Origin: Candidatus Woesearchaeota archaeon
GTDB lineage: Archaea > Nanobdellota > Nanobdellia > Woesearchaeales > ARS49
Direction of reading: 5' to 3'
Assembly (NCBI GenBank): GCA_016203225.1
Contig: JACQNC010000014.1
Location: 1-64,000 of the forward strand
DNA: 64,000 nt
Part shown: piece by piece, positions 1 through 64,000 of the stretch
Layout of the letters: each line of letters starts with the position of its first letter
How positions within the stretch are numbered: the first letter of the stretch is position 1
The notes under the pieces: model-generated
Told to the model about the DNA's origin: nothing
What the model saw: the letters and a program-made list of their open reading frames with translations, nothing else
Databases searched by the model: none
Program-made: the position numbers and the translations under genes

Positions 1-1
1 G

Positions 2-100
2 CACTACATCGACACCAAGATGCAGCTCGGCATGAAGTACCACGCCGACCGGATGCGGTTGGTCAACGCTCCCCGACAGAAAACGCTGGGGGATTATTGA
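2..100 (+). CDS. C-terminal end of an unidentified protein (partial)
   Basis: An open frame runs in from the left edge and ends at a TGA at 98-100, giving 32 residues rich in basic and polar residues (contains KMQLGMKYHADRMRLV). The start lies outside the window. Codon use is like the neighbouring genes, so it reads as the tail of a real plus-strand gene. No family can be assigned from so little sequence. Confidence 0.5.
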   Translation, partial: HYIDTKMQLGMKYHADRMRLVNAPRQKTLGDY

Positions 101-127
101 GGGACTGTTAACGCTCTGTTGATTTGT

Positions 128-649
128 TTATCGGTCATGAGGAACATTATCAGTTATGGTCTCTAGAAATCCGCATTTCTTGCATTTGAATTTGCGCTCG
201 ATTTGATCGGGTGGTTTGCCACCTATTCGCTCTTCTCCAGTTTTGAACGATTCCAGGTGATACATGCTGAACGCTTCGTCACATTTCATACATCGTCTAT
301 CGCGAAGACATTGGAAGAACATGACTGAAACAACAAGCACTAGAGCTGCAACAACCGTTGCCGTCGTGTTTTGGAAATGCCAGCGGCTCCAATCGGCGGC
401 AAGATATCCGCCGGAAGTGATGGCGGTGGTGCCGAAAAGACAGGAAGTTTTCATGAATCCGATTTTCTTGAACAACCAACCATAGACTGAGAGGTATGCG
501 TTGTGAAGCCGATTGCCCGAATCTATCCGAATGGATTTTTGTCTGTCTTTCTGTGCGGTCTGAACGACCACATTGACGTTCGCGTCGCGCGTTGACTGCA
601 CAGTAACATTCTGGCTTCCCTGAACTTCTTGACGCTGACCACGCCCCAT
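128..649 (-). CDS. Two-helix membrane protein with C-terminal zinc ribbon
   Basis: Protein of 173 residues. A polar N-terminus of about 55 residues is followed by two hydrophobic segments (about residues 64-84 and 95-112). A cytosolic tail then holds two CxxC pairs (CMKC near 121 and CKKC near 157), as in a zinc ribbon. A TATA-like TTTTTAAAG at about 672-681 lies 23-32 bases before the ATG, so the mRNA is probably leaderless. I do not recognise the family. Role unknown; a membrane-tethered metal-binding domain is what the sequence shows. Confidence 0.7.
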   Translation of the reverse strand: MGRGQRQEVQGSQNVTVQSTRDANVNVVVQTAQKDRQKSIRIDSGNRLHNAYLSVYGWLFKKIGFMKTSCLFGTTAITSGGYLAADWSRWHFQNTTATVVAALVLVVSVMFFQCLRDRRCMKCDEAFSMYHLESFKTGEERIGGKPPDQIERKFKCKKCGFLETITDNVPHDR

Positions 650-725
650 GTTCGCGTTGTGTTTGTGGTCGATTTTTAAAGATTGTGGTTCCCTGAGATC
701 CTCTTCGGGTTTTTAAGAGAGCAGT

Positions 726-1310
726 TCACTTCCTCCTATCCAACTCATTCTGCACTATCGTCACGCACTGTGATGCGAAAAGCACAACGGGCCCCAAAGT
801 CACGCGTTCAGCGCCGAGCTTGTCCAGGAACGATTCTGACTTCTCAGGCATGCCGATGTAGTCGCCGAACACAAACGTGACGTCCTCCGTGAATTCGACC
901 GAACGCACGTCCTTCCCTTTCGGGTGTAGGTAGAACACCGCGCTCGTCTCCGTGTGCGCTTTCACGACCTCTTCGAAGCTCTTGCGCGACACCATCACGC
1001 CGGGGCTGACCTCCTTCGAGTCGCCCATCTTTATCGATTTCTTGATGGCCTTGTTCACGAAGAACGCGATCCCTCGCTCATCGAACGGCAGGTCCTTGAT
1101 CGCGGCGCCGTAGAAAGTAACGGTCAACGGCGGCGTCGGAGGACCCTCCAAAACGACATGCACGACAGTGTCAGAACGCACGTTGTTCGACACCCACAAC
1201 GCGTTCCCGATGCACGACGCAACCACCTGCATGTTGCCCGCGGAAGACAAGTCATCGATGTCGAACGGTTTCGTGACCGACTTCCGCGCCCGCAGGATGA
1301 ATGTCCGCAT
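726..1310 (-). CDS. trmY: tRNA (pseudouridine(54)-N1)-methyltransferase TrmY
   Basis: 194 residues, usual length for TrmY (DUF358, SPOUT superfamily). The start MRTFILRARKSVTKPFDIDD and the segment VVHVVLEGPPTPP are typical of the family. It uses S-adenosylmethionine to methylate N1 of pseudouridine 54 in the T-loop of archaeal tRNA, replacing the ribothymidine of bacteria. The C-terminal part (GAERVTLGPVVLFASQCVTI) is the SPOUT knot region where SAM binds. A TTTTAAT box at about 1334-1343 places a leaderless start at this ATG. It stands alone, divergent from the 1536 gene. Confidence 0.93.
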   Translation of the reverse strand: MRTFILRARKSVTKPFDIDDLSSAGNMQVVASCIGNALWVSNNVRSDTVVHVVLEGPPTPPLTVTFYGAAIKDLPFDERGIAFFVNKAIKKSIKMGDSKEVSPGVMVSRKSFEEVVKAHTETSAVFYLHPKGKDVRSVEFTEDVTFVFGDYIGMPEKSESFLDKLGAERVTLGPVVLFASQCVTIVQNELDRRK

Positions 1311-1369
1311 GGAAGTTTCTCATGACGTGCTGCATTAAAACCTGTCGTTTCCATTCGTCCCCGCATTGC

Positions 1370-1444
1370 TCCCCAAGCAGGTTTGTAGTCGCTTTATCGG
1401 CACTGAATCGATAGTTATAATGCCACTGCCAATCTGCCTGGGCA
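1370..1444. repeat. Dispersed palindromic repeat, copy A
   Basis: 75-bp intergenic element between divergent trmY and the 1536 gene. It starts TCCCCAAGCAGGTTTG and ends with the imperfect inverse complement, CAATCTGCCTGGGCA. Read on the minus strand it aligns end to end with the copies at 19417, 38188, 42728 and 59065, sharing the ends and a central ATCGATTC. No ORF is supported in it. Confidence 0.85.
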
Positions 1445-1504
1445 CGGCGACCTGAGAACGCAAAGCATGGAAATATTTCCAATCACTCATCCGTAAAGAT
1501 AAAA

Positions 1505-1514
1505 GCTTAAATAT
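1505..1514 (+). promoter_or_regulatory. TATA box for the 1536 gene
   Basis: GCTTAAATAT lies about 26 bases before the ATG at 1536, the archaeal TATA-to-start distance for a leaderless transcript. There is no Shine-Dalgarno before the ATG, which agrees. Confidence 0.6.
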
Positions 1515-1535
1515 GCTCCGTCGTGTCGCACGTGC

Positions 1536-1991
1536 ATGGTCAAGGGGGAGACGTTGGACATCAAAATCGATACGCCTGTAATGGAAGTCCAACACCTGCT
1601 CGAGGCGATCGCGGCGAGCAAGGAGCCCGCGCAAAAGGCGAAACGCACAGCTGTGCTGGACGAGGACGTTCTTCGCTACCTCCCTGCTGCGCTCCCGCAG
1701 TACGTTCCTGAAGAGAAGAAGGAAGAGCGCATAATCATCACACCCTTGGTGAACGAATGGGCGTTCCAGGACACGAACGGATTCGACCCTAATGACAAGC
1801 AAGCGGTCTTCCGTCTACCTGCCGCGGTCGTGTACGTCATGCAGTTGCCGGTGGCGCGCGAATGGCACAAGACAGCGGCATCCCTCGATATCAATGAGAA
1901 CCCTTTCTCACTGAACGGTCAATCAAGCGAGTTCTTCATCGCGACAAAAGGCTACCTGAACCAGAAGGACTTCGGATCCCTCTTCAACTAG
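1536..1991 (+). CDS. Conserved-looking hypothetical protein, 151 aa
   Basis: 151 residues, soluble, no signal peptide or membrane segment. The N-terminal half is charged and probably helical; the C-terminal half (about 65-150) alternates hydrophobic strands (RIIITPLVNEWAF, AAVVYVMQLPV, SEFFIATKGYL). GC3 and codon use match the host genes. The start is fixed by a TATA box at 1505-1514 (leaderless ATG). I do not recognise a family and infer no function. Confidence 0.75.
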   Translation: MVKGETLDIKIDTPVMEVQHLLEAIAASKEPAQKAKRTAVLDEDVLRYLPAALPQYVPEEKKEERIIITPLVNEWAFQDTNGFDPNDKQAVFRLPAAVVYVMQLPVAREWHKTAASLDINENPFSLNGQSSEFFIATKGYLNQKDFGSLFN

Positions 1992-2026
1992 CGCGTGCTT
2001 CGTCGATGGTGCCTAATTCCGAAAGA

Positions 2027-2035
2027 CTTAAATAG
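2027..2035 (+). promoter_or_regulatory. TATA box for the 2056 small gene
   Basis: CTTAAATAG lies about 25 bases before the ATG at 2056. It supports transcription of the otherwise easily missed 41-residue ORF and of the phosphatase gene behind it. Confidence 0.6.
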
Positions 2036-2055
2036 CCTCCGACGACAAAGAGGGT

Positions 2056-2181
2056 ATGGCAGTCAAGCTCGTCAAGCTCGTCAACGACCCGTGCTTCGGC
2101 AAGAAGCACGAACTCATCGACCAGTGCCAAGCCTGCTGGATCAAGCAAGCCTGCCTGATCACCTTCAGGAACAGGAAATAG
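2056..2181 (+). CDS. Small Cys-containing protein, 41 aa
   Basis: ATG at 2056, TAG at 2179-2181; 41 residues beginning MAVKLVKLVNDPCFGKKHEL. Four cysteines, including a CQAC pair near the middle and a later ACL, suggest metal binding or a disulfide. Support comes from a well placed TATA box and a stop only seven bases before the next gene, so the two are probably co-transcribed. Too short for family assignment. Confidence 0.6.
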   Translation: MAVKLVKLVNDPCFGKKHELIDQCQACWIKQACLITFRNRK

Positions 2182-2188
2182 TCCTGCC

Positions 2189-2494
2189 ATGAACGTTCTC
2201 TTCATCTGCAACCAGAACCAGAACAGGAGCAAGACAGCAGAAGACTTGTTCCGAGACAGGTTCACAACGCGGTCTGCGGGGTTGTACAACGATCATCCTG
2301 TCACCGAACAAGAGCTTGCCTGGGCAGATGTCATCGCGGTGATGGATGATTTCCAGCGCACCGAACTCGCGAAGCGTTTTCCGCAGGTGTACCTTAAGAA
2401 GCGCATCATATCATTGAACGTCCCTGATGTCTTCAAATATCACCAACCCGAACTCGTCACGTTGTTGAACGAGCGCGTCGCCGCATTACTGTAG
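2189..2494 (+). CDS. Predicted low-molecular-weight protein tyrosine phosphatase-like
   Basis: 101 residues. The N-terminal loop CNQNQNRSKTAE has the C-x5-R-S layout of the phosphatase P-loop directly after a first hydrophobic strand (MNVLFI). The family (COG4551-like, about 100 residues) is shorter than classic LMW-PTP, and this length fits. A WADVIAVMDD segment near residue 50 could supply the general-acid aspartate. It follows the 41-residue gene and overlaps the 3' end of the convergent 2486 gene by nine bases. Substrate unknown. Confidence 0.75.
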   Translation: MNVLFICNQNQNRSKTAEDLFRDRFTTRSAGLYNDHPVTEQELAWADVIAVMDDFQRTELAKRFPQVYLKKRIISLNVPDVFKYHQPELVTLLNERVAALL

Positions 2495-2638
2495 CCATCC
2501 TTCGTATTGCCGTTGCGCTTCTTCCTTTGACGAAAATATCTTCGTCTCAGCGACGAGCAATCCTGGCAACCTGCGCGTGACCTTCCAGCGCGTGCCTTTC
2601 TCTGTCTTGAGCTCGCTGATCGAGACTTCCCAGCTCAT
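2486..2638 (-). CDS. Small hypothetical protein, 50 aa, coupled to the lamin-tail gene
   Basis: A 50-residue ORF (MSWEVSISELKTEKGTRWKV...) whose ATG overlaps the stop of the 2635 gene in an ATGA arrangement, a usual sign of translational coupling. It is charged, with one predicted strand pair and a C-terminal helix (SSKEEAQRQYEGWL). It ends inside the last codons of the convergent phosphatase gene. No family recognised. Confidence 0.55.
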   Translation of the reverse strand: MSWEVSISELKTEKGTRWKVTRRLPGLLVAETKIFSSKEEAQRQYEGWLQ

Positions 2639-3882
2639 GTCGACTCCTTCGCGCCGATGACGAGCGCGCCGAGATAGCTCCCTGGCGTCGCGGTCGAAGG
2701 GACCTTGACCTGCAGGCTCAACGGCAAGGTCGCGTTCGGTGCCAGGCTCACTTTCTTCGTCTGCGCAGTCGTCTTCAACGTCCCTGATAGCGCCGAACTG
2801 AAGTTCCCATCAAGCGAGAACTTCACGTTCGACAGGCTCAACATCTTGCTGCCGAACAACGGCGTCTTCGCGCTCAACAGGATATCCACAGGAGTGTTGC
2901 CGAGGTTCCGCAAAGTGGGCTTATCTGTAGTGGGATCCTTGTCGCCTTCGATGATGATGGTCTTGCCCGGGATGAGCTTGTCATAACCGAGCTCAACGAC
3001 ATCCAACCCGATGGCGGTCACGGGCAGGATCCCGATGCTCATGTTCGTCGTGACAGTCTCAGTGCCGTTGCTCGCCGTGACGCCGACAGAATAGTCGCCA
3101 GGCGATTGATAGAACGGGATCGAGAGCGTTGTCTGATAGAAATTTGTATCCGTCTCTTCTAAATCTATCACCGAACCCAAGAACAGCGCGACAACCGTGC
3201 CTGGGGAGCTCAGCTCGACGCTCAATGCGATCGTTGCGCCAACGCCAGGAACAGGCGCGACAGAAGCCATGCTCACATTCGTGTTCATGACCACGAACGC
3301 ATCGCTCGCATTCACTTCCAACATGAATGGGATTTCCTCGCCCTCAAAAACGATGAATGAAGGTTCGCTCTCAACGAAATCTGCGGAATTATCATCGGTA
3401 TCAACAGTCCTCACCAAACTCATCCCTTCGCTCGCGCCAGGATGCGGCGTGCCTTCATACAAATCAGGAGGAATGCCGCCAGGACTGCCCCATCCGACAG
3501 CATCAACAACCAGCCCTGAGGCATCCTTGAGCGCGATCCCTGAATCGGTGTTGTACATCGTGATTGATTCTTCGTGGTCAGCAGACGGCAGGGAAGGATC
3601 CTTCGTCGCCTCCCAGCCTATGTCTGCGACCAAAAGGGTCCCTTTCGGCGAAAGAAAGGAGCCAGGCGGCAGCGTCGCGTCTGCAGAGGACGCTTCTGTC
3701 GCGAGCGTCCAGCCGGAGATGTCGACGCTTACGTTGTCCTGATTGTACAGGAGCACGGCTTCGCCGCCCGACTCGGATGCGGGATCGTACAGCACTTCCT
3801 GGATGACGATGGCCTGGGAGGCTCCTGCCAATAGCGTGACCGTGAGCATCCATCGGATCCATGCGAGTTTCACCCATTTCAT
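2635..3882 (-). CDS. Secreted lamin-tail-domain protein
   Basis: About 415 residues from the ATG at 3882; a GTG at 3894 is an alternative. The N-terminus MKWVKLAWIRWMLTVTLLAG is a signal peptide ending near ASQA. Residues about 20-125 match a lamin-tail domain (VIQEVLYDPA, DISGWTL, ADHEESITMYN), a beta-fold common in archaeal and bacterial extracellular proteins. The rest forms two or three Ig-like beta sandwiches, the last reading PGSYLGALVIGA near the end. There is no C-terminal anchor, so it is likely released or bound non-covalently to the surface. It leads a two-gene unit with the 50-residue ORF. Confidence 0.75.
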   Translation of the reverse strand: MKWVKLAWIRWMLTVTLLAGASQAIVIQEVLYDPASESGGEAVLLYNQDNVSVDISGWTLATEASSADATLPPGSFLSPKGTLLVADIGWEATKDPSLPSADHEESITMYNTDSGIALKDASGLVVDAVGWGSPGGIPPDLYEGTPHPGASEGMSLVRTVDTDDNSADFVESEPSFIVFEGEEIPFMLEVNASDAFVVMNTNVSMASVAPVPGVGATIALSVELSSPGTVVALFLGSVIDLEETDTNFYQTTLSIPFYQSPGDYSVGVTASNGTETVTTNMSIGILPVTAIGLDVVELGYDKLIPGKTIIIEGDKDPTTDKPTLRNLGNTPVDILLSAKTPLFGSKMLSLSNVKFSLDGNFSSALSGTLKTTAQTKKVSLAPNATLPLSLQVKVPSTATPGSYLGALVIGAKEST

Positions 3883-4008
3883 CCTTTCCTTCACGACCGG
3901 AAACAGGATTCAAATGCGTTTCGCAGAAAAAACCGGAAGCCGTCCGGGCAAACACCCTGTTCTTCCGGTGCGGACCGGAAAAAACCGTCATCAAGCCGTA
4001 GTCGTTAT

Positions 4009-4038
4009 GAAAAAAGAAAAGAAGAAGAAAAAAGAAGG
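4009..4038 (-). terminator. T-rich terminator after the 4040 gene
   Basis: Just past the stop of the minus-strand surface gene the minus strand reads runs of T broken by C for about 30 bases, typical of archaeal intrinsic termination. Farther on (about 3940-3995) lie inverted CCGGAA/TTCCGG segments. Confidence 0.6.
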
Positions 4039-4039
4039 A

Positions 4040-5398
4040 TTACGCGTTCGGCTTCCTGACGAGCATCGTGACCAGGAAGACCAGGATCACGATGGCCGCG
4101 ATGACACCCAACGTCAACGTCGCGATGCCGGCAGTGCTGTCCAGGAAGCTTTCCGAGGACTTCGCCTTGCTAGTCACCGTGGTCGTGGTGGGCGTTGTCG
4201 TGGTAGTCGGAGGCGTTGTGACGACCGGCTGCGTAGTTGTCGTGGCAGTCGTGGTCGTCGGAGCAGCTTCGAGTTCCAAAGTCAGGGTGCGCATGTCGCT
4301 CTCGACATCCGTGTTCCAGTAGGAGCGGACCTCGACAGTGTAAACGCCCGGCTTCGTGCCCGCAGGGAGCGTCACCGTGACCGTGCGCGACAACTCGTCG
4401 CTCTTGTCGATCTCGAGGTTCTCCTTGCGCTCGGTGATGCCCAACGAAGGCACTGAGACCTCGAGGACGACCTCGTCCTCGTTGCTCTTGCCGATGTTGA
4501 CGACCTTGAGCTTGGCGTCGAACGTGTTCTTGCCGTAAGGCACCTTGCTCGGACTCAACGTGGCAGTTCTGATCGCGATCTCGTGGCTCTCGCGCTCGAC
4601 CTTGAGGTCGATCTTAGCCTCCTGGCCGTGCTGGCCGTTGCCGACGCTAGTGTCGTCGCGGTGGCCCTTCACGGTGATCTTGAGGGTGTAGTCGCCGGAC
4701 GCCTCGTCCTCGATATCCATATCGTCGAACGTGATGCTGTCCTCGTCCTCACCGGAGAGGCTGTCGATGGTCTCTTCCTCGTCGCCGGTGTCGAAGTCGG
4801 AGTCGATGTCCATGACGACGTCGATGTCCTCGAGGTCGATATCATCGTCCGAGTCGAAATTGCTCTCGACCTCGACGCGCACCTCGAGCTTGTCGCCCGG
4901 TTTGAGGTCCTTAAGGTCGTCGCCGTCGTCGAGGCTGTGTTCGTCCTCGCCGTTGACGGTGATGTAGACCTTCTTGATCTCGAGCAGGTTCTCGATCTGC
5001 ATGTTCAGCGTGTTGCTCGCCGAGACGTTGCCCGTCGCGCTCACGATGACGTTGCCGATGCCCTGCGCGGCGTTATCGAACGCGCTGTTGATGGCGTTCA
5101 GGTCCTTGTGCAGGAAGCCGCTGACGGTCACGGTGGCGGATGCGCCAGCAGCGAGGCTGGACGGTGCGCCCGTGAATCCGATCGCGAACTTGCTGTCCGC
5201 GGTGTGCGACATCGCGATGCCGCTCAACGTGCTGTTCCCGGTGTTCGTGATGGTCACCGTGGCGCTCGTGTTGGTGCCGGCTTCGGCGCTAGTGCCGCCC
5301 AGCGTGGCCGATGTGACGGTCAATTGCGCGCTCGCCGAGACGGCGAACAGCGCGATCGCAAGCATCGCGACCAACGGGATCAATATCGACTTCTTCAT
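4040..5398 (-). CDS. Acidic cell-surface protein with Thr-rich stalk and C-terminal membrane anchor
   Basis: 452 residues. Signal peptide MKKSILIPLVAMLAIALFA is cleaved near SASA. Residues about 25-140 look like a CARDB/Ig-type sandwich. A strongly acidic stretch (about 150-240, many Asp and Glu) could bind cations. A second sandwich (PSKVPYGKNTFDAKLKVVN) precedes a Thr/Pro stalk and a transmembrane helix (IATLTLGVIAAIVILVFLVT) with a short basic tail. This is the build of an archaeal S-layer or surface protein held by its C-terminus. No PGF-CTERM-type sorting motif is visible. Promoter CTTTATATAG at 5451-5460. Confidence 0.8.
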   Translation of the reverse strand: MKKSILIPLVAMLAIALFAVSASAQLTVTSATLGGTSAEAGTNTSATVTITNTGNSTLSGIAMSHTADSKFAIGFTGAPSSLAAGASATVTVSGFLHKDLNAINSAFDNAAQGIGNVIVSATGNVSASNTLNMQIENLLEIKKVYITVNGEDEHSLDDGDDLKDLKPGDKLEVRVEVESNFDSDDDIDLEDIDVVMDIDSDFDTGDEEETIDSLSGEDEDSITFDDMDIEDEASGDYTLKITVKGHRDDTSVGNGQHGQEAKIDLKVERESHEIAIRTATLSPSKVPYGKNTFDAKLKVVNIGKSNEDEVVLEVSVPSLGITERKENLEIDKSDELSRTVTVTLPAGTKPGVYTVEVRSYWNTDVESDMRTLTLELEAAPTTTTATTTTQPVVTTPPTTTTTPTTTTVTSKAKSSESFLDSTAGIATLTLGVIAAIVILVFLVTMLVRKPNA

Positions 5399-5450
5399 GG
5401 TAGGTTACCCCCACTTCAAGAGTGTGTTGCTATTGGAGAGGAGTGATTCT

Positions 5451-5493
5451 CTATATAAAGGTATCGGTGACCCTCCAGGAAGGTATATAAATA
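5451..5493. promoter_or_regulatory. Divergent TATA boxes
   Basis: CTATATAAAG (5451-5460) serves the minus-strand surface gene with about a 28-base leader. TATATAAATA (5484-5493) serves the SemiSWEET on the plus strand, whose ATG at 5515 is then leaderless. Confidence 0.65.
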
Positions 5494-5514
5494 GCCCTTC
5501 TTGAGGGTTTTTCC

Positions 5515-5772
5515 ATGGCATTCTGGGACGTCCTGGGCATCCTGGCGGGCATCTGCGTGACTGTCGGCTGGCTGCCCGAGATCTACCACGGCTGGAGAAC
5601 CAAGCATCTGGAGGACGTGAACGTCTGGTTCTTGTTGATAGCGATGCTCGGTTCTTTGCTGTTCATCCTCTACTTCTATAGTAGGCAGGAATGGATTGGT
5701 TTGGGAACGAACGCAGTAGCGTTCACGTTCATCACGATACTCTTGTTGATGAAGTGGCGGTTCGAGAGATAG
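5515..5772 (+). CDS. SemiSWEET-type PQ-loop transporter
   Basis: 85 residues with three hydrophobic segments, one PQ-loop triple-helix bundle. The first helix ends in the family signature VGWLPEIYHGWRTK, with Pro-Glu replacing Pro-Gln, and the sequence after it (DVNVWFLLIAMLGSLLFILY) is typical of MtN3/SemiSWEET proteins. Such proteins work as homodimers moving small sugars across the membrane. Substrate cannot be told from sequence. Leaderless start from a TATA box at 5484. Confidence 0.85.
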   Translation: MAFWDVLGILAGICVTVGWLPEIYHGWRTKHLEDVNVWFLLIAMLGSLLFILYFYSRQEWIGLGTNAVAFTFITILLLMKWRFER

Positions 5773-5872
5773 ACTTGCGCGGAAGATAGGAACTGTTGAA
5801 TTATTGTCTGTCACAACTTAGAAATTATTAACTAATGAACTATTTAAATAAACACACTCTATTTTGCTCAAC

Positions 5873-6214
5873 ATGGTAGAACTCGAAATCATGAATAACT
5901 CCGCCGTAAGCCCGGGAGACATTCTATTGTTGCGGGATTTACAGAATAGAGTGAACAGTGAGTTTCGTGAAAATCAATTAGTGGACATCAGGCCTATCGC
6001 AATCGAGTTAGGTTTGGATCTGGATAAAATCATGCACAGAGTAATCGATATTTGTAAAACGAGAACATATACTGCAGGAGGACATGTCTTCTGTACAAAA
6101 TACAATGTGCTTCCAGAATATGAACGAGTAGGAAGCTTGGTGCTTGATGGAGACCACGTTGAGGGTCTACGGCAAATTTTGAGAGTGGACATGGGACAGC
6201 GCCCTGATTATTAG
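5873..6214 (+). CDS. Hypothetical protein, 113 aa
   Basis: 113 residues from the ATG at 5873 (an upstream TTG at 5864 is less likely). The TATA box TATTTAAATA at 5841-5850 puts the transcript start next to this ATG. Soluble; the first half is helical (DILLLRDLQNRVNSEF) and the middle (IAIELGLDLDKIMHRVIDIC) looks like a helix-turn-helix, so a small DNA-binding protein is possible but unproven. The base composition is more AT-rich than its neighbours, which may mean recent arrival. Confidence 0.6.
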   Translation: MVELEIMNNSAVSPGDILLLRDLQNRVNSEFRENQLVDIRPIAIELGLDLDKIMHRVIDICKTRTYTAGGHVFCTKYNVLPEYERVGSLVLDGDHVEGLRQILRVDMGQRPDY

Positions 6215-6270
6215 ACCTCACCTTCTCGTCCAATCTCGACAAAGCGTCATTCAACTGAGAAGAAAGCTAA

Positions 6271-6867
6271 TCATCTGCTCGCGTCTGCCTGTCTCTCAAG
6301 CTCCAATTTCTTCTGTATCGCAGCAGACTTCTGGTCGAGCTTGTACGCGGAGATGAGCTCATCAGCAAGCGCGGATTCGATCGACGTCTTGGAGTTGAAG
6401 CTCTTGCCGTACGCGCCTTGCGTGAAGTAACGCAAAGCGATATCGATGCGTCGTTGCGGCGCGCATTCGGTGGCTTTCGGATAGCGAGCCCCGCCATATT
6501 CTATCGTGACGATCTCCTCGCGCGGAGCCGCGTTCTCGAGAGCCTTCACGAACACCTTGACGGGATTCTCCTTCGTCTTCTGCTCGATGATCTCGAGCGC
6601 CCGCTTGACGATGTCGTGCGCCTGGGCAGCCATGCCGGTCATGTGGCCGGAACTGTGCCAGTGCTTGCCCGATTTCGAGCCGGGCTGCATGATCTTGTTG
6701 ATCAGGCGCTCGACGATGAAGACCTTGCTCTTGTGGAAGTTGCGGCCCGCGTAACGAGCCCCTGTTTTGGGCACGATGCGCGGATTGAGAACGATATACC
6801 GCTGCAGACCGAGGTCCTCGACCCCGATGCCGTCCGTGTTCCACTTGTTGAATGCGAGGATCGCCAT
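6271..6867 (-). CDS. rps7: Small ribosomal subunit protein uS7
   Basis: 198 residues, archaeal length. Characteristic segments are RNFHKSKVFIVERLINKIM and KENPVKVFVKALENAAPREE, then the YGGARYPKATECAPQRR loop that contacts 16S rRNA. It nucleates the head of the 30S subunit. It follows uS12 by two bases. In most archaea EF-1alpha and uS10 come next; here an unrelated plus-strand gene does. Confidence 0.96.
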   Translation of the reverse strand: MAILAFNKWNTDGIGVEDLGLQRYIVLNPRIVPKTGARYAGRNFHKSKVFIVERLINKIMQPGSKSGKHWHSSGHMTGMAAQAHDIVKRALEIIEQKTKENPVKVFVKALENAAPREEIVTIEYGGARYPKATECAPQRRIDIALRYFTQGAYGKSFNSKTSIESALADELISAYKLDQKSAAIQKKLELERQADASR

Positions 6868-6869
6868 GG

Positions 6870-7307
6870 TTACTTGCGTGCCTTCTCGATCTTGCCGTGC
6901 AGCAACGCATCAAGGCTTTGATCATTGACCTTGATGACCTGCCATCGCACACCAGGGATGTCGCCCTTGGCGCGGCCCTTCTTGCCGCCGATGCATTCGA
7001 TGATGACCTCATCGTGCTCGTCTATCAGTTTCTGCGCGCCGGAGCCCGGCATGAACGCCGTGACTTGGCGGCCGTTCTTGATCAGCTGGACACGCGCGCA
7101 CTTGCGCATGGCTGAGTTGGGCTGCTTTGCTTCCAATTGCACCTTCTCCAGAACGATGCCTTTCGCCATGGAAGCGCCCTCCAACGGGTCTGCCTTGGTC
7201 TTGAGATCGAGAGTGCGACGGATGAATTTCTTCGAGTGCCAATGGCCCTCGTGGCGTCTCCGCTTGAGCGATTGCGCAACGTTCAGTCCATTCGCCTTGT
7301 TAGCCAT
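6870..7307 (-). CDS. rps12: Small ribosomal subunit protein uS12
   Basis: 145 residues, typical of archaea. The decoding-centre loop is clear ([20 protein letters not shown]), as is the [14 protein letters not shown] region near the end. It helps tRNA selection in the A site. The gene starts a two-gene unit with uS7 under its own TATA box (7331-7340), instead of following NusA directly as in the usual archaeal operon. Confidence 0.96.
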
Positions 7308-7330
7308 TGTTCGTTCTGCGCCGAGTAGGG

Positions 7331-7340
7331 GTATTTAAAG
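7331..7340 (-). promoter_or_regulatory. TATA box for rps12-rps7
   Basis: CTTTAAATAC on the minus strand, about 24-33 bases before the uS12 ATG, gives a leaderless transcript and shows that rps12-rps7 are uncoupled from the RNAP operon. Confidence 0.65.
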
Positions 7341-7353
7341 GTTGCGTTGGGGC

Positions 7354-7680
7354 TCACGAAGCGCGTGTCCTTCGCCTTACCACAACAGGAGTAGGTTCTG
7401 ATGCAGGCGCAACAGTTTCAGCAGGAGCAGTCACAGGAGCCTCGACAGGCGCCGGCGGCTTTGGCGCAGGAGCGACCGGTTCAATAGTAGCCTCAATAGG
7501 TGCCGGCGGTTCTGGCGTGGCCTCTATCGGAGTCGGCAGCGGTTTGTTCGGCACGATAGTGGGCTCGGGCGCGATGATCTCGGACTTGCTGAGGAATCCG
7601 AACCCGATTATACTACTCGCGACGAGCGCGAACAGCACAAGCGCGATTCCGGTAGTCCATCTCAAGCGTTCAAAACTCAT
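7354..7680 (-). CDS. Single-pass membrane protein with Pro/Ala-rich tail
   Basis: 108 residues. A short N-terminus is followed by one hydrophobic helix (GIALVLFALVASSIIGFGFL), then about 70 residues rich in Pro, Ala, Glu and Thr, ending in a basic cluster (VVVRRRTRAS). The ATG overlaps the stop of the flavocytochrome gene (ATGA), so it is the third gene of the apbE unit. No FMN-binding domain or DGxxT-type flavinylation motif is seen. It could be a wall-spanning linker for its two partners; that is inference. Confidence 0.65.
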   Translation of the reverse strand: MSFERLRWTTGIALVLFALVASSIIGFGFLSKSEIIAPEPTIVPNKPLPTPIEATPEPPAPIEATIEPVAPAPKPPAPVEAPVTAPAETVAPASEPTPVVVRRRTRAS

Positions 7681-8975
7681 TTGAAGGTGAACTCCTCCTG
7701 GTGGATGCGCGAGCGTGGAACGCCGCGCGCGAGCAGGCCCGCTATTATGCTTCTCTTGAGCCCCGCAGGACCGCAGAGATAGAACTCCTTGTCGATCAAC
7801 GGTCCGCTTGTGCGCTCGATACCGTCAATGGTGAGGTAGCCCTGCGTGTTCGACAACCAGGGAAAAACGCGGAACGCGTCCACGCGCGCAGCCAGCGCCT
7901 TCAATCTGTCCAGGAAGTACAGCTCGGACGGCCGCCGCGCTGAGAAGTAAAGATCCGTCCTGTGCCTGCTATCGGGAAGGTCTTCGGCCATCCCGAGGAA
8001 TGGCGCGATGCCGATGCCACCCGCGACCCAGACAGCATCACGGTCGCCGGTGTGCTGGCTGAACCTGCCATGAGGTCCCTCGACAGAGACCTTGTCGCCA
8101 GGTCGCAGATCCTGGAGCCTCGACGTGTAGTCGCCGAGCGCCTTGACAGCGATCCGCAGCACGGGATCGTTGGATTTCGACGCGATGCTGAACGGATGCG
8201 CCTCCTTCGACAGGCGAGAATTGTAGAAACGCAGGAACACGAACTGCCCCGCCCGGTACGCCAACGGCTTGTGCTCGGGGCGCAGCGCGATCTCGAACGC
8301 ATCTGCGCCCGTCTTCGTTACGGACTCGACACGGTAGAACGCGCTCTTGAACCAGCGCGTCTTGAGGAACAATGTGTACGTGAACCCCGCGAACCCGATG
8401 AGGGTGACAACGATGGCGTACGCGTAATAGCCGTGGAAAATGTAGTCCTTCGTAGCGTCGATCGGTACCAGGAATATGTGCAGCACGGCGAACGCGAATA
8501 CGAGCCCCATGAATGTGTGCGTGAACTTCCAGTGCTGGTACTTCATCTTCACGAACAGCGTGAGTGACACGAGGAAGACGAGCCCCAGAAGCGCGATGAT
8601 GCCGAAATTGACCGACCACGCCTTGCTCGGCAGAAGGTACTGCGCGGCGGTCCATGCATCGTCCGGGAGGAACTTCACGACAAGCAGGATGGGATGGAAG
8701 AGGATGGTGGTGAGCGCAGCCCCCCCGACGATTCCGTGCGCCACATAGACCTTGTCCAAACCGCCGAACAGATCCTCGATGAACGTTGCCCGTGTCGAAA
8801 GCAGGAATGCCAGCGCGAACATGGTCATCCCCACGAGCCCGGCAAGCTCTCCCAAGCTGTGCGTGATCGACTCGTAGTCGGAGAATTCGCTCGATCCCGG
8901 CCCGAACATCACCCACAGGATGACGGGCAGCAGCCCGATGACCAGCAGCAATGTCCAGCCAGCCCAGGACCTCAT
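7677..8975 (-). CDS. Ferric-reductase-like heme/FAD/NAD(P) membrane flavocytochrome
   Basis: 432 residues. The first ~210 hold about six membrane helices with histidines near 80 (VYVAHGIVG), 94 (TILFHPILL), 152 (WKFTHTFMG) and 165 (AVLHIFLV), spaced to hold two b-hemes. The C-terminal half is a ferredoxin-reductase-like module with the FAD site HPFSIAS, GPHGRF and the nucleotide site VAGGIGIAPFLGM, ending YLCGPAGL. Such proteins pass electrons from cytosolic NAD(P)H through FAD and heme to an outside acceptor. The ATG overlaps the apbE stop. The acceptor is unknown. Confidence 0.85.
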   Translation of the reverse strand: MRSWAGWTLLLVIGLLPVILWVMFGPGSSEFSDYESITHSLGELAGLVGMTMFALAFLLSTRATFIEDLFGGLDKVYVAHGIVGGAALTTILFHPILLVVKFLPDDAWTAAQYLLPSKAWSVNFGIIALLGLVFLVSLTLFVKMKYQHWKFTHTFMGLVFAFAVLHIFLVPIDATKDYIFHGYYAYAIVVTLIGFAGFTYTLFLKTRWFKSAFYRVESVTKTGADAFEIALRPEHKPLAYRAGQFVFLRFYNSRLSKEAHPFSIASKSNDPVLRIAVKALGDYTSRLQDLRPGDKVSVEGPHGRFSQHTGDRDAVWVAGGIGIAPFLGMAEDLPDSRHRTDLYFSARRPSELYFLDRLKALAARVDAFRVFPWLSNTQGYLTIDGIERTSGPLIDKEFYLCGPAGLKRSIIAGLLARGVPRSRIHQEEFTFK

Positions 8976-9805
8976 GCGCTCACCTCGAACCCATTGTACC
9001 TCTTCAGCAGGAGATCGGGGGTGATTATCAACGCCTTGACCTCAGGATGCTCGGCGAGGATCCGCTCCCGCAGCGTCTCATCGACCACAAAGAGCACCGT
9101 CGCGAACGCGTCGGCATCCATCAGCGTCGGCGCCACGACCGTCACTGAACTCACTGGTTGCCGGTTGAGAATGTGGCAATCATCGAATGTCTCATGGTAT
9201 TGGTTGTAATCTCCGGACGTCGCGATGCCCTCATCCTTCACGCGCACGCGACCGACGCTCTTCTTGGGGTCGCGCGGGTGCTGGATGTCGAGCAGTTCCT
9301 CCCCGAAAACGGCGATGTCGCCTCGGCCATCCACGAGCCCTGAGACGGCGCCTCCGTCCTTGAGAACGGCGGCCATCCGGTCGACGATGAAGCCTTTCGC
9401 GATGCTTCCGAGGTCGATCAGCACATCAGGATGCGTCAACGAGACCCTGCTTCCGTTGATCGCAATGTCCTTGTATGAGCATCCGACCCGTGTCACGGGT
9501 TCGTCGCGCTTGCGCTGCAGGAACTGCTTCCCGAGAGAAACGTCATATGCGCCTTCCGTGCGGCGGCATAGCTCGAGCGCCTTGCTCAACACGAGCAGGA
9601 ACTCAGGACTCACGGTGCGCGACCGGTCGCGGTTGAGCAACGACAGCTCGCTCGCAGGGTCGAAGAAGTTGAACATCCGGTGCAACCGCAACGCCTCGCA
9701 GTCGGCATCCTCGACGAGCCCTTCAGCAAGGAGAGGGTCCACGTCTTTCAGGACGATGTCCGCATGCGTGCCGAATAGCCGCTTGCTCACTATATATTCT
9801 TGCAC
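8972..9805 (-). CDS. apbE: FAD:protein FMN transferase (ApbE family)
   Basis: 277 residues. Family marks are GTHADI near the start, FNFFDPASELSLLNRD, DLGSIAKGFIVDRMA, VDGRGDIAVFG and ATSGDYNQYH, then the metal-binding MDADAFATVLFV. ApbE moves FMN from FAD to a Thr or Ser in flavin-carrier proteins. No cleavable signal peptide is obvious. The start is GTG, about 21 bases downstream of an ATTTAAAT box (9826-9833). It heads a three-gene unit with overlapping ends. No gene here carries a clear flavinylation motif, so its substrate must be elsewhere or unusual. Confidence 0.88.
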   Translation of the reverse strand: MQEYIVSKRLFGTHADIVLKDVDPLLAEGLVEDADCEALRLHRMFNFFDPASELSLLNRDRSRTVSPEFLLVLSKALELCRRTEGAYDVSLGKQFLQRKRDEPVTRVGCSYKDIAINGSRVSLTHPDVLIDLGSIAKGFIVDRMAAVLKDGGAVSGLVDGRGDIAVFGEELLDIQHPRDPKKSVGRVRVKDEGIATSGDYNQYHETFDDCHILNRQPVSSVTVVAPTLMDADAFATVLFVVDETLRERILAEHPEVKALIITPDLLLKRYNGFEVSA

Positions 9806-9825
9806 ACACGAACGCCATTTTTTCC

Positions 9826-9833
9826 ATTTAAAT
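9826..9833 (-). promoter_or_regulatory. TATA box for the apbE unit
   Basis: ATTTAAAT lies in the short gap between nusA and apbE, so the electron-transfer cassette has its own promoter although it sits inside the ancestral RNAP-ribosomal gene order. Confidence 0.6.
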
Positions 9834-9854
9834 GCCTTATGGACGTAGCTAGAA

Positions 9855-10268
9855 TCAGGCGACCTTCAATTCCTTTATCGGGAAGTATCGCTTCACCAAA
9901 GTCTCTGTCGCGCGGAGGTTCGAAGCAGACCTGCCGATCAGTATCCCGCGCGTCTGGTGGTCGCCGGCGGTCATCGTGACGACGCCGTCCTCCTCAGAAA
10001 CGTCCATCAGTTCCGCCGGCGCGACGGCGTTCCGGACGAACTGCAGCAATTGATCGGAATAAACGATGTAACGAACCCTCTTCTTCAGGATGTTCTCGAG
10101 CTTCTTCACCACGACTCCGCCCTTGCCTATGCACCTGGCGATGGAACCCTCAGGGATCACGAACGTCACGCGGTCCTCAGAAACGATCACGTCCTTCGGG
10201 ACGACGCCCGAGACCTGCTCGAGCAGGCTCATGAACTTCATCTCATCGATGCCGTAGGTTATCGACAC
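9855..10268 (-). CDS. nusA: Archaeal NusA (KH-domain transcription factor)
   Basis: 137 residues, the short archaeal form made only of two KH domains. The GxxG loop is seen in CIGKGGVVVKKLENIL and a second, IGRSASNLRATETLV, ends the protein. It binds RNA near the polymerase, probably in termination or pausing. It follows eL30 by six bases at the end of the RNAP operon, its usual place. Confidence 0.92.
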   Translation of the reverse strand: MSITYGIDEMKFMSLLEQVSGVVPKDVIVSEDRVTFVIPEGSIARCIGKGGVVVKKLENILKKRVRYIVYSDQLLQFVRNAVAPAELMDVSEEDGVVTMTAGDHQTRGILIGRSASNLRATETLVKRYFPIKELKVA

Positions 10269-10274
10269 AGAAAA

Positions 10275-10553
10275 CTACTCCTTCGCCACGCTCAGCACGC
10301 TGATGCCGAACGGTCGCCGACAAAGGGCGCCGAACTCGTCAGACGTCAACTGCGCGTGGACCACATCCACGCCACCGAGTCTCGCGTAGCGCTCGACGTC
10401 GGCGTGCGTCTCCTGGGAGACGTTCTTGGAAAGGAACACCTTCTTGGCACTGCCGTTCTTGAGATGCTTCATTGTCCGGTCAGTGCCGACCACGAGCTTG
10501 CCCGCATCGAGCAGCTTCTTTATCTCGCCGCTTTCATCACTTGGTTTCGCCAT
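10275..10553 (-). CDS. rpl30e: Large ribosomal subunit protein eL30
   Basis: 92 residues, eL30/eL8/eS12 fold. The segments [20 protein letters not shown] and [12 protein letters not shown] are typical of the family. It lies between A'' and NusA as in most archaea, and its start overlaps the end of rpoA2 by 17 bases. Confidence 0.92.
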
Positions 10554-11697
10554 GTTCGAGTTTCTCCTTGTCTATCTTGGCCACGAGGCCAGGCAGTCCG
10601 GTTCCGATCGGCACGGGCTGGTTCAGCATCACGTTCTCCACGACCGAGTTCAGCTCATCGCTCTCGCCTACGAGCGCGGCCTCGATGATGTGCAGGATCG
10701 GCGTCTCGAATGACGCGCGCGCGAGCACCGAGGACTTCTCGCTGATGACTCCATAGCGCGTCACTCCCTTCACCGTGCCTGACACGGTCATCGTGTCGAC
10801 GACGAGCATCAGGTGGCGGATGTCGACATCGATACCCTGCGCCTCGAAGACGCGGATGACCTCGTTCAGCGCGGCCTGGCGCGCGGCCTCGATACCCAAG
10901 ACCTCAGAGATCTCCTGAACGTCGTTCGTCGTGGTGCGCATCGCGTCCACGAAGTCCAGTTCCAGGACCTTCTTCATGTTGCTTCCTGCCGTGATGATGA
11001 TGAACTCCTCATGCCTGCGCACGGGCAGTACCTGAGCGATGCCCTTTATGCCGGAGATGTATATCTTGCGCACGTTCTCCTTGAGCTTGTACAGCTCGTT
11101 GAGCCCCTTGTCCTCGCCGCCCTTGAGCTTCAGCACGAGGTCCGAGCCCTCTCCCTTGACGGTCGCGCCCTTGATGCCCTTCTCGAGGCTCTTGACGACT
11201 GTCGCGGTCGTGATGCTGAGCTGTTTCATGCGCTCGGTGTCGAGCTTGACATCGATCTTCAGGTCCACGACGTTGAGGTTGAATTCAGTTACCAGCTCGC
11301 CGAAAGTGGTCTCCTTCAGCGCGAGAGCGATCTCCTTGATGTCCTTGCCCTTGTTGTACGGCGCCTTGAGGAAGATCTCCATCATGGGAGTCTTGATCTC
11401 CTTGCGGCCGTCGAGTATCTCCACGACGCGAGGCAGGCCCATCGTGACGTTCATCTCGGCGGCGCCCGCGAAGTGGAACGTGTTCAACGTCATCTGCGTG
11501 GACGGCTCGCCGATCGATTCGGCGGCGACGACCCCCACGCTCTCGCCGGAATCGACCTTGACAGCGAGATACTCTTCATAGAGCCGCTTGGCGGCCTTCT
11601 TCAGCTTGCCCGCAGGGCATTTCTCCTCCAATTCCTGAAGCATCTTGCCCGGAAGCTTGCCGTCATAGTCCTCGAGGTCTTTGTGCATTGGGATCAC
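10537..11697 (-). CDS. rpoA2: DNA-directed RNA polymerase subunit A''
   Basis: 386 residues, the C-terminal third of the largest subunit. The trigger-loop and bridge region is present ([19 protein letters not shown], then [18 protein letters not shown]). The start is GTG, overlapping the A' stop as GTGA; an ATG lies three codons in. A' and A'' join without a gap in the complex. Position and length are normal. Confidence 0.96.
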
Positions 11698-14468
11698 TCT
11701 GTCGTGTCGATGATGCGCTGGATGTTGATCTTGCCGTTCTCGCTGCGCGAGACGTCGACGCTGTCCTCGCCGTACTTGAACTGGATGATCTTGCCCGTGG
11801 CATCGCGGACGGTGCCATCGTACTCGACGCGCAGGTCCTGCATGGCGTTCGCAAGGCGACGGTAGAGGTAGCCCGACTTCGGCGTACGCAACGCAGTGTC
11901 CATCAGGCTGTCGCGCCCGGTGATGTTGCAGAAGAAGAACTCCTGCGGTGAAAGCCCCTTCTTGAGGTTGCTGCGCACGAACCCGTGCGCCAAAGGCGAG
12001 ATGTCGCCTTTCTTGAAGCAGCTCAACGTGCGGCCGCGGTAGCCCTTCTCGATGCGCTTGCCGCGCAAGGCCTGCTGGCCGACGATGGCCGAGATCTGCG
12101 AGAGCTGCAGGATGTTGCCGCGCGCGCCGGAATCGACCATGATACGCGTGTCGGTATCCTTCTTCGCGTGCTCCTTGACTAGCTGTCCGGCCTTGTTACG
12201 CGCCTTGTTCAGCAATTCCAGGATCTTGAACTCAAGCGTCTCGCCCACGCTGCGTCCGGGGAAAGCCTCGAGCTTGCCCTCGTGGAACTGTTGGATGAGC
12301 GTCTGGATCTCGTTCTCGGCCTCGACGATAGCCTGCTCGATCTGCTCCTGCGCGATGCTCGGCAGGTCGAAGTCGCTGATGACTATGCTGAAGCCGGTCA
12401 TCTGCAGGTACTCGTTGCCGAGCGTGAAGACCTTGTAAAGGATGTCGATCGTCGTCTGGGAGCCGTACTGGCGGTGCAACGCCCGCAGCAGGAAACCCGA
12501 GCCCTCGCCAAGAGACTTCTCGTCGATGACTCCTTCGACGAGCTTGCCGTCCTTGATGACGATCTTCGCGCCAGACCTGCTTTCGCCCTCGAAGTTGAAA
12601 TCGTCAGGCATCATGACGCTGAAGATCTCGCGACCGTTGACCGTCTTCTTGTTGGGCAGCTTGCCGACGTCGGTGACGCCCGCGCGGATAAGCAACTGGA
12701 TCGCGTCTTCACGGGACAATTCAGCGAACTTCGTCAGGGCGTACGAGCCCGAGAGCGAGTCCTGGAGGCAGCCGATGACCGGCAGACCATAACGCGGCGA
12801 AATCAATTGCGTCTGCACCTGCATGAGGATCTCCGCCTCTGCGCGCGATTCCTCCGTCTGCGGCACGTGCAGGTTCATCTCGTCGCCGTCGAAGTCAGCG
12901 TTGTACGGCGCGCACACGGTCGGGTTCAGGCGCAGCGTGCGCCCTGGCAGGACCTTTACCTTGTGGCACATCGTGCTCATCCTGTGTAGGCAAGGCTGTC
13001 TGTTGAAGATGGTGATGTCGCCGTCCATCAGGTGGCGTTCGACGACGTAGCCGGGCTGCAATTCCTCAAGCGCGGCCTCCTTAGTCTCCTCCGTGATCTT
13101 CTTCTTCTTGCCGTCTGGACGGACGACGTAGTTCGCGCCCGGATACGTGCCCGGTCCGCGCTCGACGAACTTCTTGAGGTAAGCCATGTTCCACGGCTGC
13201 ACGACCTCGGGCACCGTGACCTTCATCGCGATGACCTTGGGAACGCCGACCTCATTGACCTTGATGAACGGATCAGGACTGATGACCGTTCGCGCGCAGA
13301 AGTTCGTCCTCTTTCCTGCGAGGTTGTGACGGATACGGCCTTCCTTGCTCTTGATGCGCTCGGTGAGCGTCTTCAACGGCTGTCCCGAGCGGTGACGCGC
13401 CGGCGGAAGCTGCGCGACGTCGTTGTCGAAGAACGTGGTCACGTGGTACTGCAATAGGTCCCAAAGGTCCTCTATGATGATCTCTGGCGCGCCCGCGTTG
13501 ATGTTCTCGAACAGGCGCTGGTTGATTCGCACGATGTCCCCGAGCTTGTGCGTGAGGTCGTCCTCAGACCTCTCTCCTGTTTCGAGCGTGATGCTCGGAC
13601 GCATCGTCACCGGAGGCACGGGCAGCACGGTCAGGATCAGCCATTCAGGACGCACTGTCGCGGGATTGATGCCGAATATCATGGCGTCCTCGTCAGGGAT
13701 CTTCTCCAGGCGCGCGCGGACCTCTATCGGGCTCAATCTGCGCTCGCCTTCCATGTACGTGGTAGGCTTCTCGAGCGAGATCTTTGACTGTTTCGCGTTG
13801 CAGTGGGAACACTTGTTGCCCGCCTTCAAGGAATCGATGATTGTCTTGATGGCCTTGCGGCGCGCGCGGAGGCCGCCTTCGATCTCGATCTTCTCGAGGA
13901 TGCTCTTGCTCTTCTCGAGCTTCTCCTTCGGGATGAGGATCTTGCCGCACTCGTGGCATGTGCTGCGCAGCAGCGAGAGGATGACCGGGACGAACTTGAT
14001 GTGCACGACAGGACGCGCCATCTCGATGTAGCCGAAGTGGCCGATGCACTCCTTCAACTTGCATCCGCACGTCTTGCAGCGCAGGCCTGGGTCGATGACG
14101 CCCAACCTGATGTCCATAAGGCCGCCGTCGACAGGATAGCCCTCCTTGTCGTACAGTTCAGGGGTCACGACCTTGGCCGAGGCCATCTTCTTGAGCAGCT
14201 TAGGACTTAGAACGCCGAACACGATGTTGCTCACCTGCTTGAATATGTATTGCGGAGTCGCCATCACCGACTCGCGCTTCGCGCTCGGAGCTTCGCCCGC
14301 AGCCTCCGCGGCAGGTGCGCCCGCGGACGGCGCTGCGGATTCCTCAGGAGTCATGCCCGCGCCGACGTCGCCGGACTTGAGCAGGACTTCCTCTTCCTCA
14401 GGAGCGGCTTCTGGCGCCATCTCCTTCAGCTCCTTCTTCGTCTCCTCGCTTGCTTTGGCTTTTGGCAT
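11694..14468 (-). CDS. rpoA1: DNA-directed RNA polymerase subunit A'
   Basis: 924 residues from the ATG at 14468. The clamp zinc site is [20 protein letters not shown] and a second Cys set lies in [10 protein letters not shown]. The catalytic magnesium loop [15 protein letters not shown] is intact. Normal A' begins near the segment IVFGVLSP; here about 68 extra residues rich in Glu, Ala and Lys precede an internal ATG at 14264. The upstream ATG is favoured because it lies two bases after the B' stop, but neither start has a strong ribosome site. See findings. Confidence 0.95.
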
Positions 14469-14470
14469 GG

Positions 14471-16276
14471 TCAGTACTTGCTCTTCAACACGAGTTTCGG
14501 ATAGATCCCCATCGACTTGAACTCGTCGAGGATCAGCTTGAACGCGTACGAGATCTCGATGTCGTTGACCTCGGTGTTCTCGCCGCAGATCGGGCAGTAA
14601 CGCTTGTTCTTGTACGGGTCGTGGATGGCGATGATGCCGCAGTTCTCGCACACGGGCACGACCGTCTTGTCGGAGTCGAAGCGCTCCTTGAGCAACATCG
14701 AGGCGCCGTGCGCGACGAGCGTGTCCTTCTCCATCTCTCCGAAACGCAGTCCGCCCTCCTTCGCGCGACCTTCGGTCGGCTGGCGTGTTAGCAATTGTAT
14801 CGGGCCGCGAGCGCGGCTCTGGATCTTGTTCGCGACCATGTGCTTCAGCCGCAGGTAATACATCGGGCCGATATAGATCTTGGCCGTGAGCCGTTCGCCC
14901 GTCGCGCCGTGATACATGGTCTCGACGCCGTTCTCTCGGAAACCCAGGCTGATGAGCTCCTTGCGGATCGCTTCCTCGGGCTCGGCGTCGAAGGTCGTGC
15001 CGTCGATGTAGCGGCCGTTCATCGCGCCAGCCTTGGCGCCGATCATCTCGAGCATGTACGATACGCTCATACGGCTCGGGATTGAGTGCGGGTTGAAGAT
15101 CAGGTCGGGAGTGATGCCCGATGACGTGAACGGCATGTCCGTGGCTGGCACGATCAGGCCTACGACACCCTTCTGGAAGTTGCGCGAGGTGAACTTGTCG
15201 CCGATCTCGGGCACGCGTGCGTCGCGCAGGCGAACCTGGACGAGCTTGTTGCCCTCCTCGTTCTCGGTGACGAGCACGAAGTCGACGACACCCTCCTCAC
15301 CGTGGCGCAGCGCCACAGAACTCTCGCGGCGGACGTTGCCCGCTAGCGAATACTCGTCGAGCGAGCTCAGGAACCGCGGAGGCGACGTCTTTCCGATGAT
15401 CACGTCCTCCTCCTTGACCTTTGCCTCCGGGAAGACGATGCCGTCCTCCTCGAGCAAACGGTAGTCCTTCTCGCTCTTGTAGCCCTTGATCTCCTTGTCC
15501 GGGATCGCGATGTTGTCCATCAATCCTCCGGAGTAGCGCAGTTCCTCGCTCGCGGCCGGCCTGAAGTAAGTGCTCCTGCCGAAGCCGCGCTCGATGCTCG
15601 CCTTGTTGAGGACGATCGCGTCCTCCATGTTGTAACCCCTGTAGCTGAGCACCGCGACGACCAGGTTCTGGCCGCTCGGGTGCTTGTCGTATTGCGCGAT
15701 GTCGTGCATCGCGGTCGTGACGACAGGCCGCTGTGGATAGTGGAGCAGGTTGATGTCCATGTCCATACGGACATGGTAGTTCGCGGCGTACAATCCGACG
15801 CTCTGACGCAGGTTGCGCGCGCTGATGATGAAACGCGATGACTGGATGTAGTTCCCGTAACCGATGAGGCTGGCGGACAGGCCGAGCATCGCCAAGGGCG
15901 AGATCTCGAGATGAGTGTGCTCGGGCGTGAGGTCCTTCTCGTCGAAGGCCACGAGCGCGTTCTCCTCCTCGGCGGCGTCGAGGTATTCGATGACGCCCTG
16001 CTGGACGAGGTCGTTCCAGCCGAGCTCGTTCTTCTGGAGCTGCTTGATGTGCTTCTCGGTGAGCGTCGGGATGCCGTCCTTGACGATGATGACGGGCCTT
16101 CGCAGGCGTCCGCGGTCGGACTCTACGAAGATCGCGTTGAGCCTGTCATCGTACATCGCGTTGAGGTTGGTGGTGACCGCGCCCCTGCGACGTTCGGTCT
16201 TGAGCATCTTGAGGAAGTCATCCTTGTTCTCGACGTCGCCGACGTACTTCCCGTTGAGGTAGACTTCGGTCGTCAT
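14471..16276 (-). CDS. rpoB1: DNA-directed RNA polymerase subunit B'
   Basis: 601 residues, the C-terminal half of the split second-largest subunit. Family marks are HPSGQNLVVAVLSYRGYNME, the DAIVLNKAS segment and the zinc site CENCG...CPICG near the end. It holds the hybrid-binding and anchor regions. The ATG is one base after the B'' stop. B splitting occurs in many Euryarchaeota and some others, and is useful for placing the host. Confidence 0.96.
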   Translation of the reverse strand: MTTEVYLNGKYVGDVENKDDFLKMLKTERRRGAVTTNLNAMYDDRLNAIFVESDRGRLRRPVIIVKDGIPTLTEKHIKQLQKNELGWNDLVQQGVIEYLDAAEEENALVAFDEKDLTPEHTHLEISPLAMLGLSASLIGYGNYIQSSRFIISARNLRQSVGLYAANYHVRMDMDINLLHYPQRPVVTTAMHDIAQYDKHPSGQNLVVAVLSYRGYNMEDAIVLNKASIERGFGRSTYFRPAASEELRYSGGLMDNIAIPDKEIKGYKSEKDYRLLEEDGIVFPEAKVKEEDVIIGKTSPPRFLSSLDEYSLAGNVRRESSVALRHGEEGVVDFVLVTENEEGNKLVQVRLRDARVPEIGDKFTSRNFQKGVVGLIVPATDMPFTSSGITPDLIFNPHSIPSRMSVSYMLEMIGAKAGAMNGRYIDGTTFDAEPEEAIRKELISLGFRENGVETMYHGATGERLTAKIYIGPMYYLRLKHMVANKIQSRARGPIQLLTRQPTEGRAKEGGLRFGEMEKDTLVAHGASMLLKERFDSDKTVVPVCENCGIIAIHDPYKNKRYCPICGENTEVNDIEISYAFKLILDEFKSMGIYPKLVLKSKY

Positions 16277-16277
16277 C

Positions 16278-17756
16278 TTACACGGCCTCCCTGAGTCCGG
16301 CGCCCTTCAGCATCTTGAGCACTTCCGCCTCGTTCGATTCCCGCGAGACCTGGGCCAGGATGGCGAGGTTCTTCCTCAGGCCGATGTTCGTGCCCTCGGG
16401 CGTCTCGGACGGGCAGAGCCTGCCGAGGTGCGTCGCGTGCAGTTCGCGCGCGGCGAAGTTCTCCTGCGATGAGGACAGCGGAGAGACCACGCGCTGCAGG
16501 TGCGAGAGCGTGTTGAGGTGGTTGATGCGCTGGATGCGCTGCGAGATCCCCTTGCGCGAACCGACCCAGTTGCCGGTCGCCATGGAGCTGTAGATCCTCG
16601 ACGTGAGGAGCTTCTCGCGGATGATGACCTTGATGCTCGGGAACTTGCCGCGCTTCACGATGCGCTGGAAGTTGTACAGGAGGTCGCCTATCAGGACCTT
16701 CAGGTTGACGCGGAACAGGTCCGCCAACAGGTCGCCCGCGAGCTTCAGGCGTTTGTTCGCGTAGTGGTCCTTGTCGTCCTCGGGAACCTCGTTCAGGCTC
16801 ACAAGGATGAACTTCTTGAGCATCTTGCACAGGTTGTACGCCTTCTGCAGGCGCGCTTCCTTGGTGGTTCCGATGTGCGGCAGGAGGAACTTGTCGAGGA
16901 GCTCGTCCATGCGCTCCATGCGGACTTCCTTGGCCTGCGTGATGCCGATGCGCTTCGCGATGTTGTCGATCGCGTCATCGGGATCCTTGAGGCTGACGAA
17001 CTCGAACAGGTTGATCAGGACCTCGTCGAACTGGCGGTCCTTGCTGATCGCGTTCATGATGTCCTCGTCCTTCGTGAGGCCGAGCGCCTTGATGACCATT
17101 ATGAGCGGGACACGCTTCACGCGCGTGAAGCTCAGGTAGAACAGGCCGTCCTTGATGCGTTCGAACGTGTGCGGGATCCTGTACGCGCCGAACTCGCTGA
17201 ACACCTTCCCTGTGGTGGAGTCGCCGTCCTTCTCGACGAGCAACCGGTTGGCAGCGAGGTCCTCGACATCCACAAGCACGCGCTCGGTGCCGTTGATGAT
17301 GAAGTAGCCGCCGGTGTCGTCAGGGTCCTCGCCCTTCTCGATGAGCTCGTCGCGAGACAGCTTGTTGAGATGGCACAGGTTGCTCTTGAGCATGATGGGC
17401 ATGCTGCCGATCTGGGTGGTGATGCTCTCGCGCTGCACGTCATTGATGTGCGCGCTCACTTCGAGATGGATCGGTGCCGCGTAAGAGATCTTGCGCAGAC
17501 GCGCCTCGGCCGGATAGATGGGCCGCTTGGAACCGTCGGCCTCCGTGATCTCCGGCCTCTCGACGATGATCTTGTCCAGCCGGATCTTGAACGATTCCAC
17601 GTTCGGCGGGATTATCGTCGGCTCGATGATCTTGTTCTCGTCGATTATCTGCTGCAGGATACGCTCGACGAAATGGTTGAAACTCTCTACGTTGCTGGCC
17701 ACTAGCGAATTATCCTGGAAATGCTTCTCGATCAGGAGTTTGCTGTAGCTAGCCAT
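16278..17756 (-). CDS. rpoB2: DNA-directed RNA polymerase subunit B''
   Basis: 492 residues, the N-terminal half of the split B subunit (protrusion and lobe). It ends with the fork region containing LCPSETPEGTNIGLRKNLA, where B and B' separate in split archaea. It starts MASYSKLLIEKHFQDNSLV, overlapping the rpoH end by eight bases. Confidence 0.96.
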   Translation of the reverse strand: MASYSKLLIEKHFQDNSLVASNVESFNHFVERILQQIIDENKIIEPTIIPPNVESFKIRLDKIIVERPEITEADGSKRPIYPAEARLRKISYAAPIHLEVSAHINDVQRESITTQIGSMPIMLKSNLCHLNKLSRDELIEKGEDPDDTGGYFIINGTERVLVDVEDLAANRLLVEKDGDSTTGKVFSEFGAYRIPHTFERIKDGLFYLSFTRVKRVPLIMVIKALGLTKDEDIMNAISKDRQFDEVLINLFEFVSLKDPDDAIDNIAKRIGITQAKEVRMERMDELLDKFLLPHIGTTKEARLQKAYNLCKMLKKFILVSLNEVPEDDKDHYANKRLKLAGDLLADLFRVNLKVLIGDLLYNFQRIVKRGKFPSIKVIIREKLLTSRIYSSMATGNWVGSRKGISQRIQRINHLNTLSHLQRVVSPLSSSQENFAARELHATHLGRLCPSETPEGTNIGLRKNLAILAQVSRESNEAEVLKMLKGAGLREAV

Positions 17757-17991
17757 TGATGACCCTCCGATAGAACACGGTCTCGCCCGCGGTGGGGCTG
17801 GCGCGCGTGATCCTGATCACGTCGCCCTCCTCAGCGTCGAGATGGTCGATCGCGGGATCGGACTTGAGGATGCGCGGCAACTGGTGGAGCGTGATGTTGT
17901 AACTCTCGAGGAGATCCTTCTTCTCCTTCTCGCTGGCCTTTGCGTGCTTAGGGACGAGGGCGTGTTTTGTGACGTCGTACTTGGCCTTCAT
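17749..17991 (-). CDS. rpoH: DNA-directed RNA polymerase subunit H (Rpb5 C-terminal domain)
   Basis: 80 residues from the ATG at 17991, with GTGAGG just upstream as ribosome site; a GTG at 18021 gives ten more residues and is less likely. It matches archaeal RpoH, with HALVPKHAKASEKEKKDLLE, then the conserved LPRILKSDPAIDHLDAEEGD and the end VFYRRVING. First gene of the RNAP operon. No good TATA box lies directly before it, so transcription may come from upstream of tRNA-Lys. Confidence 0.94.
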   Translation of the reverse strand: MKAKYDVTKHALVPKHAKASEKEKKDLLESYNITLHQLPRILKSDPAIDHLDAEEGDVIRITRASPTAGETVFYRRVING

Positions 17992-18039
17992 GTCTTTCCT
18001 CACTTCGACGGGACTGTCCACGCGTTTGGCCGCTTCGAA

Positions 18040-18191
18040 TTCCCGTCTTTTGGGACGCTATGCGTCCCAAACGCATGCTCGCATCCTTCCCAGGATGCTC
18101 GCAGCGTCTCGGCGCCGTGCGCCTCGACGGGCCGCAAGGCAACGTCGGATCTCGCGATCCTCCGAGCCTTGGTCCCGTTCCCTTCGGGGAC
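18040..18191. other. Intergenic run of hairpins between rpoH and tRNA-Lys
   Basis: No gene fits. Several inverted repeats follow one another: TTTGGGACGC-TAT-GCGTCCCAAA (18049-18071, ten base pairs), GCATCC/GGATGC (about 18087-18104), GGATC-TCGC-GATCC (about 18148-18161) and CCGTTCCC/GGGGACGG (about 18174-18192). The segment GACGGGCCGCAAGG occurs at 18126-18139 and again at 18189-18202, where it runs into the tRNA-Lys 3' end. Confidence 0.6.
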
Positions 18192-18264
18192 GGGCCGCAA
18201 GGGATTTGAACCCTTAACCCGCTGGTTAAAAGCCAGCTGCTCTACCAGGTTGAGCTAGCGGCCC
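18192..18264 (-). tRNA. tRNA-Lys (anticodon UUU)
   Basis: 73 bases fold as a full cloverleaf on the minus strand: acceptor GGGCCGC/GCGGCCC, D-arm with AGCTCAACCTGGTAGAGC, anticodon arm GCTGG-CTTTTAA-CCAGC with anticodon TTT, T-arm AGGG-TTCAAAT-CCCT. No intron and no encoded CCA. It lies just upstream of rpoH on the same strand. Confidence 0.93.
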
Positions 18265-18424
18265 AATGCCGAACCGCGATTCGGCAAGCTTTGCTTCTGC
18301 AAAGCATTTCATTCCAACCACGTCGAGCCTTGAAGCTACGTGGTGAATGTGCCTGCTCCCCCTGATAGAAACGCAATGGATAACTGTCCCCTCCTGTGCG
18401 CGCACTCCATCTACAATATATAAG
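18265..18424 (-). promoter_or_regulatory. Promoter and structured leader upstream of tRNA-Lys
   Basis: A TATA box, CTTATATAT on the minus strand, lies at about 18416-18424. Between the expected transcript start and the tRNA are three hairpins: CCACGT/ACGTGG (18318-18343), GCTTTGC-AGAA-GCAAAGC (18288-18305, seven pairs) and GCCGAA/TTCGGC (18268-18285). No ORF with support lies here. The leader could be processed off the tRNA or hold a small RNA. Confidence 0.45.
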
Positions 18425-18487
18425 CTAGCCTTGGCGAACAAGGGGGTGGTTTATAAAGCTTTCGCTGGAATGGTTGTTTTCGAGTAA

Positions 18488-18958
18488 TCAGATGCCGCAG
18501 ACGCGCTTGCCTGTCTTCTGGAAGTACTTCTGGTGGTATTCCTCGGCGGCATAGAACGGCCCTGACTTCACGATCTCGGTCACGATCCTCTTGTCCGAGG
18601 TCTTCTGGTGGGCATCGCGTGACCTCTCGGCCGTCTTCCGTTGCGAGTCGTTGTGGTAGAAGATCGCGCTGCGGTACTGGCTTCCTACATCAGGGCCCTG
18701 CCGGTTCGGCGTGGTGGGATCGTGCTCCTTCCAGAAGACGTCGAGCAGCTGTCCGTAGCTTACTTTCGACGGATCGAACGTTATCTCTACCGCCTCAGCG
18801 TGACCTGTCGCGTCAGAGCACACATCGTCGTAACTCGGATTCACGGTGTGGCCGCCTGTGTAGCCGACGCGCGTCGAGACGACCCCTTTCACCTGATCGA
18901 ACGACCATTGCACGTGCCAGAAGCAACCTGCGGCGAAAGTGGCGAGTTCTGTTTTCAT
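18488..18958 (-). CDS. msrA: Peptide methionine sulfoxide reductase MsrA
   Basis: 156 residues, usual length for single-domain MsrA. The active-site loop GCFWHVQWSFD has the catalytic cysteine. VGYTGGHTVNPSYDDVC and ATGHAEAVEITFDP are family motifs, and DPTTPNRQGPDVGSQYRSA completes the substrate pocket. It reduces the S-epimer of methionine sulfoxide in proteins using thioredoxin. The C-terminus ends RVCGI, a possible resolving cysteine. It follows the small membrane protein by about 34 bases, past a T-rich stretch. Confidence 0.95.
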   Translation of the reverse strand: MKTELATFAAGCFWHVQWSFDQVKGVVSTRVGYTGGHTVNPSYDDVCSDATGHAEAVEITFDPSKVSYGQLLDVFWKEHDPTTPNRQGPDVGSQYRSAIFYHNDSQRKTAERSRDAHQKTSDKRIVTEIVKSGPFYAAEEYHQKYFQKTGKRVCGI

Positions 18959-18970
18959 GGGTGTGATGCG

Positions 18971-18990
18971 ATAAAAAAAAGAAGAAAAAA
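18971..18990 (-). terminator. T-rich terminator after the 18993 gene
   Basis: On the minus strand the gap between the small membrane protein and msrA is nearly all T with a few C, as expected for archaeal termination. Part of the transcripts may read into msrA. Confidence 0.45.
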
Positions 18991-18992
18991 TC

Positions 18993-19199
18993 TCACTTCT
19001 TCTTGCTCATTCCGCACATCGCCATGCAGTCGGGGCATGAGCGCATCGCGAGGCTTCCGAGACCCCACAGGATGAACAGCGCGGTCCACCACTGTATGTT
19101 CCAGAAGTTCCACACGGCGAAATCCCGCAACAAAAACAGCACTCCGACGACAAGGAACAGCAATCCGCTGATCCCCATGCACTTACGACATCCCATCAT
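18993..19199 (-). CDS. Small two-helix membrane protein with Cys pairs
   Basis: 68 residues from the ATG at 19199, chosen because GAGGTGAT, a near-perfect anti-16S match, lies five bases before it; a GTG at 19208 is in the same frame. Two hydrophobic segments (GISGLLFLVVGVLFLL and WTALFILWGLGSLAM) are flanked by CRKC at the N-terminus and CPDCMAMC near the C-terminus, which could bind metal on the cytosolic side. Family unknown. Confidence 0.65.
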   Translation of the reverse strand: MMGCRKCMGISGLLFLVVGVLFLLRDFAVWNFWNIQWWTALFILWGLGSLAMRSCPDCMAMCGMSKKK

Positions 19200-19307
19200 T
19201 GATATCACCTCGAAACAACCGATGCGTCCCGTGTTTATAACCTTTTTCCTCTCGACAGACGTCCACCATAATGTTTATAAAGCGCAGCCGAAGCAACGAC
19301 GTCAAAT

Positions 19308-19379
19308 GCCTCGGTAGTCTAGCGGTTAGGATGAGACCCTGTCGCGGTCCCGACCCGGGTTCGAATCCCGGCCGAGGCG
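19308..19379 (+). tRNA. tRNA-Asp (anticodon GUC)
   Basis: 72 bases with acceptor GCCTCGG/CCGAGGC and discriminator G, anticodon loop CTGTCGC (anticodon GTC), and T-arm CCGGG-TTCGAAT-CCCGG. A TTTATAA box at about 19273-19281 precedes it. No intron. Confidence 0.92.
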
Positions 19380-19416
19380 TCCTATTCCTCGCTCCACGTG
19401 GACTTCCGCGCATTTC

Positions 19417-19546
19417 TGCCCAGGCACGATTGACGTCGCATTTCTGCTTTCGAATCTATTGCGATACATGCCGAGCCCGAAGGTCTCGGCTGTACAGCAG
19501 AACGCTACGTTCTGCACGTAAAGCAACGAAAAACCTGCTTGGGGAG
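19417..19546. repeat. Dispersed palindromic repeat, copy B (expanded)
   Basis: Starts TGCCCAGGCACGATTGACGT and ends AACCTGCTTGGGGA. It shares both ends with the other four copies but is about 55 bases longer. The extra part holds two hairpins, CCGAG/CTCGG and GCAGAACG-CTA-CGTTCTGC. It lies between tRNA-Asp and tRNA-Tyr in otherwise empty sequence. Confidence 0.8.
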
Positions 19547-19650
19547 ATCACGCTTGGGACTACGGAATGCTCATCACGCGGGGAGCATCCAGTGAGAAGC
19601 AAACGGCCAGCAGTAAGTTTTAAAAGCAGCCGACAGAAAGATGTTCCTGT

Positions 19651-19779
19651 CCCCGCGTAGCTCAATGGTGGAGCGTCCGGCTGTAGACGAGAGTCACTCA
19701 CCGACGAAGGCACATCGCCACGGATGAACGTGAGCCAGCAGAACCCGGAAGGCTGGCGGTTCAAATCCGCCCGCGGGGA
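19651..19779 (+). tRNA. tRNA-Tyr (anticodon GUA) with intron
   Basis: The halves pair as a cloverleaf: acceptor CCCCGCG/CGCGGGG plus A, D-arm GCTCAATGGTGGAGC, anticodon stem TCCGG/CCGGA around GTA (19683-19685), T-arm GGCGG-TTCAAAT-CCGCC. An insert of about 57 bases (19687-19743) follows position 37, the standard archaeal intron site. The exact bulge-helix-bulge was not verified. TATA box TTTTAAAA at about 19619-19626. The 3' end is the attachment site of the adjacent element. Confidence 0.88.
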
Positions 19780-19781
19780 TT
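19768..19781 (+). other. attL: attachment core in tRNA-Tyr 3' end
   Basis: CGCCCGCGGGGATT covers the last 12 bases of the tRNA gene and two beyond. The same 14 bases recur at 28132-28145. The integrase gene starts 80 bases inside, so this is the integrase-proximal end of an integrated element. Confidence 0.85.
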
Positions 19782-19861
19782 ATACATTTGGTTAGTTCCC
19801 CACCACAATCAATATATAGATGGCGCTCCCTCGGGAGAATGAAAAGGTGGTGGGGGTTTTC

Positions 19862-21133
19862 ATGCCAATCATTGATTACGGCCAGCACGCCGTTCAAGCC
19901 GAACAACGATTCTTCGCGAGCAAAGAGATCTCTCAGAAGAACAAAGCCGCAATGACGCGGTACATTGCGCAGTACGATGTGAGGCCCGCAACGCGTTTGA
20001 AATTCTTTAACCACATCAGGTTCCTTCTCGAAATGTTGAGTGATGTCGAGCGTCAGATGCACGACCGCGAGCTCGTCAACAAGACATTTGCTCACTTTCG
20101 CAAGTCATTGAAGCCGGGCTATTATGCAACGCTTGTCAACGTCTCAAAGGCGTTCGTGCGCTGGCTGAACGATGGCGACTTGCCGAAAGGCTTCAAAGAC
20201 GTCAAGGGCGTGGGCAAGAAGGATCAACGGCGTGACCTCGCGCCTGAGGACATGTGGACGTGGGACGACGCGAAGCAGTTCTGCAAGTTCGTACCGAGCA
20301 TCCAAATTCAAGCAGCGCTTGCCACGCAACTTGATGCAGGATTGCGACCGAGCGAGTTTGTGGATTTGAATTATGGCGACGTAACGATCAAGAGGGACGT
20401 CGTGATCTTCCAAGTTCGCGAGGGTAAGACGGGTAGTCGTCCTGTGCCTTGCGCGCGATGCCCGCCGTTCTTTCTCAAGTGGTACCATGCGCACCCAACC
20501 AGGAAGGCAAACGATCCTTTATGGGTGATGGAGTTTAACGGCAAGAGCCATCCTGGAGAGCCGTCTCGCAAGGAGTTCACGATTCGTAGGTACGAATACA
20601 CTGCGCTTTTGAAGCGTTTCCGCACAATCGCGCTCAAAGCAGGCATTAGGAAATCGGTGGACTTCTATACACTCAGGCATTCAAGCTGCACGCTGGACAA
20701 GCTCGAAAACGTTCCTCTTGAAGTCGCCGCGACAAGGCACGGCCACACGGTCAAGTACTTCACCGAAGTCTATGCGCGCCTTGATCTGGATGGTATTGCG
20801 AACAGGCTCCGCCAACACTACGCGGGTAGCGAGCAGAAGCTGGACGTTCCCAAGAATCGTGTGTGCGAACGGTGCGAGATGGTCAACGAGCCAGCGTCAC
20901 AATCTTGCTTCAAATGCGGTTTGCCGTTCAGCGTTGCCGAGATCTTAGGGTTGGAGAAGCAACGTGATGACGATGTTGCCGAGTTGCGCAAACGCACCGA
21001 GCTTCTCGCAGGTCTTCAGAAGGAGATGGTCGAGATGCGTGACTTGCTCGGAGCGCTGACGAAAGGCAAGTTCGAAGACTCAGGGAAGCTGGATGAGCAA
21101 CGATTCGTCGTTGCGAAAGTTAAAGGTAAGTAA
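19862..21133 (+). CDS. Tyrosine recombinase / integrase with zinc ribbon and coiled-coil tail
   Basis: 423 residues from the ATG at 19862. The ATG at 19820 touches the TATA box (AATATATAGA, 19811-19820), whereas GGTGGTGGGGG precedes 19862. A SAM-like N-terminal domain is followed by a catalytic domain with Arg in DAGLRPSE, Lys in REGKTGSRPV, YTLRHSS where the usual His of HxLR is Tyr, then RHGH and a nucleophile Tyr in TEVYARLD. The C-terminus adds a zinc ribbon (CERCEMVN...CFKCG) and a coiled coil. It should integrate the element at tRNA-Tyr. Confidence 0.9.
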   Translation: MPIIDYGQHAVQAEQRFFASKEISQKNKAAMTRYIAQYDVRPATRLKFFNHIRFLLEMLSDVERQMHDRELVNKTFAHFRKSLKPGYYATLVNVSKAFVRWLNDGDLPKGFKDVKGVGKKDQRRDLAPEDMWTWDDAKQFCKFVPSIQIQAALATQLDAGLRPSEFVDLNYGDVTIKRDVVIFQVREGKTGSRPVPCARCPPFFLKWYHAHPTRKANDPLWVMEFNGKSHPGEPSRKEFTIRRYEYTALLKRFRTIALKAGIRKSVDFYTLRHSSCTLDKLENVPLEVAATRHGHTVKYFTEVYARLDLDGIANRLRQHYAGSEQKLDVPKNRVCERCEMVNEPASQSCFKCGLPFSVAEILGLEKQRDDDVAELRKRTELLAGLQKEMVEMRDLLGALTKGKFEDSGKLDEQRFVVAKVKGK

Positions 21134-21153
21134 ACCGCGAAAGGAGGACGAAC

Positions 21154-21447
21154 ATGACAGGAACAACCGAGCAGCATAGCGTATACAATTGGAAAACGAT
21201 GCCTGATGGGGTAACGCAAATCCGTCGTGACTCTGGAAGCCGTATCGAAGCAAGAAGGTGGAACATTGAACTGGTGAGGGATGTTTCTGCGTTGACCGGA
21301 CGCGAGCTCCCGTATGCTCCACTGAGCATGGAAGAAGTCATTGATCTCTGCGAGGATGGTATAAAGTTCCGAATGCTTGCGCAGGCAAAAGCAATCGAGA
21401 AACAAATACAGAACCAACTTACAGCAGTTGCAGCAACCCCGGCCTAA
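21154..21447 (+). CDS. Small element-encoded protein after the integrase
   Basis: 97 residues starting MTGTTEQHSVYNWKTMPDGV, with AAAGGAGGAC as a strong ribosome site 21 bases after the integrase stop, so both are on one transcript. The C-terminal half is helical (MEEVIDLCEDGIKFRMLAQA). It might be an excision or regulatory factor by position only. Its end overlaps the convergent 21419 gene by 29 bases. Confidence 0.7.
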   Translation: MTGTTEQHSVYNWKTMPDGVTQIRRDSGSRIEARRWNIELVRDVSALTGRELPYAPLSMEEVIDLCEDGIKFRMLAQAKAIEKQIQNQLTAVAATPA

Positions 21448-21709
21448 CCTCGATAATAGCCCCCATTCGTGCCAGCTTCAGCAAACTCTCCGCAACAACC
21501 CGCTCAGTCATTCCCCTTGCGGCGCACGCATCCAGCACGGCTTTCAACGGCACGCGGCACAAGCTTTTGATTTCGCTCAAGACCTGTTCATCCGGTGTTT
21601 GGTCGGCTCCGAAGTTCGGATCGACCTTTCTCACAACGTCTCGCAGCGTCTGCGGTTTGTTAACCGCAATCTTGTTGAGGTCGAATGTATCGCCTGGATG
21701 TGGTGTCAT
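21419..21709 (-). CDS. Winged-helix-like small protein
   Basis: 96 residues from the ATG at 21709, set by GGGGGAG six bases upstream and by ATGA overlap with the 44-residue gene before it. The middle (DEQVLSEIKSLCRVPLKAV and ERVVAESLLKLARMGAIIEV, then RPGLLQLL) has the helix-helix-wing pattern of a small winged helix, ending in strands. It is probably DNA-binding; family unassigned. Confidence 0.65.
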   Translation of the reverse strand: MTPHPGDTFDLNKIAVNKPQTLRDVVRKVDPNFGADQTPDEQVLSEIKSLCRVPLKAVLDACAARGMTERVVAESLLKLARMGAIIEVRPGLLQLL

Positions 21710-21840
21710 GTGAACTCCCCCTTCGTCCATTCTGCGTTCGCAAGTTTGAACGCATCGCTTTGGCGGAGTTCATAAACGGTCTTGCCTTTGCGAAGCACGG
21801 CTGCTCGCCTGCACACGTAGCTCACTCGTTCGTTCGTCAT
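21706..21840 (-). CDS. Small basic protein, 44 aa
   Basis: ATG at 21840, stop overlapping the next start (ATGA). The sequence begins MTNERVSYVCRRAAVLRKGK and the message has GCGGGGGTG upstream as ribosome site. A weak TATA-like AAACTTAAG lies near 21870-21880. Function unknown; coupling to the winged-helix gene suggests a shared role. Confidence 0.55.
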   Translation of the reverse strand: MTNERVSYVCRRAAVLRKGKTVYELRQSDAFKLANAEWTKGEFT

Positions 21841-22024
21841 AATGCACCCCCGCACGTTAGTAGAATCGGTCAAACTCTTAAGTTTATTGTCTTACATTGC
21901 GCACAGTCGCGATTTAAGAAGAGCGACGAATTTGCGACGATTAAGGCTCAATACCGCGTTCTTTGAAGGCTGCAAATGTAATACCTTTCAGAATCGCGCA
22001 GACGCGTTCGACCATCGCTGTATT
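21841..22024. other. Intergenic region with three related short repeats
   Basis: No ORF is supported. It holds three near-copies of one motif: GTCGCGATTTAAG (21906-21918), GCGACGAATTT (21923-21933) and GCGACGATTAAG (21934-21945). In an element of this kind they could be iterons or regulator sites. The stretch is also more AT-rich than its surroundings. Confidence 0.35.
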
Positions 22025-22651
22025 TCATTGGGGTTTGGTTGATTCGTTCAGCAATTCCAGGAATTTGAGTTTGTCCATGCGCAAACGTATGGTGTGTTGC
22101 ACATTCGTCGCGTACCAATAGTCTCCTGTGAAGAACAACGCGATCCTGTCCTTCCAAGATGTCACGTTCGCAAGTTCGCCAGGAGCAATGCTTGTTTGCT
22201 TGCTCATTTCCTCGCGCAACTGGTCCCCATCAAAGTACGACATTGCAGGCGTTTCCTTCTCGCAAGCATTGCACACGCTCAAGAACCATCCCGCATCCGC
22301 GATGATTCCTTCAGAGCATGGTGGAATGTCCTCGACCTCGCACGTCTCCATTAAGCTGGCGAACGCGCCGTCCATCCAACTCGTGCCCCGCAACCACAGG
22401 TTCGCTTTGCGGCTCTTCCAGTGCGTGCTCCCGTCCCGGTGCTTGCTGAGATGCAAGTCAAGTCCGCCGAGCCGTTTCTGCACGCCAGGAAGGGGTACTT
22501 CATACGTGTCACCTTTGCGAGCAGTCACGGTCTTGTTGATGATCGCGAACTTGGCATTCAGCTTGAGGTAGTGTAACCTTTCCATGATGCAGTCACGTTC
22601 GAGTTGAGAAGTCGCATCGAGAGGCTTGTTGGTCTCTTCGACCGGCTCCAC
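22025..22651 (-). CDS. Element-encoded hypothetical protein, 208 aa
   Basis: 208 residues from a GTG at 22651; an ATG at 22585 (MERLHYLKLN) is an alternative start. Mixed alpha/beta, with VCNACEKE near 150 as one Cys pair and a C-terminal basic helix (TIRLRMDKLKFLELLNE). The text SWKDRIALFFTGDYWYATNV near 175 is a hydrophobic core. No family recognised. It follows the 40-residue zinc finger by 31 bases. Confidence 0.65.
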   Translation of the reverse strand: MEPVEETNKPLDATSQLERDCIMERLHYLKLNAKFAIINKTVTARKGDTYEVPLPGVQKRLGGLDLHLSKHRDGSTHWKSRKANLWLRGTSWMDGAFASLMETCEVEDIPPCSEGIIADAGWFLSVCNACEKETPAMSYFDGDQLREEMSKQTSIAPGELANVTSWKDRIALFFTGDYWYATNVQHTIRLRMDKLKFLELLNESTKPQ

Positions 22652-22682
22652 CTCTCAGCATGACCAGAGCGCGAGAATCGCT

Positions 22683-22805
22683 TTAAGAATGTTGCGCACG
22701 AAACTCGTATGCATGCTTGCACGCGCCCAGGTGCGCGAGCCAAAGCGGGTCAAACTTTCTGAAACGCACCTTCTCGCAAAACGGACAAACGCTCGGCAGA
22801 CTCAC
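22683..22805 (-). CDS. Mini CCHC zinc-finger protein, 40 aa
   Basis: GTG at 22805 to TAA at 22683. The product MSLPSVCPFCEKVRFRKFDP continues to LWLAHLGACKHAY: Cys7, Cys10, His25 and Cys29 form a C2HC finger with almost nothing else. It follows a TATA-like ATTTATTTATT and the terminator of the main operon. The same Cys-Cys-His-Cys layout starts the 22927 gene product, which supports the call despite a weak ribosome site. Confidence 0.55.
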   Translation of the reverse strand: MSLPSVCPFCEKVRFRKFDPLWLAHLGACKHAYEFRAQHS

Positions 22806-22844
22806 GAAGCAATCAGCAGACGCCTTGAATAAATAAATCTATCC

Positions 22845-22898
22845 GAAAGAAAAGAAAAGGGGGCGGGGAGTGCGAAACGCCGATTCCGCACTCCCCGC
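22845..22898 (-). terminator. Hairpin plus T-tract terminator of the element operon
   Basis: GCGGGGAGTGCG (22863-22874) pairs perfectly with CGCACTCCCCGC (22887-22898), a 12-bp stem with a 12-base loop. On the minus strand it is followed by CCCCCTTTTCTTTTCTTTC, so it ends the operon that runs from 27601 to 22927. Confidence 0.75.
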
Positions 22899-22926
22899 TT
22901 TCCCCCAAGCATCAAAGGAGAGAGTG

Positions 22927-23196
22927 TCAGTCGCGAGGCTGTTCTTTCTTGCAAATCAGTTCCTTCAACTTCGTGTTCTCGCCATAAATCGGCACGACCT
23001 TACTCGGTCTCGAAATGCTGATACGGCCGTTCGCTTGCCGCTCAATGGTGGCGTCTTCACTGCCACCTTGCTCGACCAACAAACCCCTCGGTCCTGCGCT
23101 TTCTTCACCAATGTTTTGCACGCAGAGCTTGGCGTGAGCTTGGTATTCTTTCGGCGTGCGTGTTAGCACGTTCTTCATACATATTGGGCACTTCAT
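22927..23196 (-). CDS. CCHC zinc-finger protein, last gene of the element operon
   Basis: 89 residues; MKCPICMKNV and YQAHAKLC place Cys3, Cys6, His and Cys (H-x3-C) as a C2HC finger, as in the 22683 product. The rest is polar, ending in helical KLKELICKKE. GGAGGACC lies just before the ATG, which overlaps the preceding stop. It probably binds nucleic acid or protein; target unknown. Confidence 0.7.
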   Translation of the reverse strand: MKCPICMKNVLTRTPKEYQAHAKLCVQNIGEESAGPRGLLVEQGGSEDATIERQANGRISISRPSKVVPIYGENTKLKELICKKEQPRD

Positions 23197-23837
23197 TTTG
23201 GTCCTCCAGCCTCTTTGAGAAGGCTTAAGATTTTGTTATCTGGTTCATCGTTGCGGCTCACGAGCAAAGTCTTGCCCGCAAGCGTTGAGTAACGATAGAA
23301 CGTGAACGTTTTGGTGTGACCTTTTGGGTACATGCACTCCTTGTGGGCGCACGAGAACAAGAGTTCGACAAGTTCTTTCTTGACAGCGTACTGCGTGATG
23401 AGTCCCTGCGCGTCAACCTCGTGCAGTTTCACAACTCCTAATTCTTCAATGCCGGCAGCCGTACTCGTGACACGAACGCTCGTGCGCACGTATTTCATGG
23501 AGAACTTGTTGCGGTCTTCGTGCTTGATTCCCGCCCAGGGTGTGTCTTTCTTCTCTCGATCGTGAAGGGAAAGCTTGCAGCATTGTTCACAGACCGGTTG
23601 AGCTTTGCCTGCAAAGATTAGTTGTGCGGCCTTCTCGTCCTCTTCAAGCCATTGAGCGATCGTTTGGTTTGCCAGTCTGAGCTTTTCGCCATCAACGCTC
23701 TTGCGACTTCCGTTTGTCTCGCCAGGGCTCGGTAGTTGTGGAACGAACCGGTATTCCCAATCGAGACCTCGCAAGCCTTTCGTAGGATCGACTAGTACGG
23801 GCTCCGGTTTTGGCTTGCGCGCAAACAGGGGCGTCAC
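23193..23837 (-). CDS. Element-encoded Cys-containing hypothetical protein, 214 aa
   Basis: 214 residues from a GTG at 23837 that overlaps the upstream stop as GTGA; longer in-frame extensions lie inside the preceding gene. One Cys cluster, VCEQCCKLSLHD near 90, and a later SCAHKECMYPKGH look like a split zinc site. Strands dominate the middle (YVRTSVRVTST, VVKLHEVDAQG). No family recognised. Confidence 0.65.
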   Translation of the reverse strand: MTPLFARKPKPEPVLVDPTKGLRGLDWEYRFVPQLPSPGETNGSRKSVDGEKLRLANQTIAQWLEEDEKAAQLIFAGKAQPVCEQCCKLSLHDREKKDTPWAGIKHEDRNKFSMKYVRTSVRVTSTAAGIEELGVVKLHEVDAQGLITQYAVKKELVELLFSCAHKECMYPKGHTKTFTFYRYSTLAGKTLLVSRNDEPDNKILSLLKEAGGPK

Positions 23838-24313
23838 GTGTTCACTCCGAACGCTTTTTGAATGTCTTGTGCGGAAGCCGTCTTGCGCGCGGTTTCGATA
23901 GCAATGCGGCCTTTGCACGCCTTGCACGCCCATTCGTGGTGTGTGACGATAAACCATTGGTTTGCGAACCGTTCTGGGCTTGAACTGTGCAAGCCAAGAT
24001 CATCAAACGCTTGCTCGGCAAAAAGTTCCCACGCACGTTCAGCATCGTTCACGAGCACGGGCTCTTCGTTCGGGTGAAGGAAGAAGTGTCGTGCTTGCTC
24101 GCGCTGCCACCACGCATCAAAACACCCAACACAAACCGGCTTCCCGTTTCTTCTGCCCCATTCTCGCAAGCTTTCCCTGTTGGTCTGCAATGCCTGCATG
24201 ATGGGCTCTTGCTTTGCGGCGCTTGCCTTATTCTCAGGTAGTTCTTCGTGCAGCGCAATCCCGACCCTTTCGCCGTCAGGATTGTACGTGCGGGTTTGTG
24301 CAGTTTGCTTCAT
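23834..24313 (-). CDS. Element-encoded protein with two CxxC pairs, 159 aa
   Basis: 159 residues. CVGC near 61 and CKAC near 132 are spaced so that one zinc site could join both halves; WFIVTHHEWACKACKGRIAI looks like a treble-clef or HNH-like start, but no complete HNH motif is present. Acidic helix NDAERAWELFAEQAFDDLG lies between. The gene is packed between overlapping neighbours in the operon. Confidence 0.6.
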   Translation of the reverse strand: MKQTAQTRTYNPDGERVGIALHEELPENKASAAKQEPIMQALQTNRESLREWGRRNGKPVCVGCFDAWWQREQARHFFLHPNEEPVLVNDAERAWELFAEQAFDDLGLHSSSPERFANQWFIVTHHEWACKACKGRIAIETARKTASAQDIQKAFGVNT

Positions 24314-24717
24314 TGGTAGAAGAGCACGATGTTTCCCGTGCCGCCAAAAGTCCCGCTTGAAGTGAGCCGGATCGCGTCTCCGTCAACGAATGGGTGAATA
24401 AGCGCACTGGTTGCCGTGCCGGAGACAGACGCACCCTCTACTTGTCTGAACACGCTCGTGTCATAGAACGCTCTGCTTTGCCCAATACCTTTGATGAGCG
24501 TCACTTGACGATTCTGATTCCAAGTGCTCCCGCTCGCGATGACGTACAAGGACCCCGTACTTGCCGAGAATGCTGGCGATCCTACCTCCATACCAATAAT
24601 TCTGCCCGTCACGCTCTCCGCACTAAAACTCGTCACGGCATTACCACTCGCGGCAATAGACGCATTCGGCACGAGAGTAAACCGGATGCTCTTGAAACTG
24701 TTCCCGAACTCAGTCAT
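24310..24717 (-). CDS. Beta-rich protein, candidate structural component, 135 aa
   Basis: 135 residues from the ATG at 24717, with GGAGGCG six bases upstream. It is rich in Ser, Thr, Gly and Ala with alternating strands (SIRFTLVPNASI, TGSLYVIASGST, DAIRLTSSGTFG) and ends in NIVLFYQ. It has no cysteine, unlike most neighbours, and no signal peptide. The pattern resembles small jelly-roll or virion proteins, but that is only compositional inference. Confidence 0.6.
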   Translation of the reverse strand: MTEFGNSFKSIRFTLVPNASIAASGNAVTSFSAESVTGRIIGMEVGSPAFSASTGSLYVIASGSTWNQNRQVTLIKGIGQSRAFYDTSVFRQVEGASVSGTATSALIHPFVDGDAIRLTSSGTFGGTGNIVLFYQ

Positions 24718-24839
24718 TCTTTTCGCCTCCACTCTGTCTTTCGACGCCCACAAACGCACTCGTACTCAACTTCGTCCTCAACCTGTCGCGCCACGACACG
24801 CACCTCACTCATCGGCTTGCCACAAAAGCACAAAGTCAT
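24714..24839 (-). CDS. Small zinc-ribbon protein, 41 aa
   Basis: ATG at 24839, TGA overlapping the next ATG. The product starts MTLCFCGKPMSEVRVVAR and later has YECVCGRRK: two CxCG knuckles about 25 residues apart, a complete minimal zinc ribbon. Its start overlaps the stop of the 24836 gene, so translation is coupled on both sides. Confidence 0.65.
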   Translation of the reverse strand: MTLCFCGKPMSEVRVVARQVEDEVEYECVCGRRKTEWRRKE

Positions 24840-25246
24840 ACCCAACCCTCCAACGAGTGCAGCCGGACAACAAGCTTCTGCACTTGATCTTCCGTGATGC
24901 CAGCCACGAGACTGACCCCTTTCTCTCCTGCAAAGAACTTTTGGAGCACGCTCAAGTCCAGCTTCATCGTGCTCTGAGGAACGCTACGATACAACACCAT
25001 GATTGCGGAATCGAAAGGTTTCCTGAACACTTCCAAAAACCTCAAGGTCTCGTTCAAGAACGCGACAAGAGCCGCACCGTCACGCGTTCGAACGTCCTCC
25101 AAGCGTTTACTGCACGCGTTCTCCACCTTCCAGGATTCCCAACGCTCCCACTCATTGGTGCGAGCTTCCCGCTCCGCGATCTGTTCCTGACGCCAGACCT
25201 CGTGCTCCTCAACACTCATCATTTGCGGACTTAGCGACGCACTCAC
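24836..25246 (-). CDS. Element-encoded helical protein, 136 aa
   Basis: 136 residues, mostly helical. The N-terminal half is strongly charged (EEHEVWRQEQIAEREARTNE), a likely coiled coil. The C-terminal half (LSVLQKFFAGEKGVSLVAGI, EDQVQKLVVRLHSLEGW) looks like a small helical bundle. It overlaps neighbours by four bases on each side. Unknown function. Confidence 0.6.
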   Translation of the reverse strand: MSASLSPQMMSVEEHEVWRQEQIAEREARTNEWERWESWKVENACSKRLEDVRTRDGAALVAFLNETLRFLEVFRKPFDSAIMVLYRSVPQSTMKLDLSVLQKFFAGEKGVSLVAGITEDQVQKLVVRLHSLEGWV

Positions 25247-25548
25247 TTTTCACCACCAAGAATGTCACGAATCATGCTCCGAGTTTCTTCTGAAACGCTT
25301 GGATTCGTGGCAACCTTCAACAACGCCTCACGACGCGTCACGTTCGCAAGCGTGCTGTTCAAGAGCACGCCGTAATTGTAGAACAACTTGCACGAGTTCT
25401 CAGTTCCGTTCAGTCCAGCCATACGAGAAACGGTCGCGCGCACCAACCAGCTCAAGACTCGGTCAGCATCCAGCTTGTCTGGAACCGCATCCTCAAGGCC
25501 CAAGCGCCTCAGCATCGCGTCAACCTCGCTCTGCCGAACAACGCTCAT
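25243..25548 (-). CDS. Element-encoded helical protein, 101 aa
   Basis: 101 residues from the ATG at 25548, with GGAGTGG upstream; a GTG at 25557 is also possible. Begins MSVVRQSEVDAMLRRLGLED and is helical throughout; VLSWLVRATVSRMAGL is amphipathic. It follows the ATPase gene by about 43 bases. Could be a partner of the ATPase by position only. Confidence 0.6.
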   Translation of the reverse strand: MSVVRQSEVDAMLRRLGLEDAVPDKLDADRVLSWLVRATVSRMAGLNGTENSCKLFYNYGVLLNSTLANVTRREALLKVATNPSVSEETRSMIRDILGGEK

Positions 25549-25591
25549 CGTGACCACTCCAAAGGTTGTTTTCTAAAACCACAGGGGGGAA

Positions 25592-27148
25592 TCATCGTAC
25601 CACCTTCAGAAAACCCGCTCGTGATTCCATCACGTCGCCTTTTTGCGTGGCGGTGGTGATGAATTGTTCTCCGAGTAGTTCTGCGGCTTGTTGGGCGTCG
25701 ATTTCGTCGTGTTGTGCCCAGCCTGTGAGTGCGAGTAGTTGTTGTTCGTAATTTATTGGATTGGTACCTGAACTAACTGAACTACTTGAACTGAGAGAAC
25801 CTTTTGAACTAACTGAACTGGCTTCGATTTGTGGCTCTGAATTATCGGTCGTAGGCACGATTTTCTGGTTCAGTTGGTTCAGTTGGTTCAGTTCTCCTGT
25901 GGAAATTTGGCTCGCAAAAGGTAACTGAACTGACTGGCAGTCCGTTCGTGTACGCCACACTTGGAGGTCTTTGCGCTTCTCCTGGGGCAAGATTCTTGTT
26001 TCCAGGATTCCTTGCTCGGTCAGGCGATCCAAGACCTTGTAGAGGCCGCGTTCGCTGTATGGCACGCCTTCTTCCAAGAGTTCGGGCACGCTTTTGTAGT
26101 TCAGATTGTTCAGGTTGTTCAGGACGCTTGTTTGTTTGTGTGTCGGAATAAAGCCGGAAGGGGTTGTGATTTTGGCAATGCATGCCCGCACCAGGTCCCA
26201 GTCTTTCCATTCCGCGATGACGTTTCCATCTGCGTCTCGTTCGCGCTGGAATTGATGCAAGCTCGCCGAAAACTTGACGAAATCGATGATTCGGCCAATA
26301 TGCGTGCGGAAGGGTATTGCGTCGTACTTCACGAACGCTTCTCCAAGCTTTTCGGCGAAGGGTACGAGGACGTTGACGCGCTGCAATGCCGCAACCACTT
26401 TTCGATAATACGCGGAAGGTGCCGCTTTTTGTGAAGCGCTGGCAGCATGCGCGACGAAACGCACGACTTGTTGCGTCTTTTCCGGGCTTTCGTCGAGGTG
26501 AATGATGGGGAACCTGCGCAGGAGTTCGACACCTGGTTCGGCTTCTGCTGTCGTGATGATGATTCCAGGCTTGCCGGGAATGATAATGTCGATGGCGCGC
26601 TGTTCTTTCACGATTGTGGCGCGGCTTCCGCCTGAACTCATGGTTTTGAACACGTCGGAATCGAGCAAGGAGCGTGAGCAGTCTTCTGCCACAATGACTT
26701 TGCCATCCCATCTGAATCCGTCGTCGCGTGCCTCTTTTTGCTTCCAATACGTGAATGCCTGCGGCGTGATTTTCGTCCGGTGAAACAAATCACTTTCCTG
26801 CGTGAAGAATGGATCGACGCAGGCGCGAACGTGCACATCCTTACCCGCGCCTGATTTTGAGTTCACGCACAAGTTCGTGCTTGTTGCAGACGCGTTGATG
26901 CAGAGTTTGCTGCCGAACGCGACGAGCAGGATGGTCTTGACCGCATCAATGTCTGGCACGATGTTCTTTGCGGGTACTTCGCAGAGTTTGTCGAATAGCA
27001 AAGGGTTCCGCAGCAGTGTTTCGGGACCGTCGAGAATGATACGTGCAATGTCCGGGTCCACGATCTGTGCGGCAAATTTTGGCGGCCCAAGCGCTTGCAT
27101 CGTGACTTGCAAGGTCTGGGTTTCAGCGCGACGTTCGCGGGGAGTCAT
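25592..27148 (-). CDS. Helicase-like P-loop ATPase with winged helix (replication candidate)
   Basis: 518 residues. The Walker A segment is NSKSGAGKDVHVRAC, with Asp where Ser or Thr is usual; Walker B is KVIVAEDCS. GKPGIIITTAEAEP and ELLRRFPIIHLDES fit sensor 1 and an arginine-finger region, as in MCM-like or superfamily 3 helicases. Residues about 360-400 (VPYSERGLYKVLDRLTEQGI) form a winged helix; the tail is Ser/Gln-rich. Likely the replication protein of the element. It overlaps the 27145 gene by four bases. Confidence 0.65.
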   Translation of the reverse strand: MTPRERRAETQTLQVTMQALGPPKFAAQIVDPDIARIILDGPETLLRNPLLFDKLCEVPAKNIVPDIDAVKTILLVAFGSKLCINASATSTNLCVNSKSGAGKDVHVRACVDPFFTQESDLFHRTKITPQAFTYWKQKEARDDGFRWDGKVIVAEDCSRSLLDSDVFKTMSSGGSRATIVKEQRAIDIIIPGKPGIIITTAEAEPGVELLRRFPIIHLDESPEKTQQVVRFVAHAASASQKAAPSAYYRKVVAALQRVNVLVPFAEKLGEAFVKYDAIPFRTHIGRIIDFVKFSASLHQFQRERDADGNVIAEWKDWDLVRACIAKITTPSGFIPTHKQTSVLNNLNNLNYKSVPELLEEGVPYSERGLYKVLDRLTEQGILETRILPQEKRKDLQVWRTRTDCQSVQLPFASQISTGELNQLNQLNQKIVPTTDNSEPQIEASSVSSKGSLSSSSSVSSGTNPINYEQQLLALTGWAQHDEIDAQQAAELLGEQFITTATQKGDVMESRAGFLKVVR

Positions 27149-27477
27149 TGTTTGCGCAGGCCCCCCATAACCTCGACACCGCGTGACTTTATGCGATCCG
27201 CGATGATCCGCTTCGCGCCCTCGTCGTCGTTGCGCGCGATCGCGGCGGAAAGCTCTCGTTCTTCTGCGGACATGCGGTTTCTGAGACGGAGCGCTTCCCG
27301 AAGTTCTTCGGCAGCGCTCGGAGCCATATCAAAGATCGAGTTTGCGACGGGCACAGAGACCACGCGATTGTCCCGCAGAATGATGCGGTAAATGATTCCC
27401 TCGCGGGAAACCTCGCCCTCAAACGTTTTACACTCGCCCGTTGGCAGATACGTCCGGACTCGTCCTTTGGCTTGCAT
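27145..27477 (-). CDS. Element-encoded protein with beta domain and helical tail, 110 aa
   Basis: 110 residues from the ATG at 27477. An N-terminal beta unit (VRTYLPTGECKTFEGEVSRE, IIYRIILRDNRVVSVPVAN) is followed by two charged helices (AEELREALRLRNRMSAEERE, DDEGAKRIIADRIKSR). The start overlaps the end of the ribbon-helix-helix gene by 50 bases, which is long, so the true start may be internal. Function unknown. Confidence 0.55.
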   Translation of the reverse strand: MQAKGRVRTYLPTGECKTFEGEVSREGIIYRIILRDNRVVSVPVANSIFDMAPSAAEELREALRLRNRMSAEERELSAAIARNDDEGAKRIIADRIKSRGVEVMGGLRKQ

Positions 27478-27601
27478 GCAGTTCACCGTTTTTGTTAAGA
27501 AGATTCTGGATTGTCTCGTCAAAAGTTGCTCGGGGATGCGATTTAATCTTCCTGAGTTCTTCTCGGGTCTTGGGCGCGACCTTGACCGTGACGAGTTCCA
27601 T
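27428..27601 (-). CDS. Ribbon-helix-helix-like regulator, 57 aa
   Basis: 57 residues from the ATG at 27601: MELVTVKVAPKTREELRKIK then SHPRATFDETIQNLLNKN. This is the strand-helix-helix pattern of archaeal VapB/RHH-type proteins. It is the first gene of the ten-gene minus-strand operon and probably represses it. The TATA box at 27621-27630 leaves about 20 bases to the ATG. Confidence 0.65.
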   Translation of the reverse strand: MELVTVKVAPKTREELRKIKSHPRATFDETIQNLLNKNGELHASQRTSPDVSANGRV

Positions 27602-27620
27602 ATTTCTCTCACGGGGGAAT

Positions 27621-27630
27621 CTATTTAAAG
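27621..27630. promoter_or_regulatory. Shared palindromic TATA box for divergent genes
   Basis: CTATTTAAAG reads as CTTTAAATAG on the other strand. On the plus strand it is about 26 bases (box centre) before the GTG at 27652, on the minus strand about 24 before the ATG at 27601. One box could serve both leaderless transcripts. Confidence 0.6.
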
Positions 27631-27651
27631 AGCAAGTCCGTCGGATCCTCC

Positions 27652-28101
27652 GTGGCACGGGTTTTACAACGAAACAGCAATTCTTGGATGGCTACGATAC
27701 CGAAACCAGACATTCGCGAGCTTGGCTGGCAGAAGAACGCATGCCTTGTCGTGAAGGAAATTTTGCCGGGAATTTTCGAGATCATCAGCGCCGGCGGCTC
27801 TTGCCAACAAACGAGAATTCTCGACGAGAACGAGCGCCGGCGGCTATATGATATCGAGCACGCAACGGTCTCGCCAAACTTCGACAAGAATGAGCGCGCA
27901 TTTGTGTTGGCGGGCAGCCATGCCGCGTTCTGCTGGAAGGGGAGCCTGCTGCATTCAAGCAATGGAGCGTATCGCGTGCCATTTCCGACGGATTTCCCGG
28001 ATGCGATCGGTAGTATGTTCACGGTCGAGCCGAGCGGCAGTGGACTGATCCTTGACTTCCGGCAGCCGTGCACAACGGGGTCTCAGCGCCCCAGTGCCTA
28101 A
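27652..28101 (+). CDS. AbrB-like regulator, 149 aa
   Basis: 149 residues from a leaderless GTG. The N-terminus RNSNSWMATIPKPDIRELGW followed by QKNACLVVKEI matches the swapped-hairpin AbrB/SpoVT pattern. The rest (RAFVLAGSHAAFCWKGSLLH) is a second beta region without clear match. It is divergent from the element operon and shares its TATA box with it, so it is likely the control gene of the element. It ends 30 bases before attR. Confidence 0.5.
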   Translation: MARVLQRNSNSWMATIPKPDIRELGWQKNACLVVKEILPGIFEIISAGGSCQQTRILDENERRRLYDIEHATVSPNFDKNERAFVLAGSHAAFCWKGSLLHSSNGAYRVPFPTDFPDAIGSMFTVEPSGSGLILDFRQPCTTGSQRPSA

Positions 28102-28131
28102 CTTTAAGGGAACGGACCAAAACGCCTAGTG

Positions 28132-28145
28132 CGCCCGCGGGGATT
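28132..28145 (+). other. attR: distal attachment core
   Basis: CGCCCGCGGGGATT repeats the tRNA-Tyr 3' end exactly (19768-19781). It is followed by a T run and is not part of a full tRNA gene, as expected for the distal end of an integrated element. Confidence 0.8.
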
Positions 28146-28183
28146 TTTTTGAACCCTGACCAGGGCATATTCCTCAACGATAC

Positions 28184-28193
28184 TTATTTAAAG
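28184..28193 (+). promoter_or_regulatory. TATA box for hicBA
   Basis: TTATTTAAAG is centred 26 bases before the ATG at 28215, giving a leaderless hicB message and deciding the start over an upstream in-frame codon. Confidence 0.65.
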
Positions 28194-28214
28194 GCAGAAT
28201 CCATAAATAGCGAT

Positions 28215-28433
28215 ATGGAATACCGTCTTTCAGCGGTCATCTCAAAGGAAGCGAAGTTCTTCGTAGCCCGCGGTGTCGAGATCGAGCTCGCGAGCCAGGG
28301 CAAGACGGTCGAGGAAGCGTTGAAGAACCTCAAGGAAGCGTTCGAGCTGTGGATCAAGCACGCGGATGCCGACGAGCTTGACGTGTTCAAGGACGCGAGT
28401 TCTCCCATCGTGACGCAAGTCGTCGCCGCATGA
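28215..28433 (+). CDS. hicB: HicB-family antitoxin
   Basis: 72 residues: MEYRLSAVISKEAKFFVARG, then VEIELASQGKTVEEALKNLK, the short HicB_like strand-strand-helix fold where the usual GC(h)SQGDT is read as ELASQGKT. It should bind HicA and repress the operon. Its stop overlaps the hicA start (ATGA). It lies 70 bases outside attR of the element. Confidence 0.85.
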   Translation: MEYRLSAVISKEAKFFVARGVEIELASQGKTVEEALKNLKEAFELWIKHADADELDVFKDASSPIVTQVVAA

Positions 28434-28660
28434 AATTGCCGGTCCTTTCCGGCAGGGAAGTCGTCAAACTGCTCTGCAACAAATTCGGCTTCAAGGTACT
28501 CGACCAGACTGGAAGCCACGTCATCCTCTTCGGCGAACGCGACGGCGTCAAGCGCAAGCCGGTCGTCCCGCAGCATCCTGAGCTTGCTAAAGGCACCCTG
28601 CTGAGCATCCTGAAGCAGGCAGGCTTGACGCGCGACGACTTGGAAAACGCGTTAAAGTGA
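28430..28660 (+). CDS. hicA: HicA-family mRNA interferase toxin
   Basis: 76 residues with a dsRBD-like fold. The catalytic histidine lies in DQTGSHVILFG; LSGREVVKLLCNKFGFKVL and VVPQHPELAKGTLLSILKQA are family motifs. HicA cuts mRNA independently of ribosomes when HicB is lost. Complete and apparently intact, translationally coupled to hicB. Confidence 0.9.
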   Translation: MKLPVLSGREVVKLLCNKFGFKVLDQTGSHVILFGERDGVKRKPVVPQHPELAKGTLLSILKQAGLTRDDLENALK

Positions 28661-28829
28661 GCACGGATTCGAACTCTCCCGTGCGTTACAGGCGCTCCCT
28701 TTTGCGACGTTCCTGCAACAACCCCCTAGTGCGGCCCATTTGTGGCCCAAAACCGCAAGAACTCAAAAGAAAATGGGATTTTTCTTCCTTCAGGGTTGGC
28801 AAAGTTTTTAAACGCATCCTGATTCGGTG
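28661..28829. other. Intergenic region with tRNA-like fragment
   Basis: No gene. On the minus strand 28661-28705 contain GAGTTCGAATCC next to a CCTGTAA loop, as in the 3' half of a tRNA, but the stems do not pair into a cloverleaf. A TATA box GTTTTTAAAC at 28804-28813 serves lemA. Confidence 0.4.
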
Positions 28830-29387
28830 ATGACCATGAACCCACTCTGGATAGTCGCAATCGTCGTAGCGGTTTTCGTCCTCGCCATAATAATAATCTA
28901 CAACGGCCTTGTCAGGATAAAGAACCAGGTCGAGAACTCATGGGCGCAGATAGATGTCCAGCTGAAGCGGAGATTCGACCTTATCCCCAACCTCATAGAG
29001 ACCGTCAAGGGTTATGCGAAACACGAGAAAGGGGTGCTGGAGGAGATAACCAAAGCGAGGACAGCTTTCATGAGCGCCACGACCGTCCAGCAGAAAGGCA
29101 AGGCAGCGAACATGCTTGAAGGCACGTTGAAGACGCTGTTCGCGGTCTCTGAGAATTATCCCAAGCTCCAGGCTAACGAGAATTTCCTCCAACTCCAGGA
29201 GGAGCTCTCAGGCACGGAAAGCAAGATAGCTTACGCGCGCCAGCATTACAACGACATGGTCATGGAATTGAACACGAAAGTCCAGACATTCCCGAGCAAC
29301 GTGTTCGCGCGGATGTTCGGCTTCACCGCGAAAGAGCAGTATCCTGTCCCTGAAGAAGAACGCAAGAATGTCAAAGTGCAGTTCTAA
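28830..29387 (+). CDS. lemA: LemA family protein
   Basis: About 185 residues. One N-terminal helix crosses the membrane (WIVAIVVAVFVLAIIIIYNG) and the rest is a helical bundle on the outside or in the cytosol. Family marks are QVENSWAQIDVQLKRRFDLI and PNLIETVKGYAKHEKGVLEE, and YPKLQANENFLQLQEEL. The TATA box allows leaderless starts at 28830 or 28836. LemA often sits next to HtpX, as here, 12 bases apart; its exact job is not known. Confidence 0.92.
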   Translation: MTMNPLWIVAIVVAVFVLAIIIIYNGLVRIKNQVENSWAQIDVQLKRRFDLIPNLIETVKGYAKHEKGVLEEITKARTAFMSATTVQQKGKAANMLEGTLKTLFAVSENYPKLQANENFLQLQEELSGTESKIAYARQHYNDMVMELNTKVQTFPSNVFARMFGFTAKEQYPVPEEERKNVKVQF

Positions 29388-29399
29388 AGTGCTGATGCG

Positions 29400-30302
29400 A
29401 TGGACAAGCTGAACATACACGAGGAAGTGCGCTGGAACAAGATCAAGACGCACCTCATCATCTCGTTGTTCATAATCCTCATAGCCGCCCTCGGATATTC
29501 CCTCGGCATCATCTACGGCGCCCCCATATTCGGGTTCATCGTGGCCGTCATCGGGGCACTATTCTACACGATAATAATGTACATCCAGGGAAGCAACCTC
29601 ATACTCAAGACCACAGGCGCGCGCGAAGTCACCAAACGCGAATACCCCCACCTGTTCCATACCGTCGAGGGGCTCGCGATAGCGGCGGGCATCCCGACGC
29701 CGAAATGCTACGTCATCGACGACACCGCGCGGAACGCCTTCGCGACAGGGAGATCGCCCAAAAACGCCTCGATCACCGTCACCACCGGACTGCTGGCGAC
29801 CTTGGACCGGCAGGAACTCGAGGGCGTCGTCGCCCACGAGATGTCCCACATCAAGAATTACGACATCCGCGTGATGCTGATGACCGCCGTGCTGGTAGGG
29901 ATCACTATACTCCTCAGCGACTTCATACTGCGATCATTCCTGTACGGAGGTCATAGGGAAAGGAAAGAAGGGGGAGGATTGCTCCTGATACTCATCGCGG
30001 TGGCCATCGTGCTCGCGATACTTGCGCCGATCATCGGCGAGCTGATAAAGCTCGCGGTGAGCCGTCGAAGGGAGTACCTGGCGGATTCCAACGGAGCGCT
30101 CCTGACCAGGAACCCGGAAGGCTTGGCCAGCGCGCTCGGGAAGATAAAAGCGGATCCCGACCCGCTCGTCGACAAGGCGAACAAGGCGACCGCGCACCTG
30201 TTCATCTCAACCCCCTTCCGAAGGACAACCGGGGTCGTGGCGCGCCTGTTCAGCACCCACCCCGCCATCGAGGACAGGATCAACAGACTGAAGAGCATGT
30301 GA
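29400..30302 (+). CDS. htpX: HtpX membrane metalloprotease (M48)
   Basis: 300 residues. Two membrane helices (about 16-60) precede a cytosolic catalytic part with HEMSH in VVAHEMSHIKNYD. A second helix pair near 155-205 follows, then the zinc-binding glutamate in SRRREYLADSNG. It degrades damaged membrane proteins. It follows lemA in one transcript. All catalytic residues are present. Confidence 0.94.
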   Translation: MDKLNIHEEVRWNKIKTHLIISLFIILIAALGYSLGIIYGAPIFGFIVAVIGALFYTIIMYIQGSNLILKTTGAREVTKREYPHLFHTVEGLAIAAGIPTPKCYVIDDTARNAFATGRSPKNASITVTTGLLATLDRQELEGVVAHEMSHIKNYDIRVMLMTAVLVGITILLSDFILRSFLYGGHRERKEGGGLLLILIAVAIVLAILAPIIGELIKLAVSRRREYLADSNGALLTRNPEGLASALGKIKADPDPLVDKANKATAHLFISTPFRRTTGVVARLFSTHPAIEDRINRLKSM

Positions 30303-30384
30303 CGCTGATACGCAGGACTTCTGGCGGTTTTTGATCCAGCTTTTTGTCATAACGTTTTTATGCTTGACGCAGTTCTTCGCGGTC

Positions 30385-30669
30385 ATGCGATACACCCCGA
30401 GTCGTCCACGGCGTGAACCTCCTGCGGTCTACGTCTACGGATTCGTCCGGAAGGACCGGCACATGGTGGAGAATTCCGATGTCGATGCGCTCAACGTCGT
30501 CGACCATCTGTCTCGCGTCCTGGTCGGGTACGAGCATCCGGAGAGCGTGCCCAAGATCATCCTCTCGCGCGCGACTCCGCTTCCGGAAGAGCAGCGCAGG
30601 GAGCTCAGCGACCGGTTCGACATCGAGGATGAGCCTCCTGAGAAACACGTCCTGCGCGGGCTCGCCTGA
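30385..30669 (+). CDS. Hypothetical protein, 94 aa
   Basis: 94 residues from the ATG at 30385, about 25 bases after a TTTTTA box at 30354-30360. Begins MRYTPSRPRREPPAVYVYGF; the centre VDALNVVDHLSRVLVGYEHP is helical. Soluble and charged. No family recognised. Convergent with the 30670 gene, whose stop it nearly touches. Confidence 0.6.
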   Translation: MRYTPSRPRREPPAVYVYGFVRKDRHMVENSDVDALNVVDHLSRVLVGYEHPESVPKIILSRATPLPEEQRRELSDRFDIEDEPPEKHVLRGLA

Positions 30670-32109
30670 CTACTGCCCGAAGCCTATCTGAGAGAGGTTC
30701 GACTTCGTTCTCCTTATCCGTCCAGGTGAAGTCTCGCACTTCGTCACGGCGACCGGAAGGCGCATCTGGCCCAGGATGCTCAGCTTGCTGCGGATCTTGT
30801 ATGTTATGACGCGCTCCTCGCCGGCGTCGAGCTCCTCGAGCGTCCACTTGATGAGCGTGCCCTTCTTCTCGTCATGCGCGATCTTGACCGGACGCATCGT
30901 GCCGATCTCGAAGTCGCGGATGACCTCGGCTATGTGCGGTACCTTGTCCAGCACGGTGACGTTCTTAACGACGCGGCCAGACCGGTTCGCGACCTCGATC
31001 AGCACCTTCAGCTCACTCATGCCGCCTTCCTTGGCGGCGATCACGACCGCGGACTTTCGGACGACGAGAGGGCTGCGGAACAGGTAGTACGCTGCGATGG
31101 CCACCGCGAACACGAAGAACACCACCAACAGCGGCCGGTAGTTGGTCGTGACTCGGATCACCGTCTGCTCGCCAACATCGAGATCCACATCCCAAGCGTC
31201 ATACGTGCCGTCAGGCAGTTCGACCTTCTTGGCGATCGGTTCCGAGGTGGTGAACCAGCTCTGTAGGATGCCGCTCTTCAGCTTGAATTCGGTGGTCTTC
31301 GGCGCGTTGCCGTTGTTGGTGAGAGTGTAGTCCCAATCCGTGCGCAAAAAGCGCGCTTTCTCCGCTACCGACGACGCGATCTCGCCGTATTCGATGATCT
31401 CGAACTCGATAGGCTCGGCCTCGAACGGCAGGATCTGGTCGCCGTCAGGAACGAGAGCGGTGATGCGCAACACGTCGCGCTGCGGCGGCGTGTCCTTCGG
31501 GATCTTGATCGGGAACACTAGCTGCTTCTTGTCCAGACCAAGGATCGAGAACTTCGATTCGGTGTTCAGAAGGGTGCTTCGGATTTTCAAGGAGACGTTC
31601 GCGAGGTCGCGCCGGTTGGCGTTCTGCACGTTCACTGTGACCGTGACCGGCTCGCGCGGGTCGACCTGACTGTCGATCTCGGGCTTGATGCGCAGCGCCG
31701 GCACGTACTGTCCCGGGACATAGTCCTTCGGGTTCACGCCTATGATGAGCGTCCGCTTCAGGATGGCTCCGGAGGTCGTGTGGCGGATGTGGAGCGCGAA
31801 CGCGTAATAGCCGGGCGACGCGTAGAGCGGCCTGACCGAGAGGCGCACCTCCTTGGTCTCGCCGCGGGCGACGCTGATGGGGCGGGCGATGTCCGTGCTG
31901 ATATCCCACTCCACATCTGGAGTGTAGATGTCGAACTTCTCTGAAGTCCCGGAGTCGTGCGTGATGAGGAGCGTGTATGTCGCGGCTTCGCCCAGCTTCG
32001 TGCTGGTCTGCGGCGGATCCACGATCACGTTGAACTCGATCGCGGCCGCGGAACTTGCGAGCGCAAGAGCAAGCAGAAGCACGATTGACGACGCCCTCTT
32101 TACGCTCAT
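30670..32109 (-). CDS. Membrane-anchored extracellular beta-sandwich protein
   Basis: 479 residues from the ATG at 32109, 24 bases after the box GTTTATAAAC. Signal peptide MSVKRASSIVLLLALALASS. The outside part (about 22-330) holds COG1470-like Ig sandwiches (DPPQTSTKLGEAATYTLLIT, TVNVQNANRRDLANVSLKI). A helix (LLVVFFVFAVAIAAYYLF) follows, and unusually a further sandwich (LKVLIEVANRSGRVVKNVTV) of about 130 residues lies on the cytosolic side. Such a two-sided layout suggests a link between envelope and cytosol. Related in style to the 59179 and 61511 products. Confidence 0.75.
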   Translation of the reverse strand: MSVKRASSIVLLLALALASSAAAIEFNVIVDPPQTSTKLGEAATYTLLITHDSGTSEKFDIYTPDVEWDISTDIARPISVARGETKEVRLSVRPLYASPGYYAFALHIRHTTSGAILKRTLIIGVNPKDYVPGQYVPALRIKPEIDSQVDPREPVTVTVNVQNANRRDLANVSLKIRSTLLNTESKFSILGLDKKQLVFPIKIPKDTPPQRDVLRITALVPDGDQILPFEAEPIEFEIIEYGEIASSVAEKARFLRTDWDYTLTNNGNAPKTTEFKLKSGILQSWFTTSEPIAKKVELPDGTYDAWDVDLDVGEQTVIRVTTNYRPLLVVFFVFAVAIAAYYLFRSPLVVRKSAVVIAAKEGGMSELKVLIEVANRSGRVVKNVTVLDKVPHIAEVIRDFEIGTMRPVKIAHDEKKGTLIKWTLEELDAGEERVITYKIRSKLSILGQMRLPVAVTKCETSPGRIRRTKSNLSQIGFGQ

Positions 32110-32143
32110 CCCACCGGAACGAGCGCGAGTTTGTTTATAAACA

Positions 32144-33316
32144 TTACGATGAAGAGGATTCCTTCTGCTTCGGACGCATGCTTCTGCGGACAAGATAGGT
32201 GAGACCGATGCCAAGCGGGACACCGATCGCAAGACCCTTCACTATGTTCCACGGATCGAAGAACCGATCCAAGAACGTCGGCCCTTCAGTCTTTGCTGAC
32301 TGTGTCTCGGGCCTGATCGCGATCCCCAAATTGTGCGCATTCCTTTCGAAGCTCTCCTTGCACTCTCGATAGGATTGGATTATGTCCTTTGGAGCGTCGT
32401 GGTATGAGAGATATTGGATGCGATGGTCCATTTGGCCTGCGATGACGCGTAGGGTGCTCTCAATCTCGCCCAGATGCTGCTTCGCATCCGGACTACTCAG
32501 CGCGCGCTCGAGATGCAGCGTGAGCGCAGAATAGTCTGTCGAACCCACGAATTCGCCCGTTGGCAGCCGTTCGATGCGGCTACGCTCTGCGCAGAGCTGC
32601 GCACTCACGAGGTCGAGATCGAAGACGAGCTTCGAGTCCGTGATCGCGTACTTGTGCTGATCCTCGCGCCCATCCGCGTCGATGTTCAAGAAGACGAGCT
32701 CTCCGTCATAATACGCGAACGCGGGGCATTGACTCCGGTGATCAGCCTCGGAGAGTCCGAGTCCGGGAACGTGCGTCGGGTGCGTGTGGCACCAGAGGAG
32801 CACATCGCTGTCCGAGCGAACGCGTCTATCCGTCGGATGCGACTGGCTGTCCATCGTCAGACGGATGATGTCGAGGAAGTATTCGCGGCACGGGTGGTCG
32901 GTCTTGCCCAGGATGAATGCCTGCACTTCCTTTTCGAGGCTGGTCGCTTCCTTGCGTTCGCCCCGCAGCCAGGTCAGATCCTTGAGAAGATTGACCTTCT
33001 GTCCTTGCGTCAGCGGCGTCCCGGCGCGCAGCGCTACATAGGCATCGACCGGAGGTTTCTGGGAAAGCGCCTCAAGTGTGATATTGTTTGCAGGTCCGCG
33101 GATCACGAACTCTGATTCGCCGATTTTCTGTAGGTCTTGTTCATATAGAAATCGCGCGAGCTTGTTGATGTTCTCCTGTCGTGCCAAAAATGTGTAGGGA
33201 AACGCGCCAGGCGTCTCTTTAGGCACGACCGTGATGACCGGCGGTTTGCGCTCGTAGATCGTGCATCCTGCGAGCAGGCCCGCCAATCCGCCTATGAACT
33301 CTCTCCGCGTCAGCAT
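32144..33316 (-). CDS. Tat-type lipoprotein with JAMM/MPN metalloprotease motif
   Basis: 390 residues. The N-terminus MLTRREFIGGLAGLLAGC combines a twin-arginine signal and a lipobox ending in Cys. Residues about 170-200 read LLWCHTHPTHVPGLGLSEAD, giving HxHP...SxxD of the JAMM metalloprotease motif, with a longer loop than usual. A C-terminal membrane helix (IVKGLAIGVPLGIGLTYLV) and basic tail add a second anchor. JAMM enzymes remove ubiquitin-like modifiers or other groups; most are cytosolic, so an exported one is uncommon. Leaderless from ATTTAAAT at 33341-33348. Confidence 0.7.
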   Translation of the reverse strand: MLTRREFIGGLAGLLAGCTIYERKPPVITVVPKETPGAFPYTFLARQENINKLARFLYEQDLQKIGESEFVIRGPANNITLEALSQKPPVDAYVALRAGTPLTQGQKVNLLKDLTWLRGERKEATSLEKEVQAFILGKTDHPCREYFLDIIRLTMDSQSHPTDRRVRSDSDVLLWCHTHPTHVPGLGLSEADHRSQCPAFAYYDGELVFLNIDADGREDQHKYAITDSKLVFDLDLVSAQLCAERSRIERLPTGEFVGSTDYSALTLHLERALSSPDAKQHLGEIESTLRVIAGQMDHRIQYLSYHDAPKDIIQSYRECKESFERNAHNLGIAIRPETQSAKTEGPTFLDRFFDPWNIVKGLAIGVPLGIGLTYLVRRSMRPKQKESSSS

Positions 33317-33365
33317 GGTTTAAAAGGCACGGACACCCCATTTAAATCTTTTCCAATATAGATGT

Positions 33366-35432
33366 TCAAGTAGCTATGATGCTGCTCACGTGACCATCCT
33401 TCTGCACGCGAAGCACGCTATCGACCATCGATTCGATCTTGTTCTCGTGGCTGACGATGATGACTTGTTTAAGTCGCAACTGCTCGAGCACGTCGCGCAC
33501 CTTGTCAAGCTGCTCTGCGCTGAAACCATCAGTCGGCTCGTCAAGGATCAACACATCCTTCGTCTTGATGGTGTTGATTACGTCATTTATCACCTTGTTC
33601 AACGCCAGCCGGTACGCCAGCGCGCACGCCGTCTTCTCGCCGCCTGACAGGTTCGTGACATCGACATCATACCCGTTCTGCGTGATGACCGGCGTGAACG
33701 TGTCGTCCAAACGCGCGGTCAACAACTCATCCTCGATAAGGATCCCGAACCAGCGCTGGAACAGGTCGTTGAACTCGTGATGCACGCGGGAGAGCACGTG
33801 CTTCTCCATCACGTCCATCAGGTTCGCGAAGTGGTCGGTCAGCCAGGCCTGAACTGCCATCGTGCGCTGCAACTTCAGCTTCGCCTGCTCCTTCCGCAAC
33901 AATTCTTCCCGGACGCTATCGGCGAACACTTCGATGCCCTCCAATTCTTTCAGCAGCCGTTGGTGATCAATGTCGAGGCGACGCTCGTCAGCGAGCAAGC
34001 GCTCGAACTCGAGACGCGCCTTCTTCACCTCATCCTCTGCGCCCGCCTGTGCGTCCACGAGCGAGGTCACCTCCGCGACCTTCGTGCGCAACGACTCGGC
34101 CTGTCCCGCTGCCTGGTGCCGTGTCTGTTCAAGCGTCGCAATAAGGGCTTGCCTGTCCTGCGCCGCAGAGCGTTTCGCGTTCAACAGCAGCGTCTCTGAT
34201 TCCTGCCGCCGCAACGCGTCGGACTCCTGCTTCAACACGACCAATTGCGTCTCGAACTGCTCGCGCGCGGCCGCGTGCCGTCGCAGATAGTCCTCGATCC
34301 GGTGGAGTTTCTGGTTCTCGGTGAAATCGATGCGGCTCTTGTGGTCCAGCGTGACGACCTGCAGGCACGTGGGGCAGTTGCTCAGCGTCGCGATCTTTTG
34401 CTTGAGCTCATCCGAGAACTGCTTCTGTGTCTGCAGTTGCGCGACAGCAACGTGGCTCTCGCGCACGCACCGTTCAAGATCAGTGACCTGCAGTTGTTTC
34501 TGGCCGAGCGCGTGTCTTAGTTCTTCTAGAGAGACGGTCTGCTTCCGCAGATCGGGCGCCATCGCGTCCAACTGCGCCTTTATGCCCGCGAGGTCGCGCT
34601 CGGCGCGCTGCGCGGTCTGTTCGTGGTGCGCGAGGCTCGTCTTAGCGACCTGCAATTCCTGGCGCAAGCGCTGCACGTCCTTCACCGTGTCCTCCTTCTG
34701 CTGCACGCGCTGGCGTTGCGCAGCGGTCTGTTGCCGTGCGAGCTCGAGGCTTTTCTTGACCGTCTCAGAGCGCGCCTTGGCCGACTGTGCCTCTTCCTGC
34801 TTGAGCGCCAAAACTTTCTTCTTCGCCTCCAAGTCCAGCGTGAACCCTTCCAAGTGCCTGCGCTCCTCCTTCAATTCACGGACGTAGATCGTCGCGTTCT
34901 CCTTGATACGCTTGTACTTGTCCACATCGAAAACCCTGCGCAACGTCTCGAGCCGGCCGTCCTTGTCCTCGAACAGGATGCGCTTCATCTCCTCCTGCGG
35001 CGTGAACACGGTGTAACGGAACAGCAACGCCTTGCTTTTCGACAGGAACTCCCTCGGATATCCCAACAGGTCGATCATCCATGCCTTCAATTCCTGGGCG
35101 GTGCCGTCCTTGCGGACGCCGGCGGTCTCGAGCCAGCCCGCGTCCTGTGCGATCCGGTCCTTCTGGCGCTTCAACGCGCGATGGATGGCATACGTCTGGT
35201 CATCCAACGAGAAAGACAACTCGACGAATCCCTCGCGGCTGCCGTTCCGCAACAACGCCGCGCCGTCCACGTCGCCACGGAGCAATCCGAACAGCGCGAA
35301 TTCGATCGCGAGAAGGATGGTGGACTTTCCCGAGCCGATATCGCCCGCCAGCAGCAGGCTGCCGTCAGGGAATTCGATGTGCTGGTCGATATAGCTCCGG
35401 ATATTCTTCAGCGTGAGAGATTTGAGTAACAT
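33366..35432 (-). CDS. Rad50-like SMC-family ATPase
   Basis: 688 residues from the ATG at 35432. Walker A is GDIGSGKSTILLAIEFALFG; signature LSGGEKTACALAYRLAL and Walker B DVLILDEPTDG come near the end, followed by the D-loop and IIVSHENKIESM. Long coiled coils surround a central NCPTCLQVV (CxxC zinc hook). It is shorter than typical Rad50, and Mre11 is not next to it, so it may act in repair with a distant Mre11 or be a related SbcC-like protein. Confidence 0.85.
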   Translation of the reverse strand: MLLKSLTLKNIRSYIDQHIEFPDGSLLLAGDIGSGKSTILLAIEFALFGLLRGDVDGAALLRNGSREGFVELSFSLDDQTYAIHRALKRQKDRIAQDAGWLETAGVRKDGTAQELKAWMIDLLGYPREFLSKSKALLFRYTVFTPQEEMKRILFEDKDGRLETLRRVFDVDKYKRIKENATIYVRELKEERRHLEGFTLDLEAKKKVLALKQEEAQSAKARSETVKKSLELARQQTAAQRQRVQQKEDTVKDVQRLRQELQVAKTSLAHHEQTAQRAERDLAGIKAQLDAMAPDLRKQTVSLEELRHALGQKQLQVTDLERCVRESHVAVAQLQTQKQFSDELKQKIATLSNCPTCLQVVTLDHKSRIDFTENQKLHRIEDYLRRHAAAREQFETQLVVLKQESDALRRQESETLLLNAKRSAAQDRQALIATLEQTRHQAAGQAESLRTKVAEVTSLVDAQAGAEDEVKKARLEFERLLADERRLDIDHQRLLKELEGIEVFADSVREELLRKEQAKLKLQRTMAVQAWLTDHFANLMDVMEKHVLSRVHHEFNDLFQRWFGILIEDELLTARLDDTFTPVITQNGYDVDVTNLSGGEKTACALAYRLALNKVINDVINTIKTKDVLILDEPTDGFSAEQLDKVRDVLEQLRLKQVIIVSHENKIESMVDSVLRVQKDGHVSSIIAT

Positions 35433-35492
35433 ACGCCCCTTCAGGACCACAGAAACGGCACTATATATTGTTCGTGGTGGTCGAGAATATAG

Positions 35493-36377
35493 TCACTCAA
35501 ACAGGCTTGGACCGCAACGCGCTTCCAGGTCAGGCACCTTCGGCGTGCGGTTCTTCTTCTGGTTGCCGAATGCAAGCGTAGGGATCCTGCCATTCGGCAG
35601 TTGTCGCTGCAGTTCGTCCCAACTCCAGAACCGTTGTTGTCGCGCTGACAAAAAGACCGAGGGATCGATGAACTGCGCAGGCGTCCAACCCGTCGCGGCG
35701 ACCCAGAGACATACTTGGGTCATGTATGGCGACAGCCCGTTTTTGGCGCCATGCTCCGCGATTATCCGCTCACCAAGCGCGTACTGGTCAGGCCTCGGCC
35801 CCGAGGTCGTGCGGTAGTTCGGCTGCTTGAACTCCTTGTGCCCGAGATACCTAAGGAATTTCACCATCCACGTGTCTATGGGGACACCGTGCATGTAGCC
35901 GATATGGCCCCACAACATCCGCTGACCTTTGTACCATATGCCTGGGGCGGTCTCGGCGAACTTGTCACCCAGCTCGAACTCCTTCTTCTTGCCGTCATTG
36001 CAGTCCTCGACGATCATGTCAGGCATTTCCGAGCGCATCCACCAGCCCGCGAGCATCACGAGACGCTGGCGTTTCTGGTTCGGACCGTTCAGTTTGCTCA
36101 GGCAGGAACGTAACGCGAGACTGTGCCTGTCGGTCCAGAGCTTCCGCGGATCGCCGAACCCTTCAGCCAGCAGCATCGCGTACGTGCTCACGTGCATCGG
36201 ATAGTCCTGGCGCGCAGCCAACACCGAGAACATAGCGCCTTGGAACAACGTCTCGGACGTGACCGGCCTTATCTGGTGCAAGGCCATGTAATCGTCAGCC
36301 CGTTTCCTGATTTCCGGAGTGAGCTCCCAGTTAGTGGCGCCGTACGAGAACTGTCTCAACCCCTTCACTTCACCCAT
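35493..36377 (-). CDS. HhH-GPD-like protein (possible DNA glycosylase)
   Basis: 294 residues from the ATG at 36377, chosen because the TATA box (CTTTTATA, 36401-36408) lies 24-27 bases upstream; ATGs at 36383 and 36395 are alternatives. The segment GHIGYMHGVPIDTWMVKFLR resembles helix-hairpin-helix GPD with its catalytic Asp (VPIDTW compares with VDTHV). Flanking helices fit the all-alpha fold, but identity is low and the hairpin glycines are only partly kept. Substrate unknown; could be another HhH protein. Confidence 0.5.
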   Translation of the reverse strand: MGEVKGLRQFSYGATNWELTPEIRKRADDYMALHQIRPVTSETLFQGAMFSVLAARQDYPMHVSTYAMLLAEGFGDPRKLWTDRHSLALRSCLSKLNGPNQKRQRLVMLAGWWMRSEMPDMIVEDCNDGKKKEFELGDKFAETAPGIWYKGQRMLWGHIGYMHGVPIDTWMVKFLRYLGHKEFKQPNYRTTSGPRPDQYALGERIIAEHGAKNGLSPYMTQVCLWVAATGWTPAQFIDPSVFLSARQQRFWSWDELQRQLPNGRIPTLAFGNQKKNRTPKVPDLEARCGPSLFE

Positions 36378-36534
36378 GATCATATTTGCCTTCATCTTCG
36401 TATAAAAGAATATCGTCAGTGTAGGCCATGATGGGATTGTCGCGCCTGTGCGCTGTTTGTCGCACAATAGGTTAAGTCCACGAATGTCTTGATACTGGAG
36501 ATATGACATTACTATCGCATTTTTGGAGGATTGC

Positions 36535-37023
36535 GTGTCCTGCGGCGGGATGAGCCTGTTGGCCGAGCACGGCGGCTGCGGATGCGTGGCCGGCGTGAAC
36601 AGGCATGAGGCATACAAAGGCAGCGACGGCGCCATCCCTGTCCGGAACTACGCGCGACAGTACCAAGCGCAAGAGACACCCTTGCCTCGGACGCAAGCAA
36701 GCCGCTCGTACGGTATCGAGCGCGTCTACGTCCCGGTTGTCAATGAAGGTCCGCTTGAACGCATCTACGTCGCGCCTGCAGCGACCCTCCCACTCACGAC
36801 GCCCCAGCTCGCCGTCCCAATAATAGCAGCCCCAAGCACGATCGACGTAGTTGCCCAAGAATCAAGAATGCGAGCAACAGACACTGCACAGTACGATCGT
36901 CGACAATCCCTCGACGAGCTCACGAAGCTCGAAGACGTATACGTCAAGCAGCGCGTGCTGGAGCACAAGATCGCGGAAGCCTGGCGGCGTGAACCATCGG
37001 TGATGACGAATGAACGAAACTGA
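36535..37023 (+). CDS. Cys-rich N-terminal protein in AAA ATPase operon
   Basis: 162 residues from a GTG at 36535, set by GGAGGA four bases upstream; a TTG at 36523 is weaker. MSCGGMSLLAEHGGCGCVAG shows Cys at 3, 15 and 17, a likely metal site or lipid/iron-sulfur site. The middle is Pro- and Ala-rich; the C-terminal third is helical (RRQSLDELTKLEDVYVKQRV). It overlaps the ATPase start by 14 bases, so it is likely an adaptor or substrate of that ATPase. Confidence 0.6.
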   Translation: MSCGGMSLLAEHGGCGCVAGVNRHEAYKGSDGAIPVRNYARQYQAQETPLPRTQASRSYGIERVYVPVVNEGPLERIYVAPAATLPLTTPQLAVPIIAAPSTIDVVAQESRMRATDTAQYDRRQSLDELTKLEDVYVKQRVLEHKIAEAWRREPSVMTNERN

Positions 37024-38149
37024 CCTGATCAACAACGCAAAGCACTACATCGTGCAAGGCCAGCAGCTCGAGCGCAAGGAGCCTGAAGTGGCGCGCAAAT
37101 CCTTCCTCGCGGCGGCGCACATGCTCGTCAACGCGAGCAAATCCACGACAGTGACCGAAAGCAAACAACGCTATGTCGACGTCGCGAACGCGCTGTACTG
37201 GCGCGCGCACGCCATCGAAGGAAGCGTAGTCGAGGAAGGCAGCTCCGACTCCGAGCCTGACGAACGCATCAAAAGCATGCTCATCGCCAAACCCGGGACG
37301 CGGTTCAAGGACATCGCAGGACTTTCCGACGTTAAAGACGAGATCAAACTCAAGATCATCGAACCGTTCAAGCACCCGGAGATTTTCAAGAAGTACGGCA
37401 AACGCGTCGGGGGCGGCGTGCTCATGTTCGGGCCACCCGGATGCGGAAAGTCGTTGCTCGCCGAGGCGACAGCCGGCGAGGCCGACGTTGCGTTCTTCAA
37501 CGTCAAAGCTTCCGATCTGAAATCCAAATTCGTCGGAGAGACCGAGCGCAACATCGCGGCGCTGTTCAAAGCGGCTCGCGGTCAACCGAACGGCGCCATC
37601 ATCTTCTTCGACGAGTTCGAGGCGCTCGGCGGCGAACGCGGCACGGCCGGCGCGCACGACCGCAACTTCGTGAGCCAGCTTCTCACGGAGATGGACAGCG
37701 TCGGCAACAAGGACCAGAAGATATTGCTCATCGCGGCCACGAACCTGCCCTGGAACGTCGACCTCGCGCTCAGGCGTGAAGGACGCTTCGGCGTCACGGT
37801 GTTCGTCCCTCCGCCCGACGCGGAAGCGCGCGAGCACATCCTGCAGCTGCACCTGCGCGATAAACCTGCCGCGAAAGACATCGATCTCCACCAGTTGGCT
37901 GGACGCACCGACGGTTTTTCAGGAGCCGACATCAAAGCGTTGTGCGAATCAGCGACAGACATCCCGTTGAAGGAATACCTCGCCACGAAACGCGCGAGGG
38001 ACATCACGATGGAGGATTTCAAGACCGCTTTGAGCAAACGCGTCGCCACGACGCAGCCCTGGTTCGGCCTCGCCATCCGGAACCTCAAGCAATGCCCCGA
38101 CGACGAACTCGCGAAACAGATACTCGCCCATGCTCCCTCTACTGACTAG
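37010..38149 (+). CDS. AAA+ ATPase with MIT-like N-terminal domain (Vps4/katanin-like)
   Basis: 379 residues. Residues 1-75 form three predicted helices (LINNAKHYIVQGQQLERKEP, ARKSFLAAAHMLVNASKS, RYVDVANALYWRAHAIEG), as in an MIT domain. The AAA module has Walker A FGPPGCGKS, Walker B AIIFFDEFEALGGERG and sensor AATNLPWNVDLALRR with the second region of homology; one ring only. Vps4-type enzymes pull substrates through the pore to disassemble filaments. No ESCRT-III gene lies here. Coupled to the Cys-rich gene before it. Confidence 0.8.
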   Translation: MNETDLINNAKHYIVQGQQLERKEPEVARKSFLAAAHMLVNASKSTTVTESKQRYVDVANALYWRAHAIEGSVVEEGSSDSEPDERIKSMLIAKPGTRFKDIAGLSDVKDEIKLKIIEPFKHPEIFKKYGKRVGGGVLMFGPPGCGKSLLAEATAGEADVAFFNVKASDLKSKFVGETERNIAALFKAARGQPNGAIIFFDEFEALGGERGTAGAHDRNFVSQLLTEMDSVGNKDQKILLIAATNLPWNVDLALRREGRFGVTVFVPPPDAEAREHILQLHLRDKPAAKDIDLHQLAGRTDGFSGADIKALCESATDIPLKEYLATKRARDITMEDFKTALSKRVATTQPWFGLAIRNLKQCPDDELAKQILAHAPSTD

Positions 38150-38187
38150 CTGCTGCACCGCATCCGTTGAACGTCCCAGCACGTCGC

Positions 38188-38254
38188 ACCCCAAGCAGGT
38201 TTGTCGCATTTCCATCGATTCCGATAATGCAAGAACGTCAATCGTGCCTGGGCA
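38188..38254. repeat. Dispersed palindromic repeat, copy C
   Basis: 67 bases from ACCCCAAGCAGGTTTG to ATCGTGCCTGGGCA, the shortest copy. On the minus strand it reads like the others, with ATCGATTCC at the centre and inner GCATT/AATGC stem. It lies between the AAA gene and the radical SAM gene and overlaps the likely start of the latter. Confidence 0.85.
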
Positions 38255-39242
38255 CGTTCAGCAGGGGAAAGCTGACGGAGGGCGACAACTCCAAAGCGCG
38301 ACATTCCTCGTCAAGTACGACTGCAACCTGAACTGCAAGTTCTGCCTGAACGATTGGCGCGGGAAGAAGAGGCCGAATGACGAGTTGGCGTTCGAACAGC
38401 AGAAACAGGCGTTGCAGAAATTGAGGGACGCGGGCGTCCGGCACGTCACGTTCACGGGCGGCGAGCCGACATTGCATCCGCGCATCGCAGATCTCATCAG
38501 GCACGCGCATTCGCTCGGCATGACGACGCTGCTGCAGACGAACGGCACGAGGATAACGGACGAATTCCTGCGCGCAGTTCAATCGTTCATCGGCGGCATC
38601 CAGGTATCGCTCGAGGGACTGCGCGACGAGCAGAAGGCGATCAGCCGCGTCGACTGTTTCGACGGCATCGTCGCGAACATGAGGAAGATAAAACAGCACG
38701 GCATCAAACTTTTCACCAATTTCACGATCACCAAACTCAACAAGCACTGTCTGAAAGACTACCTCGCGCTGCTGGACGACATCGGCGTCGACGTCGCGAG
38801 CTTCACGCGACTCTATCCCGCAGGAAGAGCGATCGACAACTGGCAGGAACTGGTGATCTCTGGCGAGGAATACGCCGCGTTCTTGCGAGAGCTGAAGGAG
38901 ATCGAGAAAACATCAAAAACAAGGATATACCTCGCAGGACCGACCGACACCGCGTTCCTGCTCGATAACGGTCTCGATTTCTCCGCGGCGACGTGCTCGG
39001 CAGGCAGGAACGAGATCGCCATCAACCCGAACGGAGACATCCTGCCGTGTCCGAGCTGGAACAAGCCGGTCGGAAATATAGTCAAGACGGACGTCAAAGC
39101 TGCCTGGGAGCAGGGTTTTCTCGCAGACCTCGGCGAACAGCATGACGGCACGCAGGGCTGCATGCTCGCGAGGGCCAGGAGCAAGACCGAACTCGAACCA
39201 CCTGTTGTCGGTGAGCAAGCTTTAAAAGCAACCAGCCTCTGA
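38244..39242 (+). CDS. Radical SAM/SPASM-like protein
   Basis: 332 residues from a GTG at 38244; the only other in-frame start nearby is ATG 38130, inside the AAA gene end. The cluster motif CNLNCKFC binds 4Fe-4S and SAM, FTGGEPTLHP is the GGE motif. Near residue 240 ATCSAGRNEIAINPNGDILP with CPSW resembles a SPASM domain with an extra cluster. It probably modifies a peptide or protein, or acts in cofactor synthesis; no precursor peptide was recognised nearby. Follows the AAA ATPase on the same strand. Confidence 0.8.
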   Translation: MPGHVQQGKADGGRQLQSATFLVKYDCNLNCKFCLNDWRGKKRPNDELAFEQQKQALQKLRDAGVRHVTFTGGEPTLHPRIADLIRHAHSLGMTTLLQTNGTRITDEFLRAVQSFIGGIQVSLEGLRDEQKAISRVDCFDGIVANMRKIKQHGIKLFTNFTITKLNKHCLKDYLALLDDIGVDVASFTRLYPAGRAIDNWQELVISGEEYAAFLRELKEIEKTSKTRIYLAGPTDTAFLLDNGLDFSAATCSAGRNEIAINPNGDILPCPSWNKPVGNIVKTDVKAAWEQGFLADLGEQHDGTQGCMLARARSKTELEPPVVGEQALKATSL

Positions 39243-39250
39243 TTTCGCCC

Positions 39251-39682
39251 ATGGAAGTCTGGACCATCGGTCACTCCACGCGGCAATTCGACACTTTCGT
39301 CGAAATCCTCCGCAAACACCGCATCGAGACGGTCGTCGACGTGCGCCACTTCGCGACGAGCATGCGCATGCCGTGGTTCAAGAAGGAATACCTCCAGCTG
39401 ATGCTGCCGAAGTACCGCATCAACTACGTCCACGTGCCGGAGCTCGGCGGCTACCGCAAAGGCGGATTCGCGCCGCACATGAAGACGAAGGACTTCGCGC
39501 TCGGCATGCAGCGCCTCGTCGACACCGCGCTATCCTCGCGGGCGGCCATCATGTGCTCGGAAAGCGTGTTCTCCCGCTGCCATCGCAGATACCTCGCGGA
39601 CCACCTCGCCCAGGACGGTTGGACGGTCAACCACATCTACGATGACAAACGCGTCGAGCGGCACGCGCTCACTTCACGTTGA
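39251..39682 (+). CDS. DUF488 family protein
   Basis: 143 residues. The start MEVWTIGHSTRQFDTFVEIL and VVDVRHFATSMRMPWF are DUF488 marks, as is the AAIMCSESVFSRCHRRYLAD segment with two Cys. The family is widespread and uncharacterised; the Cys/Arg pocket suggests a nucleic acid or phosphate ligand. Leaderless from CTTTAAAAG at about 39222-39230. It overlaps the end of the convergent 39669 gene. Confidence 0.88.
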   Translation: MEVWTIGHSTRQFDTFVEILRKHRIETVVDVRHFATSMRMPWFKKEYLQLMLPKYRINYVHVPELGGYRKGGFAPHMKTKDFALGMQRLVDTALSSRAAIMCSESVFSRCHRRYLADHLAQDGWTVNHIYDDKRVERHALTSR

Positions 39683-40430
39683 GCTCGAACTGCGTGCAGC
39701 CATCCGTCCGCGCGTTCTCGAGATCCTTACGCAACAGGATGAGCCTGCACGCGAGTTTGCCCAGCTCTCGTCGCGTGAGAGGTGTGAACTCGAGAAATTC
39801 ATCGATTGACATCTGCCAGCCCGTCCGCACATATCTCAGTCTGAACTCCTTGACAAGATATTCCCTGTTGGGCTCAAGATGGAGAGTTGTCCGGGCGTAC
39901 GACTGACGTGTGAGTTCCTGCACGCGAGCATGGAACGCCTGCGTATGGCCCATCACCTTGATGCTCGGCCGCGCCTTCGGGCTCGCACGCATATCCGCCA
40001 GGCGCAGCACCGAGGACTCAAGCTCGCTCCAGTAGTTCTTGATGGTCGCATCATCCCGTGACGCGAGCTGTTCCACGACGTGGGTCGCCAACATCCCGAC
40101 GTAGGTATTGATCAAGGCGTGGTTGAGGTCATTCGCGCCCGCAAGCGCGAGCACAGGAATGCCCTTCTTCTCCGCGATCGAAGCAACCGACGCGAGATAG
40201 CGCATGCCATTCTCGGCTTCCTGCACGTTCCTGTACACCAACCCGTGCTCGAGCTCGAAGATGAACAGAAGCGGATCCTCACTGTTGAGAAAGTTGCGCG
40301 CATCACCCATCGGCTGCACCCACGCGCGATAATTCATGCGTTTCAAAAAATCGGTCCAGCGCACTTGGTTCTCCGCGTACGCGAAGACATCGGAGGTGCT
40401 GCCTTGTCTCGTCACGATGACGTCAAGCAT
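39669..40430 (-). CDS. Hypothetical protein, 253 aa
   Basis: 253 residues, soluble, alpha/beta. Segments such as DPLLFIFELEHGLVYRNVQE and EKKGIPVLALAGANDLNHAL suggest a Rossmann-like core. The C-terminal part (MSIDEFLEFTPLTRRELGKL) is helical and could be winged-helix. No family recognised. It stands between DUF488 and tRNA-Leu, alone on its strand. Confidence 0.65.
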   Translation of the reverse strand: MLDVIVTRQGSTSDVFAYAENQVRWTDFLKRMNYRAWVQPMGDARNFLNSEDPLLFIFELEHGLVYRNVQEAENGMRYLASVASIAEKKGIPVLALAGANDLNHALINTYVGMLATHVVEQLASRDDATIKNYWSELESSVLRLADMRASPKARPSIKVMGHTQAFHARVQELTRQSYARTTLHLEPNREYLVKEFRLRYVRTGWQMSIDEFLEFTPLTRRELGKLACRLILLRKDLENARTDGCTQFELNVK

Positions 40431-40521
40431 GCATCAGGGGAACAAGCACGGGTTTTTACGCTTTTCGCCGCATTTCCCACAAGCTTTAAAAAGCGCCCTC
40501 CGAACAGTCCGTACCGTTTTC

Positions 40522-40604
40522 GCGGAGGTAACGAAGCGGTCAAACGTGCCGGATTCAGGATCCGGTGGCTTAGGCCTTCGCAGGTTCGAATCCTGCCCTC
40601 CGCA
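40522..40604 (+). tRNA. tRNA-Leu (anticodon CAG)
   Basis: 83 bases, class II with long variable arm. Acceptor GCGGAGG/CCTCCGC, anticodon arm CCGGA-TTCAGGA-TCCGG with CAG, variable arm around TGGCTTAGGCCTTCG, T-arm CAGG-TTCGAAT-CCTG. TATA box CTTTAAAAAG at about 40482-40492. No intron or encoded CCA. Confidence 0.93.
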
Positions 40605-40654
40605 TATTTTCCTGTGCCATAATCTTCATATAGTTGCCCCGTTCTTGGCACGGT

Positions 40655-40972
40655 GTGACCGAACCCCTTGAAACTCTTCTTGAAGGATCGTGCAAGCACC
40701 TGCACCAGAACTCGTCCCGCGTCGGCGAAGAGAGCTGCACGGTCTGGTACGACAAAAAGGGCGTCATTTACGGCGTCGGCGCGGACAAGCCAGTCACGCC
40801 TGCGAAACTCACTACCGTTCTGCTGAAGTTTGACATCGACCATTTCTGCCCGCGCGCTGCACTTGCGAGCTGGAATGCCGGAAACGCTCACGACAAAGCG
40901 CTGGGGATGGTGCTTGCGCAAATCAAGAAATACCGCGAATCAAAAGGCTACGACCGTAAGACTACTGTTTAA
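40655..40972 (+). CDS. Hypothetical protein, 105 aa
   Basis: 105 residues from a GTG at 40655; a TTG at 40634 extends it. Starts MTEPLETLLEGSCKHLHQNS; SCTVWYDKKGVIYGVGADKP is a strand pair and the C-terminal half is helical. Two Cys and two His near SCKHLH and FDIDHFCP might bind metal. A weak CATATA box lies near 40623. Convergent with the ligase gene, overlapping by 11 bases. Confidence 0.55.
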   Translation: MTEPLETLLEGSCKHLHQNSSRVGEESCTVWYDKKGVIYGVGADKPVTPAKLTTVLLKFDIDHFCPRAALASWNAGNAHDKALGMVLAQIKKYRESKGYDRKTTV

Positions 40973-42656
40973 CCATCTTCAGAATCTCTTTGACAGTCGT
41001 CGCTTCCTCCGCGGACTTGTCGGTGCGCACGCGCAGGAACCTCGGGAACCGCAACGCCAACCCGCCGGCGGCGGTGTGATTCGGCGACTTAGTGATCTCT
41101 GCGCCGAGCACTTCGATCACTAACTTAGGCTCGATCCAGACATCAGGTTTCATGGAATCCTTGACGTCCAAACGCGCTGGCCTGTGGGGAATCCTTAGTT
41201 GCATCGCTCTCTTGTGCATCGACTTCAGTTCAGCATCCGAGAACCCTGACGCGACCTTCGTGAACGTCCCGAAACGGTCCTTCGCAGGATCGTACGCGGC
41301 GCACAGGTAGCTGCTCAGCATGCCGCCGCGCCTGCCGGTGCCGTAGAACGCGCCCACGACCACGAGATCGAACGTGTCGCGCAGCTCTTTCGTGTATTCC
41401 GGCTTCCACTTGATCCAGCGCCAGCCGCGCGTTCCGGCCTCGTACGCGCCTTTGAGATCCTTGATGACGATGCCCTCGCCGCCGTGCGCCACGACCTTGC
41501 TGAACAATTCTTCCGCGCAATCAGGATCGTTGCAGAGCGTCCTGTTCGCGAGCTTGAGCCACTTGTCAGACCTGACGATCCTTTGCAGCAATGCGTATCT
41601 TTTCTCGTATGGAATCGCGATCAAAGACTTGCCGTTCAGGAACAGCACGTCGAACGCGAACAGAACGACCGGGATCTTCAGCGCGAACTCCTCTACGCCA
41701 TACTTCCTCCTGCGCGACATCAACACCTGGAACTTCAACAGCTTGCCTTTCGCATCGACAGGCATTACCTCGCTGTCGATCACGACTGACTTCGCGCGCA
41801 ATCCCCTTATCTCCGCGGCGATGTCGGGGAATTGCGAAGTGATATCCTCCAAGCGTCGTGAGAAAAGCGTGACCTTCGCGCCGTCCTTGTGCGCCTGGAT
41901 GCGCTCGCCGTCGTACTTCTCCTCGACAGCGAAAGGCGTCCCCATCTTTGCAGGTATCTCGGCGAGACGGTCGATCCGTTGACAGAGCATGCTCATTATC
42001 GGACGGCCCACCATGACGCCAATGCGCTTCACGGCGGGAAGACCCTTCCTCACGAGCGTGCCCGCGATAACGCCGACATCAGGACAGATGTTGTAAGCCT
42101 GCTCTAGAACGCGCTTGTTCTCCCTCTTTCCGGTGAACGCCACCGCCAGAGCGTCGAGCACGGTCTTGTCGGCCACGCCAAGGCGCATGTTCATGAGCAC
42201 GATCCTGCAAAGATATTTCGCCTCCTTCGGCGACGCATTCCGCAAAAGATTGGCGAGGATTCTGATTTTCGATTCCTGGCTTCCTGCGCCGGACGCCGCC
42301 GCGACACGGTGCAATTGGCCGAAGACTTCCTTGACGCTCAGCGCTTTCCGGCGCCTGCCGACAAGACGTTCAGCAACGAGTCCCGGATCGCCTGTTTGCT
42401 TGAACAGCTTCATGACCTGCGCGCGCTCGGTGCCAGACGCTTCCGCGATCGAGCGCAACACCATCCTCCAGCCAAGCCCCAAGTTGACGTCCGCGTAATC
42501 CGAAGAGATGTTGCCGAGCGTCAGGTACGTGACGCGCTCGACCTCATCCTTCGGGATGTTCTTGAAGAACGAAGACAATATCTCGCGAAGCCTGTTCCCG
42601 GAGCTCGTCGCCTCTAGTCCTTCATACAGGTCCGCGAGCCGTCCGAAACTCACCAT
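40962..42656 (-). CDS. lig: ATP-dependent DNA ligase
   Basis: 564 residues, normal for archaeal replicative ligases. An N-terminal DNA-binding domain (about 1-215) precedes the nucleotidyltransferase motif I EEKYDGERIQAHKDG with the catalytic Lys. Motif III is VLFAFDVLFLNGKS, motif IV GGEGIVIKDL, motif V RGWRWIKWKPEY. The OB fold ends the protein. It seals nicks in Okazaki fragments and repair. The C-terminus has no clear PCNA box. TTTTTTAA about 24 bases upstream is the likely TATA element. Confidence 0.96.
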   Translation of the reverse strand: MVSFGRLADLYEGLEATSSGNRLREILSSFFKNIPKDEVERVTYLTLGNISSDYADVNLGLGWRMVLRSIAEASGTERAQVMKLFKQTGDPGLVAERLVGRRRKALSVKEVFGQLHRVAAASGAGSQESKIRILANLLRNASPKEAKYLCRIVLMNMRLGVADKTVLDALAVAFTGKRENKRVLEQAYNICPDVGVIAGTLVRKGLPAVKRIGVMVGRPIMSMLCQRIDRLAEIPAKMGTPFAVEEKYDGERIQAHKDGAKVTLFSRRLEDITSQFPDIAAEIRGLRAKSVVIDSEVMPVDAKGKLLKFQVLMSRRRKYGVEEFALKIPVVLFAFDVLFLNGKSLIAIPYEKRYALLQRIVRSDKWLKLANRTLCNDPDCAEELFSKVVAHGGEGIVIKDLKGAYEAGTRGWRWIKWKPEYTKELRDTFDLVVVGAFYGTGRRGGMLSSYLCAAYDPAKDRFGTFTKVASGFSDAELKSMHKRAMQLRIPHRPARLDVKDSMKPDVWIEPKLVIEVLGAEITKSPNHTAAGGLALRFPRFLRVRTDKSAEEATTVKEILKMVKQ

Positions 42657-42727
42657 CTTTCGGTGGACGATTGCGTTGACGCGTTAAAAAACTTGCTCCT
42701 AGCATACGTTGCAGTCCTGCGCTGTGC

Positions 42728-42802
42728 TCCCCAAGCACGATTGACGTGGCTCTATCGCAACCGATTCGAAAGCAGAAATGTAGCTGCCAACCTGCCTGGG
42801 GA
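42728..42802. repeat. Dispersed palindromic repeat, copy D
   Basis: 75 bases between the ligase gene start and the archaeosortase gene end. It runs TCCCCAAGCACGATTGACGT to CAACCTGCCTGGGGA with CGATTCG at the centre. Its ends are the most symmetric of the five copies. Confidence 0.85.
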
Positions 42803-42834
42803 GTAATGCGGGGAACGGGCCGAAGTGCGTATCC

Positions 42835-43782
42835 TTATTTCCTCAGCCAGGGGTATGCGAAGTACATGAAGACGAGGAAGTACGCGACGAAAAGCACCCA
42901 GCCGACGTTGGTGTGGAACAAGGAGAGCGCAAGCGCGGGGCTCACCCTGTCGCCGATGAGCATCAGGATGAAGACGCGGATGATGCTCATCAGGAACATG
43001 CCCACCAATCCGAGAGGGTACAAAAGCAGCAGCTTCCGCTTGTCGAGCTTGTTCCAGTCAAGTAAAGCGATGAAGAGGTACAACCCGGTGAACATTATGA
43101 GGCTCTCCACGCCGGAACAAGGCGCGCCGACGCGCGCCGAGAAATCCCCCACAGTGAACAACGGATCAGTGCCCGGCTTGAACTCCATGGAGTAGGTCAT
43201 GCCCAACACCCTGAAGAGGAGCGCGTCGGCCTGCATGATCGCGTTGGAGAAATACATCCATGCGCCGTTCAGCATGAGCGAGAACGAGAAGTACGGCAGT
43301 GTCACGCTGAAAGCCAGCACGAGCTGCCTGAAGAACCGCTGGAAGAACTCCAGCTGGAAAACCGCGAGCGCCAGGAAGAAAAGCCCGAACGTGTACAACA
43401 ATCCCGTGAACAGCAGATAATACGTCGGGAAGACGATGCCGAATTGGCCCTGGCCGTACCTGATGACGACGAACAATGAGAGCGTGAGCAGCGACAACCC
43501 TGTGAACGCTACCGCCTGCAGCCAGTTCCAGGAATACGCGATCCCCTGCAAACGCTTCCGGTTGGCGAGCACGAAAACGCCGATCAGGATGAGCGAGAAC
43601 GCCAACGGATAGATCGCGTTGACAGTGAACGCGGGATTCCGCTGTTTCGCGAGATACTGCACCAGCACGGGCACGAGCCCGTAGCCGAGACAGAGGAACA
43701 GCACCAGCCGCCATGAGAACGACCGCACGCCAGGACGCGCCCACCACTCCTTGAGCGCAGCCATCACCGACCTCTTTTGCAT
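42835..43782 (-). CDS. Archaeosortase/exosortase family membrane transpeptidase
   Basis: 315 residues from the ATG at 43782; longer starts pass through the TATA box TTATATATGC at 43841-43850. About eight membrane helices. The catalytic residues are kept: Cys in GAPCSGVESLIMF, Arg in LMSIIRVFILML and His in LFHTNVGWVLF. Such enzymes cut C-terminal sorting signals of surface proteins and join them to a lipid. No product in this window shows a known sorting motif, so its substrates are elsewhere or use a new signal. Confidence 0.85.
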   Translation of the reverse strand: MQKRSVMAALKEWWARPGVRSFSWRLVLFLCLGYGLVPVLVQYLAKQRNPAFTVNAIYPLAFSLILIGVFVLANRKRLQGIAYSWNWLQAVAFTGLSLLTLSLFVVIRYGQGQFGIVFPTYYLLFTGLLYTFGLFFLALAVFQLEFFQRFFRQLVLAFSVTLPYFSFSLMLNGAWMYFSNAIMQADALLFRVLGMTYSMEFKPGTDPLFTVGDFSARVGAPCSGVESLIMFTGLYLFIALLDWNKLDKRKLLLLYPLGLVGMFLMSIIRVFILMLIGDRVSPALALSLFHTNVGWVLFVAYFLVFMYFAYPWLRK

Positions 43783-43837
43783 GCCTGCGCAGAACGCTCC
43801 ATTCTTTTTAAGCCTTTGCGAGACATCTCTCACAAAC

Positions 43838-43872
43838 GCATTATATATGCACCGCGCGAAAACTTTATAAAC
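43838..43872. promoter_or_regulatory. Divergent TATA elements between archaeosortase and giant gene
   Basis: TTATATATGC (43841-43850) suits the minus-strand archaeosortase. CTTTATAAACC (43863-43873) suits the plus-strand giant gene with a leader of about 55 bases that includes the purine-rich GAGGGGATGGTGAAAAAGGG. Confidence 0.5.
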
Positions 43873-43948
43873 CGACTCGCTTCTGTCCATCACGCTGCTA
43901 CTGTTGAACATTATCCCTTGAGGGGATGGTGAAAAAGGGGGGTTGTGA

Positions 43949-46900
43949 GTGGGTAAAGGGGGTGGGCTACAGTCCTATCGTTCAGCACCTTCTAGGCTTG
44001 CCTCTCGCTTCGACACGCTTTACGTGGCGGCCATGCGTTCTCCAGCAGCTGCGCGCAAGCAATATCCCGCACTCCTCGACCTTTACCAGAAACTCCTGGG
44101 TTCCGACGCCTCTATCGCGGTCAAGAGCTTCGCCTACCAGAAGACCAGCCAGGTCTACCGCCTCGCGCAATCCTCAGGGACGCATTTCGCAAGCCCTACC
44201 ACGCCTTCCTGGATGATGCCCCTCTCCTTCATCGTCATCCTCCTCACGCTCACGCTCTTTTTGAGACCAGGAATCACGGGATTCTTTGGAATCGAGACCC
44301 GATCTGTTTCTGAGGCACTTGCCCTCAGCAGCAGTAGCAGCTCCGGCGTCTTGACCCTCCAGGGAATCCCTGATTCCCTGGTTTTCGATGGCACGTGGAA
44401 CGGCCAAGGCATCGGAAGGGTGTATGCGGTATTTGCTGATGGTCATCGACTATTAGCCGCGGATACGACACTACTCCCGACCATGCCTGGGGCGACATTC
44501 CACTTCACCCAGACCTGCGTAGAAACGTGCGACAACCTCGACGCGCCCTCGAACGTCGTGACAGTCGAGTTCGAGGTCTCGGACGGAGCCGAGATGCTCC
44601 TCGACCAGGTCACGTACACGACGAGCGAGAACAACCCGCCTGCGTGGGTCGGAACGACGAACACGTTCGAGATGACTGACACGCTCACGCTTGACCTCTC
44701 GACATTGTTCTTCGACCCGGATGGCGACACGCTCACGTTCCTCGCGACAGCGCCGGAGCTGCTGCAGGTACGCCTCGAAGGAAGCACGCTCACGCTCACG
44801 CCAGAGCCAGGATTCACCAGCGACACTGTCAGCGTAATCGCCTCGGACGGTATCGCGATCAGCCAAGCGACGCTCATCATCACGAGGACGACCGTGGAGA
44901 CTGCGCCGAGTATCACGCCGGTGTACGAGACATCGGAAACCGTCCAGGAGCCTGCGCTGTCGACAGCAGCGCCAACCCAGAACGTGACGACGACAGGCCT
45001 CCTGACGACGGACGGATTCAGCATCGCGACAGATGTGACCGCGTGCGGGACGCTCACGAACGCGAACAACACGCTGATAAACAACGTCACTGCTGCCACA
45101 GGCACGTGCTTTGTCATGAACTGCAACGACTGCTTCCTCGACTGCGCGGGCAACACAGTCACGTACGGGAACACCACTTCAGTGGGCGCAGGCATAACCG
45201 CCGCGAGCAGGGCGAACATCACCATCAGGAACTGCAGATTCGCGCACGGCGGAGGCGGCAGCGCGGGCATCGTAGGCATCAACCTCACCAGCATCACCGC
45301 AGGCAGCATCCAGGACTCCCGCGTCACTGTGAACGGGACGACAGACAGCGATGGTATCGCGTTGCTAGGCAACACCAGCCAGTTCACGATCTCGAACGTC
45401 ACCACCGCGGTCACGATGACTGGATCAGGAACGCTCAACTCCAACGCCGTGCGCCTCGCCGGTGCGAGCGGTTCGGTCTTCGTAGATAGGGTCAACATCT
45501 CGAGCAGCACTCTCGGCATCACCGGCGTGCGCGGTCCGGTCAGCATCCTCATGACGAACATCTCGAACGTCATCATGGACGGGAACGTCATCTCCGCGAA
45601 CTCCACGAACACGGGCGGGAAAGGCATCGCCGCATCAGGCGTGCTCGTCTTCAACGTCACGGCGCGAAACAACACACTCGCACTATCCAGCACAGCCGCA
45701 GGCACCGATACGATCTTCCTGTCAGGTGTGGCGCATAAGATAATCAACAACACGATAAACTCGAGCGCCGCCACGACAGGCATAACCGGCATCAGGTTCG
45801 GTTCCAATGCGTCGAACGCCTCCCAGAACCGCGTTTTCGTCAGCGGCTCGAACCCCATAGGGCTGAAAGCTGACTCCAGCGTCAACGCCATCTTCGAGGA
45901 CAACATGGTGACGATCCCGTCTTCTTCGGCAACCACAGGCTACGGTCTGTATGCGGTCACGAGCGCCCTGAACACCACGTTCAGGCGCAACAACGTCACG
46001 TTCACCGGCTCGACCGCGAACACCCAGCTCATCCGCGTCGAGAGTCAGGCAAACCTCACGTGGTTCGACTCGAACATCCTGACAGGCGACTCCACAGGCA
46101 CCTCGAGCGGTGTTTACATCCAGAACAGCTACGGGATGAGATTCACGGGCAACGTGTTCAGGAACGTGTTCCGCTGGATGGGGCAGGAGAACGTCAGCGG
46201 ATTCCCCTCAGTGACCGCCAACTACACCGGCAACCAGTTCACCACGGATTTCGGTTCGATCAACATCACACCGCGAGTCCAGCTCAACGGCACGTTCAAC
46301 GTCACGCAGGCGCACCTGAACGTCACGCTGAACCGGTCATACGTCAACGCGACAAACCTCACGTTCTTCAACACCAGCGCGTTCATCACACTCAATCTCT
46401 CCGCTCTGAGCATCGTGAACCCCAAGCCGATGCTCGACTCAGCCGACACCGGCGCGTTCGTCACTTGCCCCGCGTCGAAATGCACCGAGCAGAGCTTCAC
46501 GAACTCGATGTTCGTCTTCAATGTCAGCTCGTGGACGACGTTCGCGGCGGCCGAAACAGGCAACTCCGCTCCCACAATCTCATCAGTGATACTCAACACG
46601 ACGAACACCTCGACGAACAACACGAACCAGAACCTCACGCTGTACCTGAACGGTGTCGCCGATGTCGACAACGATTCCGTCCAGAACATCACGGACTGGC
46701 GTCTGTGGAACGGTTCGACATTCAAGTCCCTCGCGACGTTGAACATGCCTTTCGAGACCAACCTGAGCGCAACGACAACAAGGGCCGTGAGCGACTACAG
46801 CACGTCCAAGAACAACGGCACGCTCGGCGGCGGCACCGCGAGCGCGGTGCCGTCATGGATAACCACCGGCCGCGTCGGGGGTGCGTACAAGTTCGACGGC

Positions 46901-49900
46901 ATCAACGACTACATCGACGTGCCCGACAACGAGAGCCTTGACATGTCGAGCATCACGATCTCCGCATGGATAAATACCACCACGAGCGGAGTGAACAACA
47001 TGATCGTGACGCGCGACACGAACTCTGGCGCGGGCACGCGCATCTTCCAGTTCCGCATAAACGCCGCGAACAAGGTAGACTGCATCCTGTTCATAGGCGG
47101 CAGCGCAGACACGAACAATATCGGTCTCACCTCCGTGAACGACGGTTCATGGCACCACGTCGCATGCACCTACAACCAGGCCACGGGTTCTGTCCGCGTT
47201 TATTTCGACGGCCTTCCCGAGTACAACGAGACCCAAGCGGCCACCGCATTGGATTCAGGCACCATCGGTTATTACATCGGCAAGTTCGAGGATGGTGGCG
47301 GGCCCGTCATGTACACAGGCATGATCGACGAGGTCCAGGTGTTCAACAGACCCCTCTCGCAGCAGCAGATCTATCAGATGTATCTCGAGGGCAACCAAGG
47401 CAGGCACGTCAGGACCATGCACGCGAACGAGACTGAGCTGAATGATATCTGGCGGGTCGCGGTGACCCCGAACGACGATGTCGAGGACGGCGCGACGACA
47501 TCGAGCAACAATGTGACGATCCTGCAGACCCTGAACGAGGCGCCGAGCATCAGCCAGGTCATACTCAACACGACGAATCCCTCCGCGAACAGCAGCCAGC
47601 AGGACCTCACCGGATTCATCATCGGCGTCTCCGATGCAGAGGGCGACCCTGTCCAGAACATCACCGACTGGCGCGTCAACGGCAGCAGCCTCGCGGCGCT
47701 CAACCTTCCTTTCGAGACCAACACGAGCAACCTCACGAACAGGTCCATCCGAGACTACAGCACGTTCAAGAACAACGCGTCCCTAGGCGGCGGCGCGTCC
47801 GCGAACGCTCCTGCCTGGAACAGGACCGGCATCCGCGGCGGTTCTTATCGGTTCGACGGCACAAACGACTTCATAATCGTGCACCAGAACGAAAGCCTCG
47901 ACTTCACGCAGCAGTACACGCTCGAGGCATGGGTCAACATAACGGCGCACAAGAACTACAACGTCCTCTTCACGCGCGGCGTCGGCGAGGCCGACGACAT
48001 CGAATGGTACTACACGTCCACGCCGCAGTTCACCATCGTCCACAACCGCGGCAACGGCGGCACCACTGCCGTGATCCAGCAGACTGTAGCGTCACCGACA
48101 GCGGGGCAGTGGACGTATGTCGCGGTGACTTACAGGAACGGCACGCTGCGCTACTTCCTAAACGGAGCGGAAGTCGCTTTGACCAGCGCGACAAACGTCC
48201 AGGCTCCCCTTGACACCAACAGGGACTGGAAGATCGGAGCGACGGCCCACAGCGCCTTCGGCGGCACTGGATTCTTCCAGGGACAGATGGACGAAGTGCG
48301 GTTCTACAACCGTTCCCTCTCGCCCGAACAGATACGACAGAACTATGCCGAGAGCAACGCATCGCGCGGCTTGAAACCTGTGCTGCTGCACAACGAACTC
48401 GGCATCGGGCAGAACTGGACGCTCGCGGTCACGCCCAACGATAATCAGCCAAACACAGATGGAACGACCGTGCTGAGCAACAGCGTCCTGCTGACCTCGG
48501 GAATCCCGAGCATCACTAGCGTGACGCTGAACACGACGAACCCCGCGACAAACAGCACGAGCACCAACCTCACAGTATACGTCACGGGCGCGAGCGACCC
48601 AGACGGAGATCCTGTCCAGAACATCACCGATTGGAGGACGCATAACGGCACAGCATTCAACAGCATCGCGATCCTGTACATGCCGTTCGAGACCAACACC
48701 AGCAACCTCGCGAACACGGTGGTCAAGGACTACTCGACCTACCAGAACAACGGGACCACCGGACAGAGCGCATTGACCCAGATCCCCGCTTGGACGAGCT
48801 CTGGCAAGGTCGGTGGCGCGTACCGGTTCGACGGCAGCAATGACAGGATAAACATCACCGACAGCGCGAGCATCACGACCGCGCTCGCGCGCTCCACAAC
48901 GTTCGAGGCGTGGGTGAACGTCAACGCTTCTACCGGCGCAGGCCAGGTCATAGTGGGCCAGGGAGACAGCCAGGCGGCTGCCGAGAACACGTTCCTGCGA
49001 TTGCAGCTTTCGTCAACGCTCGTTCCTCAGCTCACGCACCGCACATCCGGAGACGCATCGACGCAGACCGTGTCAGCCACTGGCGCAATAGCGCCGAACC
49101 AATGGTACCACATCGCGGGCGTGCGCGTAGCGGGCAGCGAGCTACGCATCTACGTAAACGGCGCGCTCAACGCGACAGCAGCCGGCGATAACGGCAACAC
49201 GTTCTCCTCATCGCGGTCGTTGGGCATCGGGGTCGATATGGAGATCGACGGCACAGACGCGTCTGCGTTCTTCAATGGCACCATCGACGAGGTCAGGATA
49301 TACAACCGTACGCTCACCACAGACCAGATCCGCGCGGACTTCGAGCGCGGGCAAACAGGCATTCCGATGACGATGATCGTGCACAACGAGACGACTGCCG
49401 GCGACATCTGGCAGGTCGCCGTGACCCCCAATGACAACCGGCAGAACACGGACGGAACGACCTTGTTCAGCAACATCACTATCCTCTCGAACGTCGCGCC
49501 GAGCATCAGCCAGGTCATACTCAACTCGACGAACCCTGTGACGAACAACACGAACCAGAATCTCACGGCGTACGTCATCGGCGCATCGGATGCCGATGGT
49601 GACGCCGTGCGCAACATCACCAACTGGAGGAGGAACGGGACATCCATCGCAGTCTGGCACTTGGCGTTCGAAAGCAACATCAGCAGCACGTCCGCGGGCC
49701 TTATCCGCGATTATGGCACGCATTCCAACAACGCGACGCTTGGCGCTGGCAGTTCGACAAACGCGCCGACCTGGAACTTGTCAGGACGGGTGGGCGGGGC
49801 CTACATCTACGATGGGGTGAACGACTACATCCAAAGCGCGACCAACGGCCTGAACGCATTCGGCGGTTTCGGCGCGACGACCGGCAGCACCATGGAGGCA

Positions 49901-52900
49901 TGGATAAAGACAGGTTCTTCCGCATCCATGTCCGCGGTGGGATTCGGTCTGTCGAGTTCTGCAACGCCCATTCTCGCGATGACGTTCGTCTCGGGGACCG
50001 TGCGCTACCAGTACCGCACAGACAACGCGGCAGAACTGGGTGGAGGCATCTATGACTCCACGAAGACGGTGAACGACAACCAGTGGCATCATGTCGTATT
50101 GCGACGCAGCGGCACCACGTTCGAAATCTATATCGATGGCGTCGTGAACAAGACCGGCACAGATGCGTCCTCCTTCAACACGCTCACGACGAACCGCCAG
50201 GTGACCGGCGCGCGACGCAGCACGACGGATACCCAATTCTTCAACGGCACCATCGATGAGGTCCGGTTGTACAACTTCTCTCTCACGCCACAACAAATCC
50301 TGCAAAACTTCCTCGACGGCAACCAGAGCAGGGATCACGCGACGATGGTCAGCACCGAGTTGGCTGTCGGTGACATCTGGCAGACTGCTGTGACCCCGAA
50401 CGACGGCATCGAGGACGGCGTCGCCGTGCTTAGCAACAACGTCACGATCATCAACAACCGTCCCACGATCGCCCAAGTGATCCTGAACTCCACGAATCCC
50501 GCCTCCAACAGCACCCAGCATAATCTCACAGTGACCGTCATAAATGCCAGCGACGTTGAAGGCGATGGCGTCCAGAACATCACGGACTGGCGCAGGCACA
50601 ATGGCGTTAACTTCACGAGCATCGCGGTCTTGAACTTCCCGTTCGAGACCAACGTGAGCGTGACGACCGCGAAGGCCATCCGGGACTATTCGACGTTCGC
50701 GAACAACGGCACGCTCGGCGGCGGCGTCAGCACAGGCATCCCGACGTTCACGAACGGCACGGTCGGCATGGCGTATTCGTTCGACGGCACGGACGACCGC
50801 ATCAACGTCTCGAACAACGTGGTGTTCAACATGACTCGCTGGACGCTCGAGGCATGGATCAAGCCGACCGCCATCGGCGACACGCCCATCATCGTCAGGA
50901 CCGCGAACGCGGCAGGCACGCAACAGCTCATCGACATCCCGAGCGGAGTCATCAAGGGCTACACGCTCCGCATCAACACACCCGAGAACAACGGGTTCTG
51001 CGTCGTCGGCGACGGCAGCACGGCCTTTTCCGCGTCCTCCGCGGCCAACACCGTGCTCACGGGAATCTGGACGCACCTCGCGTGCGCGTACAACGGATCG
51101 TACATCACGCTCTACATCAATGGCACCGCCGTGGCGACCACTTCGGTCGGCACGATATCCTACACCCACACCGGCGATCTCCAGCTCGGGCACGGATTCA
51201 CCTCGACCCCTGCGGAGGTGCTCTACAGCGGCCTCATCGACGAGGCGTTCGTGTACAACAGGACACTCGGTGCGGCAGAACTAGTCTCGCACTACCAGCT
51301 CGGCAAGGCCGGCCGTAGGTACAGCACGATGCTGAGCTCGGAGCTCCAGGCAGGGGACGTCTGGCAGGTCGCGGTGACGCCGAACGACAACAAGCCGAAC
51401 ACAGACGGAGAGACTGTGCTGAGCAACAACGTCACGATCCAGGCGAACTCCGCGCCAATAATCCAGCAGGTAATCCTGAACAGCACCAACCCTGCCACGA
51501 ACAGCACGAACCACAACCTGACTGTCTCGGTCATCGGCGCTTCGGACATCGATGGCGAACAGGTGCAGAACGTGACCGACTGGCGACGATACAACGGGAC
51601 AGGGTTCACGAGCATGGCCATGCTCAACATGCCGTTCGACATCAACGGTTCAAGCAATGTGCGCGACTACAGTACGTATCAGAACAACGGAACGCTCGGA
51701 GCAGGCGCGGCCAGCCCGACCTGGAACACCTCCGGCAAAATAGGCGGCGCGTATCAATTCGATGGCGGAGACTACATAAGCCGCAACACGGTGACGCTGC
51801 CGACAGGCTCAGTGGCATCAGCAGAAGCCTGGATTTATCCAACAGCGTATGCCGATGCGACATACAACGGCATCGTTTCGTGGGGAAGCAGAACAAGCGC
51901 GGATTCCTTCCTCTTAAGCATCCAGAGCACAGGTCGTCCGAGTTTCGCGACCTGGGCAAATGACTTTGTGCCCACGTGGGGACCTGTCGCGACACTCAAC
52001 GCCTGGAACCACATCGCGGCGGTGCTGAACGGCACTTACGTTGTGCTATACATGAACGGCCAACCGATCAAGGGCACGATCGACGCGACGCCGAACATGG
52101 TGTCGACGAACCTCGGCATCGGAATCACAGACTATCCCGGCAGGTACTTCACAGGGCTCATAGATCAGATGCGAGTCTACAACCGCAGCCTCAGTGAAGA
52201 TGAAGTGCTCCAGAGCATGCGCGACGGCAACACGAGCAAAAACCTGATGGCGTTGGTGGCTCAGGAACTGCAGCCGAATGACATCTGGCTGGTCGCAGCC
52301 ACTCCGAACGATCGAACAATAGACGGCACGACAGTATTGAGCGGCAACGTCACTGTCGTGAACTCGACTCCAGCCATAACCGGCCTTGTCCTCAACATGA
52401 CGGATCCAGCGACGAACGACACCAACCAGAACCTCACGATGTACGTGACCAGCGCGTTCGATATCGACAACGATTCTTTCCAGAACATCACCGACTGGCG
52501 CAGGAACGGCACGAGCATCGCCGTGCTGAACGTGCCGTTCGAGACCAACAGCTCCACCACTGTGCGCGACTATAGCACGTTCGGCAACAACGGGACGACT
52601 TACGGCACGATGCGCGCGCAATACAGCGTCACGGCATCAGGGAACTCATACCTGTACGAGGATCTCACGAGCGTGACCGATTACGTGATCGCTTCCGGCG
52701 ACGTGCTCGAGTACGATGTGTATTGGAACAGTGCCGAGGACTACGTCGCATTCGACTATACGACATCGGATGCCAGTGCGCTCCGTGCTGCGGGCGCGAC
52801 CGACCAGAATGGACTTGATGCGCATCCAACGACAGACATAAGCGGATATGCGCGAGGTAAGTGGTACCACCGCATCATCTCGCTTCCCTCCGGTCACGTC

Positions 52901-55900
52901 GGCAAGACCATCGTGAACTACGACATCGCCACCGAATCGGACACGACAGGCACCAAACTCGGCTATCTCGACAACATCTACATAACGAACGGCACCGGCA
53001 CGATCAGGAAGGTGATATTCGATGGCAGTTCCTTCACGCACAGCACACACCTCTCAAGTTCAGCGACCCTGACTGCGTTGGACCACCTTGGCGTGTTCGC
53101 GAGATACTGGAACGCGACAGGCAAACGCGGCGGAGGATACGCGTTCGACGGCAGGAACGACCACATCACGACAACCACTAGTTTCGTCAACCCGCAGGAC
53201 TTCACACTCTCGTTCTGGTTCAAGACGGCGCACGCTTCGGGGAAGAAGATCGTCGGATTCGAGCAAGATCAAACGGGCGAAGGCACCACGAATTACGACC
53301 GCCATGTGTGGATGGGTACCGACGGCAAGATACACTTCGGCTGGAACCCTACGCCAATCATGGTCGTGAACTCCACAGCCACGCTGAATGACGGTAACTG
53401 GCACCACGTGGCTGCGCTGCATAATTCTTCTGGCAGTTTCGGCGCGTTGTACGTAGACGGCGTATTCCAGCAGAGTGCGACTGGCGCTGCGCAGAGCTTC
53501 ACTGGCTACTGGCGCATCGGCAGTTACATCCTCACCTCGTGGCCGCTGTCCAGCAACGGTTACTTCAACGGCAGCATCGACGAGGTGCTCGTCTTCAACA
53601 GGAGCCTGTCCTCGAACGAGATAAGCCGGATAATACTTGACCAGAACCAAAGCCGTCCTCTCACCGTGATGGTCAGCCCCGAGCTCAGGGCAGGCGATGT
53701 GTGGACAGTCGCGGCGACGCCGAACGACGGCACAATCGACGGTCCCACTACGCTGAGCAACAACGTCACGATCCAGCAAGCCACCGGGTGCAGCACGATC
53801 ACCGGTTCTACGACGTTGGATTCTAATGTCTCCAGCACCGGCACGTGCGTCACCGTCGGCGCGAATGATATCACGCTCGACTGCGCCGGCTTCACGATCA
53901 CGTACGACACCTCGGGCTCGGGAGGGGCGAGCGCAGTGTCCGCGAGCGGCCGGAGGAACGTCACGGTCAAGAACTGCGTTTTCAATGACGGGACCGTAGG
54001 CGGCGGGTTCGGTGCGGGCATCAACTTCACGAGCGTCAACGACAGCCTGATCTTCAACAACACCATCCAGACCAACGGCACGAGCGACAACTATGGCGTC
54101 GTTCTCAGGTCCGGCTCGAACAACACGGTCATAAGAAACAACACGGTGCGCACGCAGGGCAGCTCGACAGACAACTACGGAATCAATCTCGTCACCGCAA
54201 CATTGAACACAGTCGAAGGGAACACGGTCGTCACGAACGGGACCGGTACCGACGAGGGCATCAGGCTCACAAGCACTTCCGCGAACAACGTGGTGCGGCT
54301 CAACAACGTCAATGCGACGAGTTCATCGACGAACGGTCTCTTGGTGTCGTCGAGCTCGGGCAACAACGTCACCAACAACACCGTGCGCACGGGCAGCGGC
54401 CAGGCCTACCGCGTCGAGTCCAGCTCCAACAACTATGTCGCGAACAACACGGGGACGAGCACGAGCGGCAACGTGTTCGCATCGGCGTCGTCATCCTACA
54501 ACCAGTACACGAGGAACATCGCTACGAGCACCAGCGGCAACACCTTCTCGGCAGGAGGTTCGAACAACGAGTCATTCACCTACAACAGAGGGACGAGCAC
54601 GAGCGGCAACGGCCTGCTCCTTTCGGCCAGCAGTTCGGACAACAACATCACCGGCAACAACTTCACGAGCACCAGCAGCACGAGCGTCTACATCTTCTCG
54701 AGCTCCCGGAACCTGCTCATCAACAACACCGTGACGAGCTCAAGCGTATACGGGATGTTCGTCGAATCAAGCAGCATGCACAACCGCGTGCTCACCAACA
54801 CGGTAAGCAGCTCAAGCAGCAGTGGACTACGCATCGACACGAGCGCGCACAACAACACGTTCATCAACAGCACCTTCACCAGCGACACCGATCGGGCCGT
54901 CGACATCATCTCGAGCCAGAACAACACGCTCATAAACGCCACGCTCCTGACGAACAGCACGTGGATCACGGCCGATGCGACATCAACAGGCAACACGATA
55001 GCAAACACGGTCTTCTGGCGACCGAATGGCGAGATCAGGTTCACGCCCACGATAACGCTTTCCAACTCCTCAACGATAAATCTCGCGAAGCTCAACACGT
55101 CGTTCAACCGCGCGTTCCTCAACGCGACCAACCTATCGTTCATGAACGCCAGCGCGTTCATCGCGCTCAACGGGCTGACGTTCACGGACGCCCAGGCGGT
55201 CGTCGACTACGCAGACACTGGCACCAACGTCACGTGCCCTGCGGACGTCTGCACGGAGGTGAGCTACACCGGAGGCGTGTTCGTCTTCAACGTCAGCCAC
55301 TGGACGACATTCCAGGCGCAGGAGTTCGTAACGGACTGCGGCAACCTCACAGCGTCCTCGACGCTGACCAACAGCGTCTCGTCGACAGGCACGTGCTTCA
55401 TCATCGCGGCGAACGACGTCACACTCGACTGCGCAGGATTCGGGATCACGTACGACACGTCCGGCGCTGGCGGCGCGAGCGGCGTGCTCTCATTCAACCA
55501 TTCGAATCTCGTCGTGAAGAACTGCAACATCAACGACTTCAACGCGTCAGGTGCGTTGAGCACAGGCATCAACTTCACGCTCGTCAACAACAGCCAGATC
55601 TTCAACAACACCATCCAGACGAACGGCACGACCGACAATTACGGAATCCTATTGAGAGGCCCGAGCCAGAGCGATGAGGTGTGGGCCAACACCATCAGGA
55701 CGCGAGGCACCTCTTCGGCGAACTATGGCGTCTACTTGACCGGCACGAACAGATACCACAACATCTTCAACAACATCATATTGACGAACGGAACGTCATC
55801 CAACCAGGGAGTCAGGTTGGAATCTGGCGCGGCAAACAACACGATAAACAACAACACAGTCACTACAGGCGGAACGAGCACGTTCAACCACGGCATCACT

Positions 55901-58900
55901 CTCCAGCCGGGCGCGAACCAGAACAACATCACCAACAACAACGTGCGAACGTTCGTCGCCGGTAGCACGTATGGAATAGAATCTCAAGCGAACGATGCGC
56001 AGATAATCGGCAACAACGTGAGCACCCTCGGGACGAGCACGAGCAACCACGGAATGGCCATAATCTCTGCCGCCCGCAACGTAATCCGCAACAACTTCGT
56101 GCGCTCGCAAGGGAGCTCGTTCAACTACGGCACCATCATCCAGACGACCACAGATTCGGTCATAGAGCTGAATGACATAAGGGCGAACGCGGCAGGCAGC
56201 GGCGGCCACGGGCTCTACCTCTTCAGCAGCAGCGCGCGCAACAACGTGAGCAATAACACGATCTCGAGTCTGGATAGTGGCAGTAATGGTGTTCGTATAG
56301 AGACGACGAGCACGGATAACATCATTCGTAATAATACTATCAGCACTAATGGGGCAAGCACGATCGGGGTGTATGTTCTCGTTACGAGCAACATCATCGA
56401 TGGAAACGTGATCAGCACGAATGGATCGAGTTCAGGTCAGTACGGGGTTTATGTCGGGGCATCTCACATACGGGTCACGAACAATGCCATCACTACGAAT
56501 GGCACGACGGGAAACCACGGGATTTACGCGTTCAGTTCGGTGACGAACCTCACAGCCACAAATAACGTCATAACTGTCGGAGGAACGAGCACCACCTCGA
56601 GCCCTACGGCAGGGATAAGGCTTGACACCAGTGTCACGAACAGCGTGTTGACGAACAACACCATCACGGTCACGAACTCTGGCGCGGGGAGCCAGGGTGT
56701 GCTAATCACTGCGAGCTCGAACCTGAACAACTTTTCGATGACGACGATCAACATCCCCTCGAACGTCAACGCGACCGGCGTGCGCGTGGAGGCGACGTCA
56801 TTGAACAACACGTTCAACTACACCACGATCTCCATCGCCGGCAACGAGCCCGCGCTGTCCGTCTCGACATCAAACACGACGCGGTTCTTCAACACGCACA
56901 TCACCGCCCGCACCAAGTGGATCGACGCGGTCACGACCCAGATAAACATCACGAACACGACCTTCAACTCCAGCGCGGGGAGAATCAACTATCAGGGTTC
57001 GTTGTTCAGCGCCGGCACCGTGAACGTCACCGCCGCGAAACTCAACACATCATTCAACCGCGCGTTCCTCAACGCGACAAACCTCACGTTCCTGAACGCG
57101 AGCGCGTTCATAACGCTGCAAGGACTTCCGTTCGCCGACCCTGTGCTGCGCGTCGACTATTCAGGCACCGGCACGAACGTGACGTGTCCGTCAAGCACCT
57201 GCACGCGGATAAGCTATTCCGGCGGCACGCTGCTGTTCAACGTCAGCCACTGGACCACATTCACGTCAGGGGACAATACCGTCCCCACGATCGCGCAGGT
57301 CATCCTCAACACGACGAATCCCGCGACGAACGACACCAACCAGAACCTCACGGCGTACGTCATCAACGCGACGGACGCAGACGGTAACGATGTACAAAAT
57401 ATAACCGACTGGCGCAAACACAATGGTGTCAACTTCACATCGCTCGCGGTCGCGAACACGCCGTTCGAGACCGACGTGAGCAGCCTCGCGATCGGCGCTG
57501 TCCGCGACTACAGCACGTTCGCGAACAACGGCACGCTCGGCAACGGCACCGCAGGGAACGGATCGACATGGACGAGCGCAGGCAGGGTCGGAGGCGCTTA
57601 CGTGTTCGACGGCGTCGACGATTTCATCGACCTCGGCGCCAGCCCTGTGCTCAATTTCGGCAGCGGCAACTTCACTTATGAGGCATGGATAAAGACATCT
57701 GCTCTCGGAGTGGGTTCGAGGATCATCGCGCAGGACCGGAATCTCGCCAACAATCGTGCACTCGCCATCTTTGGGACCACGAATAAGTCGCTATTCACGT
57801 GTCGGGACAGCAGCTCCAACCAGATGTCGGCCGTAGGCAATACAACGATCCCTGACGGCAACTGGCACCATGTGGTCGGCGTAAGAAACGGCTCGACGGC
57901 GCTCATCTATGTCGACGGCGTGCTCGAGAACATGACCACCAACACCGCGGTAGGTTCGTGCGACGGTGACACCTCGACAAGGATCGGCAAGAGGGGAGCA
58001 GCAGGATTCCTGCCGTTCAACGGCACCATTGATGAGGTCCGTATCTACAACTTCTCGCTCACCGCGGGCCAAGTGCTGCAGAACTACCTCGATGGAAACG
58101 CGAGCAGGCACTCGATGACAGTCCATTCCGATGAGACGAACGCGAGCGACGTCTGGCAGACGTGCGCCACGCCCAACGACAACATCATCGACGGCAGCAC
58201 CGTGTGCAGTAACAACGTGACCATCCAGGCGGCCGCGGGCAACACGGCTCCGACTGCGCCGGTCCTACTCTTCCCCGCGAACAACAGCAACGTCACCACG
58301 AGAAGCCCGAACTTCAACTGGAGCAACAGCACAGATGCTGAAGGCGTGTCGGTGAACTACAGCATCGAGATCGCGACGAACCCGAGCTTCTCCAGCATCG
58401 TCGTCAACACCACAGGCATCAACAGCCTCGCGAACTCCAACACGACCAACTTCACGATAAGCCAGGTGCTCGACGTCGACACGGTCTACTGGTGGCGCGT
58501 CATCGCTACTGACGGCACGTTCTTCAGCCCGTACAGCGGCGTGTTCAACTTCACGCTGCAGAGCTTCCTCAGCATCACGCTAATCAACGACACGGTAAAC
58601 TTCGGCAACGTCACCCTCGGCGTGGAGAAGAACACGACAAACGAGTCCGTCTTCCCGTTCCTGTTGGAGAACACCGGCAACGTGTTCGTGAACATCACCA
58701 TAACCGGCGAGAAGATATTCCAGCAGGCCGCGTTCCCGAGCACGAGCTACCGGTACAAGGCGCGCGCGAACGAATCCGGCGCGTTCAACACGGGCGCGAG
58801 CACGCTGACATTCACGAACGTCACCAACGTTAGCACGACCAAGGACATCGTCGACCTCAACTGGACTAACGCCAAGGACGACGCCAAGATCGACGTGCAG

Positions 58901-58966
58901 ATCGTCACTCCCACAGACGAACCGCCCGGAGTGAAAAACAGTACCTTCACGTTCACGGTAGCATGA
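43949..58966 (+). CDS. Giant surface protein (5,005 aa) of beta-helix and LamG modules
   Basis: Starts at a GTG; internal ATGs at residues 29 and 89 are alternatives. Residues 1-88 are a polar, helical, probably cytosolic part; 90-106 form a membrane helix (MPLSFIVILLTLTLFL), not a cleavable signal. A cadherin-like domain (about 225-320) leads to beta-helix 1 (about 360-870, NosD-like, starting GTLTNANNTL). Seven LamG modules of about 325 residues follow to 3280, then beta-helices 2 and 3, LamG 8 (4440-4765), a fibronectin III domain and a tail sandwich. It is very rich in Asn, Thr and Ser with many NxT/NxS sequons, so likely glycosylated. An adhesin or filament role is inferred. There is no C-terminal anchor. 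Confidence 0.85.
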   Translation: MGKGGGLQSYRSAPSRLASRFDTLYVAAMRSPAAARKQYPALLDLYQKLLGSDASIAVKSFAYQKTSQVYRLAQSSGTHFASPTTPSWMMPLSFIVILLTLTLFLRPGITGFFGIETRSVSEALALSSSSSSGVLTLQGIPDSLVFDGTWNGQGIGRVYAVFADGHRLLAADTTLLPTMPGATFHFTQTCVETCDNLDAPSNVVTVEFEVSDGAEMLLDQVTYTTSENNPPAWVGTTNTFEMTDTLTLDLSTLFFDPDGDTLTFLATAPELLQVRLEGSTLTLTPEPGFTSDTVSVIASDGIAISQATLIITRTTVETAPSITPVYETSETVQEPALSTAAPTQNVTTTGLLTTDGFSIATDVTACGTLTNANNTLINNVTAATGTCFVMNCNDCFLDCAGNTVTYGNTTSVGAGITAASRANITIRNCRFAHGGGGSAGIVGINLTSITAGSIQDSRVTVNGTTDSDGIALLGNTSQFTISNVTTAVTMTGSGTLNSNAVRLAGASGSVFVDRVNISSSTLGITGVRGPVSILMTNISNVIMDGNVISANSTNTGGKGIAASGVLVFNVTARNNTLALSSTAAGTDTIFLSGVAHKIINNTINSSAATTGITGIRFGSNASNASQNRVFVSGSNPIGLKADSSVNAIFEDNMVTIPSSSATTGYGLYAVTSALNTTFRRNNVTFTGSTANTQLIRVESQANLTWFDSNILTGDSTGTSSGVYIQNSYGMRFTGNVFRNVFRWMGQENVSGFPSVTANYTGNQFTTDFGSINITPRVQLNGTFNVTQAHLNVTLNRSYVNATNLTFFNTSAFITLNLSALSIVNPKPMLDSADTGAFVTCPASKCTEQSFTNSMFVFNVSSWTTFAAAETGNSAPTISSVILNTTNTSTNNTNQNLTLYLNGVADVDNDSVQNITDWRLWNGSTFKSLATLNMPFETNLSATTTRAVSDYSTSKNNGTLGGGTASAVPSWITTGRVGGAYKFDGINDYIDVPDNESLDMSSITISAWINTTTSGVNNMIVTRDTNSGAGTRIFQFRINAANKVDCILFIGGSADTNNIGLTSVNDGSWHHVACTYNQATGSVRVYFDGLPEYNETQAATALDSGTIGYYIGKFEDGGGPVMYTGMIDEVQVFNRPLSQQQIYQMYLEGNQGRHVRTMHANETELNDIWRVAVTPNDDVEDGATTSSNNVTILQTLNEAPSISQVILNTTNPSANSSQQDLTGFIIGVSDAEGDPVQNITDWRVNGSSLAALNLPFETNTSNLTNRSIRDYSTFKNNASLGGGASANAPAWNRTGIRGGSYRFDGTNDFIIVHQNESLDFTQQYTLEAWVNITAHKNYNVLFTRGVGEADDIEWYYTSTPQFTIVHNRGNGGTTAVIQQTVASPTAGQWTYVAVTYRNGTLRYFLNGAEVALTSATNVQAPLDTNRDWKIGATAHSAFGGTGFFQGQMDEVRFYNRSLSPEQIRQNYAESNASRGLKPVLLHNELGIGQNWTLAVTPNDNQPNTDGTTVLSNSVLLTSGIPSITSVTLNTTNPATNSTSTNLTVYVTGASDPDGDPVQNITDWRTHNGTAFNSIAILYMPFETNTSNLANTVVKDYSTYQNNGTTGQSALTQIPAWTSSGKVGGAYRFDGSNDRINITDSASITTALARSTTFEAWVNVNASTGAGQVIVGQGDSQAAAENTFLRLQLSSTLVPQLTHRTSGDASTQTVSATGAIAPNQWYHIAGVRVAGSELRIYVNGALNATAAGDNGNTFSSSRSLGIGVDMEIDGTDASAFFNGTIDEVRIYNRTLTTDQIRADFERGQTGIPMTMIVHNETTAGDIWQVAVTPNDNRQNTDGTTLFSNITILSNVAPSISQVILNSTNPVTNNTNQNLTAYVIGASDADGDAVRNITNWRRNGTSIAVWHLAFESNISSTSAGLIRDYGTHSNNATLGAGSSTNAPTWNLSGRVGGAYIYDGVNDYIQSATNGLNAFGGFGATTGSTMEAWIKTGSSASMSAVGFGLSSSATPILAMTFVSGTVRYQYRTDNAAELGGGIYDSTKTVNDNQWHHVVLRRSGTTFEIYIDGVVNKTGTDASSFNTLTTNRQVTGARRSTTDTQFFNGTIDEVRLYNFSLTPQQILQNFLDGNQSRDHATMVSTELAVGDIWQTAVTPNDGIEDGVAVLSNNVTIINNRPTIAQVILNSTNPASNSTQHNLTVTVINASDVEGDGVQNITDWRRHNGVNFTSIAVLNFPFETNVSVTTAKAIRDYSTFANNGTLGGGVSTGIPTFTNGTVGMAYSFDGTDDRINVSNNVVFNMTRWTLEAWIKPTAIGDTPIIVRTANAAGTQQLIDIPSGVIKGYTLRINTPENNGFCVVGDGSTAFSASSAANTVLTGIWTHLACAYNGSYITLYINGTAVATTSVGTISYTHTGDLQLGHGFTSTPAEVLYSGLIDEAFVYNRTLGAAELVSHYQLGKAGRRYSTMLSSELQAGDVWQVAVTPNDNKPNTDGETVLSNNVTIQANSAPIIQQVILNSTNPATNSTNHNLTVSVIGASDIDGEQVQNVTDWRRYNGTGFTSMAMLNMPFDINGSSNVRDYSTYQNNGTLGAGAASPTWNTSGKIGGAYQFDGGDYISRNTVTLPTGSVASAEAWIYPTAYADATYNGIVSWGSRTSADSFLLSIQSTGRPSFATWANDFVPTWGPVATLNAWNHIAAVLNGTYVVLYMNGQPIKGTIDATPNMVSTNLGIGITDYPGRYFTGLIDQMRVYNRSLSEDEVLQSMRDGNTSKNLMALVAQELQPNDIWLVAATPNDRTIDGTTVLSGNVTVVNSTPAITGLVLNMTDPATNDTNQNLTMYVTSAFDIDNDSFQNITDWRRNGTSIAVLNVPFETNSSTTVRDYSTFGNNGTTYGTMRAQYSVTASGNSYLYEDLTSVTDYVIASGDVLEYDVYWNSAEDYVAFDYTTSDASALRAAGATDQNGLDAHPTTDISGYARGKWYHRIISLPSGHVGKTIVNYDIATESDTTGTKLGYLDNIYITNGTGTIRKVIFDGSSFTHSTHLSSSATLTALDHLGVFARYWNATGKRGGGYAFDGRNDHITTTTSFVNPQDFTLSFWFKTAHASGKKIVGFEQDQTGEGTTNYDRHVWMGTDGKIHFGWNPTPIMVVNSTATLNDGNWHHVAALHNSSGSFGALYVDGVFQQSATGAAQSFTGYWRIGSYILTSWPLSSNGYFNGSIDEVLVFNRSLSSNEISRIILDQNQSRPLTVMVSPELRAGDVWTVAATPNDGTIDGPTTLSNNVTIQQATGCSTITGSTTLDSNVSSTGTCVTVGANDITLDCAGFTITYDTSGSGGASAVSASGRRNVTVKNCVFNDGTVGGGFGAGINFTSVNDSLIFNNTIQTNGTSDNYGVVLRSGSNNTVIRNNTVRTQGSSTDNYGINLVTATLNTVEGNTVVTNGTGTDEGIRLTSTSANNVVRLNNVNATSSSTNGLLVSSSSGNNVTNNTVRTGSGQAYRVESSSNNYVANNTGTSTSGNVFASASSSYNQYTRNIATSTSGNTFSAGGSNNESFTYNRGTSTSGNGLLLSASSSDNNITGNNFTSTSSTSVYIFSSSRNLLINNTVTSSSVYGMFVESSSMHNRVLTNTVSSSSSSGLRIDTSAHNNTFINSTFTSDTDRAVDIISSQNNTLINATLLTNSTWITADATSTGNTIANTVFWRPNGEIRFTPTITLSNSSTINLAKLNTSFNRAFLNATNLSFMNASAFIALNGLTFTDAQAVVDYADTGTNVTCPADVCTEVSYTGGVFVFNVSHWTTFQAQEFVTDCGNLTASSTLTNSVSSTGTCFIIAANDVTLDCAGFGITYDTSGAGGASGVLSFNHSNLVVKNCNINDFNASGALSTGINFTLVNNSQIFNNTIQTNGTTDNYGILLRGPSQSDEVWANTIRTRGTSSANYGVYLTGTNRYHNIFNNIILTNGTSSNQGVRLESGAANNTINNNTVTTGGTSTFNHGITLQPGANQNNITNNNVRTFVAGSTYGIESQANDAQIIGNNVSTLGTSTSNHGMAIISAARNVIRNNFVRSQGSSFNYGTIIQTTTDSVIELNDIRANAAGSGGHGLYLFSSSARNNVSNNTISSLDSGSNGVRIETTSTDNIIRNNTISTNGASTIGVYVLVTSNIIDGNVISTNGSSSGQYGVYVGASHIRVTNNAITTNGTTGNHGIYAFSSVTNLTATNNVITVGGTSTTSSPTAGIRLDTSVTNSVLTNNTITVTNSGAGSQGVLITASSNLNNFSMTTINIPSNVNATGVRVEATSLNNTFNYTTISIAGNEPALSVSTSNTTRFFNTHITARTKWIDAVTTQINITNTTFNSSAGRINYQGSLFSAGTVNVTAAKLNTSFNRAFLNATNLTFLNASAFITLQGLPFADPVLRVDYSGTGTNVTCPSSTCTRISYSGGTLLFNVSHWTTFTSGDNTVPTIAQVILNTTNPATNDTNQNLTAYVINATDADGNDVQNITDWRKHNGVNFTSLAVANTPFETDVSSLAIGAVRDYSTFANNGTLGNGTAGNGSTWTSAGRVGGAYVFDGVDDFIDLGASPVLNFGSGNFTYEAWIKTSALGVGSRIIAQDRNLANNRALAIFGTTNKSLFTCRDSSSNQMSAVGNTTIPDGNWHHVVGVRNGSTALIYVDGVLENMTTNTAVGSCDGDTSTRIGKRGAAGFLPFNGTIDEVRIYNFSLTAGQVLQNYLDGNASRHSMTVHSDETNASDVWQTCATPNDNIIDGSTVCSNNVTIQAAAGNTAPTAPVLLFPANNSNVTTRSPNFNWSNSTDAEGVSVNYSIEIATNPSFSSIVVNTTGINSLANSNTTNFTISQVLDVDTVYWWRVIATDGTFFSPYSGVFNFTLQSFLSITLINDTVNFGNVTLGVEKNTTNESVFPFLLENTGNVFVNITITGEKIFQQAAFPSTSYRYKARANESGAFNTGASTLTFTNVTNVSTTKDIVDLNWTNAKDDAKIDVQIVTPTDEPPGVKNSTFTFTVA
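46561..53784 (+). repeat. Seven tandem LamG modules in the giant gene
   Basis: Each module of about 970 bases opens with an Ig-like linker (PTI..VILNTTNP, then VQNITDWR) and continues into a LamG fold (RDYSTFANNGTLGGG, GGAYRFDG.NDY, WHHV, YVDGV, GTIDEVRIYN). Module starts are near 46561, 47530, 48500, 49490, 50453, 51445 and 52359. The seventh carries an extra domain of about 165 residues (52605-53105). An eighth copy stands apart at 57271. Confidence 0.85.
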
Positions 58967-59064
58967 AGAAAACAACCGATAGCAGGATAGCGCAGGATCG
59001 CAATAGTCCGCAGACTCCTCCGCGTTCCCGGGCCGTCTCCGCTTCGCCCGCTCCCCGCTCTTCT

Positions 59065-59139
59065 CCCCCGGCACGATTGACGTCGCTTCATCGCAGTCGA
59101 TTCGGAAGCAATGAAGCCACTACCAACCTGCTTGGGGAT
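59065..59139. repeat. Dispersed palindromic repeat, copy E
   Basis: 75 bases, TCCCCCGGCACGATTGACGT to CCAACCTGCTTGGGGA, with TCGATTC at the centre and an inner GCTTCAT/ATGAAGC stem. It lies between the giant gene stop and the next gene, inside an apparent N-terminal extension of that ORF, which is therefore not coding. Confidence 0.85.
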
Positions 59140-59178
59140 GTTCACGCGTGGGACGGCAGGCAGGCGTTCTGCAAGTTC

Positions 59179-60462
59179 ATGCTCTGCTTCAGCCTAATCA
59201 TCCTGCTCAGCCTTTCCGTATCAGCGTTCGGCATCAGGCCAGCACAAAAAACAATCGAGTTCGTGCCCGGCGCGGAATACGACGGCCGTTTCACCATCGT
59301 GCGCGACTCGGGCGAGCCAGCGAACGTGCGCGTGTACGCCGAAGGCGCGCTCGCGCCGTACATAACGTTCGACCAGGACACCCTAACGCTCGAGGGACTC
59401 GAGGCGGACATACACTATCATGTTAAACTGCCGTCAGATATCGCGCCAGGCGACAGCCTCGGCAGGATAATGGTCGAACAACAGCTACCATCAGGCGAGG
59501 ACGGCATCGGCGCGCGCATAAGGATCACGTTCAAGATCCACGTCACCGCGCCCTACCCTGAGAAGTTCATCGGCGGCGCGCTCGACGTCACGAGTGCGGG
59601 ATACGACCTCGCCGTCAAGACCACCATCCAGAACCTCGGAATAACTTCCCTCGCGGAGGTCCACCCCCTCGTCACCATAACGGACGCGGATGACGCTCAA
59701 GTCACGCAAGTCTCGCTACCGAAGAAACCGCTGCCCATCGCGACGACAGAGACATTCGAGCGCACAGTCACCCTGCCCGGCATCAAGAACGGGGTCTACC
59801 GCGCGACGGCCGCGGTCACGTACGACGGCGCGCTGCTCGAACTAATCAAGGAATTCACCATCGGCAACCCCACGGTCACGATCGCGTACAAAGACCAGTA
59901 CCTCAAGGCAGGCGAGATCAACACGTTCAACTTCGAGGTCGTCAACCAGTGGAACGCCCCCATCGATAACATCGTCGCGCGGCTCTCCATCCAAGGAAAC
60001 GAACAGGAACTCGCCGCGTTCAAGACCGAACGCTTCAGCCTCGCGGCCCACGAACGCAAGAGGGTCACGGCATATCTCGACGCGCGCAAGCTCGCGCCAG
60101 GACAGTACCCCGCGATGCTGAGCATCATCCACGACGCGGGAAGCATAGACGAGCCGTTCCTGATAGAACTCCTCGAGATAGACGAATACGAACAAAAGGT
60201 CACGGAAGCGCCAGCCAAGCTCCCGTGGGCGCCATTGGCGGGGCTCATCGCGCTGCTCATCTTCAACACGGTAATTATAGGGATGATAATCCTGAAGCTC
60301 GTCAAGCGCGGAAAGGAAGTGGACGCGTCAGACGCCGTCGCGGCGTTCGCGACCAAGGCCAGAAAGCTCGGTTTCGATGACGCTGAGATACGGCAGCGCC
60401 TCCAGAAGGCGGGCTGGTCAAGCCAGGTCATAGAGCGAGGCATGCAAAAAACAGGAAAATAG
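59179..60462 (+). CDS. Membrane-anchored surface sandwich protein with cytosolic tail
   Basis: 427 residues from the ATG at 59179, chosen because it begins a signal peptide (MLCFSLIILLSLSVSAFG) and because the upstream ORF part is repeat copy E. Three beta sandwiches on the outside (FTIVRDSGEPANVRVYAEG, FNFEVVNQWNAPIDNIVARL), a membrane helix (LIALLIFNTVIIGMIILKLV) and a cytosolic tail with a UBA-like helical unit (DAEIRQRLQKAGWSSQVIE). Paralogue of the 61511 product, which lacks the tail. Confidence 0.78.
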   Translation: MLCFSLIILLSLSVSAFGIRPAQKTIEFVPGAEYDGRFTIVRDSGEPANVRVYAEGALAPYITFDQDTLTLEGLEADIHYHVKLPSDIAPGDSLGRIMVEQQLPSGEDGIGARIRITFKIHVTAPYPEKFIGGALDVTSAGYDLAVKTTIQNLGITSLAEVHPLVTITDADDAQVTQVSLPKKPLPIATTETFERTVTLPGIKNGVYRATAAVTYDGALLELIKEFTIGNPTVTIAYKDQYLKAGEINTFNFEVVNQWNAPIDNIVARLSIQGNEQELAAFKTERFSLAAHERKRVTAYLDARKLAPGQYPAMLSIIHDAGSIDEPFLIELLEIDEYEQKVTEAPAKLPWAPLAGLIALLIFNTVIIGMIILKLVKRGKEVDASDAVAAFATKARKLGFDDAEIRQRLQKAGWSSQVIERGMQKTGK

Positions 60463-60540
60463 CGTGGATTGAGAGTCTGGACGCCACATCCACAAATAGA
60501 AATGTTTAAATATGACTAGACTGTCGGGTTGACTAGCAAA

Positions 60541-60546
60541 AGGAGG
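60541..60546 (+). promoter_or_regulatory. Strong Shine-Dalgarno before the 60553 gene
   Basis: AGGAGG six bases before the ATG. The genes at 60797, 62610 and 63020 have the same AGGAGG-type site, in contrast to the leaderless first genes elsewhere. Confidence 0.65.
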
Positions 60547-60552
60547 TTCCCG

Positions 60553-60783
60553 ATGGCTCAAGACATCTCGAAGAAGACACTCGTCATTCTGGTGTTCATC
60601 ATCATCCTCGTGACCATAATCGGCACGTGGGCCGTCCTGAACACGTCAACACAGCAATTGGTCCGCAGCTCGGGCCAGGCCAAGGGCATCGTCATGTTCC
60701 AAATAGTAGGCGCAGAACCACAAGCGCCGCAGCAAAGCGCCAGCGAAATCACTGGCAACGCAGTATTCCAAATCGTCGGCTAA
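60553..60783 (+). CDS. Small N-anchored surface protein, 76 aa
   Basis: 76 residues. After MAQDISKKT a membrane helix (LVILVFIIILVTIIGTWAVL) is followed by a short outside part with two copies of an FQIVG motif (GIVMFQIVGA and NAVFQIVG, the latter at the very end). There is no sign of prepilin cleavage. It leads the surface cluster, 13 bases before the 60797 gene. Confidence 0.7.
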   Translation: MAQDISKKTLVILVFIIILVTIIGTWAVLNTSTQQLVRSSGQAKGIVMFQIVGAEPQAPQQSASEITGNAVFQIVG

Positions 60784-60796
60784 AGGAGGCGAACGA

Positions 60797-61468
60797 ATGG
60801 CAAAAGATGACATATCGAACAAAAGCCTCGCGACATTGCTAATAGTGGCGATCGTCGTGAGCGTTGGAGGGACGTGGCTCGTGCTCAACAAGGCACCAAG
60901 CCTGCTCACCATCACAGGCCTCCAGTCGAGCACAGACACCGGAACAGCGCTCCTGCAGATCAACACGGTCGCATCCCTGCGGTTCGCGGTGGATGTCGTC
61001 AACTTCCAGAACGGTTCTGTAAACACGTCTTCGGGCAACACCGTGTGCACTATGGATACGACCGGTGTCAGCCTGGCGCGGAGCCAGTGCATCAACTTCA
61101 CGAACGTCACCGCCGGATTCCAGATAGAGAACGACGGTTCCACGAACCTGAGCGTCAACCTCTCATCCGACAAGAGCGCAGACACGTTCTTCGGCGGGAG
61201 TGCGTCTTTGAACGAGTTCAAGTGGAAGATCAGCCAGAACGAGTCGTCCTCGTGCTTGAACAGCACGGGTGGTTCGGGCGGCACGACAGTGACTCCGACC
61301 GCGTACACTGACGTCGACACCAGCGCTGGAGGCATAACGGTGTGTCCGTTCCTCAAATTCCTCGACGCGTCGGACAGCATCAAGGTCGACATCAACGTCA
61401 CCATCCCGTACGACGCGACATCGGGAGTCAAGACGGCGACACTGACCGCGACCGGCACAACGGTTTAA
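60797..61468 (+). CDS. N-anchored extracellular protein, paralogue 1
   Basis: 223 residues. N-terminal helix LATLLIVAIVVSVGGTWLVL, then one beta domain (about 45-223) starting SLRFAVDVVNFQNGSVNTSS and closing KVDINVTIPYDATSG. Four cysteines may form two disulfides. Many NxS/T sequons. The core is nearly identical to the 63020 product, also at DNA level. The site AAAGGAGGC precedes the ATG. It may be an abundant surface or filament subunit; that is inference. Confidence 0.75.
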   Translation: MAKDDISNKSLATLLIVAIVVSVGGTWLVLNKAPSLLTITGLQSSTDTGTALLQINTVASLRFAVDVVNFQNGSVNTSSGNTVCTMDTTGVSLARSQCINFTNVTAGFQIENDGSTNLSVNLSSDKSADTFFGGSASLNEFKWKISQNESSSCLNSTGGSGGTTVTPTAYTDVDTSAGGITVCPFLKFLDASDSIKVDINVTIPYDATSGVKTATLTATGTTV

Positions 61469-61470
61469 GT

Positions 61471-61497
61471 CTTGTTTTTTCCTTTTTTTTTTCATTT
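61471..61497 (+). terminator. T-rich terminator after the 60797 gene
   Basis: Just after the stop the plus strand reads CTTGTTTTTTCCTTTTTTTT and continues T-rich, an archaeal terminator. The 61511 gene follows within 15 bases, so it must be reached by read-through or have its own start. Confidence 0.65.
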
Positions 61498-61510
61498 ATC
61501 CAAGGTCCGC

Positions 61511-62620
61511 ATGAGGCTCCTGAGCATCATCCTGGGATTTCTGCTGTTCCTTCTTGTCCCTTCTGTCTCCGCCGTCGGCATCACGCCCGCGAAGATAATC
61601 CTCGAGTACCGGCCGATCGAGTACTCGCTCGACTTCACCATAATGAACGCGGAAGCAATCGACACGTACGTCGCGGGCGATCTCGCGCAGTACGCAGAGA
61701 TAATCGATCCGGCCCCCGGGACGGGTCCGCGGCAATTCAGGGTCATCCTTAGACTGCCCCCCGACCTCGAGCCTCCAGGCAAACGAGTGCTGTTCGTGGG
61801 TGCGATAGAGCACGTGCCTGAAGGCGCAGCGACAGTAGGCGCGCGCGCAGCCATCCAGGCGCCGGTCTACGTGTTCGTCCCTTATCCCGGGATCTACCTC
61901 GAGCCCGAGCTCATCGCACCGAGCGTGAACGAGAACGAGCCCGTGAACATGACGCTCACCATAGTGAACCGCGGCCGCGATCCTGTCTCTGCGCTCAGCG
62001 CGCAAGTGCTCGTGATCGATGACGTGACCAACAAGACTCTCGCAACGCTCACCGCCGAGCCTGTCCGTATCGAAGGCGACAGGAGCAAGGACATCAGGTT
62101 CGACTGGGAAAGCCGCGGCAGCAGACCAGGACCCTACCGCGCAAAGGCTGTCATCCGGTATGACGACCAGATAATGGAGCGCGAAGCGGGCTTCAGGATC
62201 GGGACGCAGATCGTGCGCATCATAAACTTCACCCAAGAGGTCCTCGCAGGGTCAATCAACCCCTTCGAGGTCACGGTCAAGAGCGAGTGGAACTCGCCGT
62301 TCAGCAGCGTGTACGCCGATGTCACGATCAATGACCAGACGTTCAAGACGCCCTACGTGACCCTCGACCCATGGCAGCTCGGGACGCTTGTCGGCTACTG
62401 GGACGCCACGAGCGTCGCGCCAGGCACGTACGACGCGGACATCATCCTTCACTATGGCGACCTGACCGCGCGAGTCAACGGCCCTGTCAGGGTCGTGACG
62501 CGGACTGTCGGGGAATCGCCCCAGTCTTTCGGGTCAGGATGGATACGCACCGCGTTCGCGCTGCTCATCGTGGTCATAGCGCTGATATTCTTCATCAGGA
62601 GGCGGAAGCGTGAAGCGTAA
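61511..62620 (+). CDS. Membrane-anchored surface sandwich protein, paralogue of the 59179 product
   Basis: 369 residues. Signal peptide MRLLSIILGFLLFLLVPSVS, mature VGITPAKIILEYRPIEYSLD parallel to the 59179 protein (IRPAQKTIEFVPGAEYDGRF). Sandwich domains follow (EPVNMTLTIVNRGRDPVSAL, FEVTVKSEWNSPFSSVYADV), then a helix (TAFALLIVVIALIFFI) and a short basic end. The next gene starts inside its last codons. Confidence 0.78.
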   Translation: MRLLSIILGFLLFLLVPSVSAVGITPAKIILEYRPIEYSLDFTIMNAEAIDTYVAGDLAQYAEIIDPAPGTGPRQFRVILRLPPDLEPPGKRVLFVGAIEHVPEGAATVGARAAIQAPVYVFVPYPGIYLEPELIAPSVNENEPVNMTLTIVNRGRDPVSALSAQVLVIDDVTNKTLATLTAEPVRIEGDRSKDIRFDWESRGSRPGPYRAKAVIRYDDQIMEREAGFRIGTQIVRIINFTQEVLAGSINPFEVTVKSEWNSPFSSVYADVTINDQTFKTPYVTLDPWQLGTLVGYWDATSVAPGTYDADIILHYGDLTARVNGPVRVVTRTVGESPQSFGSGWIRTAFALLIVVIALIFFIRRRKREA

Positions 62621-63023
62621 GTACGCGCTCCTGCTGGCTTTGCTAGCGCTAGTAACCGCGTTCGCGACAGGCATAGTCTACGTGCGGATGAACACTCTCG
62701 ACGAACAACGCATCCTTTTGGATGTCACGGTCGACGCGAACTACGCGTTCGACCTCGACACCGACGCATTCCACTTCGGCAGGGTCATACCCGGCGGCAT
62801 GATGACCCGCGGCTTCCTCATCAACAACACGCAAGACGAGGCTGTGCTCGCTGAACTGTACATCAGCGGCGACATCGCAAGGTTCATCACGGCGTCCGAA
62901 ACGAGCGTGGTCGTCGGCGCCCACGAAGCGAGGACGGTCGACCTCACGGTCTCCATCCCCCGCAACGCCACGTTCTCGACGCACACTGGAGAGTTGCGCG
63001 TCATCTTCAGGAGGTCCCCATGA
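62610..63023 (+). CDS. N-anchored small sandwich protein, 137 aa
   Basis: 137 residues from a GTG overlapping the previous stop, with AGGAGG in place. Helix YALLLALLALVTAFATGIVY, then one Ig-like domain (LLDVTVDANYAFDLDTDAFH to HTGELRVIFRRSP). RVIPGGMMTRGFLINNTQDE resembles sandwich strands in spore-coat or TasA-like proteins. The stop overlaps the next ATG, so the three genes from 61511 are coupled. Confidence 0.7.
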   Translation: MKRKYALLLALLALVTAFATGIVYVRMNTLDEQRILLDVTVDANYAFDLDTDAFHFGRVIPGGMMTRGFLINNTQDEAVLAELYISGDIARFITASETSVVVGAHEARTVDLTVSIPRNATFSTHTGELRVIFRRSP

Positions 63024-63679
63024 GAGAAAACAACCAAGCCCTGTTCTACAGCATAATCGCGCTTTTCGGCGTCGTGCTTGTCGCCGAGTACCTCATGCTC
63101 GTGCACGTAGGCGTGTTCCCGAGCGTCACCGGACTGCAGGCCTCTGACACGGGAGTCGCGCTGCTCGAGATCGCATCTACCGCATCCTTGCGGTTCGCGG
63201 TGGATGTCGTCAACTTCCAGAACGGTTCTGTAAACACGTCTTCGGGCAACACCGTGTGCACTATGGACACGACCGGAGTCAGCCTGTTGAGGAGCCAGTG
63301 CATCAACTTCACGAACGTCACCGCCGGATTCCAGATAGAGAACGACGGCTCTACCAATCTCACAGTAAACCTCTCATCAGACAAGGACGCAGACGCATTC
63401 CTCGGCGGAAGCGCCTCGTTGAACGAGTTCAAGTGGGCGATCTCGCAGAACGAGACAGGCTCGTGCAAGAACACGACTGGTGGCACGGGCGGCACGACCG
63501 TGACTCCGACCGTGTATTCTGACGTCAACGCGACAGCTGGAGGCATCACGGTGTGTCCGTTCCTGCAGTTCATAGACGCGTCGGACAGCATCAAGGTCGA
63601 CATCAACGTCACCATCCCGTACGATGCAACATCGGGCGTCAAGACGGCGACACTGACCGCGACCGGCACAACGGTATAG
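63020..63679 (+). CDS. N-anchored extracellular protein, paralogue 2
   Basis: 219 residues. The anchor (LFYSIIALFGVVLVAEYLML) differs entirely from that of the 60797 product, while the outside domain from SLRFAVDVVNFQNGSVNTSS to the end TATLTATGTTV is almost the same, with the four cysteines kept. Start in ATGA overlap, ribosome site AGGAGGTC. See findings on mosaic structure. Confidence 0.75.
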   Translation: MRENNQALFYSIIALFGVVLVAEYLMLVHVGVFPSVTGLQASDTGVALLEIASTASLRFAVDVVNFQNGSVNTSSGNTVCTMDTTGVSLLRSQCINFTNVTAGFQIENDGSTNLTVNLSSDKDADAFLGGSASLNEFKWAISQNETGSCKNTTGGTGGTTVTPTVYSDVNATAGGITVCPFLQFIDASDSIKVDINVTIPYDATSGVKTATLTATGTTV

Positions 63680-63710
63680 GGCGCCTCCGCATTTTGGGAC
63701 GCTCGAAAGG

Positions 63711-63717
63711 TATATAA
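63711..63717 (+). promoter_or_regulatory. TATA box for the 63741 gene
   Basis: TATATAA lies 24-30 bases before the ATG at 63741, so a new leaderless transcript starts here, separate from the coupled genes before it. Confidence 0.65.
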
Positions 63718-63740
63718 GCCCTCGACGGCATTCCACGCCC

Positions 63741-64000
63741 ATGCGAAAAAGAGGTGATTGGCCTGAGAACGCGGTCTATGCTCTTCTCGGCGTGCTCGTG
63801 GTCGCGCTCGCGATCCAAGCGTACGTGCTCGTGCGCGCCGTGCCAGAACCGCAGCTCATGCCGCTCACGGCCAGGCAAGCCAGCGGCACCGTGTCGTTCC
63901 GCATCATCGGAACTTGCAGCGGGCCCATCAGCCAAGGTTGGAACCTCATCTCGCTCTGCGCCAACGTCAGCAACACCAACATCACGGCAGTGCTCTCGGA
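63741..64000 (+). CDS. N-anchored surface protein (partial, runs off the window)
   Basis: First 86 residues: MRKRGDWPEN, a membrane helix (AVYALLGVLVVALAIQAYVL), then SGTVSFRIIGTCSGPISQGW and NLISLCANVSNTNITAV. The FRIIG segment echoes the FQIVG motif of the 60553 product, and GWNLIS is a common start of a domain in archaeal surface proteins. The end is outside the window. Confidence 0.7.
   Translation, partial: MRKRGDWPENAVYALLGVLVVALAIQAYVLVRAVPEPQLMPLTARQASGTVSFRIIGTCSGPISQGWNLISLCANVSNTNITAVLS

Follow-up and report, generated by a model that had tools for sequence, protein, structure and literature searches.

Mobile elements of DPANN archaea have been little described. The cryptic integrated elements (CIEs) of Thaumarchaeota associate an integrase with att repeats and, in some of them, an MCM or other replication protein (PMC6563490). 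Regarding their integration, classical (pNOB8-type) archaeal integrases with short att cores of 8-13 bp are on record, the cores being 40-50 bp for the pNOB8 integrases of Sulfolobales (PMC8371274). Besides, MCM-like and other AAA+ helicases are encountered in mobile elements, alone or fused to a primase, and a passage of the same source cites Cch of SCCmec as such a mobile-element helicase (PMC5862659). The locus presented here belongs to a 64,000-nucleotide stretch of DNA from a Candidatus Woesearchaeota archaeon, hereafter called the window. It is probably a cryptic integrative, presumably replicative, plasmid-like element of a DPANN-type archaeon, and is best read as a new lineage of the known CIE kind.

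Integration at the tRNA-Tyr gene

The integration target is a tRNA-Tyr(gta) gene with a 57-nt intron (19650..19780, plus strand), which is recovered by ARAGORN with introns allowed and by Rfam (RF00005, 57.2 bits) and is overlooked by ARAGORN without the intron option. The 14-mer CGCCCGCGGGGATT lies inside the tRNA 3' end (attL, 19768..19781) and recurs on the same, plus strand at 28132..28145 (attR), at a distance of 8,364 bp from repeat to repeat. In the whole genome of 1,000,058 bases it is present exactly twice, both copies being at the borders of the element. In simulations preserving the dinucleotide composition, a single one of 400 stretches of 12 kb had a tRNA-tail repeat of at least 14 bases, and this under a lenient criterion as the repeat need not end at the tRNA end. 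The direct repeat from the tRNA-Tyr 3' end, as put forward in the original prediction, is thus an exact, genome-unique pair that is rare in simulation; it supports both the borders and integration at tRNA-Tyr, and provides the flanking direct repeats that recombination into a host site leaves around CIEs. Since the att core coincides with the end of the tRNA, the tRNA gene is not disrupted.

Beside attL stands the gene of a classical tyrosine recombinase (19862..21133, plus strand), recognised as Phage_integrase (4e-9) and as a PHROG integrase (4e-16), so that the prediction of a full integrase holds. The ORF is intact and opens at 19820 (19820-21133), the start common to relatives being the ATG at 19862. 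R176, Y283 and R286 (in YTLR) and Y318 are invariant in the alignment, the YxxR motif being kept in three relatives; the R...YxxR...Y catalytic signature of classical (type II, pNOB8-like) integrases is therefore present, and the protein bears a C-terminal CxxC..CxxC zinc-ribbon. As in type II integration, the integrase gene is whole after integration and the att site is outside the gene. An SSV-type (suicidal) integrase is ruled out, since att is not inside the integrase gene and the gene is not split. The element, like a CIE, has an integrase of its own and, with this gene intact beside attL and the tRNA whole, an 8,364-bp circle could still be excised.

Regarding relatives, a genome of the same genus (G411) has the tRNA-Tyr in synteny but without the element. 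This genome retains tRNA-Lys, MsrA, tRNA-Asp, tRNA-Tyr and the distal right flank, with a spacing of ~1.2 kb vs. ~10.9 kb in the window. The corresponding site of a relative is thus devoid of the element; this empty site is syntenic and not base-exact, because the hicBA-lemA-htpX block to the right of attR is missing from G411, where other genes are found instead. In a genome of the same family (G100), an integrase 54% identical is located at its own tRNA-Tyr. That a chance repeat simply encloses ordinary chromosomal genes is barely credible: the repeat is merely 14 bp, yet the pair is unique in the genome, ends at the tRNA end and adjoins an integrase, the same integrase subfamily is present at the same tRNA in G100, and the same layout is found in four other elements, comparative evidence by which a chance origin appears already contradicted.

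Gene set and MCM-like helicase

Between the repeats are 17 plausible ORFs, tightly packed and mostly on the minus strand, in agreement with the compact operon initially proposed. The composition is foreign, the G+C content of the element (53.4%) being essentially the lowest among all 8.4-kb stretches of the 64-kb window (mean 57.7%, sd 1.8). With a codon score trained on the flanking genes, the called frame scores best for most ORFs; the doubtful ones, smallest or mis-started, are g6 (22683-22805), g11 (24714..24845, minus strand, 43 aa with CxC..CxC and a low codon score) and g16 (27428..27601, minus strand). The integrase is the sole meaningful recognition by Pfam, NCBIfam and PHROGs. Of the claim that only the integrase, the ATPase and two regulators resemble known families, the part on the integrase stands, but the ATPase needed profiles and structure to be recognised and the regulators match no family.

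A genomic island that entered once, is by now domesticated or in decay, and can no longer excise is an unlikely reading. The element is single copy with no free form known, and near relatives are without it, so that nothing indicates that this very element has moved recently; against such decay, however, the integrase, the helicase and nearly all other frames are open and tightly packed, and the two att copies are still identical.

The ATPase of the original prediction is, on modelling and profile grounds, a divergent MCM-like AAA+ helicase of 518 aa (25592..27148, minus strand), with Walker A SGAGKD, Walker B VIVAED and a winged-helix-like region after the core. The AlphaFold model from 16 input sequences has a core pLDDT of 86.3 and a pTM of 0.79, vs. 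a pLDDT of only 41 with 5 sequences, and all 50 matches listed in the PDB fold search are MCM or MCM complexes (best E 2e-10). Some relatives match Pfam MCM (9.5e-7), and fused primase domains are present among them, namely Prim-Pol (2e-9) and CHC2 (8e-10). While the AAA+ core is most like MCM, the protein is named MCM-like rather than MCM because the canonical MCM N-terminal domain (OB fold, zinc) is absent, only ~45 residues preceding the core. Single-sequence searches of phages, plasmids and IMG/VR with the helicase gave no match, whereas its alignment, used as a profile, does find matches in IMG/VR. The relatives are found in genomes of DPANN and Thermoplasmatota and in virus contigs, head-tail and others; in the family tree, the window protein is on a long branch and is given no firm place.

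For a plasmid-like element, the classical integrase would recombine the 14-bp core common to the element's circle and the tRNA-Tyr 3' end. The mostly minus-strand operon, starting near attR, encodes the MCM-like helicase, which, with its winged-helix-like region and a putative ATP-driven unwinding activity, most likely opens the origin of the circle and recruits host primase and polymerase for its replication. Small DNA-binding proteins may act as regulators, a possible operon regulator being g16, a ~57-aa ORF that is ribbon-helix-helix-like by eye only and matches no family.

Cargo proteins and virus-like features

Several cargo ORFs are backed by the codon score, namely a 97-aa ORF downstream of the integrase gene (21154..21447, plus strand), and on the minus strand ORFs of 55 aa (21706..21873), 89 aa with an N-terminal CPIC zinc-finger-like motif (22927..23196), 159 aa with two CxxC motifs (23834..24313), 136 aa (24836..25246) and 104 aa (25243..25557), as well as a divergent 137-aa ORF adjoining attR, with no family match above threshold (27688..28101, plus strand). 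The top codon score among the cargo belongs to an ORF of at most 208 aa with a CxxC motif (22025..22651, minus strand). Also on the minus strand are a 103-aa ORF, winged-helix-like by eye only with a sub-threshold match to DUF5817_CT (0.025; 21419..21730), a 214-aa ORF (254 aa from an upstream start) with cysteine motifs and a 4-bp overlap with the preceding gene (23193..23837), and a 135-aa ORF, Ser/Thr/Gly-rich, beta-rich by eye and with no membrane span (24310..24717). The 110-aa ORF (155 aa from a far start) is directly upstream of the helicase (27145..27477, minus strand); its assignment to a small SH3-like family, for which this position fits the relatives' genes, was not supported by the profile test. 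The main minus-strand run is closed by a terminator-like hairpin, in which a T-rich tail comes after a stem of 16 pairs (22863..22898, minus strand), the longest stem in a region where terminator-like sites are not more numerous than in shuffles.

Searches for relatives provided no support for cargo ORFs as real genes among the proteins searched. The 254/214-aa protein has no relative in 233 other genomes of the class, viral contigs or phages; neither this protein nor those of 208, 159, 136 and 135 aa have a convincing match in 140-281 order or class genomes, and single-sequence scans of IMG/VR with the 135-, 208- and 254-aa proteins gave nothing. With PADLOC, none of six cargo proteins is recognised as a defence gene product. 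No virion, conjugation or casposase family appears in Pfam, PHROGs and NCBIfam scans, in line with a CIE at the level of family scans, where unrecognised proteins could hide one. Of note, a pleomorphic, spindle or filamentous archaeal virus was also considered and set aside, no membrane-spanning coat or spike being found: the mean Kyte-Doolittle value over 19 residues is >1.52 in none of the products, i.e. none has a clear membrane span.

That the locus is the satellite of a virus, or itself a tail-less virus of very small size, is rather improbable; in this reading, it would be replicated by the helicase, and one or several of its unexplained products (the 135-aa beta-rich one above all) would coat or decorate a particle, perhaps with a helper virus. 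The helicase family is indeed found in virus-like contigs, among them L063 and L077 with a terminase or portal-like genes, the tRNA-Tyr element of G100 carries a 451-aa protein that looks tape-measure-like by eye, and the 135-aa protein weakly resembles (E 0.008) the C-terminal part of a secreted, repeat-bearing protein of 342 aa encoded in L101. However, scans of the products with Pfam, PHROGs and NCBIfam give no terminase, portal or major capsid protein, so that the hallmarks of a head-tail provirus are lacking; the 135-aa protein is unmatched in phages, IMG/VR and PDB, and the tape-measure call is without profile support. An entity that forms particles, either as a satellite of head-tail viruses of DPANN archaea or as a tail-less virus of tiny size, with the MCM-like module in common with such viruses and a coat from unseen families, such as that of the 135-aa product, is very unlikely.

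Comparison with known elements

The anatomy of this plasmid-like element, i.e. tRNA repeat, recombinase and helicase, is found in other small archaeal elements: a 6.0-kb one with a 29-bp tRNA-Arg repeat in the same family (G416), an 8.7-kb one with a 15-bp tRNA-Asp repeat in Micrarchaeota (L062) and a 12.8-kb one with a 17-bp repeat in the same class (L033). The absence of a known archaeal virus or plasmid backbone, as first claimed, thus holds at the single-sequence level, but the helicase is common to tRNA-integrated elements and virus contigs. Likewise, the suggested new family of mobile element is new as a lineage, but its kind is recognisable as that of CIEs (PMC6563490): given the shared replication backbone, it adds a lineage to a known kind and is not a categorically new element. 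A minimal design of 6-13 kb, combining tRNA repeat, recombinase and MCM-like helicase, recurs in three archaeal phyla or more, with a replication module common to viruses. Elements of this kind, should their excision be demonstrated, would offer a natural basis for small vectors in lineages without genetic tools.

The element of G100 (L027) provides a clear case of two elements with the same tRNA-Tyr and integrase subfamily and different replication modules. It has the same site, the integrase gene beside the tRNA and an opposing operon, and extends over 9.65 kb to a 12-bp repeat, but its replication protein is a D5/DUF5906 primase-helicase and no further common protein was detected, so that modules are swapped between such elements.

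The integrase resembles the pNOB8-type in its intact gene after integration, its R...YxxR...Y signature and its att core in the tRNA 3' end, but the core is 14 bp vs. 40-50 bp in Sulfolobales (PMC8371274), and the window protein has its C-terminal zinc-ribbon extension. Like the helicases of other mobile elements, the MCM-like protein would combine an AAA+ core with a winged helix, and its relatives are fused to Prim-Pol and CHC2, but no Pfam family covers the window protein and no primase is recognised in the element (PMC5862659). Among the best viral fold matches is ORF A460 of the Sulfolobus spindle-shaped virus SSVK1 (Q6TDM5; rank 3, E 4e-15, TM 0.68), yet with 14% identity to the window helicase, and neither a fusellovirus gene nor a membrane protein is recognised in the element. 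With CIEs, it shares the integrase, the att repeats, the small size, the mostly unexplained genes and the lack of recognised virion or conjugation genes; it differs from them by another host lineage, by a cargo unrelated as far as compared, and by a divergent MCM-like helicase devoid of the canonical MCM N-terminal domain (PMC6563490).

Borders at tRNA-Tyr and the corresponding site in relatives

In the host genome (1.0 Mb in 15 contigs, the window being contig 7), the originally predicted coordinates of the 8.4-kb element (19768-28145) proved exact. The tRNA-Tyr(gta) was located at 19650-19780 by ARAGORN with introns allowed, and the 14-mer CGCCCGCGGGGATT (attL, 19768-19781) comprises its final 13 bases plus one more, with a second copy at 28132-28145 (attR) and no further copies genome-wide. 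Over 400 simulated 12-kb stretches with dinucleotide make-up kept, the tRNA tail was mostly repeated over at most 8-11 bases, and over 14 once. The G+C content (53.4%) lies at the bottom of the range for 8.4-kb stretches of the window (mean 57.7%, sd 1.8), and codon usage backs the called frame in most ORFs of the element. Integration is close to certain; we infer mobility, replication and transfer.

The site without the element was compared in one same-genus genome (G411, locus L052), where tRNA-Lys, MsrA, tRNA-Asp and tRNA-Tyr share one neighbourhood as in the window, and where the chromosomal segment that starts ~2.5 kb right of attR in the window stands ~1.2 kb from tRNA-Tyr. This locus lacks the element but also the hicBA-lemA-htpX block of the window, so that the empty site is syntenic only and its junction is not matched base by base. 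In the window, a HicB/HicA toxin-antitoxin pair (28214-28660; HicA, 1.1e-14) sits directly past attR and is followed by LemA-like and HtpX-like genes.

Other events were observed at tRNA-Tyr in a sister genus, with loci L055 (G410:C104, reversed) and L057 (G370:C44, reversed) directly downstream of this tRNA. In one genome, the tRNA 3' end and flank (at least 30 bp) recur ~2.8 kb downstream, the interval holding a nucleotidyltransferase/HEPN-like pair and other genes, whereas the same repeat is just ~0.1 kb downstream in a second genome; the two differ by a gain or loss of DNA at this tRNA.

The integrase and a same-family element

The integrase ORF (19820-21133, forward strand) counts 437 codons from the first start, or 423 from the start common to relatives, and matches Phage_integrase (4e-9) and the PHROG integrase (4e-16). 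Residues R176, Y283, R286 and Y318 are invariant in an alignment with the three closest relatives, the pNOB8-type signature being R...YxxR...Y (PMC8371274). The closest relative (54% identical), from the same-family genome G100, likewise adjoins tRNA-Tyr, whose end recurs over 12 bp at a distance of 9.65 kb, past an opposing operon. Since ~2% of the simulations for the window give at least 12 bases, this repeat by itself is weak border evidence; position and layout agree with its reading as an element. Its replication protein is a D5_N/DUF5906 primase-helicase, and beyond the integrase no protein common to both elements was detectable: the integration module is conserved and the replication module different. 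Besides, the G100 element encodes a 451-aa protein (9388-10743 of locus L027) of tape-measure-like sequence by eye, for which there was no profile support, nor were other virion genes recognised in these 9.65 kb.

The MCM-like helicase and its relatives

Searches of Pfam, NCBIfam and PHROG returned no family at a meaningful level for the 518-aa ATPase (25592-27148, reverse strand), yet its identification as an MCM-like helicase is well supported. The core modelled by AlphaFold (pLDDT 86.3, pTM 0.79) gave 50 listed Foldseek matches in the PDB, all 50 being MCM or MCM-containing complexes (best listed E 2e-10; TM ~0.5-0.57 on the query), and its matches among viral models include SSVK1 ORF A460, several DUF3987 proteins and primase-polymerase proteins. 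Across a 16-row alignment, the P-loop GK, the acidic Walker B, a threonine in the sensor-1 region and arginine R212 are kept; Pfam MCM is found in two members (best 9.5e-7), Prim-Pol in one (2e-9) and a CHC2 zinc finger in two. The designation MCM-like reflects the lack of the N-terminal domain present in canonical MCM. In mobile-element replication proteins described in PMC5862659, primases are joined to AAA+ ATPases, MCM-like ones and others; by analogy, the helicase would be a replication protein.

Whole-genome and collection searches found relatives in Pacearchaeota, Micrarchaeota, Diapherotrites/Iainarchaeum, Aenigmatarchaeota and Thermoplasmatota, on a contig binned as Ignavibacterium, on IMG/VR contigs and, more distantly, in the family of the host. 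At four more loci, a related helicase lies between repeats of a tRNA 3' end: G416 in the same family (tRNA-Arg, 29 bp, ~6.0 kb), L062 in Micrarchaeota (tRNA-Asp, 15 bp, ~8.7 kb) and L033 in the same class (17 bp, ~12.8 kb), each with a tyrosine recombinase, and L069 in Thermoplasmata (tRNA-Arg, 20 bp, ~10.2 kb), whose genes include, by eye, serine-recombinase-like ones. The restriction-modification-like and Cas4-like cargo of L033 (G203:C6, ~60-12874) consists of two DNA methyltransferases, a large restriction-type helicase and a Cas4-like protein. Two further contigs with relatives bear a terminase (L063) or, by eye, terminase- and portal-like genes (L077), and the helicase thus occurs in virus-like and plasmid-like elements alike.

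In many relatives, a small SH3/Lsm-like gene (by eye; 68-89 aa) lies directly upstream of the helicase (L063, 1401-1610; L066, 4388-4606; L069, 7450-7665; L070, 2091-2309; L031, 10263-10490; L033, 11643-11849; L078, 8075-8344) and is likely its replication partner; the gene directly upstream in the window did not match the SH3/Lsm-like profile. In addition, the virus-like DPANN contigs L030 and L078 have in common, next to the MCM-like helicase, a 299-341-aa ATPase and numerous small membrane proteins; they may represent a group of DPANN viruses that are membrane-coated or filamentous.

Cargo and place among known elements

Family scans of the element products found no terminase, portal, capsid, relaxase or VirB4-like protein, and none of these products has a clear membrane span, which speaks against a complete virus of the head-tail, pleomorphic or spindle-shaped type as well as against conjugative self-transfer. 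Many of the products are small proteins bearing CxxC motifs. A 135-aa protein (24310-24717) of beta-rich look has a single weak relative (E 0.008), namely the C-terminal region of a repeat-bearing secreted protein from another genome of the class, and may have a virion role.

The original prediction, a possible new family among archaeal mobile elements, holds only narrowly, for a new lineage, the kind itself being known: each tested feature of the cryptic integrated elements defined in a thaumarchaeal survey, where some carry MCM (PMC6563490), is present here, and the element is a new lineage within that kind.
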